A DNA stretch of 46,651 bases from NCBI GenBank assembly GCA_949502235.1, contig CATBDC010000027.1, forward strand, positions 1 to 46,651, read 5' to 3'. The notes under the pieces were generated by a model. That model saw nothing but the letters and a program-made list of their open reading frames with translations. It did no database searches and was not told the DNA's origin. Shown piece after piece: positions 1-46,651 of the stretch. The translations under genes and the position numbers were made by a program. Within the stretch, counting starts at the first letter, position 1, and each line of letters begins with the position of its first letter. The stretch is from an uncultured Lachnospiraceae bacterium (GTDB lineage: Bacteria; Bacillota; Clostridia; Lachnospirales; Lachnospiraceae).

Positions 1-574
1 ACAGGGTATCCTCCCCGTTAGCCAGGCTCTGGTCAAACCTCAGGGAACCTATTTTTTCTCTTTTCATAAGCTTTCCCCCGATTCCGGAAAGCCAGCTTAA
101 ATATTTACCGTGAAACCACTTTTCGGCTTCTCTCCCCTGTGCGCTTATCCGTCTGGGTCTTGTACCTTTTCCGTCACAGCCTTCTGGTATTTTTTCTATC
201 TTCTCCTCTGTAAGCCTTTTATAACCGCAGAATACCAGATCCGCCTTTTCCTCCTCTGCCAAAAGATACATTTCCTCAAGAAGCCTGGGGTGAATCACAT
301 CATCACTGTCAAGGAAAAAGACATATTCTCCTGATGCTAAGGAAAGTCCTTTGTTCCTTGCCGAAGAGACACCCTGGTTCTCCTGGCAGATCAGCCGTAT
401 CCTGCTGTCCGCAAGGCTCATCCTCCTGCAGATTTGCGGCCCTGCGTCCGCAGAGCCATCGTCAACCACAAGAATTTCAAGCTCCTCCATAGTCTGGCCG
501 AGTACAGATTCAAGGCACTGGCTGATAAACCTTTCCGAGTTGTACATAGGAATAATAACTGATATTTTCTTCAT
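1..574 (-). CDS. Glycosyltransferase family 2, 3' end beyond window
   Basis: About 191 residues are visible; the C-terminus lies outside the left edge. The N-terminus begins MKKISVIIPMYNSERFISQC, the standard GT-A fold opening, followed by VVDDGS and FLDSDD, the nucleotide-sugar and metal-binding aspartates of GT2 enzymes. The start at 574 is preceded by an AAGGGAACG ribosome binding site. It probably transfers a sugar from a nucleotide donor during surface-polysaccharide assembly at the cytoplasmic face of the membrane. It diverges from the DUF4832-type gene at 643, with 68 bases between the starts. Donor and acceptor cannot be told from the sequence. Confidence 0.88.
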   Translation of the reverse strand, partial: MKKISVIIPMYNSERFISQCLESVLGQTMEELEILVVDDGSADAGPQICRRMSLADSRIRLICQENQGVSSARNKGLSLASGEYVFFLDSDDVIHPRLLEEMYLLAEEEKADLVFCGYKRLTEEKIEKIPEGCDGKGTRPRRISAQGREAEKWFHGKYLSWLSGIGGKLMKREKIGSLRFDQSLANGEDTL

Positions 575-627
575 ATTCGTTCCCTTCATAAGATCATTTC
601 ATGATAGCTTTCCTGTCTGAAAGATGT

Positions 628-643
628 TATACTATAATTGCTA
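628..643 (+). promoter_or_regulatory. -10-like boxes abutting a start codon
   Basis: TATACT (628-633) and TATAAT (633-638) overlap, and the ATG of the downstream gene is at 643. No Shine-Dalgarno sequence precedes that ATG. A transcript from these boxes would start at or within a few bases of the ATG, implying a leaderless or nearly leaderless mRNA. No convincing -35 box was seen, so this is tentative. Confidence 0.35.
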
Positions 644-2064
644 TGAAAATCAAAAAACTTTTTTTCACTATTTCCTTTACAATTTGTATCTGCCTGATTG
701 CAGCCGTGTTATTTTTGTTCCCCTTGTTACGCTTTGCAGGCTATTGCCCAGATCCCTGCCCGGAATCTGCAGATGAATTAGACAACCCTTATATCGGCTG
801 GTATCAGATTAGGAGATACGAGCTTTCGGATACTGTTGCCTTTGATCTGGCACAGGTCAGTGAGCTTAACTCTGCGTCTGGCATGATTCTTCTGGAAATC
901 AACCTGAAAAACTATGCCGGCGGCCCAATAAGTGACAAGGGGCTTCTGCTTCTTGAAGAGCTTTTGGAAAGCTTCCGGTCTTCAGGCAGACAGCTAATAA
1001 TACGATTTCTCTACGACTGGGCCGGGGATGCATCCTCTACAGAGCCTAAAGATATTTCCATTATTCAGGGACACATGTCACAGACATCGGAAATTGTGAA
1101 CCAGTATTCTGACTGCGTGTATATCCTGCAGGGAATTTTTATCGGCTCATGGGGTGAAATGCACGGCTCGCGCTACGCAAATACAGAGGATATGCTTACC
1201 TTAATCCATCATCTGTCCTCTGTTACGGATCCTGAAATTTTTCTCGCCGTGCGCACCCCCTGGCAGTGGCGCCTTCTTTCGGGCTCCCCCTGGCCCCTGG
1301 ATGAAGCCGGGGCTTCTGACAGCTCCCTGGCCTCAAGGCTTGGACTCTTTAATGACGGCATGCTGGGATCTGATACAGATCTAAATACCTATGCCTCTGC
1401 TTCTTCCACTGTTTCAGATTCACCTTATGAGAAAAAAAGCCGTCAGGATGAGATTGCTTTCCAAAACCTTTTATGCAGCTATGTACCAAACGGGGGAGAG
1501 GTGGTCCTCCCCAATCCCTTTAATGATTTTACTTCTGCCTTAAAGGATCTTTCCGATACCCATGTATCTTATCTGAACCAGGACTATGATAAAGCCGTGC
1601 TGGATAAATGGCAGGCGGAAAGCTTCCATGGCAGCGGTCCCTTTCAGGGGATGAACGGTCTTGACTATATCTCCAGGCACCTGGGCTACCGGTATGTACT
1701 GCGGTCCTCAGAATGTACTGCCGGCCTTCCCTGGAAAAACAGGGCCGGGTTTTCTGTCACACTGGAGAATGTAGGCTTCTCTGGCTCCTACCGTCCTTTT
1801 GAGCTTTCCCTGACCTTAAGGGAGACCTCCACAGACAGGATATTCCAGATTCCCTTTGATGACCCCCGCCTTCCGGCACCCGGGGAAACCATAGAGCTGA
1901 AAGCCTCTGTACCAATACGCGATTACGCTACGGGAACCTATGAGGTCCGTCTTAAAATCAGTGATCCCGTATCAAAGGCTTTTGTCTTTCTGGCAAATGA
2001 GGGGGCGCAGGACGATCAGGGCTTTGTTATGGGAGAATTAACACTGGGTATATTCCCCCAGTAA
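643..2064 (+). CDS. DUF4832/DUF4874-type protein with N-terminal membrane anchor
   Basis: A 473-residue protein beginning MKIKKLFFTISFT, with one hydrophobic segment (residues ~5-32) that looks like a signal anchor, so the rest is likely extracytoplasmic. The start at 643 is preferred over 601 because it places the hydrophobic segment right after a short basic tail. The body resembles DUF4874 (barrel-like N-terminal part) plus DUF4832 (beta-rich C-terminal part). Conserved blocks include GWYQIRRYEL, QGIFIGSWGEMHGS (residues ~163-176), FLAVRTP, LFNDGMLGSDTDL and PNGGE. The acidic and aromatic residues in these blocks suggest a glycoside-hydrolase-like site, but no activity is established. It is a paralogue of the gene at 2038-3366 and converges on it with a 27-base 3' overlap. 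Confidence 0.8.
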   Translation: MKIKKLFFTISFTICICLIAAVLFLFPLLRFAGYCPDPCPESADELDNPYIGWYQIRRYELSDTVAFDLAQVSELNSASGMILLEINLKNYAGGPISDKGLLLLEELLESFRSSGRQLIIRFLYDWAGDASSTEPKDISIIQGHMSQTSEIVNQYSDCVYILQGIFIGSWGEMHGSRYANTEDMLTLIHHLSSVTDPEIFLAVRTPWQWRLLSGSPWPLDEAGASDSSLASRLGLFNDGMLGSDTDLNTYASASSTVSDSPYEKKSRQDEIAFQNLLCSYVPNGGEVVLPNPFNDFTSALKDLSDTHVSYLNQDYDKAVLDKWQAESFHGSGPFQGMNGLDYISRHLGYRYVLRSSECTAGLPWKNRAGFSVTLENVGFSGSYRPFELSLTLRETSTDRIFQIPFDDPRLPAPGETIELKASVPIRDYATGTYEVRLKISDPVSKAFVFLANEGAQDDQGFVMGELTLGIFPQ

Positions 2065-3366
2065 CACCCTGTCTTCTTCCCCCTGGTTGGCAAACCTTAA
2101 GGGCCTTTTGTCTGACTTCCTCTTAAGTTCGAGAAAAAGCCTGCAGCACTTGCTGTCTTCTCTCATTTTTGGCAATGCCGCCTGTATCTGCGTATATCTT
2201 CCGCATCTCCACAAGCAGGCGTCTGCCTCCAGCCGCTGTCTGCTCCTTTCTCCTTTTTCATCCTCTTCCGCAAGAAAACAGTCCGCTGGCTCCAGCAGAT
2301 TTGAAAAGCCTGTATTTTCTATGGAAATCCGAAGCAGCCCCCTATCGGTCAATTCAGCGTCCCGGACAACAAACCGGTATCCCAGACGGCCTCCGATATA
2401 GTCATAGCCGCTTAAGCCCTTCCAGCACCCCTCCTCTTTTATGATTTCCCTTTTCCAGCCCTCAAGCCTCTCTGGCTGGTAAATACTGTTAAGATAAGAA
2501 AGATGCATTTTACCCATAACCTCTGCCGCCTGCCCGTATCCGCCAAGCTCTAAGCCCTCAAGGGCCTCTCCTCCGTTAGGCGACAGCCCTGCATGAATGT
2601 CCTGCCACATAAGCTCATCTGCGGGGCGCCATTTTTCTGATGCTTTGGCTTCTCCCATAGAGAGCGCCCCATAGGTTCCAAGGTCTGTAGAGGAACCGAA
2701 AATACCGTCATTAAAAAGGGCAAGCCTGTCTCTAAGCTTCCCTTCTGTTCCGAAAGCCTCCTCAATCATCCGCCTTAAGGCCGGAGTCCGCACCGCAAGA
2801 TAGCACCTACCTTCCGTGACCTCATACAGGGTATGAACCAGTTCGCAGACGGCCTCTCTGCCAAGAAATCCGGATCCGTGCATCTCTCCCCAGCTTCCCA
2901 CAAAAATTCCCTGAATGACCAGAATATCTCCTGCAAATTCTCTAAGTATACTTCCAAGCTGCTCCATATGCCTTTTTACAAGAGAAATGTCTGATGGCTC
3001 ATGGACGGCGCCCCTTCCTTTTGTATCATAGGCGATCCTTAGAATCATCTGCTTATCTTTTTCACGGAAAAACTTAAAGATCTCTCCTATATGAAGGAGA
3101 GCTGTCCCCGAAAGCTCATGTGTACGGAACTCTCCTATATCGATCAGAACCAGCGCAAGCTTCTCTTTTTTGCAGGCCTCGTCAAGCCAGACCTCATTCT
3201 CCACAGGCATGCCTTCCTTCCGGGGCTCTGCCGTAAATGTATAGATATGATACCAGCCGCAGCCAGGATTATACAGAAGCCCGCCCTTCTCCTTAAAATG
3301 AGCTTTCCTAAATTTTCCCGATCCTTTAGATTTTATCCGCACTCCTAAGCCCCACCTCCGCATCAA
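2038..3366 (-). CDS. DUF4832/DUF4874-type protein, no obvious signal
   Basis: Up to 442 residues, paralogous to the convergent gene at 643-2064. The two share GWY near the N-terminus, QGIFVGSWGEMHGS (residues ~152-165), YLAVRTP, LFNDGIFGSSTDL, PNGGEAL, DYIGGRLGYRFV and a C-terminal FANQG. Unlike its partner it has no hydrophobic N-terminal segment. The nominal start overlaps the upstream GT2 gene by 41 bases; a GTG at 3342, preceded by GGAGG, is an alternative that removes eight residues and reduces the overlap. It appears to be the last gene of the long minus-strand glycan operon, so a role in glycan processing is inferred from context. If it is cytoplasmic, its substrate must be an intracellular precursor. 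Confidence 0.78.
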   Translation of the reverse strand: MMRRWGLGVRIKSKGSGKFRKAHFKEKGGLLYNPGCGWYHIYTFTAEPRKEGMPVENEVWLDEACKKEKLALVLIDIGEFRTHELSGTALLHIGEIFKFFREKDKQMILRIAYDTKGRGAVHEPSDISLVKRHMEQLGSILREFAGDILVIQGIFVGSWGEMHGSGFLGREAVCELVHTLYEVTEGRCYLAVRTPALRRMIEEAFGTEGKLRDRLALFNDGIFGSSTDLGTYGALSMGEAKASEKWRPADELMWQDIHAGLSPNGGEALEGLELGGYGQAAEVMGKMHLSYLNSIYQPERLEGWKREIIKEEGCWKGLSGYDYIGGRLGYRFVVRDAELTDRGLLRISIENTGFSNLLEPADCFLAEEDEKGERSRQRLEADACLWRCGRYTQIQAALPKMREDSKCCRLFLELKRKSDKRPLRFANQGEEDRVLLGEYTQC

Positions 3367-4105
3367 TCTTTAGAACCTTGATTCTGAATAATACAATCAG
3401 CACGCTGTACATTACCCGCAGCATATACCAGAAAGGCTTAAGCCCGGAATGCATACTTTTCCCTTCCGTTCTTGCATGCATCACCGCGGGGATCTCCACA
3501 ACGCGGAACTTGGCCAGCATCATCAGGATAATCATGTTGGCATCCGGATATTTATCGTCAAAGTGGTTATATTTGGAATAATATAAAAATGCCTTTCTGC
3601 TTAAGCCCTGAAGCCCGGTAGTAGGATCCGCAATTTTATTTCCCGTTGTCATGCGGATCAGAAAACGGAACATGGAATAAACTATCTTCTTCGGCAGGGA
3701 AATGGGAAAGTCCGCGCTTTCCTCCATAAACCTTGCCCCCAACACAATATCCGGGCACCTTCCCCCGCTGTCTGGCTCCTTAAGCTTTTTGTAAATAGCA
3801 GGGATATTACACACATCATGCTGGCCGTCCCCGTCCATCTGGATCACATATTGATATCCTCTTCTTACGGCGTACTTATATCCGGTCTGGAGAGCACAGC
3901 CATAGCCCATATTAAAGAGCTGGGAAAGCATAGGATAATTCATTTCCTTTACGATCCAGTTGGTAGAATCCGTGGAAGCGTCATTTACAACAAGAATATC
4001 TACACAATCCTTCATATTAAGCTGCTCTAGCTGTGTCAGCGTCCTCCTGATATTATTCCCTTCATTATAAGCCGGTATAATGATCAGCACCTCTTTTTTC
4101 TCCAT
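3326..4105 (-). CDS. Glycosyltransferase family 2, polyprenyl-phosphate sugar synthase-like
   Basis: 259 residues opening MEKKEVLIIIPAYNEGNNIR, then ILVVNDASTDST and QMDGDGQHD, giving the paired aspartates of a DPM1-like GT-A enzyme. FNMGYGCALQTGYKYA and DPTTGLQGLSRKAF are typical of dolichyl- or undecaprenyl-phosphate hexose synthases. It lacks the two C-terminal transmembrane helices of ArnC/GtrB-type enzymes; only a weakly hydrophobic stretch near residues 225-245 is present. Its ATG shares a base with the stop codon of the preceding GT4 (TAATG), implying translational coupling. It probably loads a sugar onto a lipid carrier for surface-glycan assembly. The sugar is unknown. Confidence 0.9.
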   Translation of the reverse strand: MEKKEVLIIIPAYNEGNNIRRTLTQLEQLNMKDCVDILVVNDASTDSTNWIVKEMNYPMLSQLFNMGYGCALQTGYKYAVRRGYQYVIQMDGDGQHDVCNIPAIYKKLKEPDSGGRCPDIVLGARFMEESADFPISLPKKIVYSMFRFLIRMTTGNKIADPTTGLQGLSRKAFLYYSKYNHFDDKYPDANMIILMMLAKFRVVEIPAVMHARTEGKSMHSGLKPFWYMLRVMYSVLIVLFRIKVLKIDAEVGLRSADKI

Positions 4106-5331
4106 TATCCTGCCTCCTCCTCTAAAAGCCTGAGAAGCTTTCCTATATCTTCTGCCTGATCCGTTATCTTTTGAGACGCGGCCTTCTTCATTCTCATCCT
4201 CTTTTCTTCGTCCAAAAGAAGCTCTTTAATGCTGGCCGCGATTCTTTCCGGAGTAAGAGGGCAGAGAATCCCGTCTTCTCCATTTATAATCTGCTCCCTG
4301 TTGCCGCTTGTATCAGAGGCAATCACCGCACAGCCCAGTGTCTGGGCCTCCTGAATGGCAATGCTCTTACCCTCAAATCTGGTTGCATGAACATACAGAT
4401 CCGTCTGGACATAATAGGGAAAAGGATTTGCCGCTGCCCCGGGAAGAAGGAAATCCTCCTCAAGCCCCGCGGCCGCGATTTTCTTCTCCAGCATGCGCCG
4501 TTTCTCTCCCTCTCCCAGCACATACCACCGGGCCAGAATCCCTTCCTCCTTAAGGAGCTTCATGGCATCTATGGCAATATCATAGGCCTTCTGGTATGTA
4601 AGCCTTCCCACTGTCAGAATCCTGGCGCCCTTATAGCTGTCCTGAAAGCCTCCCTTTTCTTTCGCCCGCTTCTTTATCATTTCCTGGTTAATCAGGTTGT
4701 GAAAAATATCCGTCTTATGGGCATACTCCGGGTAAACACAAAGAAAATGCTCCTTCACCTCGCGGGAAACCGTAAAGATCCGGTCAAATGCCTCCCAGCA
4801 GCCCCCATCCATCTCTCTTGTATATCCTGCGCTTTCATAATCAATATGTATAAATCCACATTTCTTTTCTGCATTCACATGATCCGCCACATAGTAAGCA
4901 GAAGCCCCTTCCAGATACGCAACAGCCAGATCAAACACATCCGGAAAGCGCTCCCCGCCGTCAGAGAGCATCCGCCATAAAAGCTTCTCCGGCCAGACCT
5001 TCCCATTCCTTTTCATGGACACAAAGTTCTGCATGATACCTTTAAGCTTCCTTAGGTATCCCCCGTTTCTTGCAAAGGCAGAGATTATGGTTCCCGCCAT
5101 GGCCCGTTTTCCTTTTCCTGTCATCACAGACTGGCCGTCAAACCGGGTATTTAAAAGCTTTACATGGGACGGAAGCTCTCCTATCATCTCTCCCTGTCCC
5201 ATAATTACATAAAGGAAAAGCTCATATTCCCTGCCCTCAAGCCTTCTTAGAAGCTCCATAAGAGCCGTTTCCGCACCTGCCCGCCCTAATGTATTAACGA
5301 CAAACAGTATCTTTTTCCTTTTCTCTTTCAT
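4105..5331 (-). CDS. Glycosyltransferase family 4
   Basis: About 408 residues. The start at 5331 (MKEKRKKILFVVNTLGRAGA) follows a GGAGG and is preferred over an in-frame ATG at 5370 inside the DUF2304 gene. A GT-B fold is indicated by the N-terminal GRAGAE loop, the mid-protein ILTVGRLTYQKAYDIAIDA stretch (start of the donor-binding domain) and the C-terminal FEGKSIAIQEAQTLG, which carries the EX7E-type glutamates. It likely adds one sugar in a retaining reaction at the cytoplasmic membrane face. It overlaps the upstream DUF2304 gene by 38 bases and abuts the downstream GT2, so the three form one translationally linked unit after pelG. Confidence 0.9.
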   Translation of the reverse strand: MKEKRKKILFVVNTLGRAGAETALMELLRRLEGREYELFLYVIMGQGEMIGELPSHVKLLNTRFDGQSVMTGKGKRAMAGTIISAFARNGGYLRKLKGIMQNFVSMKRNGKVWPEKLLWRMLSDGGERFPDVFDLAVAYLEGASAYYVADHVNAEKKCGFIHIDYESAGYTREMDGGCWEAFDRIFTVSREVKEHFLCVYPEYAHKTDIFHNLINQEMIKKRAKEKGGFQDSYKGARILTVGRLTYQKAYDIAIDAMKLLKEEGILARWYVLGEGEKRRMLEKKIAAAGLEEDFLLPGAAANPFPYYVQTDLYVHATRFEGKSIAIQEAQTLGCAVIASDTSGNREQIINGEDGILCPLTPERIAASIKELLLDEEKRMRMKKAASQKITDQAEDIGKLLRLLEEEAG

Positions 5332-5707
5332 CCTTTTCCTCCACAATCTGCCCAAGCCTTTCCAGTTCATGCATCATCCTCTCATTTTCCTGGTTAAGCA
5401 TGGTTATATGCATGGCCATCTCCCGGGTTTTTAGAAGAAGCTGTGAAATCATTACGCTGGAGCGGACCTCCTCTACCAGGAAAATAGCGCCTACGCCAAA
5501 AAATGCAAGACCTGTTCCCGTTGCCAGACGGTTTGTCCAGTCCGAAAACACCGGGACGATACCGATAAGAATCAGTACAATCCCCAAAAGCTCCCACATA
5601 ACCGTATAATTTACCGTAATCTTTTTATAGGAATGCATCAGAAAGCTGACAACCATAAGTGTAATTCCCACCAAAGCAATGATAATTCTCATAGTACTGC
5701 TGCTCAT
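5294..5707 (-). CDS. DUF2304-family small membrane protein
   Basis: 137 residues with three hydrophobic helices (about 6-24, 34-53 and 62-82) followed by a charged, coiled-coil-prone tail rich in Glu and Arg. The pattern SYKKITVNYTVMWELLGIVL matches the DUF2304 family, small inner-membrane proteins commonly found beside polyprenyl-phosphate glycosyltransferases. It lies between pelG and a GT4/GT2 pair, where a role as membrane partner or scaffold for the GT2 is plausible but unproven. The 3' end overlaps the next gene. Biochemical function is not known. Confidence 0.8.
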   Translation of the reverse strand: MSSSTMRIIIALVGITLMVVSFLMHSYKKITVNYTVMWELLGIVLILIGIVPVFSDWTNRLATGTGLAFFGVGAIFLVEEVRSSVMISQLLLKTREMAMHITMLNQENERMMHELERLGQIVEEKDEREKEKDTVCR

Positions 5708-5710
5708 TTT

Positions 5711-7174
5711 CTACATCTCCCCGCTTTCTCTTTTTTCGTACCTGTCATAGATCTTCACTGGAGGCCTGGTGCCCATTCCCGGCTTTAAGAGGGATCCCTC
5801 ACAGAAAATGTGCGCATCCAGATGCTTCTCCATATACCGCAGGCGGAAGTATGCCGCCGTAAAGCCCGAAAAGGCTCCCATCACAACACCCAGCCCGTAC
5901 CACAGCTCCGGAAGCCTTGCAGCAAAAATACTTCCTAAAAATGTGACCACGCAGAAGGTAAGGGATGTAAGCGTTGCTCCGGCAAGATCATTGAAATAAT
6001 ACAAAAATATTATTTCCGAATACATCAGAAACACGATAAAATAGCCTGCGGTAAGACATGGGTAAATTCTAAGCGTCAGGCTTGAAAACCCAAAGCGCGG
6101 CAAAATCACCACGCACAAAAGATACGCCACTGCCGTTATGATAAACTGTATGCGCACCAGGCTTAAAAGCTCTGATGAAAGCTGGCGGAACATCTCTGAC
6201 TTGGCAATGTCAATATCTGCTCCTCTTCCTCCTATCACGGCCTCAGAATAATTCTTATATTTATCATGGAAATACATTTCTACCCTCGTAATAAAAATAA
6301 TGGTTGCGGATATATTCGTAAACATAGCAAGGCAGGTAGCCATATCATAGGGCTGGTTACAGACAAAGGTCTTTACAAGTACCATCCGCATGTCTGTCGT
6401 CCAGAATACAAAATTATGAATATAAAGCCCCAGTATGTAGCAGAAATTCGCCACAACAAGCTGCCAGTATTTTTTAAAATACCGGAGCACGGACTTGTAA
6501 CGGTTGCTGTTTTGCACAAAGTAGCGCTTTACAACAGCGATCTCCAGAAAAGCAATCAGATAAAAGCCTGTCATAAGAGCAAAAAGCATACTCTCCCTGA
6601 TTCCCCAGCCCAGGATAAAGCGAAGGAAAAGGGAAAAGAAAAACGCCCACACCATCCCGATTGTATAAAACAAGGATATTTTCTGGTATGCCTTTGCAAT
6701 AGACAGATAAATCATGGAATAAAAAACAAGCACAAGCGCAATATAACCGCAATATCCGGTAAACACATAAAAGACATCCACCCTGCCCACAAAATGCTCC
6801 CACAGGCAGAAGGGGATCCCCAGAAGGCTGCTAAGGGACAGGTTCATAAGAAGGCCAAGGTAATAGCAGGGCCGGATATCCTGATATCTCTCCTCATAAA
6901 TAACGTCTGACATGTATTTTGACAGAACAGAATTAAAGGGCGCACAGGTTAGGAGTGAAAAAATAAATATATAAAGCACTGTACAGGAAAATAATTCTCT
7001 TTCCACAATCCCGAGGCTGGAAAACTCAAGGAAATGCCCCATGAAAAGGATATTAAAGATGATCACAAACATGGGCGTTACCGTAGACATGGAGCTGTAC
7101 CCAAAACCGATAAGATAGGTTGTGATCGTACTCTTTTCAAATATCTTTGTTAGCTTTGTACCTATACCTGCCAT
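5711..7174 (-). CDS. pelG: PelG-like polysaccharide transporter
   Basis: 487 residues with roughly twelve hydrophobic helices, and the N-terminal stretch TYLIGFGYSSMSTVTPMF typical of PelG, a member of the MOP/oligosaccharide flippase superfamily. PelG works with the glycosyltransferase PelF to move Pel polymer across the cytoplasmic membrane. The gene starts four bases after pelF ends, consistent with co-translation. The C-terminal tail is basic and probably cytoplasmic. Length agrees with known PelG proteins. Assignment is strengthened by the adjacent PelF and the upstream PelD/PelE-like genes. Confidence 0.92.
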   Translation of the reverse strand: MAGIGTKLTKIFEKSTITTYLIGFGYSSMSTVTPMFVIIFNILFMGHFLEFSSLGIVERELFSCTVLYIFIFSLLTCAPFNSVLSKYMSDVIYEERYQDIRPCYYLGLLMNLSLSSLLGIPFCLWEHFVGRVDVFYVFTGYCGYIALVLVFYSMIYLSIAKAYQKISLFYTIGMVWAFFFSLFLRFILGWGIRESMLFALMTGFYLIAFLEIAVVKRYFVQNSNRYKSVLRYFKKYWQLVVANFCYILGLYIHNFVFWTTDMRMVLVKTFVCNQPYDMATCLAMFTNISATIIFITRVEMYFHDKYKNYSEAVIGGRGADIDIAKSEMFRQLSSELLSLVRIQFIITAVAYLLCVVILPRFGFSSLTLRIYPCLTAGYFIVFLMYSEIIFLYYFNDLAGATLTSLTFCVVTFLGSIFAARLPELWYGLGVVMGAFSGFTAAYFRLRYMEKHLDAHIFCEGSLLKPGMGTRPPVKIYDRYEKRESGEM

Positions 7175-7178
7175 CTTT

Positions 7179-8609
7179 TTATTCCTCCCAGCTTAACCCT
7201 ATACTGTCCGAAAAATCCTTATAGATCCTCCGGTAGGTTTTCCGCATGTGCTCAATTCTGTAGCCGGCCATCACCCGCTTATAGCCGTTTTCTCCCATTT
7301 CAAGGCGTAAGGGCCTGTTGCGGGCCAGATCCACCATGGCCTGTGCGATCTCCTCCACACTCATAATATGTGTAATAATTCCCGCCTCTCCGAAATCATC
7401 GCTTTCTCCGAAAACCAGCCCCCGGCAGTTTCCCACATCCGTAGCAATCACGGGCTTATGGGCCGCATAACTCTCGAGGATGGTAAGGGGCTGCCCCTCG
7501 CTTAGGCTGGTGAGAATCGTCATATCCATCCTGCCCAGATAATCCCTGATATCAATTCTCCCTGTAAACACCACATCCTTAAGCCCCAGTGCCTCCACCT
7601 GTTCGAAACATTCCCTGGCATATTCCTCGTCCTCGTCCATAGGCCCCATAATCCACAGCTTTATCCCCGGCTCCCTTTCTTTCGCAAAGCTGAAGGCCTG
7701 AATCATGGTTTTTACATCCTTAATAGGCGTTACACGCAGTACAGCGCCGATGTTGACCATTCCCTCGTCCTCCTCCTTCTTTCCTGGAAGGTTCTTAAGC
7801 CTGTCTACATCTACCCCGTTAGGGGTTACCATGGTCTTTTCTTCCGGACAGCCAAGCTCAATCTGAAGCTCTCTTGCATATTCATAGAGGCTGGTTACAA
7901 TATCTGCCTTCTCATAAGCAAGCTTTGACATTTTTCTGAACTGCTCAATCCAGATATTCTTATAGACTCCCTGGACCCACTCTGCCCTAAGAAGCTCCTC
8001 CTCCCGCTCCCTCGTATAGATTCCGTGCTCCGAAATCATCAGCCGGCTGCCATACATGACCTTTGCCATGCTCCCTAATACTCCCGCATACCCGGTTGAG
8101 AGGCAGTGGTACAGATCCGCCTTCGGAAGCTCCATCTTAAGAGCAAAAAGAAGGGGCAGATACACAGAGCGCATTGTCCACAGAAAGTCTGAAAAAACAA
8201 GCTGGCTGTAATTCATGTCATAATATTCCCGCACAATGTTAAGGAAATCCTCTCCCATCAGAAGCCTGTCAAGGGAAACCGGAGTGTCCTGAAACAGCCT
8301 GAAAACTGCTTCCCACTCTATGCGCCGTCCCCGCACCAGACTCCGAAAGGCCTGATACTGCGATTTATTAAGCTTAAGCTTTTTTTGTCCCTTTTTATTC
8401 CAGTCAACATCCTCCAAGTAAAGCTCATGAACCTCTGTTACATTCTCCGGAAGCTCATAGGTAAACCTTCTGCTTAGGGAGCGATTGCTTATAATAGCTA
8501 AAATCACAAATTCAAGCTTCGGAAAAGACTTAATCAGGCCGTGCACCCAGCTTGACACACCGCCTGCTATATATGGATAGCATCCTTCTACTACCAGACA
8601 AACCCTCAC
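7179..8609 (-). CDS. pelF: PelF-like GT4 glycosyltransferase
   Basis: 476 residues. The N-terminus MRVCLVVEGCYPYIAGGVSS followed by WVHGLI is diagnostic for PelF, the cytosolic UDP-sugar-dependent glycosyltransferase that polymerises Pel. VTPNGVDVDRL marks the linker into the donor domain, and SEGQPLTILESYAA (residues ~368-381) carries the EX7E glutamates. It lies three bases after the DUF2194 gene and four bases before pelG. In characterised systems PelF needs PelD/PelE bound to c-di-GMP for activity; all those partners are encoded upstream here. Confidence in family is very high; the exact sugar is inferred from the family (GalNAc/GlcNAc). Confidence 0.94.
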   Translation of the reverse strand: MRVCLVVEGCYPYIAGGVSSWVHGLIKSFPKLEFVILAIISNRSLSRRFTYELPENVTEVHELYLEDVDWNKKGQKKLKLNKSQYQAFRSLVRGRRIEWEAVFRLFQDTPVSLDRLLMGEDFLNIVREYYDMNYSQLVFSDFLWTMRSVYLPLLFALKMELPKADLYHCLSTGYAGVLGSMAKVMYGSRLMISEHGIYTREREEELLRAEWVQGVYKNIWIEQFRKMSKLAYEKADIVTSLYEYARELQIELGCPEEKTMVTPNGVDVDRLKNLPGKKEEDEGMVNIGAVLRVTPIKDVKTMIQAFSFAKEREPGIKLWIMGPMDEDEEYARECFEQVEALGLKDVVFTGRIDIRDYLGRMDMTILTSLSEGQPLTILESYAAHKPVIATDVGNCRGLVFGESDDFGEAGIITHIMSVEEIAQAMVDLARNRPLRLEMGENGYKRVMAGYRIEHMRKTYRRIYKDFSDSIGLSWEE

Positions 8610-8612
8610 CTT

Positions 8613-10508
8613 TTATCTCCTTTCTGAAGGCTGATAATAATATCTTTCATCCCCGGGCTTCAAGAGAATCCTGATCTTGCTTTCCTCTGCCTCAATCAGA
8701 TAAGCGCCCTCCTCAAGCTCTTTAAAGCTTCCGCCCTTCACCTCTTTAATATCCCTGCCGTAAATTCGGAGCACAAACCATACCGTGCCTTCTGTCCCCT
8801 CTTTTTGAATCTCTATAGTGTCTCCTCTCTTTATGTCTGTAAAATTAAGAGCCAGAAAATTACGGATGTGCTCATCGCACTCTGATATGGCAGTCCCCTC
8901 AAAATGTTCATAATTCTTTCCGAAAATATTTATATTTCTTATAATATTTTTAGACAGCTCATCCCATGTGTCCTTCTCTCCCTCCGGATAAACGGCGCGG
9001 CTCATGTCGCAGGTGAGACTTAGATATCCAAGCGCCGTCTCTACACATCTCATCCTGAAATCACTGCGGAAGGTATAGTTAAGTCCGTCTCCGGATCCGC
9101 TCTGCCTTGTAACATGCTCTGAAAGATACCCGATAAGGCTTATAGCTTCCTCGTCATAGGGATTTACCACCGTCCTGACAGCAGACAGCATGTCACTTTT
9201 AAGAGCTGCCTGTATATCTGCGGCCTCCATGTTTCCGGCGTAACAGGAAGAAAATTCATAGTCTGCGGCTGCCTCCTCCATAAACTGCTGATCCTCCTTA
9301 AGCTTTCCAGCTACGGGCATACCAGACACATTTTCTAAAGACAGCCCTGTCTCCGCAGACTTTTCATGGAAGATCTTCATATAATACTGAAGGGTCTCCG
9401 GGTTTGGAGAATTGTCATCCATGTAGTCATACTGAGGCGCCAGCATACACGTAAGTCCCGCCGGATAATCCTGGAGGGCCGTTACGACACCAGGCCATAT
9501 GTTTTCCTGCTCAAGAAGTCTTAAGGAGCGTCCGTAAATATCTTCTAACTCCTCCCTGTTCTCGTCAGCCATGCCCGGATAATTGGCAAGTACCAGATTC
9601 TGGGCATTTATAACCGGATAGATCTCATAGGAATCCATCTCAGCCGATATGGCAGAAAGGATGCCAAGCCCTGCCGTGTCCTCCATATATCCGCCGTTTA
9701 CGGCGAACACATATGCCGGCCCAAAGCTTTTTCTCCATATCACCACAGGGTAATCCTCTTTCTCTATGCTTTCATCTTCCGGAATTCCCTTCATATATAC
9801 CTTTGTGCCGGAGGTGAGGCTGTACCACGGAAATGTAAGCTCCATATCCTGATACTTCTCATCCTCTTCCTCCTCCGCCTGGTAGATGACCTCCCCGCCT
9901 AAAAGAAAGCCACCATACAGGTGGATACCATTCACAGCCGGCTCCAGCTCTTCCACCCTTCGGATTCCTAAAAGCTCGCGGACCTTTTTATTTCCTCTTA
10001 TGACAGACACATCAGGAAGATTCGCAAAAACAAGGCTGGTTCCCTTCTCTATACATTCTGTCAGAAATTCAACCTCCTCCGTCTGTTCCCAATGAATACT
10101 GCCGGAATCAATGACCATCATCTCAAGAGAGGCCATATCGATTTTTGCCCTGCCATACTCTTCAAGAGATAAAAAGCCTGTGATGCCCCGCTTTGTGCAG
10201 ACCGCCCATTCGCGGACAATCTCCTTAAGGCTTCCCTCTCTGCCGATAAAGACAATTCCGTTTTTTCCAGCCTGCGCCTGCGTTTCCTCTTCCTCCTTCA
10301 AGGTTCCCTCATGGGATGCCCCGTCCTTTTCCTGGCTGTCAGGCACAAACATGCTGACCTTTGAAGGATAGTTTTCTGCCGTACCGGTAATATATGGATT
10401 TATCTCATAGTCATTCCATTCATCTTTCAAATTGTTCAAAAACATACACAGGAAGAATACAACAGACATTAATATAGTAATAATGAAAAAATTCCGGCGT
10501 GATACCAT
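8613..10508 (-). CDS. DUF2194/PelA-like exported polysaccharide-modifying protein
   Basis: About 631 residues. I prefer ATG 10508, preceded by AGGTGG, over an in-frame GTG at 10520. One N-terminal hydrophobic segment (RRNFFIITILMSVVFFLCMF) anchors it, and the rest should be outside the membrane. The first ~330 residues look Rossmann-like and may sense or bind rather than catalyse. The region around PAGLTCMLAPQYDYMDDNSP resembles the metal-binding start of a carbohydrate-esterase-4-like deacetylase. Its place between PelE-like and PelF genes corresponds to the PelA deacetylase slot of Gram-positive pel operons. No glycoside-hydrolase domain comparable to PelA of Pseudomonas is apparent. The family call DUF2194 is from memory and moderately confident. 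Confidence 0.72.
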   Translation of the reverse strand: MVSRRNFFIITILMSVVFFLCMFLNNLKDEWNDYEINPYITGTAENYPSKVSMFVPDSQEKDGASHEGTLKEEEETQAQAGKNGIVFIGREGSLKEIVREWAVCTKRGITGFLSLEEYGRAKIDMASLEMMVIDSGSIHWEQTEEVEFLTECIEKGTSLVFANLPDVSVIRGNKKVRELLGIRRVEELEPAVNGIHLYGGFLLGGEVIYQAEEEEDEKYQDMELTFPWYSLTSGTKVYMKGIPEDESIEKEDYPVVIWRKSFGPAYVFAVNGGYMEDTAGLGILSAISAEMDSYEIYPVINAQNLVLANYPGMADENREELEDIYGRSLRLLEQENIWPGVVTALQDYPAGLTCMLAPQYDYMDDNSPNPETLQYYMKIFHEKSAETGLSLENVSGMPVAGKLKEDQQFMEEAAADYEFSSCYAGNMEAADIQAALKSDMLSAVRTVVNPYDEEAISLIGYLSEHVTRQSGSGDGLNYTFRSDFRMRCVETALGYLSLTCDMSRAVYPEGEKDTWDELSKNIIRNINIFGKNYEHFEGTAISECDEHIRNFLALNFTDIKRGDTIEIQKEGTEGTVWFVLRIYGRDIKEVKGGSFKELEEGAYLIEAEESKIRILLKPGDERYYYQPSERR

Positions 10509-10520
10509 TCTTTTCCCCAC

Positions 10521-12695
10521 CTAACCTTCCTTTTTCTCTTCATATCCGTTATATCCGTAGTCAATCGCGAAATTATACGGGCTGTATCCATTCTGCCGGA
10601 TACGGTAGCATATGAAGTTATCTGTTTCATAATAGACCTCCATCTCGTTTGGATACAGCTCCTTAAATGCCTGCGCCCAGTAATACATATGGGACATTGT
10701 AACCCACCTTTCGTCTCCTATATAGGGCAGGATCCCCGGTTTATCTGAAACCGGCTCTTCTGCTCCTTTGGCAGATACCCTTCGCTCTGGCTTTTCTGTA
10801 TTGATATAATCCCGGTACAGAAGCGGTATCTTTTCGATAAAAAAATACACGGTATCTGTGGGTATGATAATCGATGTATCCTCATCTACAGAGCGCATAT
10901 CCTTTAAAAACTTAATGGTCTCATAATGATATGCATTCTTACAGCCTCCCATCATCTGCCGCTCATCATTGGCAGAGCAGATCGTCCAAGCCTCATTTTT
11001 GTTTTCACGGATAATATTGCTTAGGCAGATGACAGCCTCATTTGTCTCATAAGCGCTCACTGTTACAGGGGAGCGCATCCCCGTATAAGCCGTCAAGACG
11101 CAGGCTGTGGCCAGTGCGCCCATAGAGCACAGATTAAGAGCCCTCTCCTTTCTGAATAAAAGGTATATAACCCCGTCTGCGCACAGGCTCCACACAGCCG
11201 CGATTCCGTATCCAAGATATACGGAATAGCGGGAAACCTCCAGAAGCTGGACAAGGCCCAGCTGGGCCGAGGCCTGCAGAATGGCCATAGCCGCCATAAA
11301 AATACTAAGAGAGACCAGAACTCCCGCGTACTCCGACCTTCGAAGGAGAAACCATAAAAGTCCCAGCACGAAAAGCACGCCTATGCTTCCAACCATAACC
11401 TGGGCTGTCTTCATATCATATGCCACATAGTATTCCATTCTGTCGATCACTGCCTCAAGGGCAGTAAGCTCTTCTTTTTTTTCGCCGGAAGAACCGGCCG
11501 CCTTCGGGGCCTCCGGGGATGACTTAAGCTGGGACATCCCCCATTTTAAGGATGCCTGCAGAGGAGTACCCATAGCAAATGCCGCCCCCAGAGGCAGCAC
11601 CGCAAGCAGTATCCCAAGAATCCCTGCCGCTGTTATTTTCTTTAAATAGCTAAAGCGGAAAACACGGAAACAAAATCCTGCTCCGATTGCCGCGCAGAAA
11701 ATCCCCGCAATAATTGTATCGTAGAAATGAACCGTAAGCGTCAGTGAAACGCTCACAGCAAAAAATCCCAGGTATCGTTTCGTATCCTCTGCCCGGGCGT
11801 CTCTTTTCTGCTGCAGAAATGCCATGGCAAAATATGCTGCAGGCAGAATAAACGCCATGCCGAACTCCTGGGGGAGGGTCGCATAATACCGGATATATGT
11901 GTACTCATAAAATCTGTTCGAAACAATATAGATGATCATTCCGATATACGGAGCATACCGTGTCCTGCACACACTCTTAAGAAATGCCAGCAGCATGAAA
12001 TGAACCACAAATGCCTGAATCACATAGAAGAGCCGCAGAATCACATATACAGGAACCGCAAATACGGTATGGACGTAATATAAAAGACAATGCATCCCAA
12101 AAGGGTACACCCCGTCAACAAAAATATGGTTGTTTTCCATGGCATTGATCCAGTAATTATGCAGCACCATATCAGAAGCACAATAGCCATAGACATTTAC
12201 CACGCTGCTCCCGTACATATAGAGTAAAAGCACTGTAACGCCAAGGGTAAGAAGGATATCTCCGCCGTGCGCGCCCAGACAGCCTCTTCTCTTCTTCCCG
12301 GACGCTTTAAGCGCCTGCCCGAGGCTTCTCCTCATACGGAGAAAAAGGGTCTTCCTTCCTGTCTCGCCTCCCAAAATAAGCAGAAACCGGCCGAGCCCCT
12401 TCTCCAGACGCATAAGAAAAGAACCCCTGTACTTTATATAAGCCGATACCAGAAAAGGCGCCAGCGTCCCCAGAACCAGCGTAAACCAGCAGGATATATG
12501 TAAGAGTTCAAGAAGGTATACCAGATTTATAATATAAAAATTACCCGCCAGAAAATAAGCCATGAACCTTACAGGCGCAGTGCCAAAGCCGGCAAGCCTC
12601 TTTCGCAGATACAGCCATGGCAGCACAAGGGTCACGCCGAAATAAGCCGCCCCAATCCCTGTCACCTGCAGAATGGAAAGTATCGCCATTGACAT
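10521..12695 (-). CDS. Large polytopic membrane protein in pel operon, possible GT-C type
   Basis: 724 residues with about twelve to fourteen hydrophobic helices in the first ~520 residues and a mainly soluble C-terminal ~190 residues. Helix-loop features such as CASDMVLHNYWINAMENNHI and VDGVYPFGMH recall membrane glycosyltransferases of the GT-C fold (DUF6541-like), where an early loop carries a catalytic acidic residue. The start at 12695 is preceded by AGGAGG. It lies two bases after the PelE-like gene and directly before the DUF2194 gene, inside the operon. Canonical pel operons as I know them do not include such a protein. A lipid-linked-sugar-dependent decoration of the polymer is possible but is inference only. 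Confidence 0.68.
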   Translation of the reverse strand: MSMAILSILQVTGIGAAYFGVTLVLPWLYLRKRLAGFGTAPVRFMAYFLAGNFYIINLVYLLELLHISCWFTLVLGTLAPFLVSAYIKYRGSFLMRLEKGLGRFLLILGGETGRKTLFLRMRRSLGQALKASGKKRRGCLGAHGGDILLTLGVTVLLLYMYGSSVVNVYGYCASDMVLHNYWINAMENNHIFVDGVYPFGMHCLLYYVHTVFAVPVYVILRLFYVIQAFVVHFMLLAFLKSVCRTRYAPYIGMIIYIVSNRFYEYTYIRYYATLPQEFGMAFILPAAYFAMAFLQQKRDARAEDTKRYLGFFAVSVSLTLTVHFYDTIIAGIFCAAIGAGFCFRVFRFSYLKKITAAGILGILLAVLPLGAAFAMGTPLQASLKWGMSQLKSSPEAPKAAGSSGEKKEELTALEAVIDRMEYYVAYDMKTAQVMVGSIGVLFVLGLLWFLLRRSEYAGVLVSLSIFMAAMAILQASAQLGLVQLLEVSRYSVYLGYGIAAVWSLCADGVIYLLFRKERALNLCSMGALATACVLTAYTGMRSPVTVSAYETNEAVICLSNIIRENKNEAWTICSANDERQMMGGCKNAYHYETIKFLKDMRSVDEDTSIIIPTDTVYFFIEKIPLLYRDYINTEKPERRVSAKGAEEPVSDKPGILPYIGDERWVTMSHMYYWAQAFKELYPNEMEVYYETDNFICYRIRQNGYSPYNFAIDYGYNGYEEKKEG

Positions 12696-12697
12696 TG

Positions 12698-13672
12698 TTA
12701 TTGCCTCCTTACACTGAAAATACGGATCAGCTCCAATGTTTCACTATCTATCACAACATCTGACCTCTTAAGAGCAGCCAGAGTATCAAAAAAGGCCTCT
12801 CTGTCCTGCTTCGCAAAATAAAGCTTCAGCTTACAGGTAAATGCCGGAAGCTCCTCCGGATATCTTTCTGCCAGACGCAGACACCATTTTTCACACCCTT
12901 CATAATCCTTAAGCTCAAGCAGGCGCAGACAGACTGCCTCCCGCCTTTCAAGGGTAAGCCGCACGGCGTCCTTTTCATAAAGCAGCTCTGCTGTCTCTGC
13001 CATACTGTTCACAAATTTGCGCTGCTCATGCTCGGAAAAAATATGCTGCTTCAGAATATTGTCCATATAATCAATCAGCATCTCCTCACAATCTGTCTGT
13101 GTATCATCCTCTTCCTGAATCTTAAGGAGAAGCTTCTGCACATAGATGCGGAATTTGTTAAGCTCATCCGATAAAACAGCGGCGGCATAGTGGGAGGTCT
13201 CCGAATCCTCACTCTCCAGTGCAAGGGTGATGGATGCCAGGGAATTTCTGATATCCTTGCTCATCACATTCATAAGCACTGTCCTTAAATCCTTCTTTTC
13301 ATTTACAAGAATAGCTTCCTCCAGAGGGATAATGTTGCGTTCCACTTCCTCGTCCGCCTTCCTGTTGGTCTTCACACGCTTCTTACTGAAGACCACGTCT
13401 GTCAGATTTGCCTCCCTCCAGAAAACAAACAGGTAAAACAGATGGCCCATGAAAAAAAACAATGGAACAATAACAGGACAAAGTATCATGACAATAAACC
13501 GAATCAGGTAGGTTCTCCTGTTGTCATATAAAACCTCCTCTGCCGCCCCGTCCGCAGCTGCCATCCGTGCCGGAACCACCACAAAAATTCCTGCCAGAAG
13601 ATAAATCAGGGCAGCAAGAAAATTTACGGCAAGCATCATGAGAAATGCAAATTCATCCCCTGCAAGGGTCAT
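12698..13672 (-). CDS. pelE: PelE-like membrane protein
   Basis: 324 residues with N-terminal hydrophobic helices (about 10-35 and 55-85), then a helical cytoplasmic region with repeated Leu/Ala/Glu patterns such as EAVCLRLLELKDYEGCEKWC that resemble TPR units. PelE in characterised systems is a membrane-TPR protein that joins PelD and PelF. The segment IIPLEEAILVNEKKDLRTVL matches my memory of PelE proteins. Its start overlaps the end of the PelD-like gene by four bases (ATGA). Identification relies on domain layout plus operon position, since primary-sequence conservation is weak. Confidence 0.78.
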   Translation of the reverse strand: MTLAGDEFAFLMMLAVNFLAALIYLLAGIFVVVPARMAAADGAAEEVLYDNRRTYLIRFIVMILCPVIVPLFFFMGHLFYLFVFWREANLTDVVFSKKRVKTNRKADEEVERNIIPLEEAILVNEKKDLRTVLMNVMSKDIRNSLASITLALESEDSETSHYAAAVLSDELNKFRIYVQKLLLKIQEEDDTQTDCEEMLIDYMDNILKQHIFSEHEQRKFVNSMAETAELLYEKDAVRLTLERREAVCLRLLELKDYEGCEKWCLRLAERYPEELPAFTCKLKLYFAKQDREAFFDTLAALKRSDVVIDSETLELIRIFSVRRQ

Positions 13673-15870
13673 AGTACCGCCTCCTCATCAATCCGGCTCT
13701 CATAGCCCAGAGCCCTGAACCTCTCTATAATAACACCTGCATTTTCCTTATTTGTATTAGACAAAAGCACATACAGCCTTCCCTCCTTAAAGATTCCAAG
13801 ATAATCTGTCTGGCGTATGGTGCCGCCCAGAGCCTTGGCCACATGCTCATAATTTTTATCCTCTGTCAGTACTTCCATCAGTACATACTCGGTAAGCCCC
13901 TTATCTCTGGCGTCAAAAAAGGCCTTTGCCAGCTGCGTAAATGCCTCCTCTCCCAGCACACTGGTTCCTTCCACATACCGCTGGTTCCGGATAGCATCCA
14001 GGTAGCGGTTGGCACGTACTACCGCATTTTGGATCAGATATCCTACAATCGTCAGCCGGTTTGCCTCCCCCAGCGTCATGCGCTCCCACGGAACTCCCCA
14101 GAGCATCAGAATCAGCTGCATCTCATCCTCTGAATAAACAGCGCTTGCCATCATAGGCATCTTATCCACCATATTCCTGTTGACATATACCCGGCGCTCC
14201 TTAATCTCACTATAGAGCTCATCCATGTCTGTATACTTTATAGAATTTCCAAGCTTTCTCGCCTCCGGGGAGGTAGCTGAAAACAATCTGGCATAGTCGC
14301 TGTTGGCAATATTGTATACTGCCACATCCTTGCAATCCATCAGCCTTGACAGCACCTGAGCCGCATAGAACAAAACCTCCTCCGGCCCGTACTGCTCCAG
14401 GGATGAGGAAACCTCGTAGATCTTCCCTAAGCTCTCCCTGTGATTAACTACCTGGGACTCAAAATTATGCTTAAGCTTCACATTGCTTTCATTAATATCC
14501 TCAATATCCTTAAGCTGCCCATTTAAATACTGAACCCTGCACCTTCCTTCATTTCTGATAAAATGAAGCTGATCCTTCATATAGCCCACAACAAGTCCCA
14601 CAATAAAAAGCTGCGCCATCCAGACATATGTATTATAATCAAGCAGCACTTCAAAGCCCGTCCTGCCGTCCGCCTGCCCAAAGCAATACCCTGCCGATGC
14701 CAGAAAAGCAGAAAAAACAGCCTGCTGCTGCCCGTGGACAACCGCAAAAAGCAGCACATACAAAAGATAAATGTCAAGCCTTGCCAGAAATTTGCTGTCC
14801 GCCGCCGCGCTGCTTAGGAAAACTGCCCCGGCAAAGCATACCAATGCTTCTATGAACGGAAAAAGAGCTTTTAAAATTCTGCGCACATGGTTCCACAGCC
14901 TTACAGCAGCCCCGCCTCCTTCGTCCTCCTCGGAAATAAAGGAATTACTGTGCTGCTTCATAAACTCCGCAGTCTGTTTTACTCCCTTGTCATAGTCATT
15001 GAAAATTTCATAGGCAAACTCACCTTTATATCTGCTGCAGTCCAGAACCAGGCGCCTGCCTGCCCCTGCTGTACTGTCAACAATAGAAATATCAGACCCC
15101 ATTCCCTCCTTTATCTTCTCTGCAAGCTGTTTCTCATTCACCGGCTCCATAGAGGAAATATTATAAACTGACTGCCTAAGCGCCTCCCCGCAAAGCACTC
15201 TGTAGGCCAGCTCCACCGCATCGTTCAGGTGGATCATGGAGAAAATTCGTCTTTCATTTACCGAGATCTTCCCTGTTTTTAATGCCTCAAGGCACATGCA
15301 AAAGCATGGGTTATCCTCCTGCTTTCCCTTCCGGGGCACCCAGTATATCTGGTCAAATCTTAGGATAACTGTATCCGTTCCCTGGGTCTTTCGGAAGTTT
15401 GCGCAGGCCTCCTCCCCCTGGGCAAGGGCCATTGCTTTAAAGCCTTTAGGGGACAGGGGCGTATCTTCCCTGATATTATCCATATGCACGCCGCCATATA
15501 CCTCCTGGGAAGAAAAATATATAAACCTTGCGTTTTTAAGAACACTAAAAGCAGACAGAATGTTCACAAGCCCCGCCACATAACGCACCGACTCCTGCCT
15601 CGCATCTGTCTCCCAGTCATAATTCGTATCATATGCCCCCGTAAACACGACAACATCCGGCCTGGCGCTCTCTAAAATGTCCTTGATGCTTCCGCTGTCA
15701 TAGGGGAAATTATATTTTTCAAATACCGGTTTATAGGAAAAGCGATTGTCTCTCTGCCCCGTCAAAAGATATACCCGATGTCCATTCTTATTAAGCTTGC
15801 TGATTATAGCGTCCATCAGCACTCCGCCGCCGCCCGCCAATAACACAACCATCTTTTTCACCACTTCCAT
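13669..15870 (-). CDS. pelD: PelD-like c-di-GMP receptor with N-terminal SDR-like domain
   Basis: Up to 733 residues. Residues ~7-310 are an NAD-dependent epimerase/SDR-like Rossmann domain (GGGG near residue 13, FIYFSSQEVYGG, LRFDQIYW). Residues ~335-445 contain about four transmembrane helices. A coiled coil and a GAF-like domain follow (~450-600), ending with a degenerate GGDEF-like domain. RQTD at residues 686-689 fits the RxxD inhibitory site that binds c-di-GMP in PelD. The YxxxK of active SDR enzymes is replaced by FKAMA (residues 144-148), so that domain is probably not an oxidoreductase. It is the first gene of the operon. No Shine-Dalgarno precedes 15870; the ATG at 15852, after GGAAGTGG, is an alternative. 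Confidence 0.85.
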   Translation of the reverse strand: MEVVKKMVVLLAGGGGVLMDAIISKLNKNGHRVYLLTGQRDNRFSYKPVFEKYNFPYDSGSIKDILESARPDVVVFTGAYDTNYDWETDARQESVRYVAGLVNILSAFSVLKNARFIYFSSQEVYGGVHMDNIREDTPLSPKGFKAMALAQGEEACANFRKTQGTDTVILRFDQIYWVPRKGKQEDNPCFCMCLEALKTGKISVNERRIFSMIHLNDAVELAYRVLCGEALRQSVYNISSMEPVNEKQLAEKIKEGMGSDISIVDSTAGAGRRLVLDCSRYKGEFAYEIFNDYDKGVKQTAEFMKQHSNSFISEEDEGGGAAVRLWNHVRRILKALFPFIEALVCFAGAVFLSSAAADSKFLARLDIYLLYVLLFAVVHGQQQAVFSAFLASAGYCFGQADGRTGFEVLLDYNTYVWMAQLFIVGLVVGYMKDQLHFIRNEGRCRVQYLNGQLKDIEDINESNVKLKHNFESQVVNHRESLGKIYEVSSSLEQYGPEEVLFYAAQVLSRLMDCKDVAVYNIANSDYARLFSATSPEARKLGNSIKYTDMDELYSEIKERRVYVNRNMVDKMPMMASAVYSEDEMQLILMLWGVPWERMTLGEANRLTIVGYLIQNAVVRANRYLDAIRNQRYVEGTSVLGEEAFTQLAKAFFDARDKGLTEYVLMEVLTEDKNYEHVAKALGGTIRQTDYLGIFKEGRLYVLLSNTNKENAGVIIERFRALGYESRIDEEAVL
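13804..13815 (-). other. RxxD I-site codons of PelD-like receptor
   Basis: These four codons read Arg-Gln-Thr-Asp, in the sequence GGTIRQTDYLGIF. In PelD an RxxD motif of the degenerate GGDEF domain makes direct contacts with c-di-GMP. Its presence suggests the operon product is controlled post-translationally by c-di-GMP. Confidence 0.7.
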
Positions 15871-15990
15871 GCATTAAAAATTTCGACAATATATACATCA
15901 TATACCCATATTATCCCTACGGCGCTATCCCTATGACTATCCTTTACGAGAAAAATGCTTTTTCCTTATAAATTTTCAAAGAAAGGCTTA

Positions 15991-16033
15991 TAAAAAAAGA
16001 AAAAAAAGGCTTTCCGTCACCGGAAAGCCTTTT
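15991..16033 (-). terminator. Rho-independent terminator after rpmF
   Basis: A perfect 13-base stem, AAAAGGCTTTCCG (16004-16016) with its complement at 16021-16033, has a four-base loop. In the minus direction it is followed by a U-rich run (15991-16003 are nearly all A on the plus strand). It lies 12 bases past the rpmF stop and separates rpmF from the pel operon. Confidence 0.92.
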
Positions 16034-16045
16034 CTCATCTTCAAA

Positions 16046-16225
16046 TTAGTCCTGTGGAATGATTTCTTTTTTGTTGTAGCTTCCGCAGGCCTTGCATACT
16101 CTGTGAGGCATCATTAACTCGCCGCACCTGCTGCACTTTACAAGGTTGGGAGCGCTCATCTTCCAATTCGCTCTTCTCTTGTCTCTTCTTGCTTTAGAAG
16201 ATTTATTCTTTGGACAAATTGACAT
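16046..16225 (-). CDS. rpmF: 50S ribosomal protein L32
   Basis: 59 residues, beginning MSICPKNKSSKARRDKRRAN and ending with the zinc-ribbon pattern CSRCGELMMPHRVCKACG, with Cys at about 31, 34, 44 and 47. This is the four-cysteine, zinc-binding form of L32, a structural protein of the large ribosomal subunit. The gene follows the DUF177/YceD gene by three bases, the standard yceD-rpmF pairing in bacteria. An AAGGAGGTG ribosome binding site precedes the ATG. A strong terminator lies immediately downstream. Confidence 0.97.
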   Translation of the reverse strand: MSICPKNKSSKARRDKRRANWKMSAPNLVKCSRCGELMMPHRVCKACGSYNKKEIIPQD

Positions 16226-16228
16226 AGG

Positions 16229-16756
16229 TTACACCTCCTTAAAATTCTTAAAAACATCGCGGATAACTGACATTCTAGGGTCAAGGCCCGTATCCTCACA
16301 GTTACAGGTTCCCTGATTCAGGTTTTGACCACAGACATTACAAATACCTTTACAGTCCTCGCTACACAGAATCTTTGTCGGCCACCCTGTCAATATCTCG
16401 CCGCGGATCAGTTTGTCCGCATCGAGCGTATATCCGTCAATATAATTCGTTTCATCTAATTCATCTGCCTGTTCGCCGTCCGGAACATTCAGGTCGACAT
16501 TTTTCACAAAATCAAGAACAATCTCTGTCTCCACCGGTTCTAAGCATCTGTCACAGGGTACTGAAAATGTAACCCTTCCGCTTCCGGTAATCTGAAACCT
16601 GTGCTCCTTCACATGTGTTACGCGGATAGAAACCGGTGTTTTTTTCAGAATCGGAAAGCTTCCATATCCTGTCGAAAATTCGGTCATATCAATATCCACA
16701 TCCTGTATAAGCTCCGTATGCTGTTCAGACATAACGCCGGATAGGTCTAATAACAT
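16229..16756 (-). CDS. yceD: DUF177/YceD family protein
   Basis: About 175 residues starting at ATG 16756 (MLLDLSGVMSEQ), which follows AGGAG; an in-frame GTG at 16774 lies upstream of that ribosome binding site and is less likely. The family signature is the VPCDRCLEPVETEIVLDF block plus a C-terminal CSEDCKGICNVCGQNLN with paired cysteines and DPR near the end. YceD proteins are linked to 23S rRNA accumulation and are almost always encoded just before rpmF, as here. A clear promoter lies 28-55 bases upstream of the start. Confidence 0.93.
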   Translation of the reverse strand: MLLDLSGVMSEQHTELIQDVDIDMTEFSTGYGSFPILKKTPVSIRVTHVKEHRFQITGSGRVTFSVPCDRCLEPVETEIVLDFVKNVDLNVPDGEQADELDETNYIDGYTLDADKLIRGEILTGWPTKILCSEDCKGICNVCGQNLNQGTCNCEDTGLDPRMSVIRDVFKNFKEV

Positions 16757-16783
16757 ATTATTACTCCTATTCACACCTAAATA

Positions 16784-16811
16784 ATTATATCACGCAAAAA
16801 TATTTTGTCAA
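16784..16811 (-). promoter_or_regulatory. Sigma-A promoter of yceD-rpmF
   Basis: On the minus strand TTGACA (16806-16811) and TATAAT (16784-16789) are separated by 16 bases, both perfect consensus. It lies in the 75-base gap between ackA and yceD, so the yceD-rpmF pair is independently transcribed. Confidence 0.85.
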
Positions 16812-16830
16812 CTAAAATCTTCTAATCTTC

Positions 16831-18021
16831 TTAAACTAATGCAACTGTCTCACGCGCGATTGCAAGCTCCTCATTTGTAGGGATTACCATAACCTTCACC
16901 TTGGAATCCGGTGTAGATATCTGAATCTCCTCGCCGCGCTTTCCGTTTGCCTCCTCGTTAATCTCGATTCCAAGATATCCGAGATATTTAGCCACTGCAC
17001 TTCTTACTGTGCCGGAATTTTCACCGATGCCTGCCGTAAATGCGATGACATCCACGCCGTTCATTGCTGCAACGTAGCTTCCCACATATTTTGCAACACG
17101 GTAAGCAAATACCTCAAGGGCAACTCTTGCCTGCTCATTTCCGCTGTTCGCGCCTTCCTCCAGGTCACGGAAATCACTGGACAGATTATTAGAAAGGCCG
17201 AATACGCCGGATTTCTTATTCAGCATATTCATAAGTCCCGCAATGTCAAGACCTTCCTTCTTGGAAATGAACTCTAAAATAGCCGGGTCAATGTCGCCGG
17301 AGCGTGTTCCCATCACAAGCCCCTCAAGAGGTGTAAGACCCATAGATGTATCTACGGATTTTCCGTTCTCTACCGCACAGATACTTGCACCGTTGCCCAG
17401 ATGGCAGACGATTGTCTTTACCTGATCGTACGGCTTTTCCACAAGCTCTGCCGCCCTCTTAGATACAAAGCTGTGGCTTGTGCCGTGGAAACCATATCTT
17501 CTTACTTTGTATTTGTCATAATACTCATAGGGAAGTCCGTACATGTATGCTTTTTCGGGCATAGTCTGATGGAAGGCAGTATCAAATACAGCAACCATTG
17601 GCGTGCCCGGCATCAGCTTCTGGCAAGCATTAATACCGATTAAGTTTGCCGGGTTATGAAGGGGTGCAAGATCATTGCACTCTTCAATGGCCGCCTTAAC
17701 CTCGTCTGTAATGACCACAGAGCTTGCAAACTTCTCTCCTCCATGTACCACACGGTGGCCTACAGCCCCAATCTCATCAAGACTCTTCACAACACCTGTG
17801 TCAGCATCTGTCAGGGCGTCAATTACAAACTGGATCGCCTCTGTATGTGTGGGCATTGCCTTGTCGGATTTTACCTTTTCCCCGCCTGCCGGCTGATAAG
17901 TAAGACTTCCGTCAATCCCGATTCTCTCGCATAAGCCCTTTGCCAGAACCTGCTCGGATTCTGAGTTGATAAGCTGGAATTTCAGTGATGAACTTCCGCA
18001 GTTGATAACTAATACATTCAT
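16831..18021 (-). CDS. ackA: Acetate kinase
   Basis: 396 residues, the usual length. [19 protein letters not shown] is the N-terminal ATP-binding signature of the acetate/propionate kinase family. [29 protein letters not shown] and [10 protein letters not shown] contain substrate-binding and catalytic Arg, Asp and His residues. [10 protein letters not shown] near the C-terminus binds nucleotide. The enzyme converts acetyl phosphate and ADP to acetate and ATP in the cytoplasm. It follows pta by 58 bases on the same strand, so the pair forms the fermentative acetate-producing route from acetyl-CoA. Confidence 0.97.
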
Positions 18022-18079
18022 TTTTCTTTACCTCTCTTCATGTTTTTTATAACTGCCGCATAATACCTTGGCAAATATC

Positions 18080-19081
18080 CTAATCTTCTGACATGCACTG
18101 CACTGCCGTAATAGCCACAACGCCCTCAATATCCTGCGCGCTGCATCCTCTGGACAGATCATTTACCGGCGCCGCAATCCCCTGTGTCAGCGGTCCGTAT
18201 GCCTCTGCCTTTGCAAGCCTCTGCACCAGCTTGTACCCGATATTTCCCGCGTCAAGATCCGGGAATACAAGTACATTTGCCTTTCCTGCCACCGGGCTTC
18301 CCGGAGCTTTGGAGGCGCCGATCTCCGGCACGATAGCTGCATCTAACTGGAACTCACCGTCAAGAAGAAGTCCTTCCGGTGCATTTTCCTTTGCAATTCT
18401 TGTAGCTTCGAGAACCTTATCTACATCTGCGTGCTTCGCGCTTCCCTTTGTAGAGTGCGACAGCATCGCCACTACAGGCTCCCTGCCTGTTAAAAGCTTA
18501 AAGGAATCCGCAGAGGATAAAGCGATTGCCGCAAGCTTCTCCGGATCCGGATTCTGCTCAAGACCGGAATCTGCAAAAATAAAGGTTCCGTCTGCTCCCA
18601 TATCGCAGTCCGGCACTACCATTACAAAAAATGCAGATACGAGCTTTGTCCCCGGCTTTGTCTTCAGAATCTGGAGGCACGGCCTTAAGGTGTCTGCTGT
18701 AGAATGACATGCTCCTGAAACCATTCCATCCGCATCCTTCATCTTCACCATCATAACACCATAATAAAGATAATTCTTAAGAAGAAGCTCTCTTGCCTGC
18801 TCTTCTGTCATACCCTTCTTCTGTCTTAGCTCTACTAACTTTGCAATATACTCCTCTGTCTTCGGATTCGTAGCCGGATCAACAATCACTGCACCGCTGA
18901 TATCGAAACTGCCTTTATTCTTTGCAATCTCTTCTTCACTTCCTACCAGGACGAGATTCGCTGTTCCTTCTCTTAGAACTGCCTCTGCCGCTTCGTAGGT
19001 TCTGATGTCCTCTGTCTCCGGAAGCACAATCGTCTTCTTATTCGTCTTTGCTTTTGCTTTAATATCATCAATAAATCCCAT
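18080..19081 (-). CDS. pta: Phosphate acetyltransferase
   Basis: 333 residues, the short single-domain form typical of Firmicutes. It begins MGFIDDIKAKAKTNKKTIVL then PETEDIRTYEA. Conserved blocks include VSGACHSTADTLRP and a C-terminal DLSRGCSAQDIEG with the catalytic-region Ser/Arg. It exchanges CoA for phosphate on acetyl-CoA, feeding AckA. An AAGGAG sequence precedes the ATG. The promoter TTGTCC-17-TATAAT lies upstream and sits within a palindrome. Confidence 0.97.
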   Translation of the reverse strand: MGFIDDIKAKAKTNKKTIVLPETEDIRTYEAAEAVLREGTANLVLVGSEEEIAKNKGSFDISGAVIVDPATNPKTEEYIAKLVELRQKKGMTEEQARELLLKNYLYYGVMMVKMKDADGMVSGACHSTADTLRPCLQILKTKPGTKLVSAFFVMVVPDCDMGADGTFIFADSGLEQNPDPEKLAAIALSSADSFKLLTGREPVVAMLSHSTKGSAKHADVDKVLEATRIAKENAPEGLLLDGEFQLDAAIVPEIGASKAPGSPVAGKANVLVFPDLDAGNIGYKLVQRLAKAEAYGPLTQGIAAPVNDLSRGCSAQDIEGVVAITAVQCMSED

Positions 19082-19119
19082 GACTTAAAGGCTCCTTTCC
19101 ATATATTCTCAATATTTTC

Positions 19120-19156
19120 ATTATAATACAAAGAGACCCTGCGGACAAGGTCTCTT
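19120..19156 (-). promoter_or_regulatory. pta-ackA promoter overlapping a palindrome
   Basis: On the minus strand, TTGTCC (19143-19148) and TATAAT (19120-19125) are 17 bases apart. An inverted repeat of AAGAGACC (19131-19138 and 19149-19156) brackets the -35 box. The palindrome could be an operator or a weak terminator for the upstream toxin gene; its downstream U-run is poor. Confidence 0.6.
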
Positions 19157-19230
19157 TTCCACAAATCATGTGCATTTTTTCGTACAAGCTTATTGCTCAT
19201 TCCGCTAACAGTAACTTCAAGACATCTCTA

Positions 19231-19563
19231 TTAGTGCAAATTGAGTTCATATGTAAAAATCCCTTCATAATCCTGCAACTCATGAAACATTCCATCCACA
19301 ATAACCGTCTTATCTACTATCCGGTATATCATTACAAACCTGTGCTTTGCAAAATTAATTTTACGGTAACCATATTTCCCCAAGATGGGATTGCCACATA
19401 TTTGCAAAGTATCGGCTGCCATTGACAATCGTTTTTTCGTATCCCTTGCATCCTTAAGAATTGCTCTTGCGGCTGGTTTGTTCTTCAAAACTTCAGCAGT
19501 ATAATAGACATATTTGTCCAGTCTTCGCTTCGCAGGCGGCATAATCATTACTTTATAAGCCAT
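19231..19563 (-). CDS. RelE/ParE-type toxin
   Basis: About 110 residues from ATG 19563 (MAYKVMIMPPAKRRLDKYVY). The start is placed there because the 11-base overlap with the upstream gene is typical of toxin-antitoxin pairs; an in-frame ATG further up would lie deep in that gene. The N-terminal KRRLDKYVYYTAE helix, the central YGYRKINFAKHRFVMIYRIV strand pair and the C-terminal His-rich end fit the RelE/ParE fold, either a ribosome-dependent mRNA endonuclease or a gyrase inhibitor. Catalytic identity cannot be fixed from sequence. Confidence 0.82.
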   Translation of the reverse strand: MAYKVMIMPPAKRRLDKYVYYTAEVLKNKPAARAILKDARDTKKRLSMAADTLQICGNPILGKYGYRKINFAKHRFVMIYRIVDKTVIVDGMFHELQDYEGIFTYELNLH

Positions 19564-19846
19564 ATTTTTCACCAATTTCGTCAAGAGCCTTGTCAAAATC
19601 CTCTCCCTCGCCATTATTATAGCATGCCCTTGATTCGGCAAGCTCTGCTATTATCTCATTCCTGCTTAACGGTTTATAGGGATTATCCTGACAAAAATTC
19701 ACCAGTAGATATCTCTGTATCTCCTTTTGATGTTCCTCGGGAATCGTTGACAGCAACTCCATATTAGCTTCCAGTACACTCAAACCAACCGCCTCCATTC
19801 TATCCTGCTGCAGAATCATTATTTCAAACCTTTCATCTGCCTTCAT
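19553..19846 (-). CDS. Probable antitoxin partner
   Basis: 97 residues, strongly acidic overall, with MKADERFEIMILQQDRMEAV at the N-terminus. I do not recognise a standard DNA-binding fold. The C-terminal half (SRNEIIAELAESRACYNNGE then DKALDEIGEKYGL) resembles the toxin-neutralising tail of RelB-type antitoxins. It is inferred to be the antitoxin from its overlap with the RelE/ParE-like gene and its order (antitoxin first). AAGGAG precedes the ATG. It starts 26 bases after mgtE on the same strand, so readthrough from mgtE is possible. Confidence 0.7.
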   Translation of the reverse strand: MKADERFEIMILQQDRMEAVGLSVLEANMELLSTIPEEHQKEIQRYLLVNFCQDNPYKPLSRNEIIAELAESRACYNNGEGEDFDKALDEIGEKYGL

Positions 19847-19872
19847 TTCTTTTTCTCCTTAATTCCTCCCAT

Positions 19873-21330
19873 TTAAATCTTAAAAACTGCGCTGATAATG
19901 GCGAAATACACGCTGATGGTACTGATATCAACCAGTGTGGAAATCAGCGGCGTTGCCATAATGGCCGGGTCAAGCCCCACCTTCTTTGCAAATAACGGCA
20001 GCGTGCACCCCACAATCTTTGCGATAATAACCGTACAGGCCATGGTAACCCCAATGGTGCCTGCCATCATCACATCCCCCTGCCCCATAAGCATAATACG
20101 GCAGCCATTGATAACTGCAAGGATCAGGCTTACAGATATCGCCACACGGATCTCCTTCCAGATAATCTTAAAGAGATCCTTAAACTCGATTTCTCCCACA
20201 GCAAGCCCTCGTATCATAAGGGCAGAGCTCTGGGAGCCGCAGTTTCCCCCTGTTCCTGTAAGCATGGGAATAAATCCCGTAAGCTGGGGCATCACCGCAA
20301 TCGCCGACTCGTAGCTGTTCATGATCATCTGGGTGACTGTCGCGGACAGCATCAGAAACAGAAGCCACGGAATACGGCTTTTTACATGCTCAAACACCGT
20401 TGTTCCAAAATAAGACTCATCATTGGGATTGACACCGGCCATGATGCTGATATCCTCTGTCTCCTCCTCCTGAAGGACAAGCATGGCATCGTCAACCGTG
20501 ACAATCCCCACCATACAGTGCTCGTGATCCACAATGGGAAGGGCAATAAGACCGTATTTCATAATGGTCCTGGCCACCTCCTCCTGATCATCCGTGGTCT
20601 CGCCGTAAAGCATGTTCGTGTCCATAATTTCCTCAATGAGCCTTGATTCGCCTGTTGTCAGAAGATCCTTGATATCCACCGCGCCGATTAACCGTCTTTT
20701 TTCCGTCACATAGCAGGTATAGATAGTCTCCCGGTTCAGCCCCACCTGACGGATTTTAAGAATCGACTCCTCCACCGTCATGTCCTTATTAAGGGCAATA
20801 TAATCAACGTTCATGACGCTTCCGGCGCTGTCCTCCGGGTACTGGAGAAGCAGATTAATCTGCGCCCTTCTCTCCTCACCCGTCACCATGAGAAGCCTGT
20901 CCACAACATTTGCCGGCATTTCCTCTAACACGTCAACCGTGTCGTCAAGGTACATTTCCTCCATGACCTCCTCAAGCTCGGAGTCCGTGAGAGCGTTTAT
21001 CAAAAATTCCCTTAAGTCGCTGTTCATATAGGTAAATGTCTCTGCCGCCTCTTCCTTTACAAGAAGCCGGAAGATAAGCACCAGCTGCTTCTCGTCCACT
21101 TCCTCCAAAATGTCAGCAAGGTCAACGGGGTACATATTATTTTCAAGCTCTTCCTTAAGCTCCTTAAAATGACGGTTTGAAAGCATATCCTGAATACGTT
21201 CCAGAGTCAGCTCCTCGCGCTCCACAGGAAATTCCTCTTCCGCCGGATCATCATAGTCAAACTCGCTCTGGGCGACAGCATGTCCCCATTCTTCGTCAGT
21301 CATCCTGCTTAAATCCATATTTGTCTTCAT
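19873..21330 (-). CDS. mgtE: Magnesium transporter MgtE
   Basis: 485 residues. The layout is an acidic helical N-domain (residues ~35-135) with the repeated LADILEEV and VDVLEEMP motifs, a pair of CBS domains (~140-265), and a five-helix membrane domain (~300-485). MLTGTGGNCGSQSSALMIRG is the MgtE membrane signature near the pore. The protein imports Mg2+ (and possibly other divalent ions) down its electrochemical gradient, with the cytosolic domains closing the channel when Mg2+ is high. A strong AGGAGGG site precedes the start. No M-box riboswitch fits in the 88 bases upstream. Confidence 0.96.
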   Translation of the reverse strand: MKTNMDLSRMTDEEWGHAVAQSEFDYDDPAEEEFPVEREELTLERIQDMLSNRHFKELKEELENNMYPVDLADILEEVDEKQLVLIFRLLVKEEAAETFTYMNSDLREFLINALTDSELEEVMEEMYLDDTVDVLEEMPANVVDRLLMVTGEERRAQINLLLQYPEDSAGSVMNVDYIALNKDMTVEESILKIRQVGLNRETIYTCYVTEKRRLIGAVDIKDLLTTGESRLIEEIMDTNMLYGETTDDQEEVARTIMKYGLIALPIVDHEHCMVGIVTVDDAMLVLQEEETEDISIMAGVNPNDESYFGTTVFEHVKSRIPWLLFLMLSATVTQMIMNSYESAIAVMPQLTGFIPMLTGTGGNCGSQSSALMIRGLAVGEIEFKDLFKIIWKEIRVAISVSLILAVINGCRIMLMGQGDVMMAGTIGVTMACTVIIAKIVGCTLPLFAKKVGLDPAIMATPLISTLVDISTISVYFAIISAVFKI

Positions 21331-21351
21331 ATATACCCCTCCTTCCCTGAT

Positions 21352-21380
21352 TTGCGAATTCTTTCCTTTTATAGTATAAT
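21352..21380 (+). promoter_or_regulatory. Sigma-A promoter of tmcAL
   Basis: TTGCGA (21352-21357) and TATAAT (21375-21380) are 17 bases apart. The ATG of tmcAL is at 21419 with AAGGAG at 21400-21405, so the leader is short. Confidence 0.8.
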
Positions 21381-21418
21381 CAACCTAAAATAAATTTACA
21401 AGGAGAAATCAGAATATT

Positions 21419-22660
21419 ATGAAAATCGTCGGACTCATTACGGAATATAACCCCTTCCACAACGGGCATTTATACCATATAGAAAAAGCGAAGGAAATCA
21501 CCGGCGCGGATCATGTACTTGTTGTCATGAGCGGCGATTTCGTACAGCGCGGCGCGCCTGCCCTCATGCCAAAGTATATACGCGCAAGGATGGCTCTTTT
21601 GGCCGGAGCCTCCGTGGTAATAGAGCTTCCGGTCTGCTTTGCCTGCGCAAGCGCGGAATATTTTGCTTCTGCTTCGGTCTCTCTCCTTAATAAGCTGAAC
21701 TGTGTTGACTCCATTTGTTTCGGAAGCGAATGTGAGGACAGGGAATTTTTAGAAAGGACTGCGCAGATTATGGCAGAAGAACCTGCGGAACATAAGGAGC
21801 ACCTCCGCCGTGCGCTGAAAAAAGGCCTCTCCTTCCCCCTGGCAAGACAGGAGGCTCTTAAGGCTGTCCTTAAGGATGTAAATTACACCGACTATCTGAA
21901 ATACCCTAACACCATTCTTGGTATTGAATATATAAAGGCACTCATCACCCAGAAAAGCAGCATGGATTTCCACATTGTCAGGCGCATAGGCTCCGGGTAT
22001 CATGACAGCGCCTTAAAGGAGGGCTTAAGCTCCGCCTCTGCTATCAGAAAGCTGTTCACTTTAGAAGAAGGCAGTGGTTTTCCAGAAAGCTTTTTAAAAG
22101 ATCAGATTCCGTCCTTTTGCATCACGGCTTTAAAAAATGAGTATCACCGCCTCTATCCTGTCTTTGCCGATGACTTCTCACTTCTTTTAAAATACAGGCT
22201 GCTGTCTGAAGGCCCTGATACTTTAACAAATTATTTGGATATCACCCCGGAACTGGCCAACCGGATCTCAAATCATGTTTCTGATTTTTTCAGTTTCAGC
22301 CAGTTCTGCAGCCTTATAAAAACGAAGGATATGACTTACACAAGAATCAGCCGGTGCCTTATTCATATTCTGCTTAATATTACCGGGGAGGCTGTATCTG
22401 GCTTTAGGGACAAAGGGTTTTGTCTATATGCCCGTATCCTGGGCCTTAGAAAAGACAAACAGGATGTTCTTTCCTGTATGAAAAGAACATCCTGCATCCC
22501 CCTTGTAACAAAGCTTTCACAGGCCGGGAACCTGACACCGGCCGGACGCGCCCTGCTTTCCCAGGATATAGCCGCGTCAAACCTGTATGAAAGCGTGATT
22601 ACAGATAAATTTAAGACGCCTTACCTAAGTGATTATCAGCATCAGATCGTATCTATCTAG
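21419..22660 (+). CDS. tmcAL: tRNA(Met) cytidine acetate ligase
   Basis: 413 residues beginning MKIVGLITEYNPFHNGHLYH, whose HNGH is the HxGH nucleotidyltransferase signature. VVMSGDFVQRGAPA and RRIGSGYHD are further family blocks. TmcAL (formerly YlbM) uses ATP and acetate to form N4-acetylcytidine at the wobble position of elongator tRNA-Met. In many Firmicutes it neighbours coaD/yceD-rpmF or ackA genes, as broadly seen here. It is transcribed alone on the plus strand and converges on the DegV gene. Confidence 0.95.
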   Translation: MKIVGLITEYNPFHNGHLYHIEKAKEITGADHVLVVMSGDFVQRGAPALMPKYIRARMALLAGASVVIELPVCFACASAEYFASASVSLLNKLNCVDSICFGSECEDREFLERTAQIMAEEPAEHKEHLRRALKKGLSFPLARQEALKAVLKDVNYTDYLKYPNTILGIEYIKALITQKSSMDFHIVRRIGSGYHDSALKEGLSSASAIRKLFTLEEGSGFPESFLKDQIPSFCITALKNEYHRLYPVFADDFSLLLKYRLLSEGPDTLTNYLDITPELANRISNHVSDFFSFSQFCSLIKTKDMTYTRISRCLIHILLNITGEAVSGFRDKGFCLYARILGLRKDKQDVLSCMKRTSCIPLVTKLSQAGNLTPAGRALLSQDIAASNLYESVITDKFKTPYLSDYQHQIVSI

Positions 22661-22686
22661 CACGGCATTGCGGAAACAGCGGTGCT
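22659..22686. terminator. Hairpin between convergent tmcAL and DegV genes
   Basis: AGCAC (22659-22663) pairs with GTGCT (22682-22686), with partial additional pairing inside. It sits exactly between the two stop codons and may serve as a bidirectional terminator, though no U-run follows on either strand. Confidence 0.4.
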
Positions 22687-22689
22687 GTA

Positions 22690-23547
22690 CTAATACTCTG
22701 CCGCCTTGCTGCAGGTCACAGCCAAAGCTCCCGGTCCGATATGGCAGCTCACACTAAGGGACAGCCTGTCCATATGGATGTCATATCCCGGGAACTTTTC
22801 CTCCAGCTCCCTCTTCCACCCTTGTGCTTCCTCGTCCGAGCAGGTGTATGCTGCCGCCATGAGAACCTTTTTCCCTGCAAAGCGCCCGGCCATATCCTTT
22901 TTCACGGCCTCTATCATGGTCTTTTTCGCCGCCTTCATCCCCCGTACCTTTGCAAATGCGTCCAGCTTTTCCCCCTGAATCTGAAGCACCGGCTTGATAT
23001 TCAGCACCGTGCCGAGAGCCGCCCCGGCCGCTGTCACCCGGCCGCCCTTCTTTAAGTATTTCAAGGTATCTACTGTGATATAGATGCTGGCCTCCAGCTT
23101 TTCTCTCATCAGTACATCCTCAATCTCCCTGGCGCTAAGCCCTTTTTCTGCCATCTCCATTGCATCCAGCACAGACTGGCGCTGGGTAACCGAGATCCTC
23201 TGATTGTCGATTACATGAACCCTTCCCTCATAATCTCTGGCAAGCATCATGGCTGTCTCGCAGGAGCTGCTAAGACCGCTGGACATAGGGATGTGGATAA
23301 CCTCATCATTCTCCTCTAAAAGCTCGTCCCACAGCTCCATAACATTTGCCGGCGAAGGCTGGGAGGTGGAGATATCTGCATCCTCCTTAAGTCTTCGGTA
23401 AAACTCCTCCTGAGTCAGCGTAATATCCTCAAAGTACAGCTCGCCGTTAATATAAAAGGGCATGGGCAGCACCCGTATCCCCAGTTCCTTTGCCTGCGCC
23501 TGTGTAATCCCGCTGTTACTGTCTGTCACAATTGCTATTTTTCCCAT
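22690..23547 (-). CDS. DegV family fatty-acid-binding protein
   Basis: 285 residues, the normal DegV/FakB length. It opens MGKIAIVTDSNSGIT, has DISTSQPSPANVMELWDELL (the lipid-head loop Ser/Thr), HIPMSSGLSSS and a C-terminal HIGPGALAV, which with the loops cradles the fatty-acid carboxyl. Such proteins present exogenous fatty acids to the kinase FakA for phosphorylation and incorporation into phospholipid. No fakA is in the window. AAGGAG precedes the ATG. Confidence 0.94.
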   Translation of the reverse strand: MGKIAIVTDSNSGITQAQAKELGIRVLPMPFYINGELYFEDITLTQEEFYRRLKEDADISTSQPSPANVMELWDELLEENDEVIHIPMSSGLSSSCETAMMLARDYEGRVHVIDNQRISVTQRQSVLDAMEMAEKGLSAREIEDVLMREKLEASIYITVDTLKYLKKGGRVTAAGAALGTVLNIKPVLQIQGEKLDAFAKVRGMKAAKKTMIEAVKKDMAGRFAGKKVLMAAAYTCSDEEAQGWKRELEEKFPGYDIHMDRLSLSVSCHIGPGALAVTCSKAAEY

Positions 23548-23572
23548 TTTGATTTTCTCCGCTCCTTCGCTT

Positions 23573-24370
23573 TTACAATATTACCACATCCGAAACCGTA
23601 TCCCTTTTTGCCACCATCATCGGAATATCCTCTCCCTTGTACGGATTGTTTCCAAGGGTAACCTCAAGCTTCACCGTCTCATAAGCAAGCTCTGCGTAAT
23701 TATTTTCCTTGCTTAAATGCGCCAGAATCACATACTGTAATTCATCATGGAGGATATCACAGAGAAGCCGTCCCGACAATTCATTGGAAAGATGGCCCTT
23801 TTCCCCCATCACACGCCTTTTAAGAGGATAAGGGTAAGGTCCCACCTCCAGCATATGTATGTCGTGGTTTGCCTCTAATACTACACCGTTAAGATTTCTT
23901 AGATGCCGGATTGTATACTCATCATACACTCCCAGATCCGTAGCCACTGCAGCTGCCTTCTTCCCGTTTTCAATCCGGTATCCCGAAGGCTCCCTGGCAT
24001 CATGGGAAGTAGAAAAAGGGAGGATCTCTAAGCTTCCCAGAATAAATTTCTCATCTGCTGCCACCTCTCTTAGAATCCCCTCCGGAAGCTGTCCAAGGCT
24101 TGCCGTTCCTTTAATCCCCTCAATGGTTCCTCTCGTGGCATATACAGGGACGCCGTATTTACGGCTGAACACTCCCAGCCCCTGTATATGGTCGATATGC
24201 TCATGGGTGACTAAGATACCGGAAAGCTCCTCACCCTTTATTCCAAGTATACGAAGCCCTTCCTCCACCCGTTTCTTACTGATTCCCGTATCCACCAGAA
24301 GATGAGTGTCATCATCCCCCACATAAATACAGTTTCCGCTGCTCCCGCTTGCAATACTGCATATTCTCAT
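23573..24370 (-). CDS. MBL-fold metallo-hydrolase, WalJ/YycJ-like
   Basis: 265 residues. MRICSIASGSSGNCIYVGDD is the typical WalJ/YycJ opening. The metal ligands are in THEHIDHIQG (HxHxDH), followed by a distal TSHDA and a late LAHLSKENN histidine, as in the family. YycJ proteins are cytoplasmic Zn/Mn-dependent nucleases with a suggested role in DNA repair or in coordinating division and replication. It sits outside the walRK operon, and its genes next door (coaE and polA) suggest a DNA-maintenance neighbourhood. Confidence 0.92.
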   Translation of the reverse strand: MRICSIASGSSGNCIYVGDDDTHLLVDTGISKKRVEEGLRILGIKGEELSGILVTHEHIDHIQGLGVFSRKYGVPVYATRGTIEGIKGTASLGQLPEGILREVAADEKFILGSLEILPFSTSHDAREPSGYRIENGKKAAAVATDLGVYDEYTIRHLRNLNGVVLEANHDIHMLEVGPYPYPLKRRVMGEKGHLSNELSGRLLCDILHDELQYVILAHLSKENNYAELAYETVKLEVTLGNNPYKGEDIPMMVAKRDTVSDVVIL

Positions 24371-24386
24371 GTATGTATATTCCTTC

Positions 24387-24977
24387 CTATAAGTCCTTTA
24401 TGATCTGGTCAAGCTGGAGCATGGTCTCCGAAAAGTCACCGCTGTTATCGATTGCCCTGTCGCAGTTCCTAAGGAACTGATCCTTGGGAAGCTGCGCCGC
24501 TATAATCTCATCAATTTTTTTTGTATCATACCCTCTGGAATAGAAAAGACGCTTGCGCCTTGTCTCATCATCCACATAGATATACCACAGCTCATCACAG
24601 ATGGAGCCGTAATTTGCCTCAATCAGAATCGCAGATTCTATGATAAAAAGATTTGTATTTTTACGCTTTTCCATAGAAATAAGCCGATCCACCTCATCCT
24701 TTACAGCCGGGTGCACAATCCGGTTTAAAACCTCAAGCTCCGATTGATTGGAAAATACAATGTCACTTAGCCTTTCACGGTCAAGCTCTTCTTTATCATT
24801 CAGTATGCTCTTACCAAAATGCTCCACAATAGCGCCATAGCAGACGCCCCCTTTTTTCTGAAGCTTTTTTGCCACCTTATCCGTATGGCAGATACTCGCA
24901 CCGTACTTATTGTTCAGGTATTCCAAAATCTCAGTTTTTCCTGCGCCCACACCGCCTGTAATTCCAATAATTTTCAT
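24387..24977 (-). CDS. coaE: Dephospho-CoA kinase
   Basis: 196 residues starting MKIIGITGGVGAGKTEILEY; GGVGAGKT is the Walker A P-loop. RIVHPAVKDEVDRL and YVDDETRRKRL carry the CoA- and ATP-lid-binding Arg residues. It phosphorylates the 3'-hydroxyl of dephospho-CoA in the last step of coenzyme A synthesis. It follows polA by 13 bases, a common polA-coaE arrangement in Clostridia, and precedes the WalJ-like gene by 16 bases, indicating one operon. Confidence 0.96.
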   Translation of the reverse strand: MKIIGITGGVGAGKTEILEYLNNKYGASICHTDKVAKKLQKKGGVCYGAIVEHFGKSILNDKEELDRERLSDIVFSNQSELEVLNRIVHPAVKDEVDRLISMEKRKNTNLFIIESAILIEANYGSICDELWYIYVDDETRRKRLFYSRGYDTKKIDEIIAAQLPKDQFLRNCDRAIDNSGDFSETMLQLDQIIKDL

Positions 24978-24990
24978 ATCCCCACACCTC

Positions 24991-27606
24991 TTACTTTGCT
25001 TCGTACCAGTTTTCGCCTGTATGCATATCTATCTCAAGCGGCACATCCAGATCTGCCGCATGCTCCATTTCTTCCTGAAGTATTGCCTGAACCCGGGGAA
25101 GCTCCGGCTTATATACTTCAATTAAAAGCTCATCATGAACCTGAAGGACAAGCTTTGATTTAAGCTTCTCCTCTTTAAGACGCCTGTTTACGCCTACCAT
25201 GGCAATCTTAATAATATCTGCCGCCGTCCCCTGGATAGGCGCGTTCATAGCCACACGCTCCCCAAAGGAACGCTGCATAAAATTGCTGGAGGATAATTCC
25301 GGCACCGGCCTCCTGCGTCCAAACAGGGTCACTACATATCCCATTTTCTTCGCATGCTTCACCGTATCATCAAGAAACAGCTTAATGCCCGGATATGTGC
25401 GGAAATATTCATCAATATAGACAGCGGCTTCCTTCCAGCCGATACTTAAGCCCTCGGAAAGCCCAAACGCGCTGATCCCATAGACGATCCCAAAGTTCAC
25501 CGCCTTGGCATTGCGCCTCTGAAGCTCCGTCACCTCATCAAAAGGCACATGAAACACCTGGGAGGCCGTGATCCTGTGGATGTCGCTCTTCTCCTTATAG
25601 GCCTCAATGAGTCTTTCATCGCCTGAGCAGTGGGCCAGTATCCGAAGCTCAATCTGGGAATAGTCCGCATCCAGGAAAATATATCCCTCCTCCGGAACAA
25701 AAACCTTTCGTATCAGCCTTCCAAGCTCCATTCTCACCGGAATATTCTGGAGATTCGGCTCCGTACTGCTGATTCTTCCTGTTGCGGTAATGGTCTGGTT
25801 AAACTTCCCGTGAATCCTGCCGTCCTCCTGAATGTAGGTTACAAGGCCGTCCGCATACGTGGATTTCAGCTTTGTATACTGCCGGTACTCTAATATCTTA
25901 TGAATCACCGGGTAGTCCGGTGCAAGCTTCTCCAGTACATTTGCCGCAGTAGAGTACCCGGTCTTTGTCTTTTTCCCTCCCGGGAGCTTAAGCTTTTCAA
26001 AAAGAATCACTCCAAGCTGCTTGGGAGAATTAATATTAAAGCGCTCCCCTGTCTCATCATAAATCTCTTTTTCAAGCTCTGTGATGCGCTCCCCAAGCTG
26101 GCTGCTGTAAATCTTAAGAGCCTCTCCTTCTGCCCGGACACCGTTTCTCTCCATATCATAAAGAGTAAACACCAGCGGCATCTCAATCTCCGTAAACAGA
26201 TGATCCATGCGCATACCCTTCAGTTTCTTTAACATGATATCCGATGCCTCATATGCGGTATAGGCTTCATAGCACGCCTTTACCCAAAGGGGAGATTTCT
26301 CTTCAATAATCAGCTCCAGTTGCTCTCTCGCCACATCCTCATAAGTATATTCATTTTTCAGCGGATTTAAAAGATACGCCGCAACAGCCGCGTCAAAGCA
26401 GTTCTCCTTCTGCCCTATCTGAATATACTCCATCGCGGCCTTAATGTCAAACATAACAAACCTGGAAACAGACCCGGAAAGTCCGGAAAGGGCTTCAAGA
26501 AGCCATTTCCCGTCTATTCCGTCCTTCGTTCTGATACAAAATACCCTATCTCTTCCATAACAAAGCCCGATACCGCCGATACCAGCCTCGGCTGCAAAGA
26601 GGGGAAGGACGTTTTCCGCATCCTTAAAAATACACGCACCCAGACATTCCGCCCCTTTGGCCTCCTCTAATATCTTCTTAGCTTCATCAGCCTTTGTTAT
26701 TTCGAGAAACGCATCCTCCACTTTATTCGAAGGGGCAGTTACGTCAAACTTAGACAGCAGGTTTTTAAACTGAAGCTTCTGGAAATACGCATAGGCTTCC
26801 TCCGTAAATATATTTCCAAGCATTGCTCCTTCCAGCTCATAAGGAAAATCTGCGTCCACCTTTATTGTGGCCAGCTCTTTACTCATAACCGCCAGCTCCC
26901 AGTGCTCCACTATGGCTTTCGAAGCCCGGGGAGGCTTAAGCTCCTCTGCGTGGTCATGGGCATTTTCTATAGAGTGGTACTGGGCAATAATCTTTGTGGC
27001 CGTCTTCTCCCCGATCCCTGGCACGCCGGGGATATTATCCGCCGTATCTCCCATAAGTGCCTTCAAATCGATAAATTCCTCCGGCGTCACCTGATAGCGG
27101 GATAGCACATCCTTAGCATAGTAATCCTCCACCTCTGTACGTCCCTGCTTTGTCTTGGGAATTCGGATTTTCACATGCTCTGTCGCAAGCTGAAGAAGAT
27201 CTCTGTCTCCGGAGATAACGGAAACCTCCATCCCCTGCTCCTCACAGCGTCTGGAAAGGGTTCCCAGAATATCGTCCGCCTCAAGCCCCGGGCACTCGGC
27301 AATGGTGATTCCCATGCTTGTAAGCACTTCCTTAATGACAGGGACCTGCTCTCTAAGCTCTTCTGCCATAGGCTTCCTCGTACCTTTATATTCCGGGAAC
27401 ATCTCATGGCGGAAGGTAGGCGCATGAACGTCAAAGGCCACCGTCAGATATCCCGGCTTTTCCTCTTCTAATATTTTAAACATAATATTAAGAAATCCAT
27501 ACACCGCATTTGTATGAAGTCCCTCTGCATTTGTTAGATCCGGAATTCCGTAAAATGCCCGGTTCAATATGCTGTGTCCGTCTATCAATACAATCTTTTC
27601 ACCCAT
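24991..27606 (-). CDS. polA: DNA polymerase I
   Basis: 871 residues. The N-terminal 5'-nuclease domain (residues ~1-290) starts MGEKIVLIDGHSILNRAFYG and includes AECPGLEADDILGTL and GDTADNIPGVPGIG, with the metal-binding aspartates. A degenerate 3'-5' exonuclease-like domain follows (~300-470) without the DxE of proofreading enzymes. The polymerase domain has motif A DADYSQIELRILAH, motif B RRNAKAVNFGIVYGISAFG and motif C QVHDELLIE. It fills gaps and removes primers during replication and repair. AKR, polA, coaE and walJ-like genes are tightly spaced on the minus strand. Confidence 0.97.
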   Translation of the reverse strand: MGEKIVLIDGHSILNRAFYGIPDLTNAEGLHTNAVYGFLNIMFKILEEEKPGYLTVAFDVHAPTFRHEMFPEYKGTRKPMAEELREQVPVIKEVLTSMGITIAECPGLEADDILGTLSRRCEEQGMEVSVISGDRDLLQLATEHVKIRIPKTKQGRTEVEDYYAKDVLSRYQVTPEEFIDLKALMGDTADNIPGVPGIGEKTATKIIAQYHSIENAHDHAEELKPPRASKAIVEHWELAVMSKELATIKVDADFPYELEGAMLGNIFTEEAYAYFQKLQFKNLLSKFDVTAPSNKVEDAFLEITKADEAKKILEEAKGAECLGACIFKDAENVLPLFAAEAGIGGIGLCYGRDRVFCIRTKDGIDGKWLLEALSGLSGSVSRFVMFDIKAAMEYIQIGQKENCFDAAVAAYLLNPLKNEYTYEDVAREQLELIIEEKSPLWVKACYEAYTAYEASDIMLKKLKGMRMDHLFTEIEMPLVFTLYDMERNGVRAEGEALKIYSSQLGERITELEKEIYDETGERFNINSPKQLGVILFEKLKLPGGKKTKTGYSTAANVLEKLAPDYPVIHKILEYRQYTKLKSTYADGLVTYIQEDGRIHGKFNQTITATGRISSTEPNLQNIPVRMELGRLIRKVFVPEEGYIFLDADYSQIELRILAHCSGDERLIEAYKEKSDIHRITASQVFHVPFDEVTELQRRNAKAVNFGIVYGISAFGLSEGLSIGWKEAAVYIDEYFRTYPGIKLFLDDTVKHAKKMGYVVTLFGRRRPVPELSSSNFMQRSFGERVAMNAPIQGTAADIIKIAMVGVNRRLKEEKLKSKLVLQVHDELLIEVYKPELPRVQAILQEEMEHAADLDVPLEIDMHTGENWYEAK

Positions 27607-27615
27607 ACTGCCTCC

Positions 27616-28719
27616 TTATCCGGCAATCTCCTTAAGTCTCTCAATAATCGGAAGATGCTGTGTACATGCCTTCTCACATTTCTTGCAGGCGATACAGTCC
27701 GCAGCCTTCGAAGCGGGGATATCCCAGTGGTTATCCAGACGATCCGCGATAGCCTCCTGTTTACCTGTAAGAATTTTCTGGTTATAGGCATCCATAAGCT
27801 TTGAAATCGGAATATCCCTGGGGCATCCTTTGCAATAATCACACCCTGTACAAAGGTTATTAAAGGATACTCCCCTGTCTTCATATTCCTTTACAATCTC
27901 CTCTGCCGGCTTTTCCGTAAGCCCCTCTACCGCTTTCACTGCATCATCCACATGTTCCTTTGTCGTGCAGCCTGCAAGGGTAACTGTGATCTCCTTATGA
28001 GAGGCCACAAAGCGAAGAGCTGCCTGGGGCACCGTAAGATCCGTTCCTTCTGTCAGATAGGAGAAGCTCTCTGGATTCTGGGGAATCATGCCGCCCCCGA
28101 GAGGATTCATAACAACTACTCCCATGCCCTTTTCATGGGCCGCCTTAATCCCGCTCTGGCGGAATCTGTAATTTAACGCATTATACCCTATCAGCATGCC
28201 TTTAAATTTTCCGGTATTAACAACTGTCTCTATCTCATTTCCCTGCATGTGGGAAGAAAATACAATATTCCGGATCAGTCCTTCTCTTTTTGCATCCTCG
28301 AAAAATTCATAGATTCTCTCCATATGTTTCTCCCAGGATTCAATACTTAGCATACACCACATATGGTAAAAATCTATGTAATCTGTTTTCAGCCGGTTCA
28401 GAGATGTCTCAAGCCTTCTCCTGAACATGTCCTTCGTTGGATGCTGGTCTCCAATAGTACCTAAATTGGTCTTAGAGGTCACATATACCTTGCTTCTGTC
28501 CACCTGCGACAGCGCGATTCCGGTTACAATTTCACTTTTATCTTCACAGTAAAAGGGAGCGGTATCCCAGTAGTTAATCCCCTTCTCAAAAGCGTAAAGC
28601 GGAATCTCGGCACATTTTTCAAGCCTTCCCGCCTTAATGTCCTCCTCGTCATACCTCATGGTTCCAAGCCCCACTGCCGAAACCTTCATCTCTGTATCTC
28701 CATACTGCTTATAATACAT
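27616..28719 (-). CDS. Aldo/keto reductase with C-terminal 4Fe-4S ferredoxin domain
   Basis: 367 residues. The N-terminal barrel (~1-270) carries INYWDTAPFY (catalytic Asp/Tyr), YVTSKTN (Lys) and DFYHMW (His), forming the AKR tetrad. The C-terminal part holds two cysteine clusters, CTGCDYCKGCPRDIPI and CIACKKCEKACTQHLPI, expected to bind two [4Fe-4S] clusters. Such fused AKRs are frequent in anaerobic Firmicutes and may accept electrons from ferredoxin; substrate is unknown. It is nine bases upstream of polA. Confidence 0.93.
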   Translation of the reverse strand: MYYKQYGDTEMKVSAVGLGTMRYDEEDIKAGRLEKCAEIPLYAFEKGINYWDTAPFYCEDKSEIVTGIALSQVDRSKVYVTSKTNLGTIGDQHPTKDMFRRRLETSLNRLKTDYIDFYHMWCMLSIESWEKHMERIYEFFEDAKREGLIRNIVFSSHMQGNEIETVVNTGKFKGMLIGYNALNYRFRQSGIKAAHEKGMGVVVMNPLGGGMIPQNPESFSYLTEGTDLTVPQAALRFVASHKEITVTLAGCTTKEHVDDAVKAVEGLTEKPAEEIVKEYEDRGVSFNNLCTGCDYCKGCPRDIPISKLMDAYNQKILTGKQEAIADRLDNHWDIPASKAADCIACKKCEKACTQHLPIIERLKEIAG

Positions 28720-28760
28720 AACATTCCCTCCATTTGATAATTTTATAGCCTAATAGATAC

Positions 28761-28788
28761 ATTATAACTCATTATGCCGGAAAAGTAA
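28761..28788 (-). promoter_or_regulatory. Probable promoter of the aldo/keto reductase-polA operon
   Basis: Minus-strand TTACTT (28783-28788) and TATAAT (28761-28766) are 16 bases apart, about 40 bases upstream of the AKR start at 28719. The -10 is consensus; the -35 is partial. Confidence 0.55.
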
Positions 28789-28858
28789 CTAAAAAAATGC
28801 AAAGGAGGCACTTAACTGCCAGTTATCAAAAATTTCGCACCACTTAACTTCCCCTCCA

Positions 28859-28941
28859 TTGCACAAAAGAATACAGCTGTTTATAATATTTTTAGAAAAA
28901 ACAAACGGGCCCGGACATTTATCTGCAGGGCATACCCTGCA
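28859..28941 (+). promoter_or_regulatory. Promoter and leader hairpin of XRE regulator
   Basis: TTGCAC (28859-28864) and TATAAT (28882-28887) are 17 bases apart. The leader then carries a perfect 7-base stem, TGCAGGG (28924-28930) with CCCTGCA (28935-28941) and a four-base loop, ending just before the GGAGG ribosome binding site. The hairpin may stabilise the mRNA or tune translation. Confidence 0.7.
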
Positions 28942-28960
28942 AGAATTGGAGGATATCACT

Positions 28961-30022
28961 ATGGAAATGAAAATAGGCGCAAAGCTTACAGAGCTTCGAA
29001 AGAACAAGGGACTGACCCAGAACCAGCTTGCGGAAATGCTTGGCATTTCCGCCCCGGCAGTAAGTAAATGGGAAAATGACAGCTCTTATCCCGACATCAC
29101 TCTCCTGTGCCCTTTAGCAAGGGCGCTGGATACGAATGTGGACACCCTGCTTCAATTTGAAGAAACACTGACAGAAGAAGAAATCCAGGAAAAATTAAAC
29201 CTCCTTATTGAATCAGCCTTCCAGAAGGGCCATGAATACGGCGAAGAAATGCTGAATGAACTTTTATACAAGTATCCCAATTCTTATGCTTTAAAATTTA
29301 ATGCAGCCATAGCCTTTGACACCTTCCGCATGTTCTTCCCCACTGCAGGAGAAGAGCTTCAGGAAAAATGGAAGGCAAGAAAAAAGGGGCTGCTTACAGA
29401 GCTTTATTCCTCCGGGCCTTCGGCTTACCGGCAGCAGGCAGCATTAAACCTTGCCGTCATGGCAATTCATGATGATGAGCTTGCCAGAGGAGAACAGCTT
29501 TTAAAGGAGCTTCCGGAGCATGCCGTGGATGCCACCACGGCATGGGTTCAGCTCTATACAAAAAAGAAGGAACCAGAGGAAGCCTTAAAAATAACCCAGA
29601 AGCGCTTATTCACTCTGATACGCCAGGTTCAGTTCTGCCTTACGTCCCTGATGTCATCGGAGCTTGGCGGTAGCAATGAACAGACCCTGGAAATATGCAG
29701 AATATACAAAACCATAGACTGTCTTTTCGGACTTGGCGGCCTGTATGACGGCCTGTTCCTGGACATTTATTTAAGGATGGGGCGCTGTGATGATGCAGCC
29801 GCCTGCTTTGTGCGTTATGTGGATGCAATGACGGGAAATCTCACCCTGCCAAAAAAAGAGCTTTTTTCACCGGGACTTGATATTAAGGAACAGAAGCCGG
29901 TCGTTACAAAGGAGCTTAAAAAGATGCTGTTAAGAGGGCTGGAGGATGAAACCTTTAAGCCTCTGCTTTCTTATCCTGAATGTCAGGAAGCCATCGAAAA
30001 ACTAAAATCAGAGAATGATTAA
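28961..30022 (+). CDS. XRE-family transcriptional regulator with helical C-terminal domain
   Basis: 353 residues from ATG 28961, chosen because GGAGG lies 9 bases upstream; an in-frame ATG at 28859 precedes the promoter and can be excluded. The N-terminus MEMKIGAKLTELRKNKGLTQ with SAPAVSKWENDSSYPDI is a clear lambda-repressor-like helix-turn-helix (~6-60). The remaining ~280 residues are helix-rich with TPR-like spacing and may bind a signal peptide or protein, as in RRNPP-type regulators, although this is inference. It ends directly against the stop of the convergent ABC permease, so that transporter is a plausible target. Confidence 0.85.
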   Translation: MEMKIGAKLTELRKNKGLTQNQLAEMLGISAPAVSKWENDSSYPDITLLCPLARALDTNVDTLLQFEETLTEEEIQEKLNLLIESAFQKGHEYGEEMLNELLYKYPNSYALKFNAAIAFDTFRMFFPTAGEELQEKWKARKKGLLTELYSSGPSAYRQQAALNLAVMAIHDDELARGEQLLKELPEHAVDATTAWVQLYTKKKEPEEALKITQKRLFTLIRQVQFCLTSLMSSELGGSNEQTLEICRIYKTIDCLFGLGGLYDGLFLDIYLRMGRCDDAAACFVRYVDAMTGNLTLPKKELFSPGLDIKEQKPVVTKELKKMLLRGLEDETFKPLLSYPECQEAIEKLKSEND

Positions 30023-32593
30023 TTATACCTTTATGTCCTGGCTCTTTGCTATCTTTCTGGCCGGAAGCAGCACCGTAAATGCGCAAATCAGAAGATTAAG
30101 CCCCATGACAACCGCCTGGATTCCGGCCGGAACCCCTGCCTTAAGATGCAGAAACTGTACCACATGCATCATATAGTAATCCATCACCTTACGCAGGGCA
30201 AGATGATAGAAAAGGAATATAAAAGCATCTGACAGAAGGCCGTACAAAATACCCACGCGAAGTATCATCCACAAAAACGCACCTTCCGTAATTCCCATTG
30301 CCCTCATGATTCCAAATTCTCTCCTGTGGGACAATATGGAATGATTCATACTGTTCATAAGGTGGAACAGGCTGATAACTAACAGAATAACGGCAATGCC
30401 AGTAAAAAACATCTGCTTTTCTGCAAGCCGGCTTTTCCGCACAGCAATCTCTGAATGATAATCTTTAAGGACAGCTCCCGGCGCATCCTGGAGAATTTGG
30501 AAAAGCCGGCTTTTAAGTGTCTCTGCATCTGCTTCTGAAGACAGAGACGCGCCTGCGATACTAAAGCCTGTAATTCCATACAGCTGTTCCATCTGTTCTC
30601 CTGTCATAATAAGACTCTGGCTGTTCTGCCATCCCCCCACATTCAGGTACTGATCCTCCTTTGCCAGCGCCCGGCTTACAACTGCCGCAATTTTAAACTC
30701 TTTTTCCACATAATTTTCTTCTGCTCCCTGAAACTTCAGAAGCCCGGGCTCACAGTTTAAGTCCTTCGGCACCCGCAGAGTAACCGTATCCCCCGGATGC
30801 TTCCCGTAGAACATATAATTCCCCTGTCCGTCCATATTGGCAGCTGCTATGATTTCATCAGCCTTAAGTACTCCCCCGTTAATGTCACCCTCCAGTACAA
30901 ACTCTTGAAGCTCCTCAATCATTTCTTTGTCATATCCATAAACATCATATTTGATGCCATAGGAGCCGTCCTCCCTCTTTACGCAGATTCCCCCGTAGGT
31001 TTCCTGAAAATAAGGATCTTTGTTTTTTTCATCAAAATACTGGGGCCATGTAAGCTCCTTTTCTGAAACCGTAAGCTCTCCCAGCACATATTTTACCCCG
31101 TAAACATTATCCAGTCCCGAAAGCCCCCTGATTTCTTCCATCACAGACTTTTGCAGCATGTCAGAAAGTCTGTTTGACTTCAGGGAAATTCTGTATTCCG
31201 ATCCAAGGCCGTCATCTGACTTCATAGACATTTCCGCATGAGCCTTTAAGTTCTCGACCATATAGGTTGTACATAGGAAGAGACACCCGCCTAAGGACAG
31301 GGAAAGTAAAATTCCCGCCACCCTTCTCTTATTTCCAAACATAAACCGTCTGGCTGCCACATCTGCAAGGCTTGTATATTTTCTCCTCCTGACTTTCCGT
31401 CTCCCCTTTGCAAAGGAAATATCTCCAAGCATAGTCTGGCTCACAGATTGTTTCCTAAGTGAATACACTGTGATAAATCCCACTGCCCCAAGGGCTGCAA
31501 AAAGGAAGAAAAATCCGGCTGCTGCCGCCGTATACGCTGTGTATAAGGCTCTGCTTTCGCTCCCCGTCCGGTAAAACATCCGCAGAAGGCCGTTCCCCAG
31601 AATACAGCCTGCCGGATATCCGGCCACAAGAAGCATCCAGAGCTCACAGGCAAGCGCCCCTGCAATATACCCGTCACTGATTCCAAGGGTCTGCATAATC
31701 CCGTACTCTGCCGTCCGTTTTGACACAGATATACTGAAAATACTGTAGGTAACAAACAGGCTGAACAAACAAAGCAGAAACACCATGCCATAAAACCCAA
31801 GATTATACTCACTCCAAAGCTTCAGTACAATATAGGTAAGGTTTCCCCTTTCATATGTCAGGGCAAATTTTACAATGTCCCGGACAGGCTCTGGCTTCTC
31901 TCCTCCAAGATACATCACTACCTCGGCATTTGCCTCTATTTTATCTCCTGATACCCCGTATTCCTTCTGAAAATTCCCCATCTGCCTGTACAGCTTTTCC
32001 TCTTCATCAAACCGGAGATAAATATAAGAACGGACGGCTTTTTCCTTCTGATACTCCTCCCCTGTAAAAATCTCCATTTCATCCGAGGCAGCCGCCCATC
32101 TGCTCTTTACGATACCCGTCAGGACAAAAGCCTTCCCGTCTATGGTAAGCGTATCCCCCACATTGCCTGTAAATCCCAGGTTCCCCAGCGTATAACGGTC
32201 TGCCGCAATTTCATCTGCTCCTTGTGGATATTTTCCTTCAAGAATATCCCTGTTCATAAGTCTTAAGAAGCCTTCATCCCCATAAACAAAAGAGACAGGA
32301 AGCGGCTCTGTAATCATATCCTTAAGCTCCATCCTTCCGGCATCTTCAAGGCAGAACCCTTCTCCCGCTTTTTCTTTATCCCCCAAAATCTCTTTTATCG
32401 TTTCCTCATCAGCCTCTGCCCGGTAATGCCAGCTTCCATACATGGTTTTATTGTTTTCCAGCTCACTCATCTGGCTGCTGTACAAGAGGGAGCTTACTCC
32501 GGCTAATAAGGCCGCCGTCAGAACGATGCTTAACAAAAGTGCAAAGGTCTGGCTTTTATAAAATCTCATATACTTACATGCAAGCCTTACCAT
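30023..32593 (-). CDS. ABC transporter permease, FtsX-like
   Basis: 856 residues with two FtsX-type halves. An N-terminal helix (~12-33) is followed by a large extracytoplasmic domain; three helices lie around 270-385, then another helix (~425-445), a second external domain and final helices (~715-845) with [14 protein letters not shown], the coupling motif that contacts the ATPase. [16 protein letters not shown] is the equivalent in the first half. Such MacB/BceB-like permeases act in antimicrobial-peptide resistance or lipoprotein/peptide handling. Its start overlaps the ATPase stop by seven bases. With its ATPase broken, it may be non-functional here. Confidence 0.9.
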
Positions 32594-32895
32594 ATGCCGT
32601 CACCGTCCTTTTGTATCCCGCTTCCCGATGCAATTCTTCCATCCTCAATATGGATAATCCTGTCACAGGTCTGGGCAATGGCCTCATTGTGCGTCACCAT
32701 AAGAATCGTCTGCTTATACTTCCGGCAGCTTGCTTTAAGAAGTCCCATTACTTCAACTGTCGTGGCTGAATCCAGGTTACCCGTAGGTTCATCCGCAAGA
32801 AGAATGGCCGGCCTGTTCACAAGTGCCCGGGCAATGGCTGCCCTCTGCTGCTGCCCGCCGGAAAGCTCATGGGGAAATCTTGTCCTTTTCCTGGC
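32587..32895 (-). pseudogene. ABC transporter ATPase, N-terminal part lost at element junction
   Basis: Only the C-terminal ~100 codons remain. Reading on the minus strand from the junction, the frame gives [20 protein letters not shown], the ABC signature, then [12 protein letters not shown] (Walker B and D-loop), a His-containing VTHNE switch and the end of the domain. The Walker A half, expected upstream at higher coordinates, is replaced by ArdA-like sequence; going further up, the frame meets a stop near 32906. The fragment cannot bind ATP. The seven-base overlap with the permease shows they were once an operon. Confidence 0.9.
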
Positions 32896-32906
32896 GAAGA
32901 AACAAC
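32882..32906. mobile_element. Left junction of truncated Tn916-family element with host gene
   Basis: Below about 32,885 the minus strand encodes an ABC ATPase; above about 32,896 the plus strand encodes an ArdA-like protein lacking its start. The switch is abrupt and occurs within coding sequence on both sides. The known left end of Tn916-type elements (orf24 side) is not here, so this is not a normal attL. Either a deletion joined the two or the assembly joined separate contigs. Confidence 0.75.
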
Positions 32907-33354
32907 ATCATACTGGTTCGACTTGCCGATAGATGTTGCCGAGTTTGAAGAAAAGTTAGGTGTCGGTTCAGAAAGTGGGGATTACCGCATTATTGAAAAG
33001 GTGTTGCCTTTTGCTGATGAAGTCCACGAACATACAAGCGTGTATCAGCTCAACGAATTAGATTTTATGTACCGCCAGCTTTCAAGCGATATGCAGGAAG
33101 AATATACAGCACTTCTTACCGTATATGAAAATTTAGAAGCACTTTATATTTGCAGGAACGTGATTACCGTTTATCACGACTGCAAAAGCATGATAGACGT
33201 TGCAAGGCAAAAGCTGATGAACGACCCGACGTTCAAACATTTATCCGAGGACTGTCAAGAATATTACTTTGACTTTGAAGCCTACGCTTCTCACTTGCAG
33301 GAACACGGGAAATTTTTAGTAACAGAACACGGTATCTTTGAACTGCCAGAGTAG
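32896..33354 (+). pseudogene. ArdA-like antirestriction protein, 5' end missing
   Basis: About 152 residues of an ArdA-like protein survive, from [20 protein letters not shown] to the C-terminal EHGIFELPE. The expected N-terminal 'IYIANL' strand and start codon are lost at the junction with the ABC ATPase. YYFDFEAYASHLQEHGKFLV aligns in style with the C-terminal YIDYEAYGRDLDMGGCFIQT of the intact ArdA next door. ArdA proteins mimic DNA and block type I restriction enzymes. An in-frame ATG at 32869 is fortuitous and belongs to the antisense of the ABC gene. Confidence 0.75.
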
Positions 33355-33371
33355 GAAATGAGGTGGTGCTT

Positions 33372-33875
33372 ATGTTTGATGATATGGCGGTTTACATTGC
33401 TAATCTTGGCAAATACAATGAGGGCTATTTAGTCGGTGCTTGGTTCACGTTTCCTATTGACGAGGAAGATGTGAAAGAAAAAATCGGCTTGAATGAACAG
33501 TATGAGGAATACGCTATCCATGATACCGACAACTTCCCTATTGCGATTGGCGAGTATGTTTCCATTGATGAACTCAACGAGATGTATGAAATGATAGAGG
33601 AACTTCCCGACTATATCGTAGAATGTCTGGACGAATTTATCAGCCACTACGGGACGCTGGAAGAAGTCGTGGAACATAAGGACGATATTTATTATTATCC
33701 CGACTGTGAAACCATGACAGATGTTGCCTACTACTACATAGACGAATTGCAGGCACTTGGGGATATTCCACCCAGCTTACAGAACTACATTGACTATGAA
33801 GCCTACGGGCGAGATTTGGATATGGGCGGTTGCTTTATTCAAACAAGCCAAGGTATGTGCGAGATACCATACTAA
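33372..33875 (+). CDS. ardA: Antirestriction protein ArdA
   Basis: 167 residues starting MFDDMAVYIANLGKYNEGYL, the standard opening of Tn916 Orf18/ArdA. The start at 33372 follows GAGGTGG; a GTG nine bases upstream overlaps that site. The protein is very acidic, with Asp and Glu spread in a pattern that mimics B-form DNA to occupy type I restriction-modification enzymes and protect incoming DNA. It is preceded by a partial ArdA paralogue, so the intact element carried two in tandem. Confidence 0.93.
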   Translation: MFDDMAVYIANLGKYNEGYLVGAWFTFPIDEEDVKEKIGLNEQYEEYAIHDTDNFPIAIGEYVSIDELNEMYEMIEELPDYIVECLDEFISHYGTLEEVVEHKDDIYYYPDCETMTDVAYYYIDELQALGDIPPSLQNYIDYEAYGRDLDMGGCFIQTSQGMCEIPY

Positions 33876-33931
33876 CGCTGGAAGATCAGCGACAAGCATG
33901 GTTGCTACTGACAGCGTATTTCTCTTTTAAG

Positions 33932-33960
33932 GGACAGTCTGAAAATGGCTGTCCTTTTCT
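33932..33960 (+). terminator. Terminator-like hairpin between ardA and orf17
   Basis: GGACAG (33932-33937) pairs with CTGTCC (33949-33954), an 11-base loop lies between and TTTT follows. It may partly separate ardA from the transfer genes. Confidence 0.6.
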
Positions 33961-33992
33961 ATTTAGAAACTTACGAAAGGAGCTGAAAGAAC

Positions 33993-34391
33993 TTGAAAAA
34001 GATTAAATCTTATACGGGTATCTGGAACGTGGAAAAAGTCTTGTATGCAATCAATGACTTTAACTTACCCTTTCCCGTTACCTTTACACAGATTACATGG
34101 TTTGTGATTACGGAATTTATCATCATTCTGTTTGGGGATATTCCCCCACTTTCCATGATTGAGGGAGCATTTCTCAAATATTTCGGTATTCCCGTTGCTC
34201 TCACTTGGTTTATGTCGCAGAAAACCTTTGACGGAAAGAAGCCGTACAGCTTTTTGAAATCACAGATAACCTATGCCCTGCGACCTAAAATCACTTATGC
34301 AGGAAAAGCCGTAAAACTACATAAGCAGATATTGAATGAAACAATCACGGCAGTAAGGAGTGTGAACTATGTTCCCGATAAAATATATTGA
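33993..34391 (+). CDS. orf17: Conjugation protein TcpE / Tn916 Orf17
   Basis: 132 residues starting at a TTG preceded by AAGGAG ten bases upstream. SYTGIWNVEKVLYAINDFNL and the PPLSMIEGAFLKYFGIPVAL pair of hydrophobic segments (~30-50 and 58-74) are nearly identical in pattern to Tn916 Orf17. TcpE is a small membrane protein of the Gram-positive mating channel, needed for efficient conjugation. It overlaps the next gene by 23 bases. Confidence 0.93.
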   Translation: MKKIKSYTGIWNVEKVLYAINDFNLPFPVTFTQITWFVITEFIIILFGDIPPLSMIEGAFLKYFGIPVALTWFMSQKTFDGKKPYSFLKSQITYALRPKITYAGKAVKLHKQILNETITAVRSVNYVPDKIY

Positions 34392-36819
34392 CAATAACCT
34401 TGTCTGGAACAAGGACAATGAGGTGTTCGCCTACTATGAGCTGATACCATACAATTATTCTTTTCTATCCGCAGAGCAGAAATTTATCGTGCATGACAGC
34501 TTTCGACAGCTTATCGCACAGTCCCGTGAGGGTAAAATTCATGCGTTGCAGATTGCCACAGAAAGCTCAATCCGAAGTCAGCAGGAACAGTCAAAGAAGC
34601 TGGTAACTGGAAAATTAAAGGAAGTTGCCTATCAGAAGATAGACGAACAGACCGAAGCGTTAGTATCTATGATTGGGGACAATCAAGTGGACTACCGCTT
34701 TTTTCTTGGCTTTAAGCTCATGGTTACGGAAGAACAGCTCAATCTGAAGAATATTAAAAAATCGGCATGGCTGACGTTCACGGAATTTCTCCATGAAGTG
34801 AACCACACGCTGATGAATGACTTTGTTTCCATGCCGAATGATGAAATCAACCGTTACATGAAAATGGAAAAGTTACTGGAAAATAAAATCTCCCGTCGCT
34901 TTAAGGTACGTCGCTTGGAAATCAATGATTTTGGGTATCTCATGGAACATCTTTACGGCAGGGACGGTATCGCCTATGAAGATTATGAGTACCAGCTACC
35001 AAAGAAGAAATTGCAGAAAGAAACACTGATAAAATACTACGACCTTATCTGTCCGACAAGGTGTGTGATTGAGGAAAGCCAGCGGTATTTACGCTTGGAG
35101 CATGAGGACAAGGAAAGCTATGTGTCCTATTTTACCGTCAATGCGATTGTAGGCGAGCTTGATTTTCCGTCGTCTGAAATCTTCTATTTCCAGCAACAGC
35201 AATTCACATTCCCCGTTGATACTTCTATGAATGTAGAAATCGTGGAGAACAGAAAGGCTCTTACCACAGTAAGAAATAAGAAAAAGGAATTGAAAGACCT
35301 TGACAATCACGCTTATCAAGCAGGAAGTGAAACCAGCTCAAATGTAGTGGACGCATTAGACAGCGTGGACGAATTGGAAACGGACTTAGACCAGAGCAAA
35401 GAAAGTATGTATAAGTTAAGCTACGTCATACGGGTGTCTGCACCCGATCTTGACGAGCTGAAACGCCGTTGTGATGAAGTCAAGGACTTTTACGACGACC
35501 TCAATGTAAAGCTGGTACGTCCTGCTGGGGATATGCTGGGGCTTCATTCTGAATTTCTTCCAGCCAGCAAGCGATATATCAATGACTATGTGCAGTATGT
35601 AAAATCAGACTTTTTAGCAGGGCTTGGTTTCGGAGCGACCCAGCAGTTAGGGGAAAACACGGGTATCTATATGGGCTATTCCGTTGATACGGGAAGAAAT
35701 GTGTACCTGCAACCGTCTTTAGCTTCGCAGGGCATAAAAGGTACAGTTACAAATGCCCTTGCTTCTGCTTTTGTCGGTTCGCTTGGCGGTGGAAAGTCGT
35801 TCTGCAACAATCTTCTGGTGTATTATTCGGTTCTCTTTGGGGGACAAGCGGTTATCTTAGACCCAAAATCAGAGCGTGGCAACTGGAAAGAAACACTTCC
35901 AGAAATCGCCCATGAAATCAATATCGTAAACCTTACCAGCGACAAGGACAATGCAGGACTTCTTGACCCATTTGTGATTATGAAAGACAAAGAGGACGGA
36001 GCGACGCTGGCAAAAGAAATTTTAACATTCTTAACGGGTATCTCTACCCGTGACGGAGATAAATTTCCTGTGCTTATTAGTGCAATCAGCAATGTATCTG
36101 AAAGCGAACACCGAGGGCTGTTAAATGTTATCACAGAATTACGGAAAGAAAATACGCCGATTGCGAACCATATTGCAAATCATATTGCCAGTTTTACGAA
36201 CTATGATTTTGCACATTTATTGTTTTCAGACGGGACAGTAAAAAATACAATCAGTTTAGATAATCAGCTCAATATCATTCAAGTAGCGGACTTAGTATTG
36301 CCAGATAAAGACACTACTTTTAATGAATACACAACCATTGAATTATTATCGGTGGCAATGCTGATTGTGATTAGTACCTTTGCACTCGACTTCATTCACA
36401 GCGACAGAAGCATTTTTAAGATTGTAGACCTTGATGAAGCGTGGGCGTTCTTAAATGTGGCACAAGGAGAAACCTTATCAAATAAGCTGGTTCGTGCTGG
36501 ACGAGCTATGCAGGCAGGCGTTTATTTTGTTACACAATCCTCTGGCGACGTGTCAAAAGAAAGTCTGAAAAACAATATCGGCTTGAAGTTTGCCTTTCGT
36601 TCTACTGACATCAACGAGATAAAACAGACCTTAGAGTTTTTCGGTATCGACAAGGACGACGAAAACAACCAGAAACGCTTGCGTGATTTGGAGAACGGAC
36701 AATGCTTATTGCAGGACTTATATGGACGTGTCGGTGTAGTGCAGATACACCCCGTCTTTGAAGAACTGCTACACGCCTTTGATACCAGACCGCCCGTACA
36801 GAGAAATGAGGTGGAGTGA
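34369..36819 (+). CDS. orf16: VirB4-like conjugation ATPase / Tn916 Orf16
   Basis: 816 residues. The N-terminal ~400 residues are the VirB4/TcpF-like membrane-interaction part (MFPIKYIDNNLVWNKDNEVF). GSLGGGKSF (about residue 471-479) is the Walker A loop and KIVDLDEAWAFL (about 684) is Walker B. VYFVTQSSGDVSKE is the typical sensor region. It powers assembly or substrate movement through the mating channel. It overlaps orf17 upstream, and its TGA shares a base with the ATG of orf15. Length agrees with Tn916 Orf16. Confidence 0.95.
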   Translation: MFPIKYIDNNLVWNKDNEVFAYYELIPYNYSFLSAEQKFIVHDSFRQLIAQSREGKIHALQIATESSIRSQQEQSKKLVTGKLKEVAYQKIDEQTEALVSMIGDNQVDYRFFLGFKLMVTEEQLNLKNIKKSAWLTFTEFLHEVNHTLMNDFVSMPNDEINRYMKMEKLLENKISRRFKVRRLEINDFGYLMEHLYGRDGIAYEDYEYQLPKKKLQKETLIKYYDLICPTRCVIEESQRYLRLEHEDKESYVSYFTVNAIVGELDFPSSEIFYFQQQQFTFPVDTSMNVEIVENRKALTTVRNKKKELKDLDNHAYQAGSETSSNVVDALDSVDELETDLDQSKESMYKLSYVIRVSAPDLDELKRRCDEVKDFYDDLNVKLVRPAGDMLGLHSEFLPASKRYINDYVQYVKSDFLAGLGFGATQQLGENTGIYMGYSVDTGRNVYLQPSLASQGIKGTVTNALASAFVGSLGGGKSFCNNLLVYYSVLFGGQAVILDPKSERGNWKETLPEIAHEINIVNLTSDKDNAGLLDPFVIMKDKEDGATLAKEILTFLTGISTRDGDKFPVLISAISNVSESEHRGLLNVITELRKENTPIANHIANHIASFTNYDFAHLLFSDGTVKNTISLDNQLNIIQVADLVLPDKDTTFNEYTTIELLSVAMLIVISTFALDFIHSDRSIFKIVDLDEAWAFLNVAQGETLSNKLVRAGRAMQAGVYFVTQSSGDVSKESLKNNIGLKFAFRSTDINEIKQTLEFFGIDKDDENNQKRLRDLENGQCLLQDLYGRVGVVQIHPVFEELLHAFDTRPPVQRNEVE

Positions 36820-39017
36820 TGAAAGAAAGGATAAAAGGTGCGTTCACAAAAAAGAAGATTTTCTACTTTCTCAAAATGGCTCTGTTCGTGGTGGCACTCT
36901 CCCTTATCCTGCTTTCACTTCTGGGGACGGTGGCTCATGCGACGGGGCTTGTGGACGATACCATAAACGCAGAAAATCTATACTCAAAATATCCCCTTTC
37001 CAACTACCAGCTTGATTTTTATGTGGATAATAGCTGGTCGTGGCTTCCGTGGAACTGGCTGGACGGTATCGGGAAATCGGTGCAGTACGGGCTTTACTGC
37101 ATTACCAACTTTGTCTGGACGATAAGCCTTTATTTAAGCAATGCCACGGGCTATGTGGTGCAGGAAGCCTATAAGCTGGACTTCATCAACGATATGGCAG
37201 ACAGTATTGGAAAAAGCATACAGACCCTTGCAGGTGTTACCGAGAATGGCTTCGGGAGTACGGGATTTTATGTAGGTTCTCTATTACTGATAATTTTAAT
37301 CATTGGTATTTATGTTGCCTATACGGGACTGATAAAACGGGAGACCAGTAAGGCACTTCACGCCGTTATTAACTTTGTGGTGGTGTTCGTGCTGTCGGCT
37401 TCGTTTATCGCCTATGCCCCCGACTACATCAAGAAGATAAATGAATTTTCATCAGACATCAGTACCGCTTCACTTGACTTGGGAACAAAAATCATGCTCC
37501 CAAACTCTGACAGCGAGGGCAAGGACAGCGTGGACTTGATACGGGACAGCTTATTTTCTATTCAAGTGGAACAGCCGTGGTTACTTCTGCAATTTGGCAA
37601 CAGCAACGCAGAGGAAATCGGGGCAGACCGTGTAGAAGCTCTTGTATCGGCAAGTCCAGAGGACGAGGACGGGAAAACCAGAGAGGAAGTCGTGAAAACA
37701 GAAATCGAGGATAACGACAACAACAATCTGACGATACCGCAGGTCGTAAACCGTTTAGGTATGGTGTTTTTCCTTTTGTTCTTTAACTTAGGTATCACGA
37801 TATTTGTATTCTTGCTTACGGGCATGATGTTGTTTAGCCAGATACTTTTTATTATCTTTGCAATGTTTTTACCTATCAGCTTTCTACTCTCCATGATACC
37901 GAGCTATGAAAGTATGGCAAAGCAGGCAATCGTAAGGGTGTTTAATACCATAATGACACGGGCAGGGATAACGCTCATTGTAACGGTGGCGTTCAGCATT
38001 TCCAGTATGTTTTATAACATTTCCACGGATTACCCGTTCTTTATGGTGGCGTTCTTGCAGATAGTATGTTTCGCTGGTATCTACATGAAGCTGGGCGACT
38101 TAATGAGTATGTTCTCTCTTAATGCTGGCGACAGTCAAAGCATGGGACGAAGAATTTTCCGCAGACCGTATCTGTTTATGCGACATAGGGCTAGGCGTAT
38201 GGAAAGACGGCTTGCTGGTGCGGTTACTGCTGGCGGTGTTGCTGGTGCGGTGGCAGGTAGCACGATTTCAAACAGAAAACCGACAAGGAACACAGCCACA
38301 AAAGACAGTCGGGGCAATATCTCTACTTCCAGCATGGGACAACGTGCAGGCTCAAAGGTGGGGGCTGTCTTAGATACGAAAAATAAAGTGAAAGACAAGG
38401 CAAATGCTGTCAAAGAGAATATCAAAGATATGCCGACACAGACCGCTTATGCGGTGTATTCCGCAAAGGAAAAGGCAAAGTCCAGCGTGTCCGACTTCAA
38501 GCGTGGCATGGTGCAGGAACAGCAGTCCAGACAGACGGGGCGTTTGGAAAAGCAGGAACAGCATAAGAAAAATATCGCTGACAAGCGTATGGAGCTTCAA
38601 AAGGCACAAGAAGCAAGGCAGGCACAGCGAAAGGCTGACGGATCAGCGACAACGGGAGCTACCCGTCCCCATGAGCGACCAGCCACAGCTTCAACCATTC
38701 CAAAGCCGAGTGCTGAAAAAATGCAGGAAGTCAAACGCCCTGCCACAGCGACCACTTCAAAAGCAAGTGAGCCAGTCAAAACAAATGTTATCAAAGAGCG
38801 TCCGTTATCTTCTGGTGCTTCTGATAGGAAAGCGACCCAACCTACACAGCCAGTACATAAGCAGAATGTAGAAAAAGTAGTATCGCAGGAAACACGCCAG
38901 AATTACACCAAAGACCGCAGGACAAAGGTTCAGCAGACGCAGAGTGTCCAGAAGAACCAGCAGACAACAGAGAAAAGCCGTAACCTTGTAACGAAGAAAG
39001 GACAGAAGAAAAAATGA
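36819..39017 (+). CDS. orf15: VirB6/TrbL-like conjugation membrane protein / Tn916 Orf15
   Basis: 732 residues from ATG 36819, which shares a base with the orf16 stop. A leader-like helix (~20-42) is followed by several hydrophobic helices (about 90-115, 145-165, 180-205 and 310-420), and then a long basic, Gln/Lys/Thr-rich tail of ~270 residues, likely disordered and cytoplasmic. The pattern matches Orf15 of Tn916, the polytopic channel subunit. The tail is low in hydrophobic residues and rich in repeats of K, Q, R and T. It overlaps orf14 by four bases. Confidence 0.92.
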   Translation: MKERIKGAFTKKKIFYFLKMALFVVALSLILLSLLGTVAHATGLVDDTINAENLYSKYPLSNYQLDFYVDNSWSWLPWNWLDGIGKSVQYGLYCITNFVWTISLYLSNATGYVVQEAYKLDFINDMADSIGKSIQTLAGVTENGFGSTGFYVGSLLLIILIIGIYVAYTGLIKRETSKALHAVINFVVVFVLSASFIAYAPDYIKKINEFSSDISTASLDLGTKIMLPNSDSEGKDSVDLIRDSLFSIQVEQPWLLLQFGNSNAEEIGADRVEALVSASPEDEDGKTREEVVKTEIEDNDNNNLTIPQVVNRLGMVFFLLFFNLGITIFVFLLTGMMLFSQILFIIFAMFLPISFLLSMIPSYESMAKQAIVRVFNTIMTRAGITLIVTVAFSISSMFYNISTDYPFFMVAFLQIVCFAGIYMKLGDLMSMFSLNAGDSQSMGRRIFRRPYLFMRHRARRMERRLAGAVTAGGVAGAVAGSTISNRKPTRNTATKDSRGNISTSSMGQRAGSKVGAVLDTKNKVKDKANAVKENIKDMPTQTAYAVYSAKEKAKSSVSDFKRGMVQEQQSRQTGRLEKQEQHKKNIADKRMELQKAQEARQAQRKADGSATTGATRPHERPATASTIPKPSAEKMQEVKRPATATTSKASEPVKTNVIKERPLSSGASDRKATQPTQPVHKQNVEKVVSQETRQNYTKDRRTKVQQTQSVQKNQQTTEKSRNLVTKKGQKKK

Positions 39018-40021
39018 AACTGAAACATATCGCTATCATTGGCAGTCTGTTTCCTATCCTCTTTTCCATAGTCCTTTTCTTTGGTGTCTTGATTAGTGCG
39101 GACAGCGACGACGAGAACAGCAACTTTTCTTCTGGCATTACGGGTATGAATTTATCCGCAGAAGTCTTGAAACATCAGCCTATGGTGGAAAAATACGCCA
39201 GAGAATACGGTATTTCCGAGTATGTCAATGTGCTATTGGCTATCATTCAAGTAGAAAGTGGCGGTACGGCAGAAGATGTTATGCAGAGTTCGGAAAGTCT
39301 GGGACTACCGCCTAACTCTTTAGATACAGAAAGCTCAATCAAGCAGGGGTGTAAGTATTTTGCGTCCCTGCTTTCTTCCTGCAAAAATCAAGGTATTGAC
39401 GATTTGAATGTAGCGATACAGTCCTATAACTATGGCGGTGGCTATGTGGGTTATGTGGCAGGAAAAGGAAAGAAACACACTTTTAATCTTGCAGAGAGCT
39501 TCGCTCGTGAGAAGTCGGGTGGAAAGAAAGTAACCTACACCAACCCGATAGCTGTTGCAAAGAACGGGGGCTGGCGGTATGGTTACGGAAATATGTTCTA
39601 CGTCGAATTAGTCAATCAATATCTGACCGTGGCACATTTTGATAATGCGACGGCACAAGCGATTATGAATGAAGCGTTGAAATATCAAGGCTGGAAGTAT
39701 GTGTATGGTGGCAGTAACCCGAACACTTCCTTTGATTGTAGCGGACTTGTGCAATGGTGCTATGGAAAAGCTGGTATCTCCTTGCCGAGAACAGCACAAG
39801 CACAGTATGACGCAACCCAACATCTTCCACTTTCGCAGGCAAAGGCTGGGGACTTGGTATTTTTCCATTCCACCTATAACGCTGGTTCGTATGTAACGCA
39901 CGTCGGTATCTATGTAGGAAATAACCAGATGTACCATGCAGGCGACCCGATAGGATATGCAGACCTAAGTAGTAGTTACTGGCAACAGCACTTAATCGGT
40001 GCAGGACGAGTAAAACAATAG
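39014..40021 (+). CDS. orf14: Bifunctional peptidoglycan hydrolase, CwlT-like / Tn916 Orf14
   Basis: 335 residues. One N-terminal transmembrane helix (~8-27) anchors the protein outside. Residues ~50-200 form a lysozyme-like domain, with the catalytic Glu in LLAIIQVESGG. Residues ~215-335 form an NlpC/P60 endopeptidase, with FDCSGLVQW (Cys about 242) and YVTHVGIYVG (His about 297). Together they cut both glycan and peptide to open a path through the wall for the mating channel. Starts within the end of orf15 (ATGA overlap). Confidence 0.94.
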   Translation: MKLKHIAIIGSLFPILFSIVLFFGVLISADSDDENSNFSSGITGMNLSAEVLKHQPMVEKYAREYGISEYVNVLLAIIQVESGGTAEDVMQSSESLGLPPNSLDTESSIKQGCKYFASLLSSCKNQGIDDLNVAIQSYNYGGGYVGYVAGKGKKHTFNLAESFAREKSGGKKVTYTNPIAVAKNGGWRYGYGNMFYVELVNQYLTVAHFDNATAQAIMNEALKYQGWKYVYGGSNPNTSFDCSGLVQWCYGKAGISLPRTAQAQYDATQHLPLSQAKAGDLVFFHSTYNAGSYVTHVGIYVGNNQMYHAGDPIGYADLSSSYWQQHLIGAGRVKQ

Positions 40022-40037
40022 AAAGGACTTGAAAAAT

Positions 40038-40949
40038 ATGTTTAAGAAGAATAAGAAACAGACAGAAACTCTCAAAGAACCAAAAGAAAAAAAGGTGCGT
40101 ACTGTCAAGGTAGGCACACATAAGAAAACCGTGATTGCGTTGTGGGTGGTGCTTATCGCAAGCGTGAGCTTTGGGGTGTATAAGAATTTTACCGCTATCG
40201 ACCAGCACACGACCCACGAAAAAGAAATCATAGAGCTTCGCTTGCAGGACACCAACGGGATTGAAAATTTCGTGAAGAATTTTGCGAAGTCCTACTACAC
40301 ATGGAATAACAGCAAAGAAGCTATCGAAGCAAGGACGCAGGCAATCAGCGGTTATCTGACAAAGGAATTGCAGGACTTGAATGTTGATACAATCAGAACG
40401 GATATACCGACCAGCTCCACAGTTACAGATGTGATTGTATGGAGTATCGAACAGTCGGGAACGGACACTTTTTCTGCTACCTACGAAGTAGATCAGCAGA
40501 TAAAAGAGGGAGAACAGACAAGCAATGTGAAAGCAACCTATATAGTAAAAGTCCATGTGGACGCTGACGGGGATATGGTAATCATTCAGAACCCTACCCT
40601 TGCACCAGCAATCGAAAAATCAGACTATGAGCCTAAGACACCAGAAGCAGACGCAAGTGTGGACGCTGATACTGTCAATGACGCTACCGCTTTTCTGGAA
40701 ACATTCTTTAAGCTCTATCCAACAGCAACAGAAAAAGAGCTTGCTTACTATGTATCGGGGAATGTACTTGAACCTATCGGTAGGGACTATCTTTATTCTG
40801 AATTGGTAAACCCTATCTTTACAAAGGACGGGGACAATGTGAAAGTCAAGGTTGCCGTGAAATTCCTTGATAATCAGACAAAGGCTACGCAGGTATCGCA
40901 GTATGAGCTTGTGCTACATAAGGATAGCAACTGGAAGATTGTTGGATAA
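40038..40949 (+). CDS. orf13: VirB8-like conjugation protein TcpC / Tn916 Orf13
   Basis: 303 residues from ATG 40038 (MFKKNKKQTETLKEPKEKK); the AAAGGA sequence 10 bases upstream favours this over a TTG at 40029. A single helix (~35-55) follows a basic tail, and the extracytoplasmic part has two NTF2-like domains as in TcpC. YKNFTAIDQHT matches Tn916 Orf13. It forms a trimeric membrane assembly factor of the mating channel. The operon appears to end here; an accessory promoter follows. Confidence 0.93.
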   Translation: MFKKNKKQTETLKEPKEKKVRTVKVGTHKKTVIALWVVLIASVSFGVYKNFTAIDQHTTHEKEIIELRLQDTNGIENFVKNFAKSYYTWNNSKEAIEARTQAISGYLTKELQDLNVDTIRTDIPTSSTVTDVIVWSIEQSGTDTFSATYEVDQQIKEGEQTSNVKATYIVKVHVDADGDMVIIQNPTLAPAIEKSDYEPKTPEADASVDADTVNDATAFLETFFKLYPTATEKELAYYVSGNVLEPIGRDYLYSELVNPIFTKDGDNVKVKVAVKFLDNQTKATQVSQYELVLHKDSNWKIVG

Positions 40950-41019
40950 TCAAATATAGCGTGCATTTCTTATTAGATTTTCACGCAGTATTTCCGACAA
41001 GTAAACTGTGCAAAAATAA

Positions 41020-41071
41020 TTGACAACAAAACTTGGCTGTGCTATATTGTAAGTGACAATAAAACTTGTCA
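41020..41071 (+). promoter_or_regulatory. Promoter with paired operator repeats for accessory module
   Basis: TTGACA (41020-41025) and TATATT (41043-41048) are 17 bases apart. TGACAACAAAACTTG (41021-41035) and TGACAATAAAACTTG (41054-41068) differ at one base and are 33 bases apart, about three helical turns, one over the -35 and one just past the -10. The second copy is also palindromic (TGACAA-6-TTGTCA, 41054-41071). This is the layout of an autorepressed promoter, with the XRE gene at 41438 as candidate repressor. Confidence 0.78.
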
Positions 41072-41088
41072 GAAAGAGAGGGCGTTTT

Positions 41089-41424
41089 ATGAATAAAGAT
41101 GAAATCTTAGCAAAAAGCAGAGCAGAAAATAAAAATAAGGACGTATATGAGCAAGAAGTCTTAAAGCAAGCAAGTAGAAGTGCAGTCGTAGTTCAGATGT
41201 CTTTTGCGACGCTCTTTTTTGTAACACAGATAATGACTGGTGGAGGTATCAACTGGGGACTATGGGCGATTGTTTTTAGTGCAAATATGACAATAAACTG
41301 GGTGAAATATATTAAACTCCGTCGTAATTACGAACTTTTGATAGCAATCTCCTATACAGTATTAGTATTGGTTATGTCGGGATATTATATCTATAATCTG
41401 ATTACATCTTCCACAATCTTATAA
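41089..41424 (+). CDS. Small DUF6442-like membrane protein
   Basis: 111 residues from ATG 41089, preceded by GAGAGGG. The N-terminal ~35 residues are charged (MNKDEILAKSRAENKNKDVY); three hydrophobic helices follow (~40-58, 61-77, 85-105). It resembles the DUF6442 membrane proteins that pair with small XRE regulators in Firmicutes, but this link is from memory. The gene after it, a 68-residue regulator, starts 13 bases downstream, so the two are likely co-expressed. Function is unknown; the module takes the position occupied by tet(M) in Tn916. Confidence 0.75.
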   Translation: MNKDEILAKSRAENKNKDVYEQEVLKQASRSAVVVQMSFATLFFVTQIMTGGGINWGLWAIVFSANMTINWVKYIKLRRNYELLIAISYTVLVLVMSGYYIYNLITSSTIL

Positions 41425-41437
41425 GGTGGTGGTAAGT

Positions 41438-41644
41438 ATGGACGATAAGTTGGTATTAAAAAATAATCTCAAAGCGGTAAGAACAGAAAGGAAACTGTCG
41501 CAGTCTGCATTGGCTGAAATGGTGGGGGTTTCTCGTAATACAATTAGCTCTATTGAAACGGGACAATTCAATCCTACTGCTAAACTTGCACTTATTTTGT
41601 GTATTGCACTTGATAAAAAATTTGAAGAACTATTTTATTTTTAG
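41438..41644 (+). CDS. Small XRE-family regulator
   Basis: 68 residues from ATG 41438 ([20 protein letters not shown]), preceded by AGGTGG. An in-frame GTG at 41426 overlaps that site. [20 protein letters not shown] is a textbook helix-turn-helix. It is almost entirely DNA-binding domain. It probably represses its own promoter at 41020 through the paired repeats. Similar proteins pair with DUF6442-like membrane proteins, so the two may function as a unit. Confidence 0.9.
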
Positions 41645-41654
41645 GAGTGATACC

Positions 41655-41879
41655 ATGTTAGGACTTAAAAAACGTGATATAAAAAAAGCATTGAAAGCTG
41701 GTGCAAAAGCTGGCGGTGTATCATTGGCTGATGTTCGGGCTGATATTGAAGCGACGATTGATGAAGCTATGAACAGCACCGACCCAGAAGTGCAGGCGAA
41801 TTTCAGAAAGTATTTTGGAAATAAACGCCCTACTCCAGAAGAATATATTTACAAGATTACAAAAAAGACAAAAGTTTAA
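41655..41879 (+). CDS. Small hypothetical protein of accessory module
   Basis: 74 residues from ATG 41655, preceded by [29 protein letters not shown] at the N-terminus is basic, while [20 protein letters not shown] is acidic and helical. The C-terminal [15 protein letters not shown] resembles short proteins annotated as Spo0A C-terminal-like, but I am not sure of that. It starts 11 bases after the XRE gene and so is the third gene of the module. No function can be assigned. Confidence 0.7.
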
Positions 41880-41996
41880 TAGAAATCAAGTGCTGTAAGG
41901 GGGCTTGTGTCATGGAAAGTTTTAAGCATAATCTTATACGGTCATACACTACCTAACAGCATTTTATTAACAACTGAATATCTCACAGCTTTAATA

Positions 41997-42033
41997 GCTC
42001 GTACAGACTATATGTTTTGTGCGGGCTTTTTTT
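41997..42033 (+). terminator. Terminator/attenuator upstream of orf7
   Basis: GCTCGTACA (41997-42005) pairs, with two G-U pairs, with TGTGCGGGC (42018-42026) and a run of seven T follows. It ends the accessory-module transcript or acts as an attenuator controlling readthrough into orf7, resembling the leader region of Tn916. Confidence 0.75.
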
Positions 42034-42158
42034 GTACCCGAAAAAATTTTTTCACTTTTTTTCAAAATCATGCAACAAATCACACCTTGCTGTACAGATA
42101 TGGTGCGGAAAGAGGGATAAACACTTTTCACGTCATAACGGAAAGGGGGTGTGATGAT

Positions 42159-42587
42159 ATGAAACCGTCGGACTTCCAAAAGACAATACAATGTCAATTT
42201 GACTGCAAGCTCAAACGTGTAGTGAAAGGCATTGTCCGTAATTATCGCAAAGAATTAAAACGACGAAGAAATAAGGAAATTTCCTATTGTGAGCTTCCAG
42301 AAATCGTCGTGGAAAAGCTGGCAGTCTGGGACGAATACGAAAGCGATTATACCGCCTTTGATGTATGCGGTATTGAGGTTCGTGTCCTTGATGATGATTT
42401 AGCAGAAGCGATTAAGTATCTGTCTGAAAAAGACAGGGAAATCTTGTTGATGTATTTCTTCTTAGGCATGAGCGATACAGAAATCGGCGACAGATTAAAG
42501 ATTAACCGTTCAACGTCGTTCCGCAGTAGGAAGAACTCACTTGAAGAAATCAAGAAAAAATTAAAGGAGAACATGAATGATGAATAA
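42159..42587 (+). CDS. orf7: Sigma-70-like regulator / Tn916 Orf7
   Basis: 142 residues from ATG 42159, preceded by GAAAGGGGG. An in-frame ATG at 41907 lies upstream of a terminator and is unlikely. MKPSDFQKTIQCQFDCKLKR then AIKYLSEKDREILLMYF and SDTEIGDRLKINRSTSFRSR form the sigma-70 region 4-like helix-turn-helix. In Tn916 the Orf7/Orf8 region drives expression toward xis-int and the transfer genes. It overlaps orf8 by 11 bases. Confidence 0.92.
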   Translation: MKPSDFQKTIQCQFDCKLKRVVKGIVRNYRKELKRRRNKEISYCELPEIVVEKLAVWDEYESDYTAFDVCGIEVRVLDDDLAEAIKYLSEKDREILLMYFFLGMSDTEIGDRLKINRSTSFRSRKNSLEEIKKKLKENMNDE

Positions 42588-42819
42588 CACACGCCCGTCA
42601 TTTTACCTTATCTCGTCGGCTGTGGACGGCAACGTAAATTCGATTGAAAAGATACTGGCATTGTATGACCCGTACATATCAAAATGTTGTTTGCGTCCGT
42701 TCTACGACAGATATGGTAATGTCTGCATAGTCGTAGACATGGAATTAAAAGGACGTATCAGAGAAGCACTTATCAAAATGATTTTGGACTTTGATATTCC
42801 TTTAGAAACCGAAGAATAA
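42577..42819 (+). CDS. orf8: Tn916 Orf8-like small regulator
   Basis: 80 residues (MMNNTRPSFYLISSAVDGNV). The start overlaps the end of orf7, and a second ATG directly follows the first. The protein resembles the Orf8 of Tn916, a small protein of the same regulatory operon. IEKILALYDPYISKCCLRPF and RIREALIKMILDFDIPL are amphipathic helices. It probably assists Orf7 in element-gene activation. It may be an sigma-associated helix-turn-helix domain, but DNA binding is not evident. Confidence 0.85.
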   Translation: MMNNTRPSFYLISSAVDGNVNSIEKILALYDPYISKCCLRPFYDRYGNVCIVVDMELKGRIREALIKMILDFDIPLETEE

Positions 42820-43193
42820 CAAGCAGTAACCGCAGAGCATGATTTGTTCAATCCCCTCTTTCCTGCTCTGCACCTGCTTTTACATGAAAGCAACACGCTT
42901 TCGCCACAGCTCTTTGACAACTGAATAAAGCAGACAGATACGTTTGTGAGATAGCGAGCCACGGGGACTGTACGCCACGACCTTTTCAAAAGAAAGCGAG
43001 CGACCCACGCAGTGATCCGAGAGCGACTGTTGGAAAAGTCGTTTTGCCACGACCTATCCTCACAGAATAATGATACGTCCGCATGGTGCGGTTCTGCCCA
43101 CAAGAATGGGAATAGTTGAGATACTAACGGAGCTTTCCAAAGCCGTCTGCCTGCTTGTAAAAAATGACACACAGTAAAGGGGGTGCATAGATT
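42820..43193 (+). ncRNA. 374-base structured non-coding stretch between orf8 and xis
   Basis: No plausible coding frame with a ribosome binding site is present. CGACCTTTTCAA (starting near 42977) is nearly complementary to TTGGAAAAGTCG (near 43031), and GCCACGACCT occurs twice (near 42972 and 43047). A-rich loops and several GC-rich short stems alternate. The stretch ends with AAAGGGGG, the ribosome binding site of xis at 43194. Structured RNA (leader or small RNA) is the best explanation; the class is unknown. Confidence 0.45.
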
Positions 43194-43397
43194 ATGAACA
43201 ATACTGATGTGCCTATCTGGGAAAAATATACGCTGACGATTGAAGAAGCGTCCAAATACTTCCGCATTGGCGAAAAGAAATTGCGTAAATTAGCCGAAGA
43301 AAATCTTGACGCTGGCTGGGTTATCGTGAACGGCAACCGTATTCAGATTAAGCGAAAACAATTTGAAAAAATCATAGATACATTGGACGAAATCTAA
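43194..43397 (+). CDS. xis: Excisionase Xis
   Basis: 67 residues, matching Tn916 Xis in length and in the sequence [22 protein letters not shown]-type opening, here [20 protein letters not shown]. The central helix-turn-helix and the C-terminal [20 protein letters not shown] wing bind element ends and steer the integrase to excision. AAAGGGGG precedes the ATG. The int gene follows after a 78-base gap containing a palindrome. Confidence 0.97.
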
Positions 43398-43403
43398 TGT
43401 CAT

Positions 43404-43448
43404 TGAGCCGTAGATATGGTATAATAAAGTATAGCGTATCACGGCTCA
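43404..43448 (+). promoter_or_regulatory. Palindrome with embedded -10 box upstream of int
   Basis: TGAGCCGT (43404-43411) and ACGGCTCA (43441-43448) are perfect inverted repeats, extended by GATA/TATC after a single-base bulge. A TATAAT (43420-43425) lies in the loop. It may regulate int transcription or translation; the ribosome binding site AAAGGAG is downstream of it. Confidence 0.6.
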
Positions 43449-43475
43449 TTCCATGACGGAAAGGAGCTTTACACT

Positions 43476-44666
43476 ATGTCTAATGTGAAACGAAAAGACA
43501 GTAAAAATCGCAATTTGCGTAATGGAGAGAGCCAGCGAAAAGACGGAAGATACGTTTATAAATATACCGATATATACGGAAAGCCACAATTTATCTATTC
43601 TTGGAAACTTGTACCGACAGACAAGACACCTGCTGGAAAGCGTGATGATATATCGTTGAGGGAAAAAGAAGCACAGATTAAAAAAGACCTTAACGACGGT
43701 ATCGATACAGCAGGCGGTAAAATGACAGTCTGCCAGCTCTACGACAAGAAGAACAGCCAAAGAAAGAACATCAAGAGGGCTACTGAAAAAGGACGACAGT
43801 ATCTTATGAACGCTCTGAAAAATGACCCATTGGGTATGAGGGCGATCGATACTGTTAAGCAGTCGGACGCTAAAGAATGGGCTATCAGAATGAGCGAAAA
43901 AGGATATGCCTATAAAACGATTGATAACTACAAGCGTTCCTTGAAAGCGTCATTTTACATGGCGATACAAGACGACTGTATCAGAAAGAACCCGTTTGAA
44001 TTTAAGCTAAGTGATGTTCTGGAAGATGATACGGAGCAGAAAGTTATCCTTACACCAGAGCAGGAAGAACGCCTGCTTGCCTTTATGGAAAAGGATAAGA
44101 TTTACTGCAAGTATTATGATGAGGTTGTGCTTCTGCTGGAAACGGGACTTCGTATTTCTGAATTTTGCGGACTAACGACGCATATTGATATGCAGAACAG
44201 AATACTCAATATAGACCACCAGTTATTGAAAGACAGCGAAATCGGCTACTATATTGAAACTCCTAAGACCAAAAACGGAAAACGGGAACTTCCATTGACA
44301 GAACGGGCTTATCAAGCAATCCAAAGAATACTAAAGAGCAGAGGAAAAGCACAACCGCTGATTGTAGGTGGTTACAGCAATTTCCTATTCTTAAACCGTG
44401 AGGGCTTGCCTAAAGTTGCAGGAAACTATGAAGGCATGGTGCGAGGACTAATTAAGAAGTATAACAAGTATCACACGGACAAGTTACCGAACATCACACC
44501 ACATTCATTTCGACATACTTACTGTACGAATATGGCAAACAGAGGAATGAACCCAAACACCCTGCAATATCTCATGGGACACGCTAACATAACCATGACA
44601 CTTGGCTATTATGCACACGGTACATTTCAATCTGCAAAAGCAGAACTGGAAAGACTGGCTTGTTAA
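43476..44666 (+). CDS. int: Tyrosine recombinase Int (Tn916 family)
   Basis: 396 residues, close to the 405 of Tn916 Int. An N-terminal arm-binding domain (~1-80) and core-binding domain (~80-180) precede the catalytic domain. The catalytic residues are Arg225 (TGLRISEF), His343 and Arg346 (HSFRHTYC), His369 (MGHANITMTL) and Tyr379 (LGYYAH). It cuts and rejoins element ends and the target during integration and excision. AAAGGAG precedes the ATG. Int is intact in this window, but its left end is missing here. Confidence 0.97.
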   Translation: MSNVKRKDSKNRNLRNGESQRKDGRYVYKYTDIYGKPQFIYSWKLVPTDKTPAGKRDDISLREKEAQIKKDLNDGIDTAGGKMTVCQLYDKKNSQRKNIKRATEKGRQYLMNALKNDPLGMRAIDTVKQSDAKEWAIRMSEKGYAYKTIDNYKRSLKASFYMAIQDDCIRKNPFEFKLSDVLEDDTEQKVILTPEQEERLLAFMEKDKIYCKYYDEVVLLLETGLRISEFCGLTTHIDMQNRILNIDHQLLKDSEIGYYIETPKTKNGKRELPLTERAYQAIQRILKSRGKAQPLIVGGYSNFLFLNREGLPKVAGNYEGMVRGLIKKYNKYHTDKLPNITPHSFRHTYCTNMANRGMNPNTLQYLMGHANITMTLGYYAHGTFQSAKAELERLAC

Positions 44667-44679
44667 TATCGGAGCTTAT

Positions 44680-44804
44680 ATTTACTACTCATTTACTACT
44701 TTTGGTTGCATTTTCATGCTGGTAAATGCCAGCTTATGCAAGGTATCTTCCAAAAAGAAAATACCGATAAAGCCCTAAAATACGGGATATATCGGCATTT
44801 ACCA
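44680..44804. repeat. Repeats at the presumed right end of the element
   Basis: ATTTACTACT occurs twice (44680-44689 and 44691-44700), 11 bases apart. TGGTAAATGCC (44720-44730) and GGCATTTACCA (44794-44804) are perfect inverted repeats. They lie just past int, where Tn916 has Int/Xis binding sites next to the right terminus. The element end is likely within or just beyond this segment. Confidence 0.6.
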
Positions 44805-44904
44805 ACTTATGAAAAGATAATCAGAAATTTAGTAAGTTTTTAAATCAAGATAAATATATTTTTAAGGATACGATTAATTCATTAACAATTAAGAGGATTT
44901 AAAT

Positions 44905-45762
44905 ATGAATACATACGAACTAATAGAATATGCTGTTAAGATTGGATTACTTACAGTAGAGGTGGCATATACATTACGTAATTATTTACAAAAAGATGAT
45001 AAGCAATCACAAACTGAAGAAAAATTACGAATTGTTCTTGAAGAAGCACTCAATTATTTTCAAAAACAGAATAATCAACAAAAATTTAAAGAACCATTCT
45101 CGAATGTTAATTTATTATCTCACTTTATGACCACCACACAGTATATAGATAACCCTACTATACAAGAATTATGTAATCAAATTATGGCACATGAGCTTGT
45201 ATCTCCAGGAGTTACTCCGAATAGAATAATGCAGATTTTATCTACAGTGTCATTTGAAGACATGCAAAAGTTTCAGATAATTTGTAGTATGAATATTGGA
45301 ATTATTACAGATTATAATAATGATTCTATCAAACCTATTGCCCGAAGACGTGTTATGGTTCCATTCAATGATACCGATGAATATTCTAAAAAAACTGGCA
45401 TTTATTTAACAGATATTAATGAATTACAGGCTATTGGGTTGATTAGTTATAATTCCGCTGGATATTATATGAGTGGCATTCCTTGCAAACATCCATTGAT
45501 TTATGCTAATGGAAAAACATTGTATGTTTTATGGCATAATAAAGACAGAATACCTGGAGGAAATATTCTACTAACAAAAGCTGGTGAATGCCTTTTTAAT
45601 GTGATAAGCGAATGTGAGATTATAGATGAATATGACATATATGTACAAGCGTTTATGGAATATTACGGTGTTGCTTTTGCTGAACAGGAAAGATACTCTA
45701 TTATTAAAACAGAACGTAAATTTACATTAGTAACAAACCGAAAAAATCATGATCTGATGTGA
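44905..45762 (+). CDS. DUF2806-like protein of unknown function
   Basis: 285 residues, strongly AT-rich coding. The start ATG is preceded by AAGAGG. A hydrophobic-acidic helical N-terminus (~1-55) is followed by a mostly helical domain; DNPTIQELCNQIMAHELVSP and SFEDMQKFQIICSMNIGIIT resemble the DUF2806 or TIGR03899-type arrangement of 'core helices, then LQAIGLI and a late LTKAGECLFNVI winged-helix part'. The match is from memory and moderate. Base composition differs sharply from both the Tn916 arm and the host chromosome, so it belongs to a different transferred segment. A hairpin lies after its stop. Confidence 0.55.
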   Translation: MNTYELIEYAVKIGLLTVEVAYTLRNYLQKDDKQSQTEEKLRIVLEEALNYFQKQNNQQKFKEPFSNVNLLSHFMTTTQYIDNPTIQELCNQIMAHELVSPGVTPNRIMQILSTVSFEDMQKFQIICSMNIGIITDYNNDSIKPIARRRVMVPFNDTDEYSKKTGIYLTDINELQAIGLISYNSAGYYMSGIPCKHPLIYANGKTLYVLWHNKDRIPGGNILLTKAGECLFNVISECEIIDEYDIYVQAFMEYYGVAFAEQERYSIIKTERKFTLVTNRKNHDLM

Positions 45763-45799
45763 GTCTATGAAAAAAGTCTGTAAATATTTTATAAGAATG

Positions 45800-45836
45800 A
45801 GGTCTTCTATGATAAAATCTAAATCATAGAAGACCT
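45800..45836. terminator. Perfect 14-base hairpin between two convergent genes
   Basis: AGGTCTTCTATGAT (45800-45813) and ATCATAGAAGACCT (45823-45836) form a perfect stem with a nine-base loop. A/T-rich sequence follows on both strands, so it may terminate transcripts from both sides. It could also be an insertion-sequence end. Confidence 0.6.
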
Positions 45837-45909
45837 TAAATTATGGCAAACAAAAAAAGAAGTTTACAAGCCAAGACCAAATAACTAAAATGTTACGATT
45901 GTTCAATAT

Positions 45910-46419
45910 CTATATTTTTGTTGAAATAATCGTTAATATGAGAGATATAATTGAGATACTGAACATCACAGCGTTATAAGAATCATTCTTATTCATTTGT
46001 TTTATTTGATTATAGAGTACAAAAATCACAATTGTTAGCAATATATAAACAACGAAAAATATAATAACAGAGTATGCATTATTTAAAAGCTTTCCATTTA
46101 CAAAATTAAGATATATAATTATTCCGAATAATAAAGTCAAGATTATCCACATACCAATACATAATACATGTAATAAATTTTTTATATTTGCAGCTAAAAA
46201 ACTTTTTTCGGTTTCTTCTTTATCTATTTTATTTCGAATTTCCAAAAGACTTTTTACTAAATCTTCATTTTTTTCATTTAATACAGTGTCAACTGCTGCT
46301 ATAATTTCCTCTTTTATATCTTTCCCCGAATTTTTTCGTAATTCCTTTCTCACTTCACTTCTAATAATTTTTCTGATTTCCTCTTTTTGCTTTTTGTTAA
46401 ATCCATTTGATAATCTCAT
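45910..46419 (-). CDS. Small coiled-coil and three-helix membrane protein
   Basis: 169 residues starting at ATG 46419, with AAGGGAA upstream. Residues ~8-75 are highly charged (KKQKEEIRKIIRSEVRKELR onward), likely a coiled coil. Helices follow at about 84-108, 113-137 and 149-166. I recognise no family. It converges on the DUF2806-like gene across the 45800 hairpin and shares its low GC. It may be an effector or sensor partner of the neighbour, but there is no direct evidence. Confidence 0.6.
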   Translation of the reverse strand: MRLSNGFNKKQKEEIRKIIRSEVRKELRKNSGKDIKEEIIAAVDTVLNEKNEDLVKSLLEIRNKIDKEETEKSFLAANIKNLLHVLCIGMWIILTLLFGIIIYLNFVNGKLLNNAYSVIIFFVVYILLTIVIFVLYNQIKQMNKNDSYNAVMFSISIISLILTIISTKI

Positions 46420-46651
46420 GTTTGATTTTCCCTTCGTATCTTAATAAAAAAAATATTATTCATTTCACAAATATTCAATTATCTGGTGTTAATCGCACAA
46501 CACAAAAGGATGGTCTCACATCACAAATGATAATTCCATCACATCTCAAATATCCCCAAAAATCCCCCTTCAAATCCCTCCACTCAACAATTTCTCCCCT
46601 TCCCTCACAGAATCAAAATCAGCCCCAAATAACGGCCATAGAACCCACTAT

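Follow-up and report, generated by a model that had tools for sequence, protein, structure and literature searches.

What does a pel operon make when further glycosylation genes are built into it? The question is raised by a 46,651-nucleotide stretch of DNA from an uncultured Lachnospiraceae bacterium (contig CATBDC010000027.1; the window), for which the original prediction was that Pel homologues are followed on the same strand by DUF2304, GT4, GT2, and DUF4832-type genes that could decorate Pel or make a second polymer under the same c-di-GMP control. Gram-positive pel loci, the SDR-PelD fusion, and DUF4832 accessory genes are already known (PMC7112168; here and below, papers are cited for the passages that concern these genes), and Pel has been described as a galactosamine/GalNAc polymer (PMC9135694). 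Whitfield et al. 2020 did not settle whether the product of Roseburia-type loci is Pel (PMC7112168).

A gapless pel operon with a membrane protein gene inserted

Ten co-directional genes run without a gap on the minus strand from position 15870 to 2038, in the order pelD-pelE-M-pelA-pelF-pelG-J(DUF2304)-GT4-GT2-H1(DUF4832). From pelD to H1, the spacings measured on the gene calls are −4, 2, 0, 3, 4, 3, −77, −1, and −41 bases, so the claim of an ungapped, single-strand array was right. The interval given for it, 3326 to 15870, misses the DUF4832 gene H1 (2038 to 3366).

The product of pelD (13669 to 15870) combines an N-terminal SDR/epimerase-like domain (Pfam Epimerase, 55 bits), a membrane region, and a C-terminal degenerate GGDEF domain. 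The 324-aa pelE-like gene (12698 to 13672) has no Pfam match and is named by position, with homologues at the equivalent place across loci. It is followed by M (10521 to 12695), which encodes a 724-aa membrane protein that the original prediction had not singled out, and then by a pelA(DA) homologue (DUF2194; 8613 to 10520), the GT4 polymerase gene pelF (7179 to 8609; NF038011, 377.7 bits against a cut-off of 100; EX7E motif starting at residue 371), and the polymer exporter gene pelG (5711 to 7174; PF16933, 476.5 bits). PelG and DUF2304 each have a single match in the genome, and GGDEF has six.

H1 encodes a DUF4874/DUF4832 glycoside hydrolase-like protein with no N-terminal membrane segment seen; a second such gene, H2 (601 to 2064, plus strand), converges on the operon end, and its product has an N-terminal hydrophobic segment. 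The DUF4832 gene had been counted among the extra genes, but it belongs with the known pel accessories (PMC7112168, PMC12345266): the Streptococcus intermedius DUF4832 protein SIR_1591, likewise encoded in a pel operon, is an active hydrolase (PMC12345266), whereas the window has two copies, one lacking a membrane segment.

In the operon direction, phosphotransacetylase, acetate kinase, and YceD genes precede a strong terminator-like hairpin upstream of pelD (16001 to 16036, minus strand; 16 pairs and then a T run), the longest listed on the operon strand. Our scan of window positions 1 to 20000 found 17 terminator-like sites against a shuffle mean of 18.7 (sd 3.6), no excess, and none at the 3-base pelG/DUF2304 junction. 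Scans of the window for tRNAs and for Rfam families (at gathering scores) found nothing.

The added genes resemble a kit for extracellular sugar attachment

M had no Pfam match at E 0.01. A profile search of solved structures returned only two calcium-pump matches (E 0.045 and 0.16), and a role as a pump was rejected on the fold comparison: the AF2 model (pLDDT 90.9, pTM 0.90), compared by Foldseek and VIA, matched GT-C enzymes, which on the predicted structure makes M a GT-C fold membrane glycosyltransferase. D175 is invariant in 97 of 97 aligned rows; in the inferred topology, this acidic residue would lie in an external loop.

J (5294 to 5707; PF10066, 34.8 bits) encodes a small membrane protein of the GacJ/WpsB type, and DUF2304 proteins are described as GacJ-type activators of GT2 enzymes of the kind found here (PMC8327497, PMC8035078, PMC10821137). 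The best curated match of the GT2 product (3326 to 4105) is the polyprenyl-phospho-GalNAc synthase PpgS, which scores 75.7 bits against a cut-off of 370; among solved structures, the best match is to a dolichol-phosphate mannose synthase (5mlz, E 5e-8). In L023, L027, L033, and L061, J and GT2 form a single fused gene, and in L024 a single 844-aa ORF holds J, GT2, and H. Judged by sequence, J and GT2 are a GacJ/GacI-type pair, that is, a putative polyprenyl-phosphate-sugar synthase with its small membrane partner. The GT4 product (4105 to 5370) is PglJ-like, with 88 bits to the PglJ model against a cut-off of 500. No close relative of this GT4 was found in loci that begin with J, which leaves J, GT2, and M as the apparent core. 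DUF2304 and glycosyltransferase searches used rebuilt profiles or single sequences, the early profiles having drifted.

The nearest known arrangements are GacI/GacJ/GacK/GacL and WpsA/WpsB...WpsJ (PMC8035078, PMC10821137, PMC8327497), in which a GT2 enzyme and a DUF2304-type partner likewise make an undecaprenyl-phosphate sugar that a GT-C transferase then uses. Their acceptor is a rhamnan. The module described here instead belongs to a pel operon of the synthase-dependent kind, whose PelD is of the c-di-GMP type, and the GT-C core of M is preceded by about 130 residues. The literature found on DUF2304 with glycosyltransferases concerns rhamnose cell-wall polymers.

The trio of M, GT2, and DUF2304 genes gives the impression of a portable module. 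Stretch L176, from a genome belonging to a different family (G049), matches no pel profile; there, a GT2 and a DUF2304 gene sit between two M homologues, and ATP-grasp, deacetylase, and MurJ-like genes come next. Another distant stretch, L178, has M, GT2, and MurJ-like genes, and no DUF2304 gene was found in it.

Of the parts of a multi-component transmembrane glycosylation system, the locus encodes, judged by sequence and predicted fold, a putative GT-A (GT2) synthase with its small partner and a GT-C transferase. We found no flippase gene in the window and one GtrA gene elsewhere in the genome. By comparison with L002, the GT2 gene cut off by the contig end (2 to 589, minus strand) probably represents the first part of a GT2-pyruvyltransferase gene, the remainder of which would start contig C12, followed there by an FrhB-like gene, a PglK-like ABC transporter gene, and a GT2 gene. 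The transporter matches PglK over residues 67 to 590, with P-glycoprotein-type chains scoring slightly higher over shorter stretches. Where 8.5 kb or more of a locus is visible, an ABC- or Wzx-like gene follows pelG in 19 of 34 cassette loci versus 0 of 14 CotH loci (anywhere in the stretch, 23/34 versus 1/14); the other 15 of the 34 show no flippase after pelG.

PelA of cassette loci has lost its deacetylase motifs

The original prediction passed over the state of the PelA active site. The window PelA lacks the DD, HxxxH, and HPDD motifs, and intact deacetylase motifs occur in 0 of 93 cassette PelA ORFs (85 distinct) versus 29 of 39 elsewhere, ORFs shorter than 480 aa being excluded. The fold persists: PelA of cassette loci matches PelA (9cgy) and Agd3 (6nwz) in a comparison with entries released up to April 2026, with 9zau (Bacillus cereus PelADA) not among the matches listed. 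Misalignment as the source of an apparently dead PelA was excluded by the alignment-free motif counts together with the fold match. By its sequence, then, PelA in these loci is a pseudo-deacetylase. B. cereus PelADA (PMC13254593; PDB 9zau) and Pseudomonas PelA (9cgy) share its operon position and, for 9cgy, its fold, but the window protein is without the catalytic Asp-Asp, HxxxH, and HPDD motifs; in B. cereus, Pel biofilms are considered to depend on deacetylation (PMC13254593).

The loss is unlikely to be a consequence of gaining the cassette, because PelA is also dead in three CotH-bearing loci: L160, which carries the complete CotH set and shows no cassette in the 6.8 kb downstream of pelG, and L082 and L092, for which less context is available, CotH adjoining pelG and the contigs ending less than 0.9 kb beyond it.

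The cassette recurs and traces to about one origin

PelG searches covered 397 family genomes (72 matching), 391 class genomes (19), and 398 phylum genomes (17), from which 68, 14, and 9 stretches were fetched. Counts of complete loci omit those with less than 6.5 kb upstream or 5 kb downstream of pelG, which removed 5 of 15 class, 14 of 71 family, and 8 of 57 named loci. Rows for L056, L057, L059, and L062 (short) and for L001 and L063 to L080 (short stretches, replaced by longer ones where over the cut-off) were dropped, and the fragmentary pelG genomes G479, G596, and G1033 and weak matches below the cut-off were left out.

The predicted co-occurrence with pelFG was confirmed, in several gene orders. 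Among the 57 complete Lachnospiraceae loci (71 in all), 33 carry M and GT2, 2 carry M without GT2, 1 carries GT2 without M, and 21 carry neither; M is without GT2 in 2 and without J in 4 of the 35 M loci. The class set (10 complete of 15 loci) has M, J, and GT2 together in 3 and none of them in 7. The nine phylum stretches, of which L181 and L187 are short, gave no M or J match and a single 28-bit GT2 match. In a named set, 4 of 49 complete loci have M without GT2; because its members were chosen for resemblance to the window's PelG, and eight of them are also in the family draw, these counts do not measure prevalence. Gene orders among the 42 cassette loci of the deduplicated draw include 14 like the window (D-E-M-A-F-G-J-t4-t2-H), 7 in which two H genes flank M, 3 in which H separates M from A, and 5 in which J precedes D and t2 follows M. 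Culturable commensals that carry the locus include Schaedlerella arabinosiphila DSM 106076 (L007 and L028) and Fusicatenibacter saccharivorans (L021). This recurrence rules out the cassette as a curiosity of the window.

CotH, VTC, and DUF4956 genes are absent from the window. Across loci, they and the cassette are mutually exclusive save for L060 and L110 (2 of 98 cassette loci), which carry identical PelG and represent one locus seen twice; the cassette replaces the published CotH/VTC/DUF4956 set. Compared with B. cereus ATCC 10987 pelDEADAFG and the clostridial and streptococcal loci (PMC7112168), the window shares the pelD-E-A-F-G order, the SDR-PelD fusion, and a DUF4832 accessory, but has J, GT4, GT2, and M in place of that set and has lost the PelA motifs.

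In a PelG tree built by a quick method (81 rows), the 42 cassette loci fall in one clade, which also holds L114 (no readable pelA or pelF), consistent with about one origin of the cassette. Since the CotH-bearing, dead-PelA lineages L082, L092, and L160 (the last on a long branch) lie just outside this clade, the loss of the deacetylase seems older than the cassette. With about one origin, cassette and dead PelA supply one independent pair and no test, and their association is close to a single evolutionary event. A pair test of M against GT2/J was not significant (4 pairs; on average 1.7 the same way, 0.1 the other way, and 2.1 without difference; median p 0.5), and the phylogenetic co-gain test had no power.

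Polymerase and switch motifs are conserved

The PelF EX7E motif is present in 137 of 137 rows, and only two class-diagnostic columns, both mild (K317/R and I388/V), separate cassette from other PelFs. The PelD RxxD motif (R686-D689 in the window) occurs in all 86 aligned cassette rows and in 30 of 33 rows from other loci, so that the proposed c-di-GMP control is supported as far as a conserved binding motif goes. In 90 aligned DUF4832 proteins, glutamates 186 and 300 (H2 numbering) are invariant; the cassette proteins lack an acidic/aromatic loop that is conserved in CotH-type relatives. Because the PelF and PelD motifs and the hydrolase glutamates are kept, the polymerase and the switch look unchanged, and it is the modification of the polymer that appears to have changed.

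A Gram-positive pel locus is recognized by PelF and PelG, the D-E-A-F-G order, a PelD with the c-di-GMP RxxD site, and the catalytic motifs of PelADA. The window has all of these but the last, its gene order differing only in that M separates E from A. Pel as known is partially deacetylated alpha-1,4-GalNAc, and we do not count the window among its producers. It is possible, though less likely than not, that the PelF/PelG backbone is unrelated to Pel, in which case "decorated Pel" would be a misnomer while the decoration mechanism would hold. The apparent loss of the deacetylase before the gain of the cassette and the missing hydrolase loop would fit such a backbone; the near-uniform PelF and the two invariant glutamates argue against it.

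A model for a decorated Pel-type polymer

The two arms of the original prediction fared differently. Decoration is the better supported, by the GT-C fold of M and the GacJ/GacI-type pair, and we think it probable that this pel lineage of gut Clostridia makes a c-di-GMP-controlled Pel-type polymer, having gained extracellular glycosylation and lost deacetylation by PelA. In the model, for which we infer the donor, sugars, acceptor, flippase, and role of the dead PelA, c-di-GMP would bind the RxxD motif of PelD and turn PelF on, and the chain would be exported by PelG. On the cytoplasmic side, GT2 and its DUF2304 partner would load a sugar onto undecaprenyl phosphate, to be extended by GT4 and, in some loci, by further enzymes such as the nearby GT2-pyruvyltransferase. 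A flippase, in many loci perhaps the PglK-like or Wzx-like protein encoded close by, would turn the lipid-linked glycan over, and M would move it onto the emerging polymer. The catalytically dead PelA may serve as a carbohydrate-binding scaffold, and the DUF4832 hydrolases would trim the product.

The same kit could build an undecaprenyl-phosphate-linked glycan that M transfers to a surface protein, a teichoic acid, or a cell-wall polymer merely coregulated with Pel. The closest folds to M include the protein oligosaccharyltransferases AglB, STT3, and PglB, the GT4 is nearest PglJ, and the C12 transporter matches PglK nearly full length, yet strong copies of M in the class-wide draw are confined to genomes with pel genes (4 of 4, one with a broken pel locus lacking pelG), only distant, weak copies occurring without pel. 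In many loci, moreover, M separates pelE from pelA, and in one relative J and GT2 form a fusion with a DUF4832 protein, a member of a Pel-linked family; we regard another acceptor as improbable. That the extra genes make a separate polymer of their own, controlled in the same way, is very improbable: several loci do have pyruvyltransferase, FrhB-like, ABC, and GT2 genes near the cassette, and published Roseburia loci sit within larger capsule- or teichoic-acid-like clusters (PMC7112168), but GT2/DUF2304 pairs make undecaprenyl-phosphate intermediates, although in lactococci these feed a polymer (PMC10821137), and, of the two families searched, the genome's four Bac_transf (PF02397) matches and one Wzy_C (PF04932) match lie on contigs C22, C6, C42, and C40, with none on C27 or C12.

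Starting from a decorated Pel-type polymer, we tentatively propose a second chemical form of Pel, in which the cationic, PelA-deacetylated polymer would be replaced in gut Clostridia by a c-di-GMP-regulated branched chain bearing undecaprenyl-phosphate-derived, perhaps pyruvylated, oligosaccharides, with PelA as a scaffold.

Relation to published loci and significance

The Roseburia pel locus, described within a larger cluster with extra GT1 and GT2 genes (PMC7112168), possibly belongs to the same lineage; section 6 and the S7 Fig legend of that paper do not mention a GT-C enzyme, a DUF2304 pairing, or a dead PelA. No mention was found, in the literature searched (supplements outside its scope), of M as a GT-C enzyme, of a pairing of the GacIJ type in pel loci, or of a dead PelA, and all three appear to be new. 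Searches for the pel operon with Lachnospiraceae and for a PelA pseudoenzyme returned nothing, PelF with GT-C returned only work on type IV pili, and Pel polysaccharide with Roseburia returned only Whitfield et al. and phage work.

The open remark on Roseburia-type loci becomes directly testable, and J with GT2, M, and the dead PelA are clean gene sets for biochemistry. If the second form of Pel exists, the GT-C class would gain a synthase-dependent exopolysaccharide as an acceptor. Many pel operons of gut Clostridia carry an apparent kit for extracellular sugar attachment, and their Pel may be decorated rather than deacetylated. In a large lineage that keeps the polymerase, the exporter, and the c-di-GMP motif while losing the deacetylase motifs and gaining a lipid-linked glycosylation kit, the matrix chemistry of gut commensals would differ from that of the model systems.

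DUF4832 proteins of the cassette loci

The N-terminal membrane segment was absent in 39 of the 70 cassette-type DUF4832 copies examined. In the window, the operon-borne DUF4832 protein (2038-3366, minus strand) lacks this segment, while it is present in the convergent paralogue (601-2064, plus strand). The operon-borne protein without a membrane segment would be a cytoplasmic copy of a polymer hydrolase. Elsewhere in the window, the region 34369-44666 carries genes for an AAA_10 (VirB4-like) protein, a lysozyme-NlpC/P60 protein, a sigma-like regulator, and a Tn916-type integrase, and is probably an integrative conjugative element.

Variation among pel loci

Different pel loci of the cassette lineage can occupy a single genome: two were found in NZ_RHJS01000002.1 (L007 and L028) and three in the metagenome-assembled genome CATLCV (L004, L034, and L038). 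In locus L175 (8392-14061), pelD, pelE, the gene for the GT-C fold membrane protein, and pelA are followed by a 144-aa pelF fragment and then an HTH/LuxR gene, and no pelG match was found anywhere in its home genome, G295; L175 is a broken cassette-type operon. In the L114 stretch, pelG directly follows pelE, and neither pelA nor pelF was found. One locus, represented by L060 and L110, combines the CotH/VTC/DUF4956 set with the DUF4832, GT4, and GT-C genes, without DUF2304 or GT2, and is perhaps an intermediate or a recombinant.

Four loci (L138, L140, L144, and L162) each contain an adjacent pair of pelA open reading frames; in each of the three pairs whose members could both be compared, the motifs for deacetylation are intact in one copy but lost from its neighbour. 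In five CotH-type loci (L134, L136, L138, L140, and L144), PelG and CotH are encoded by a single open reading frame of 1080-1103 aa, a fusion that directly links the exporter to the CotH kinase-like protein.
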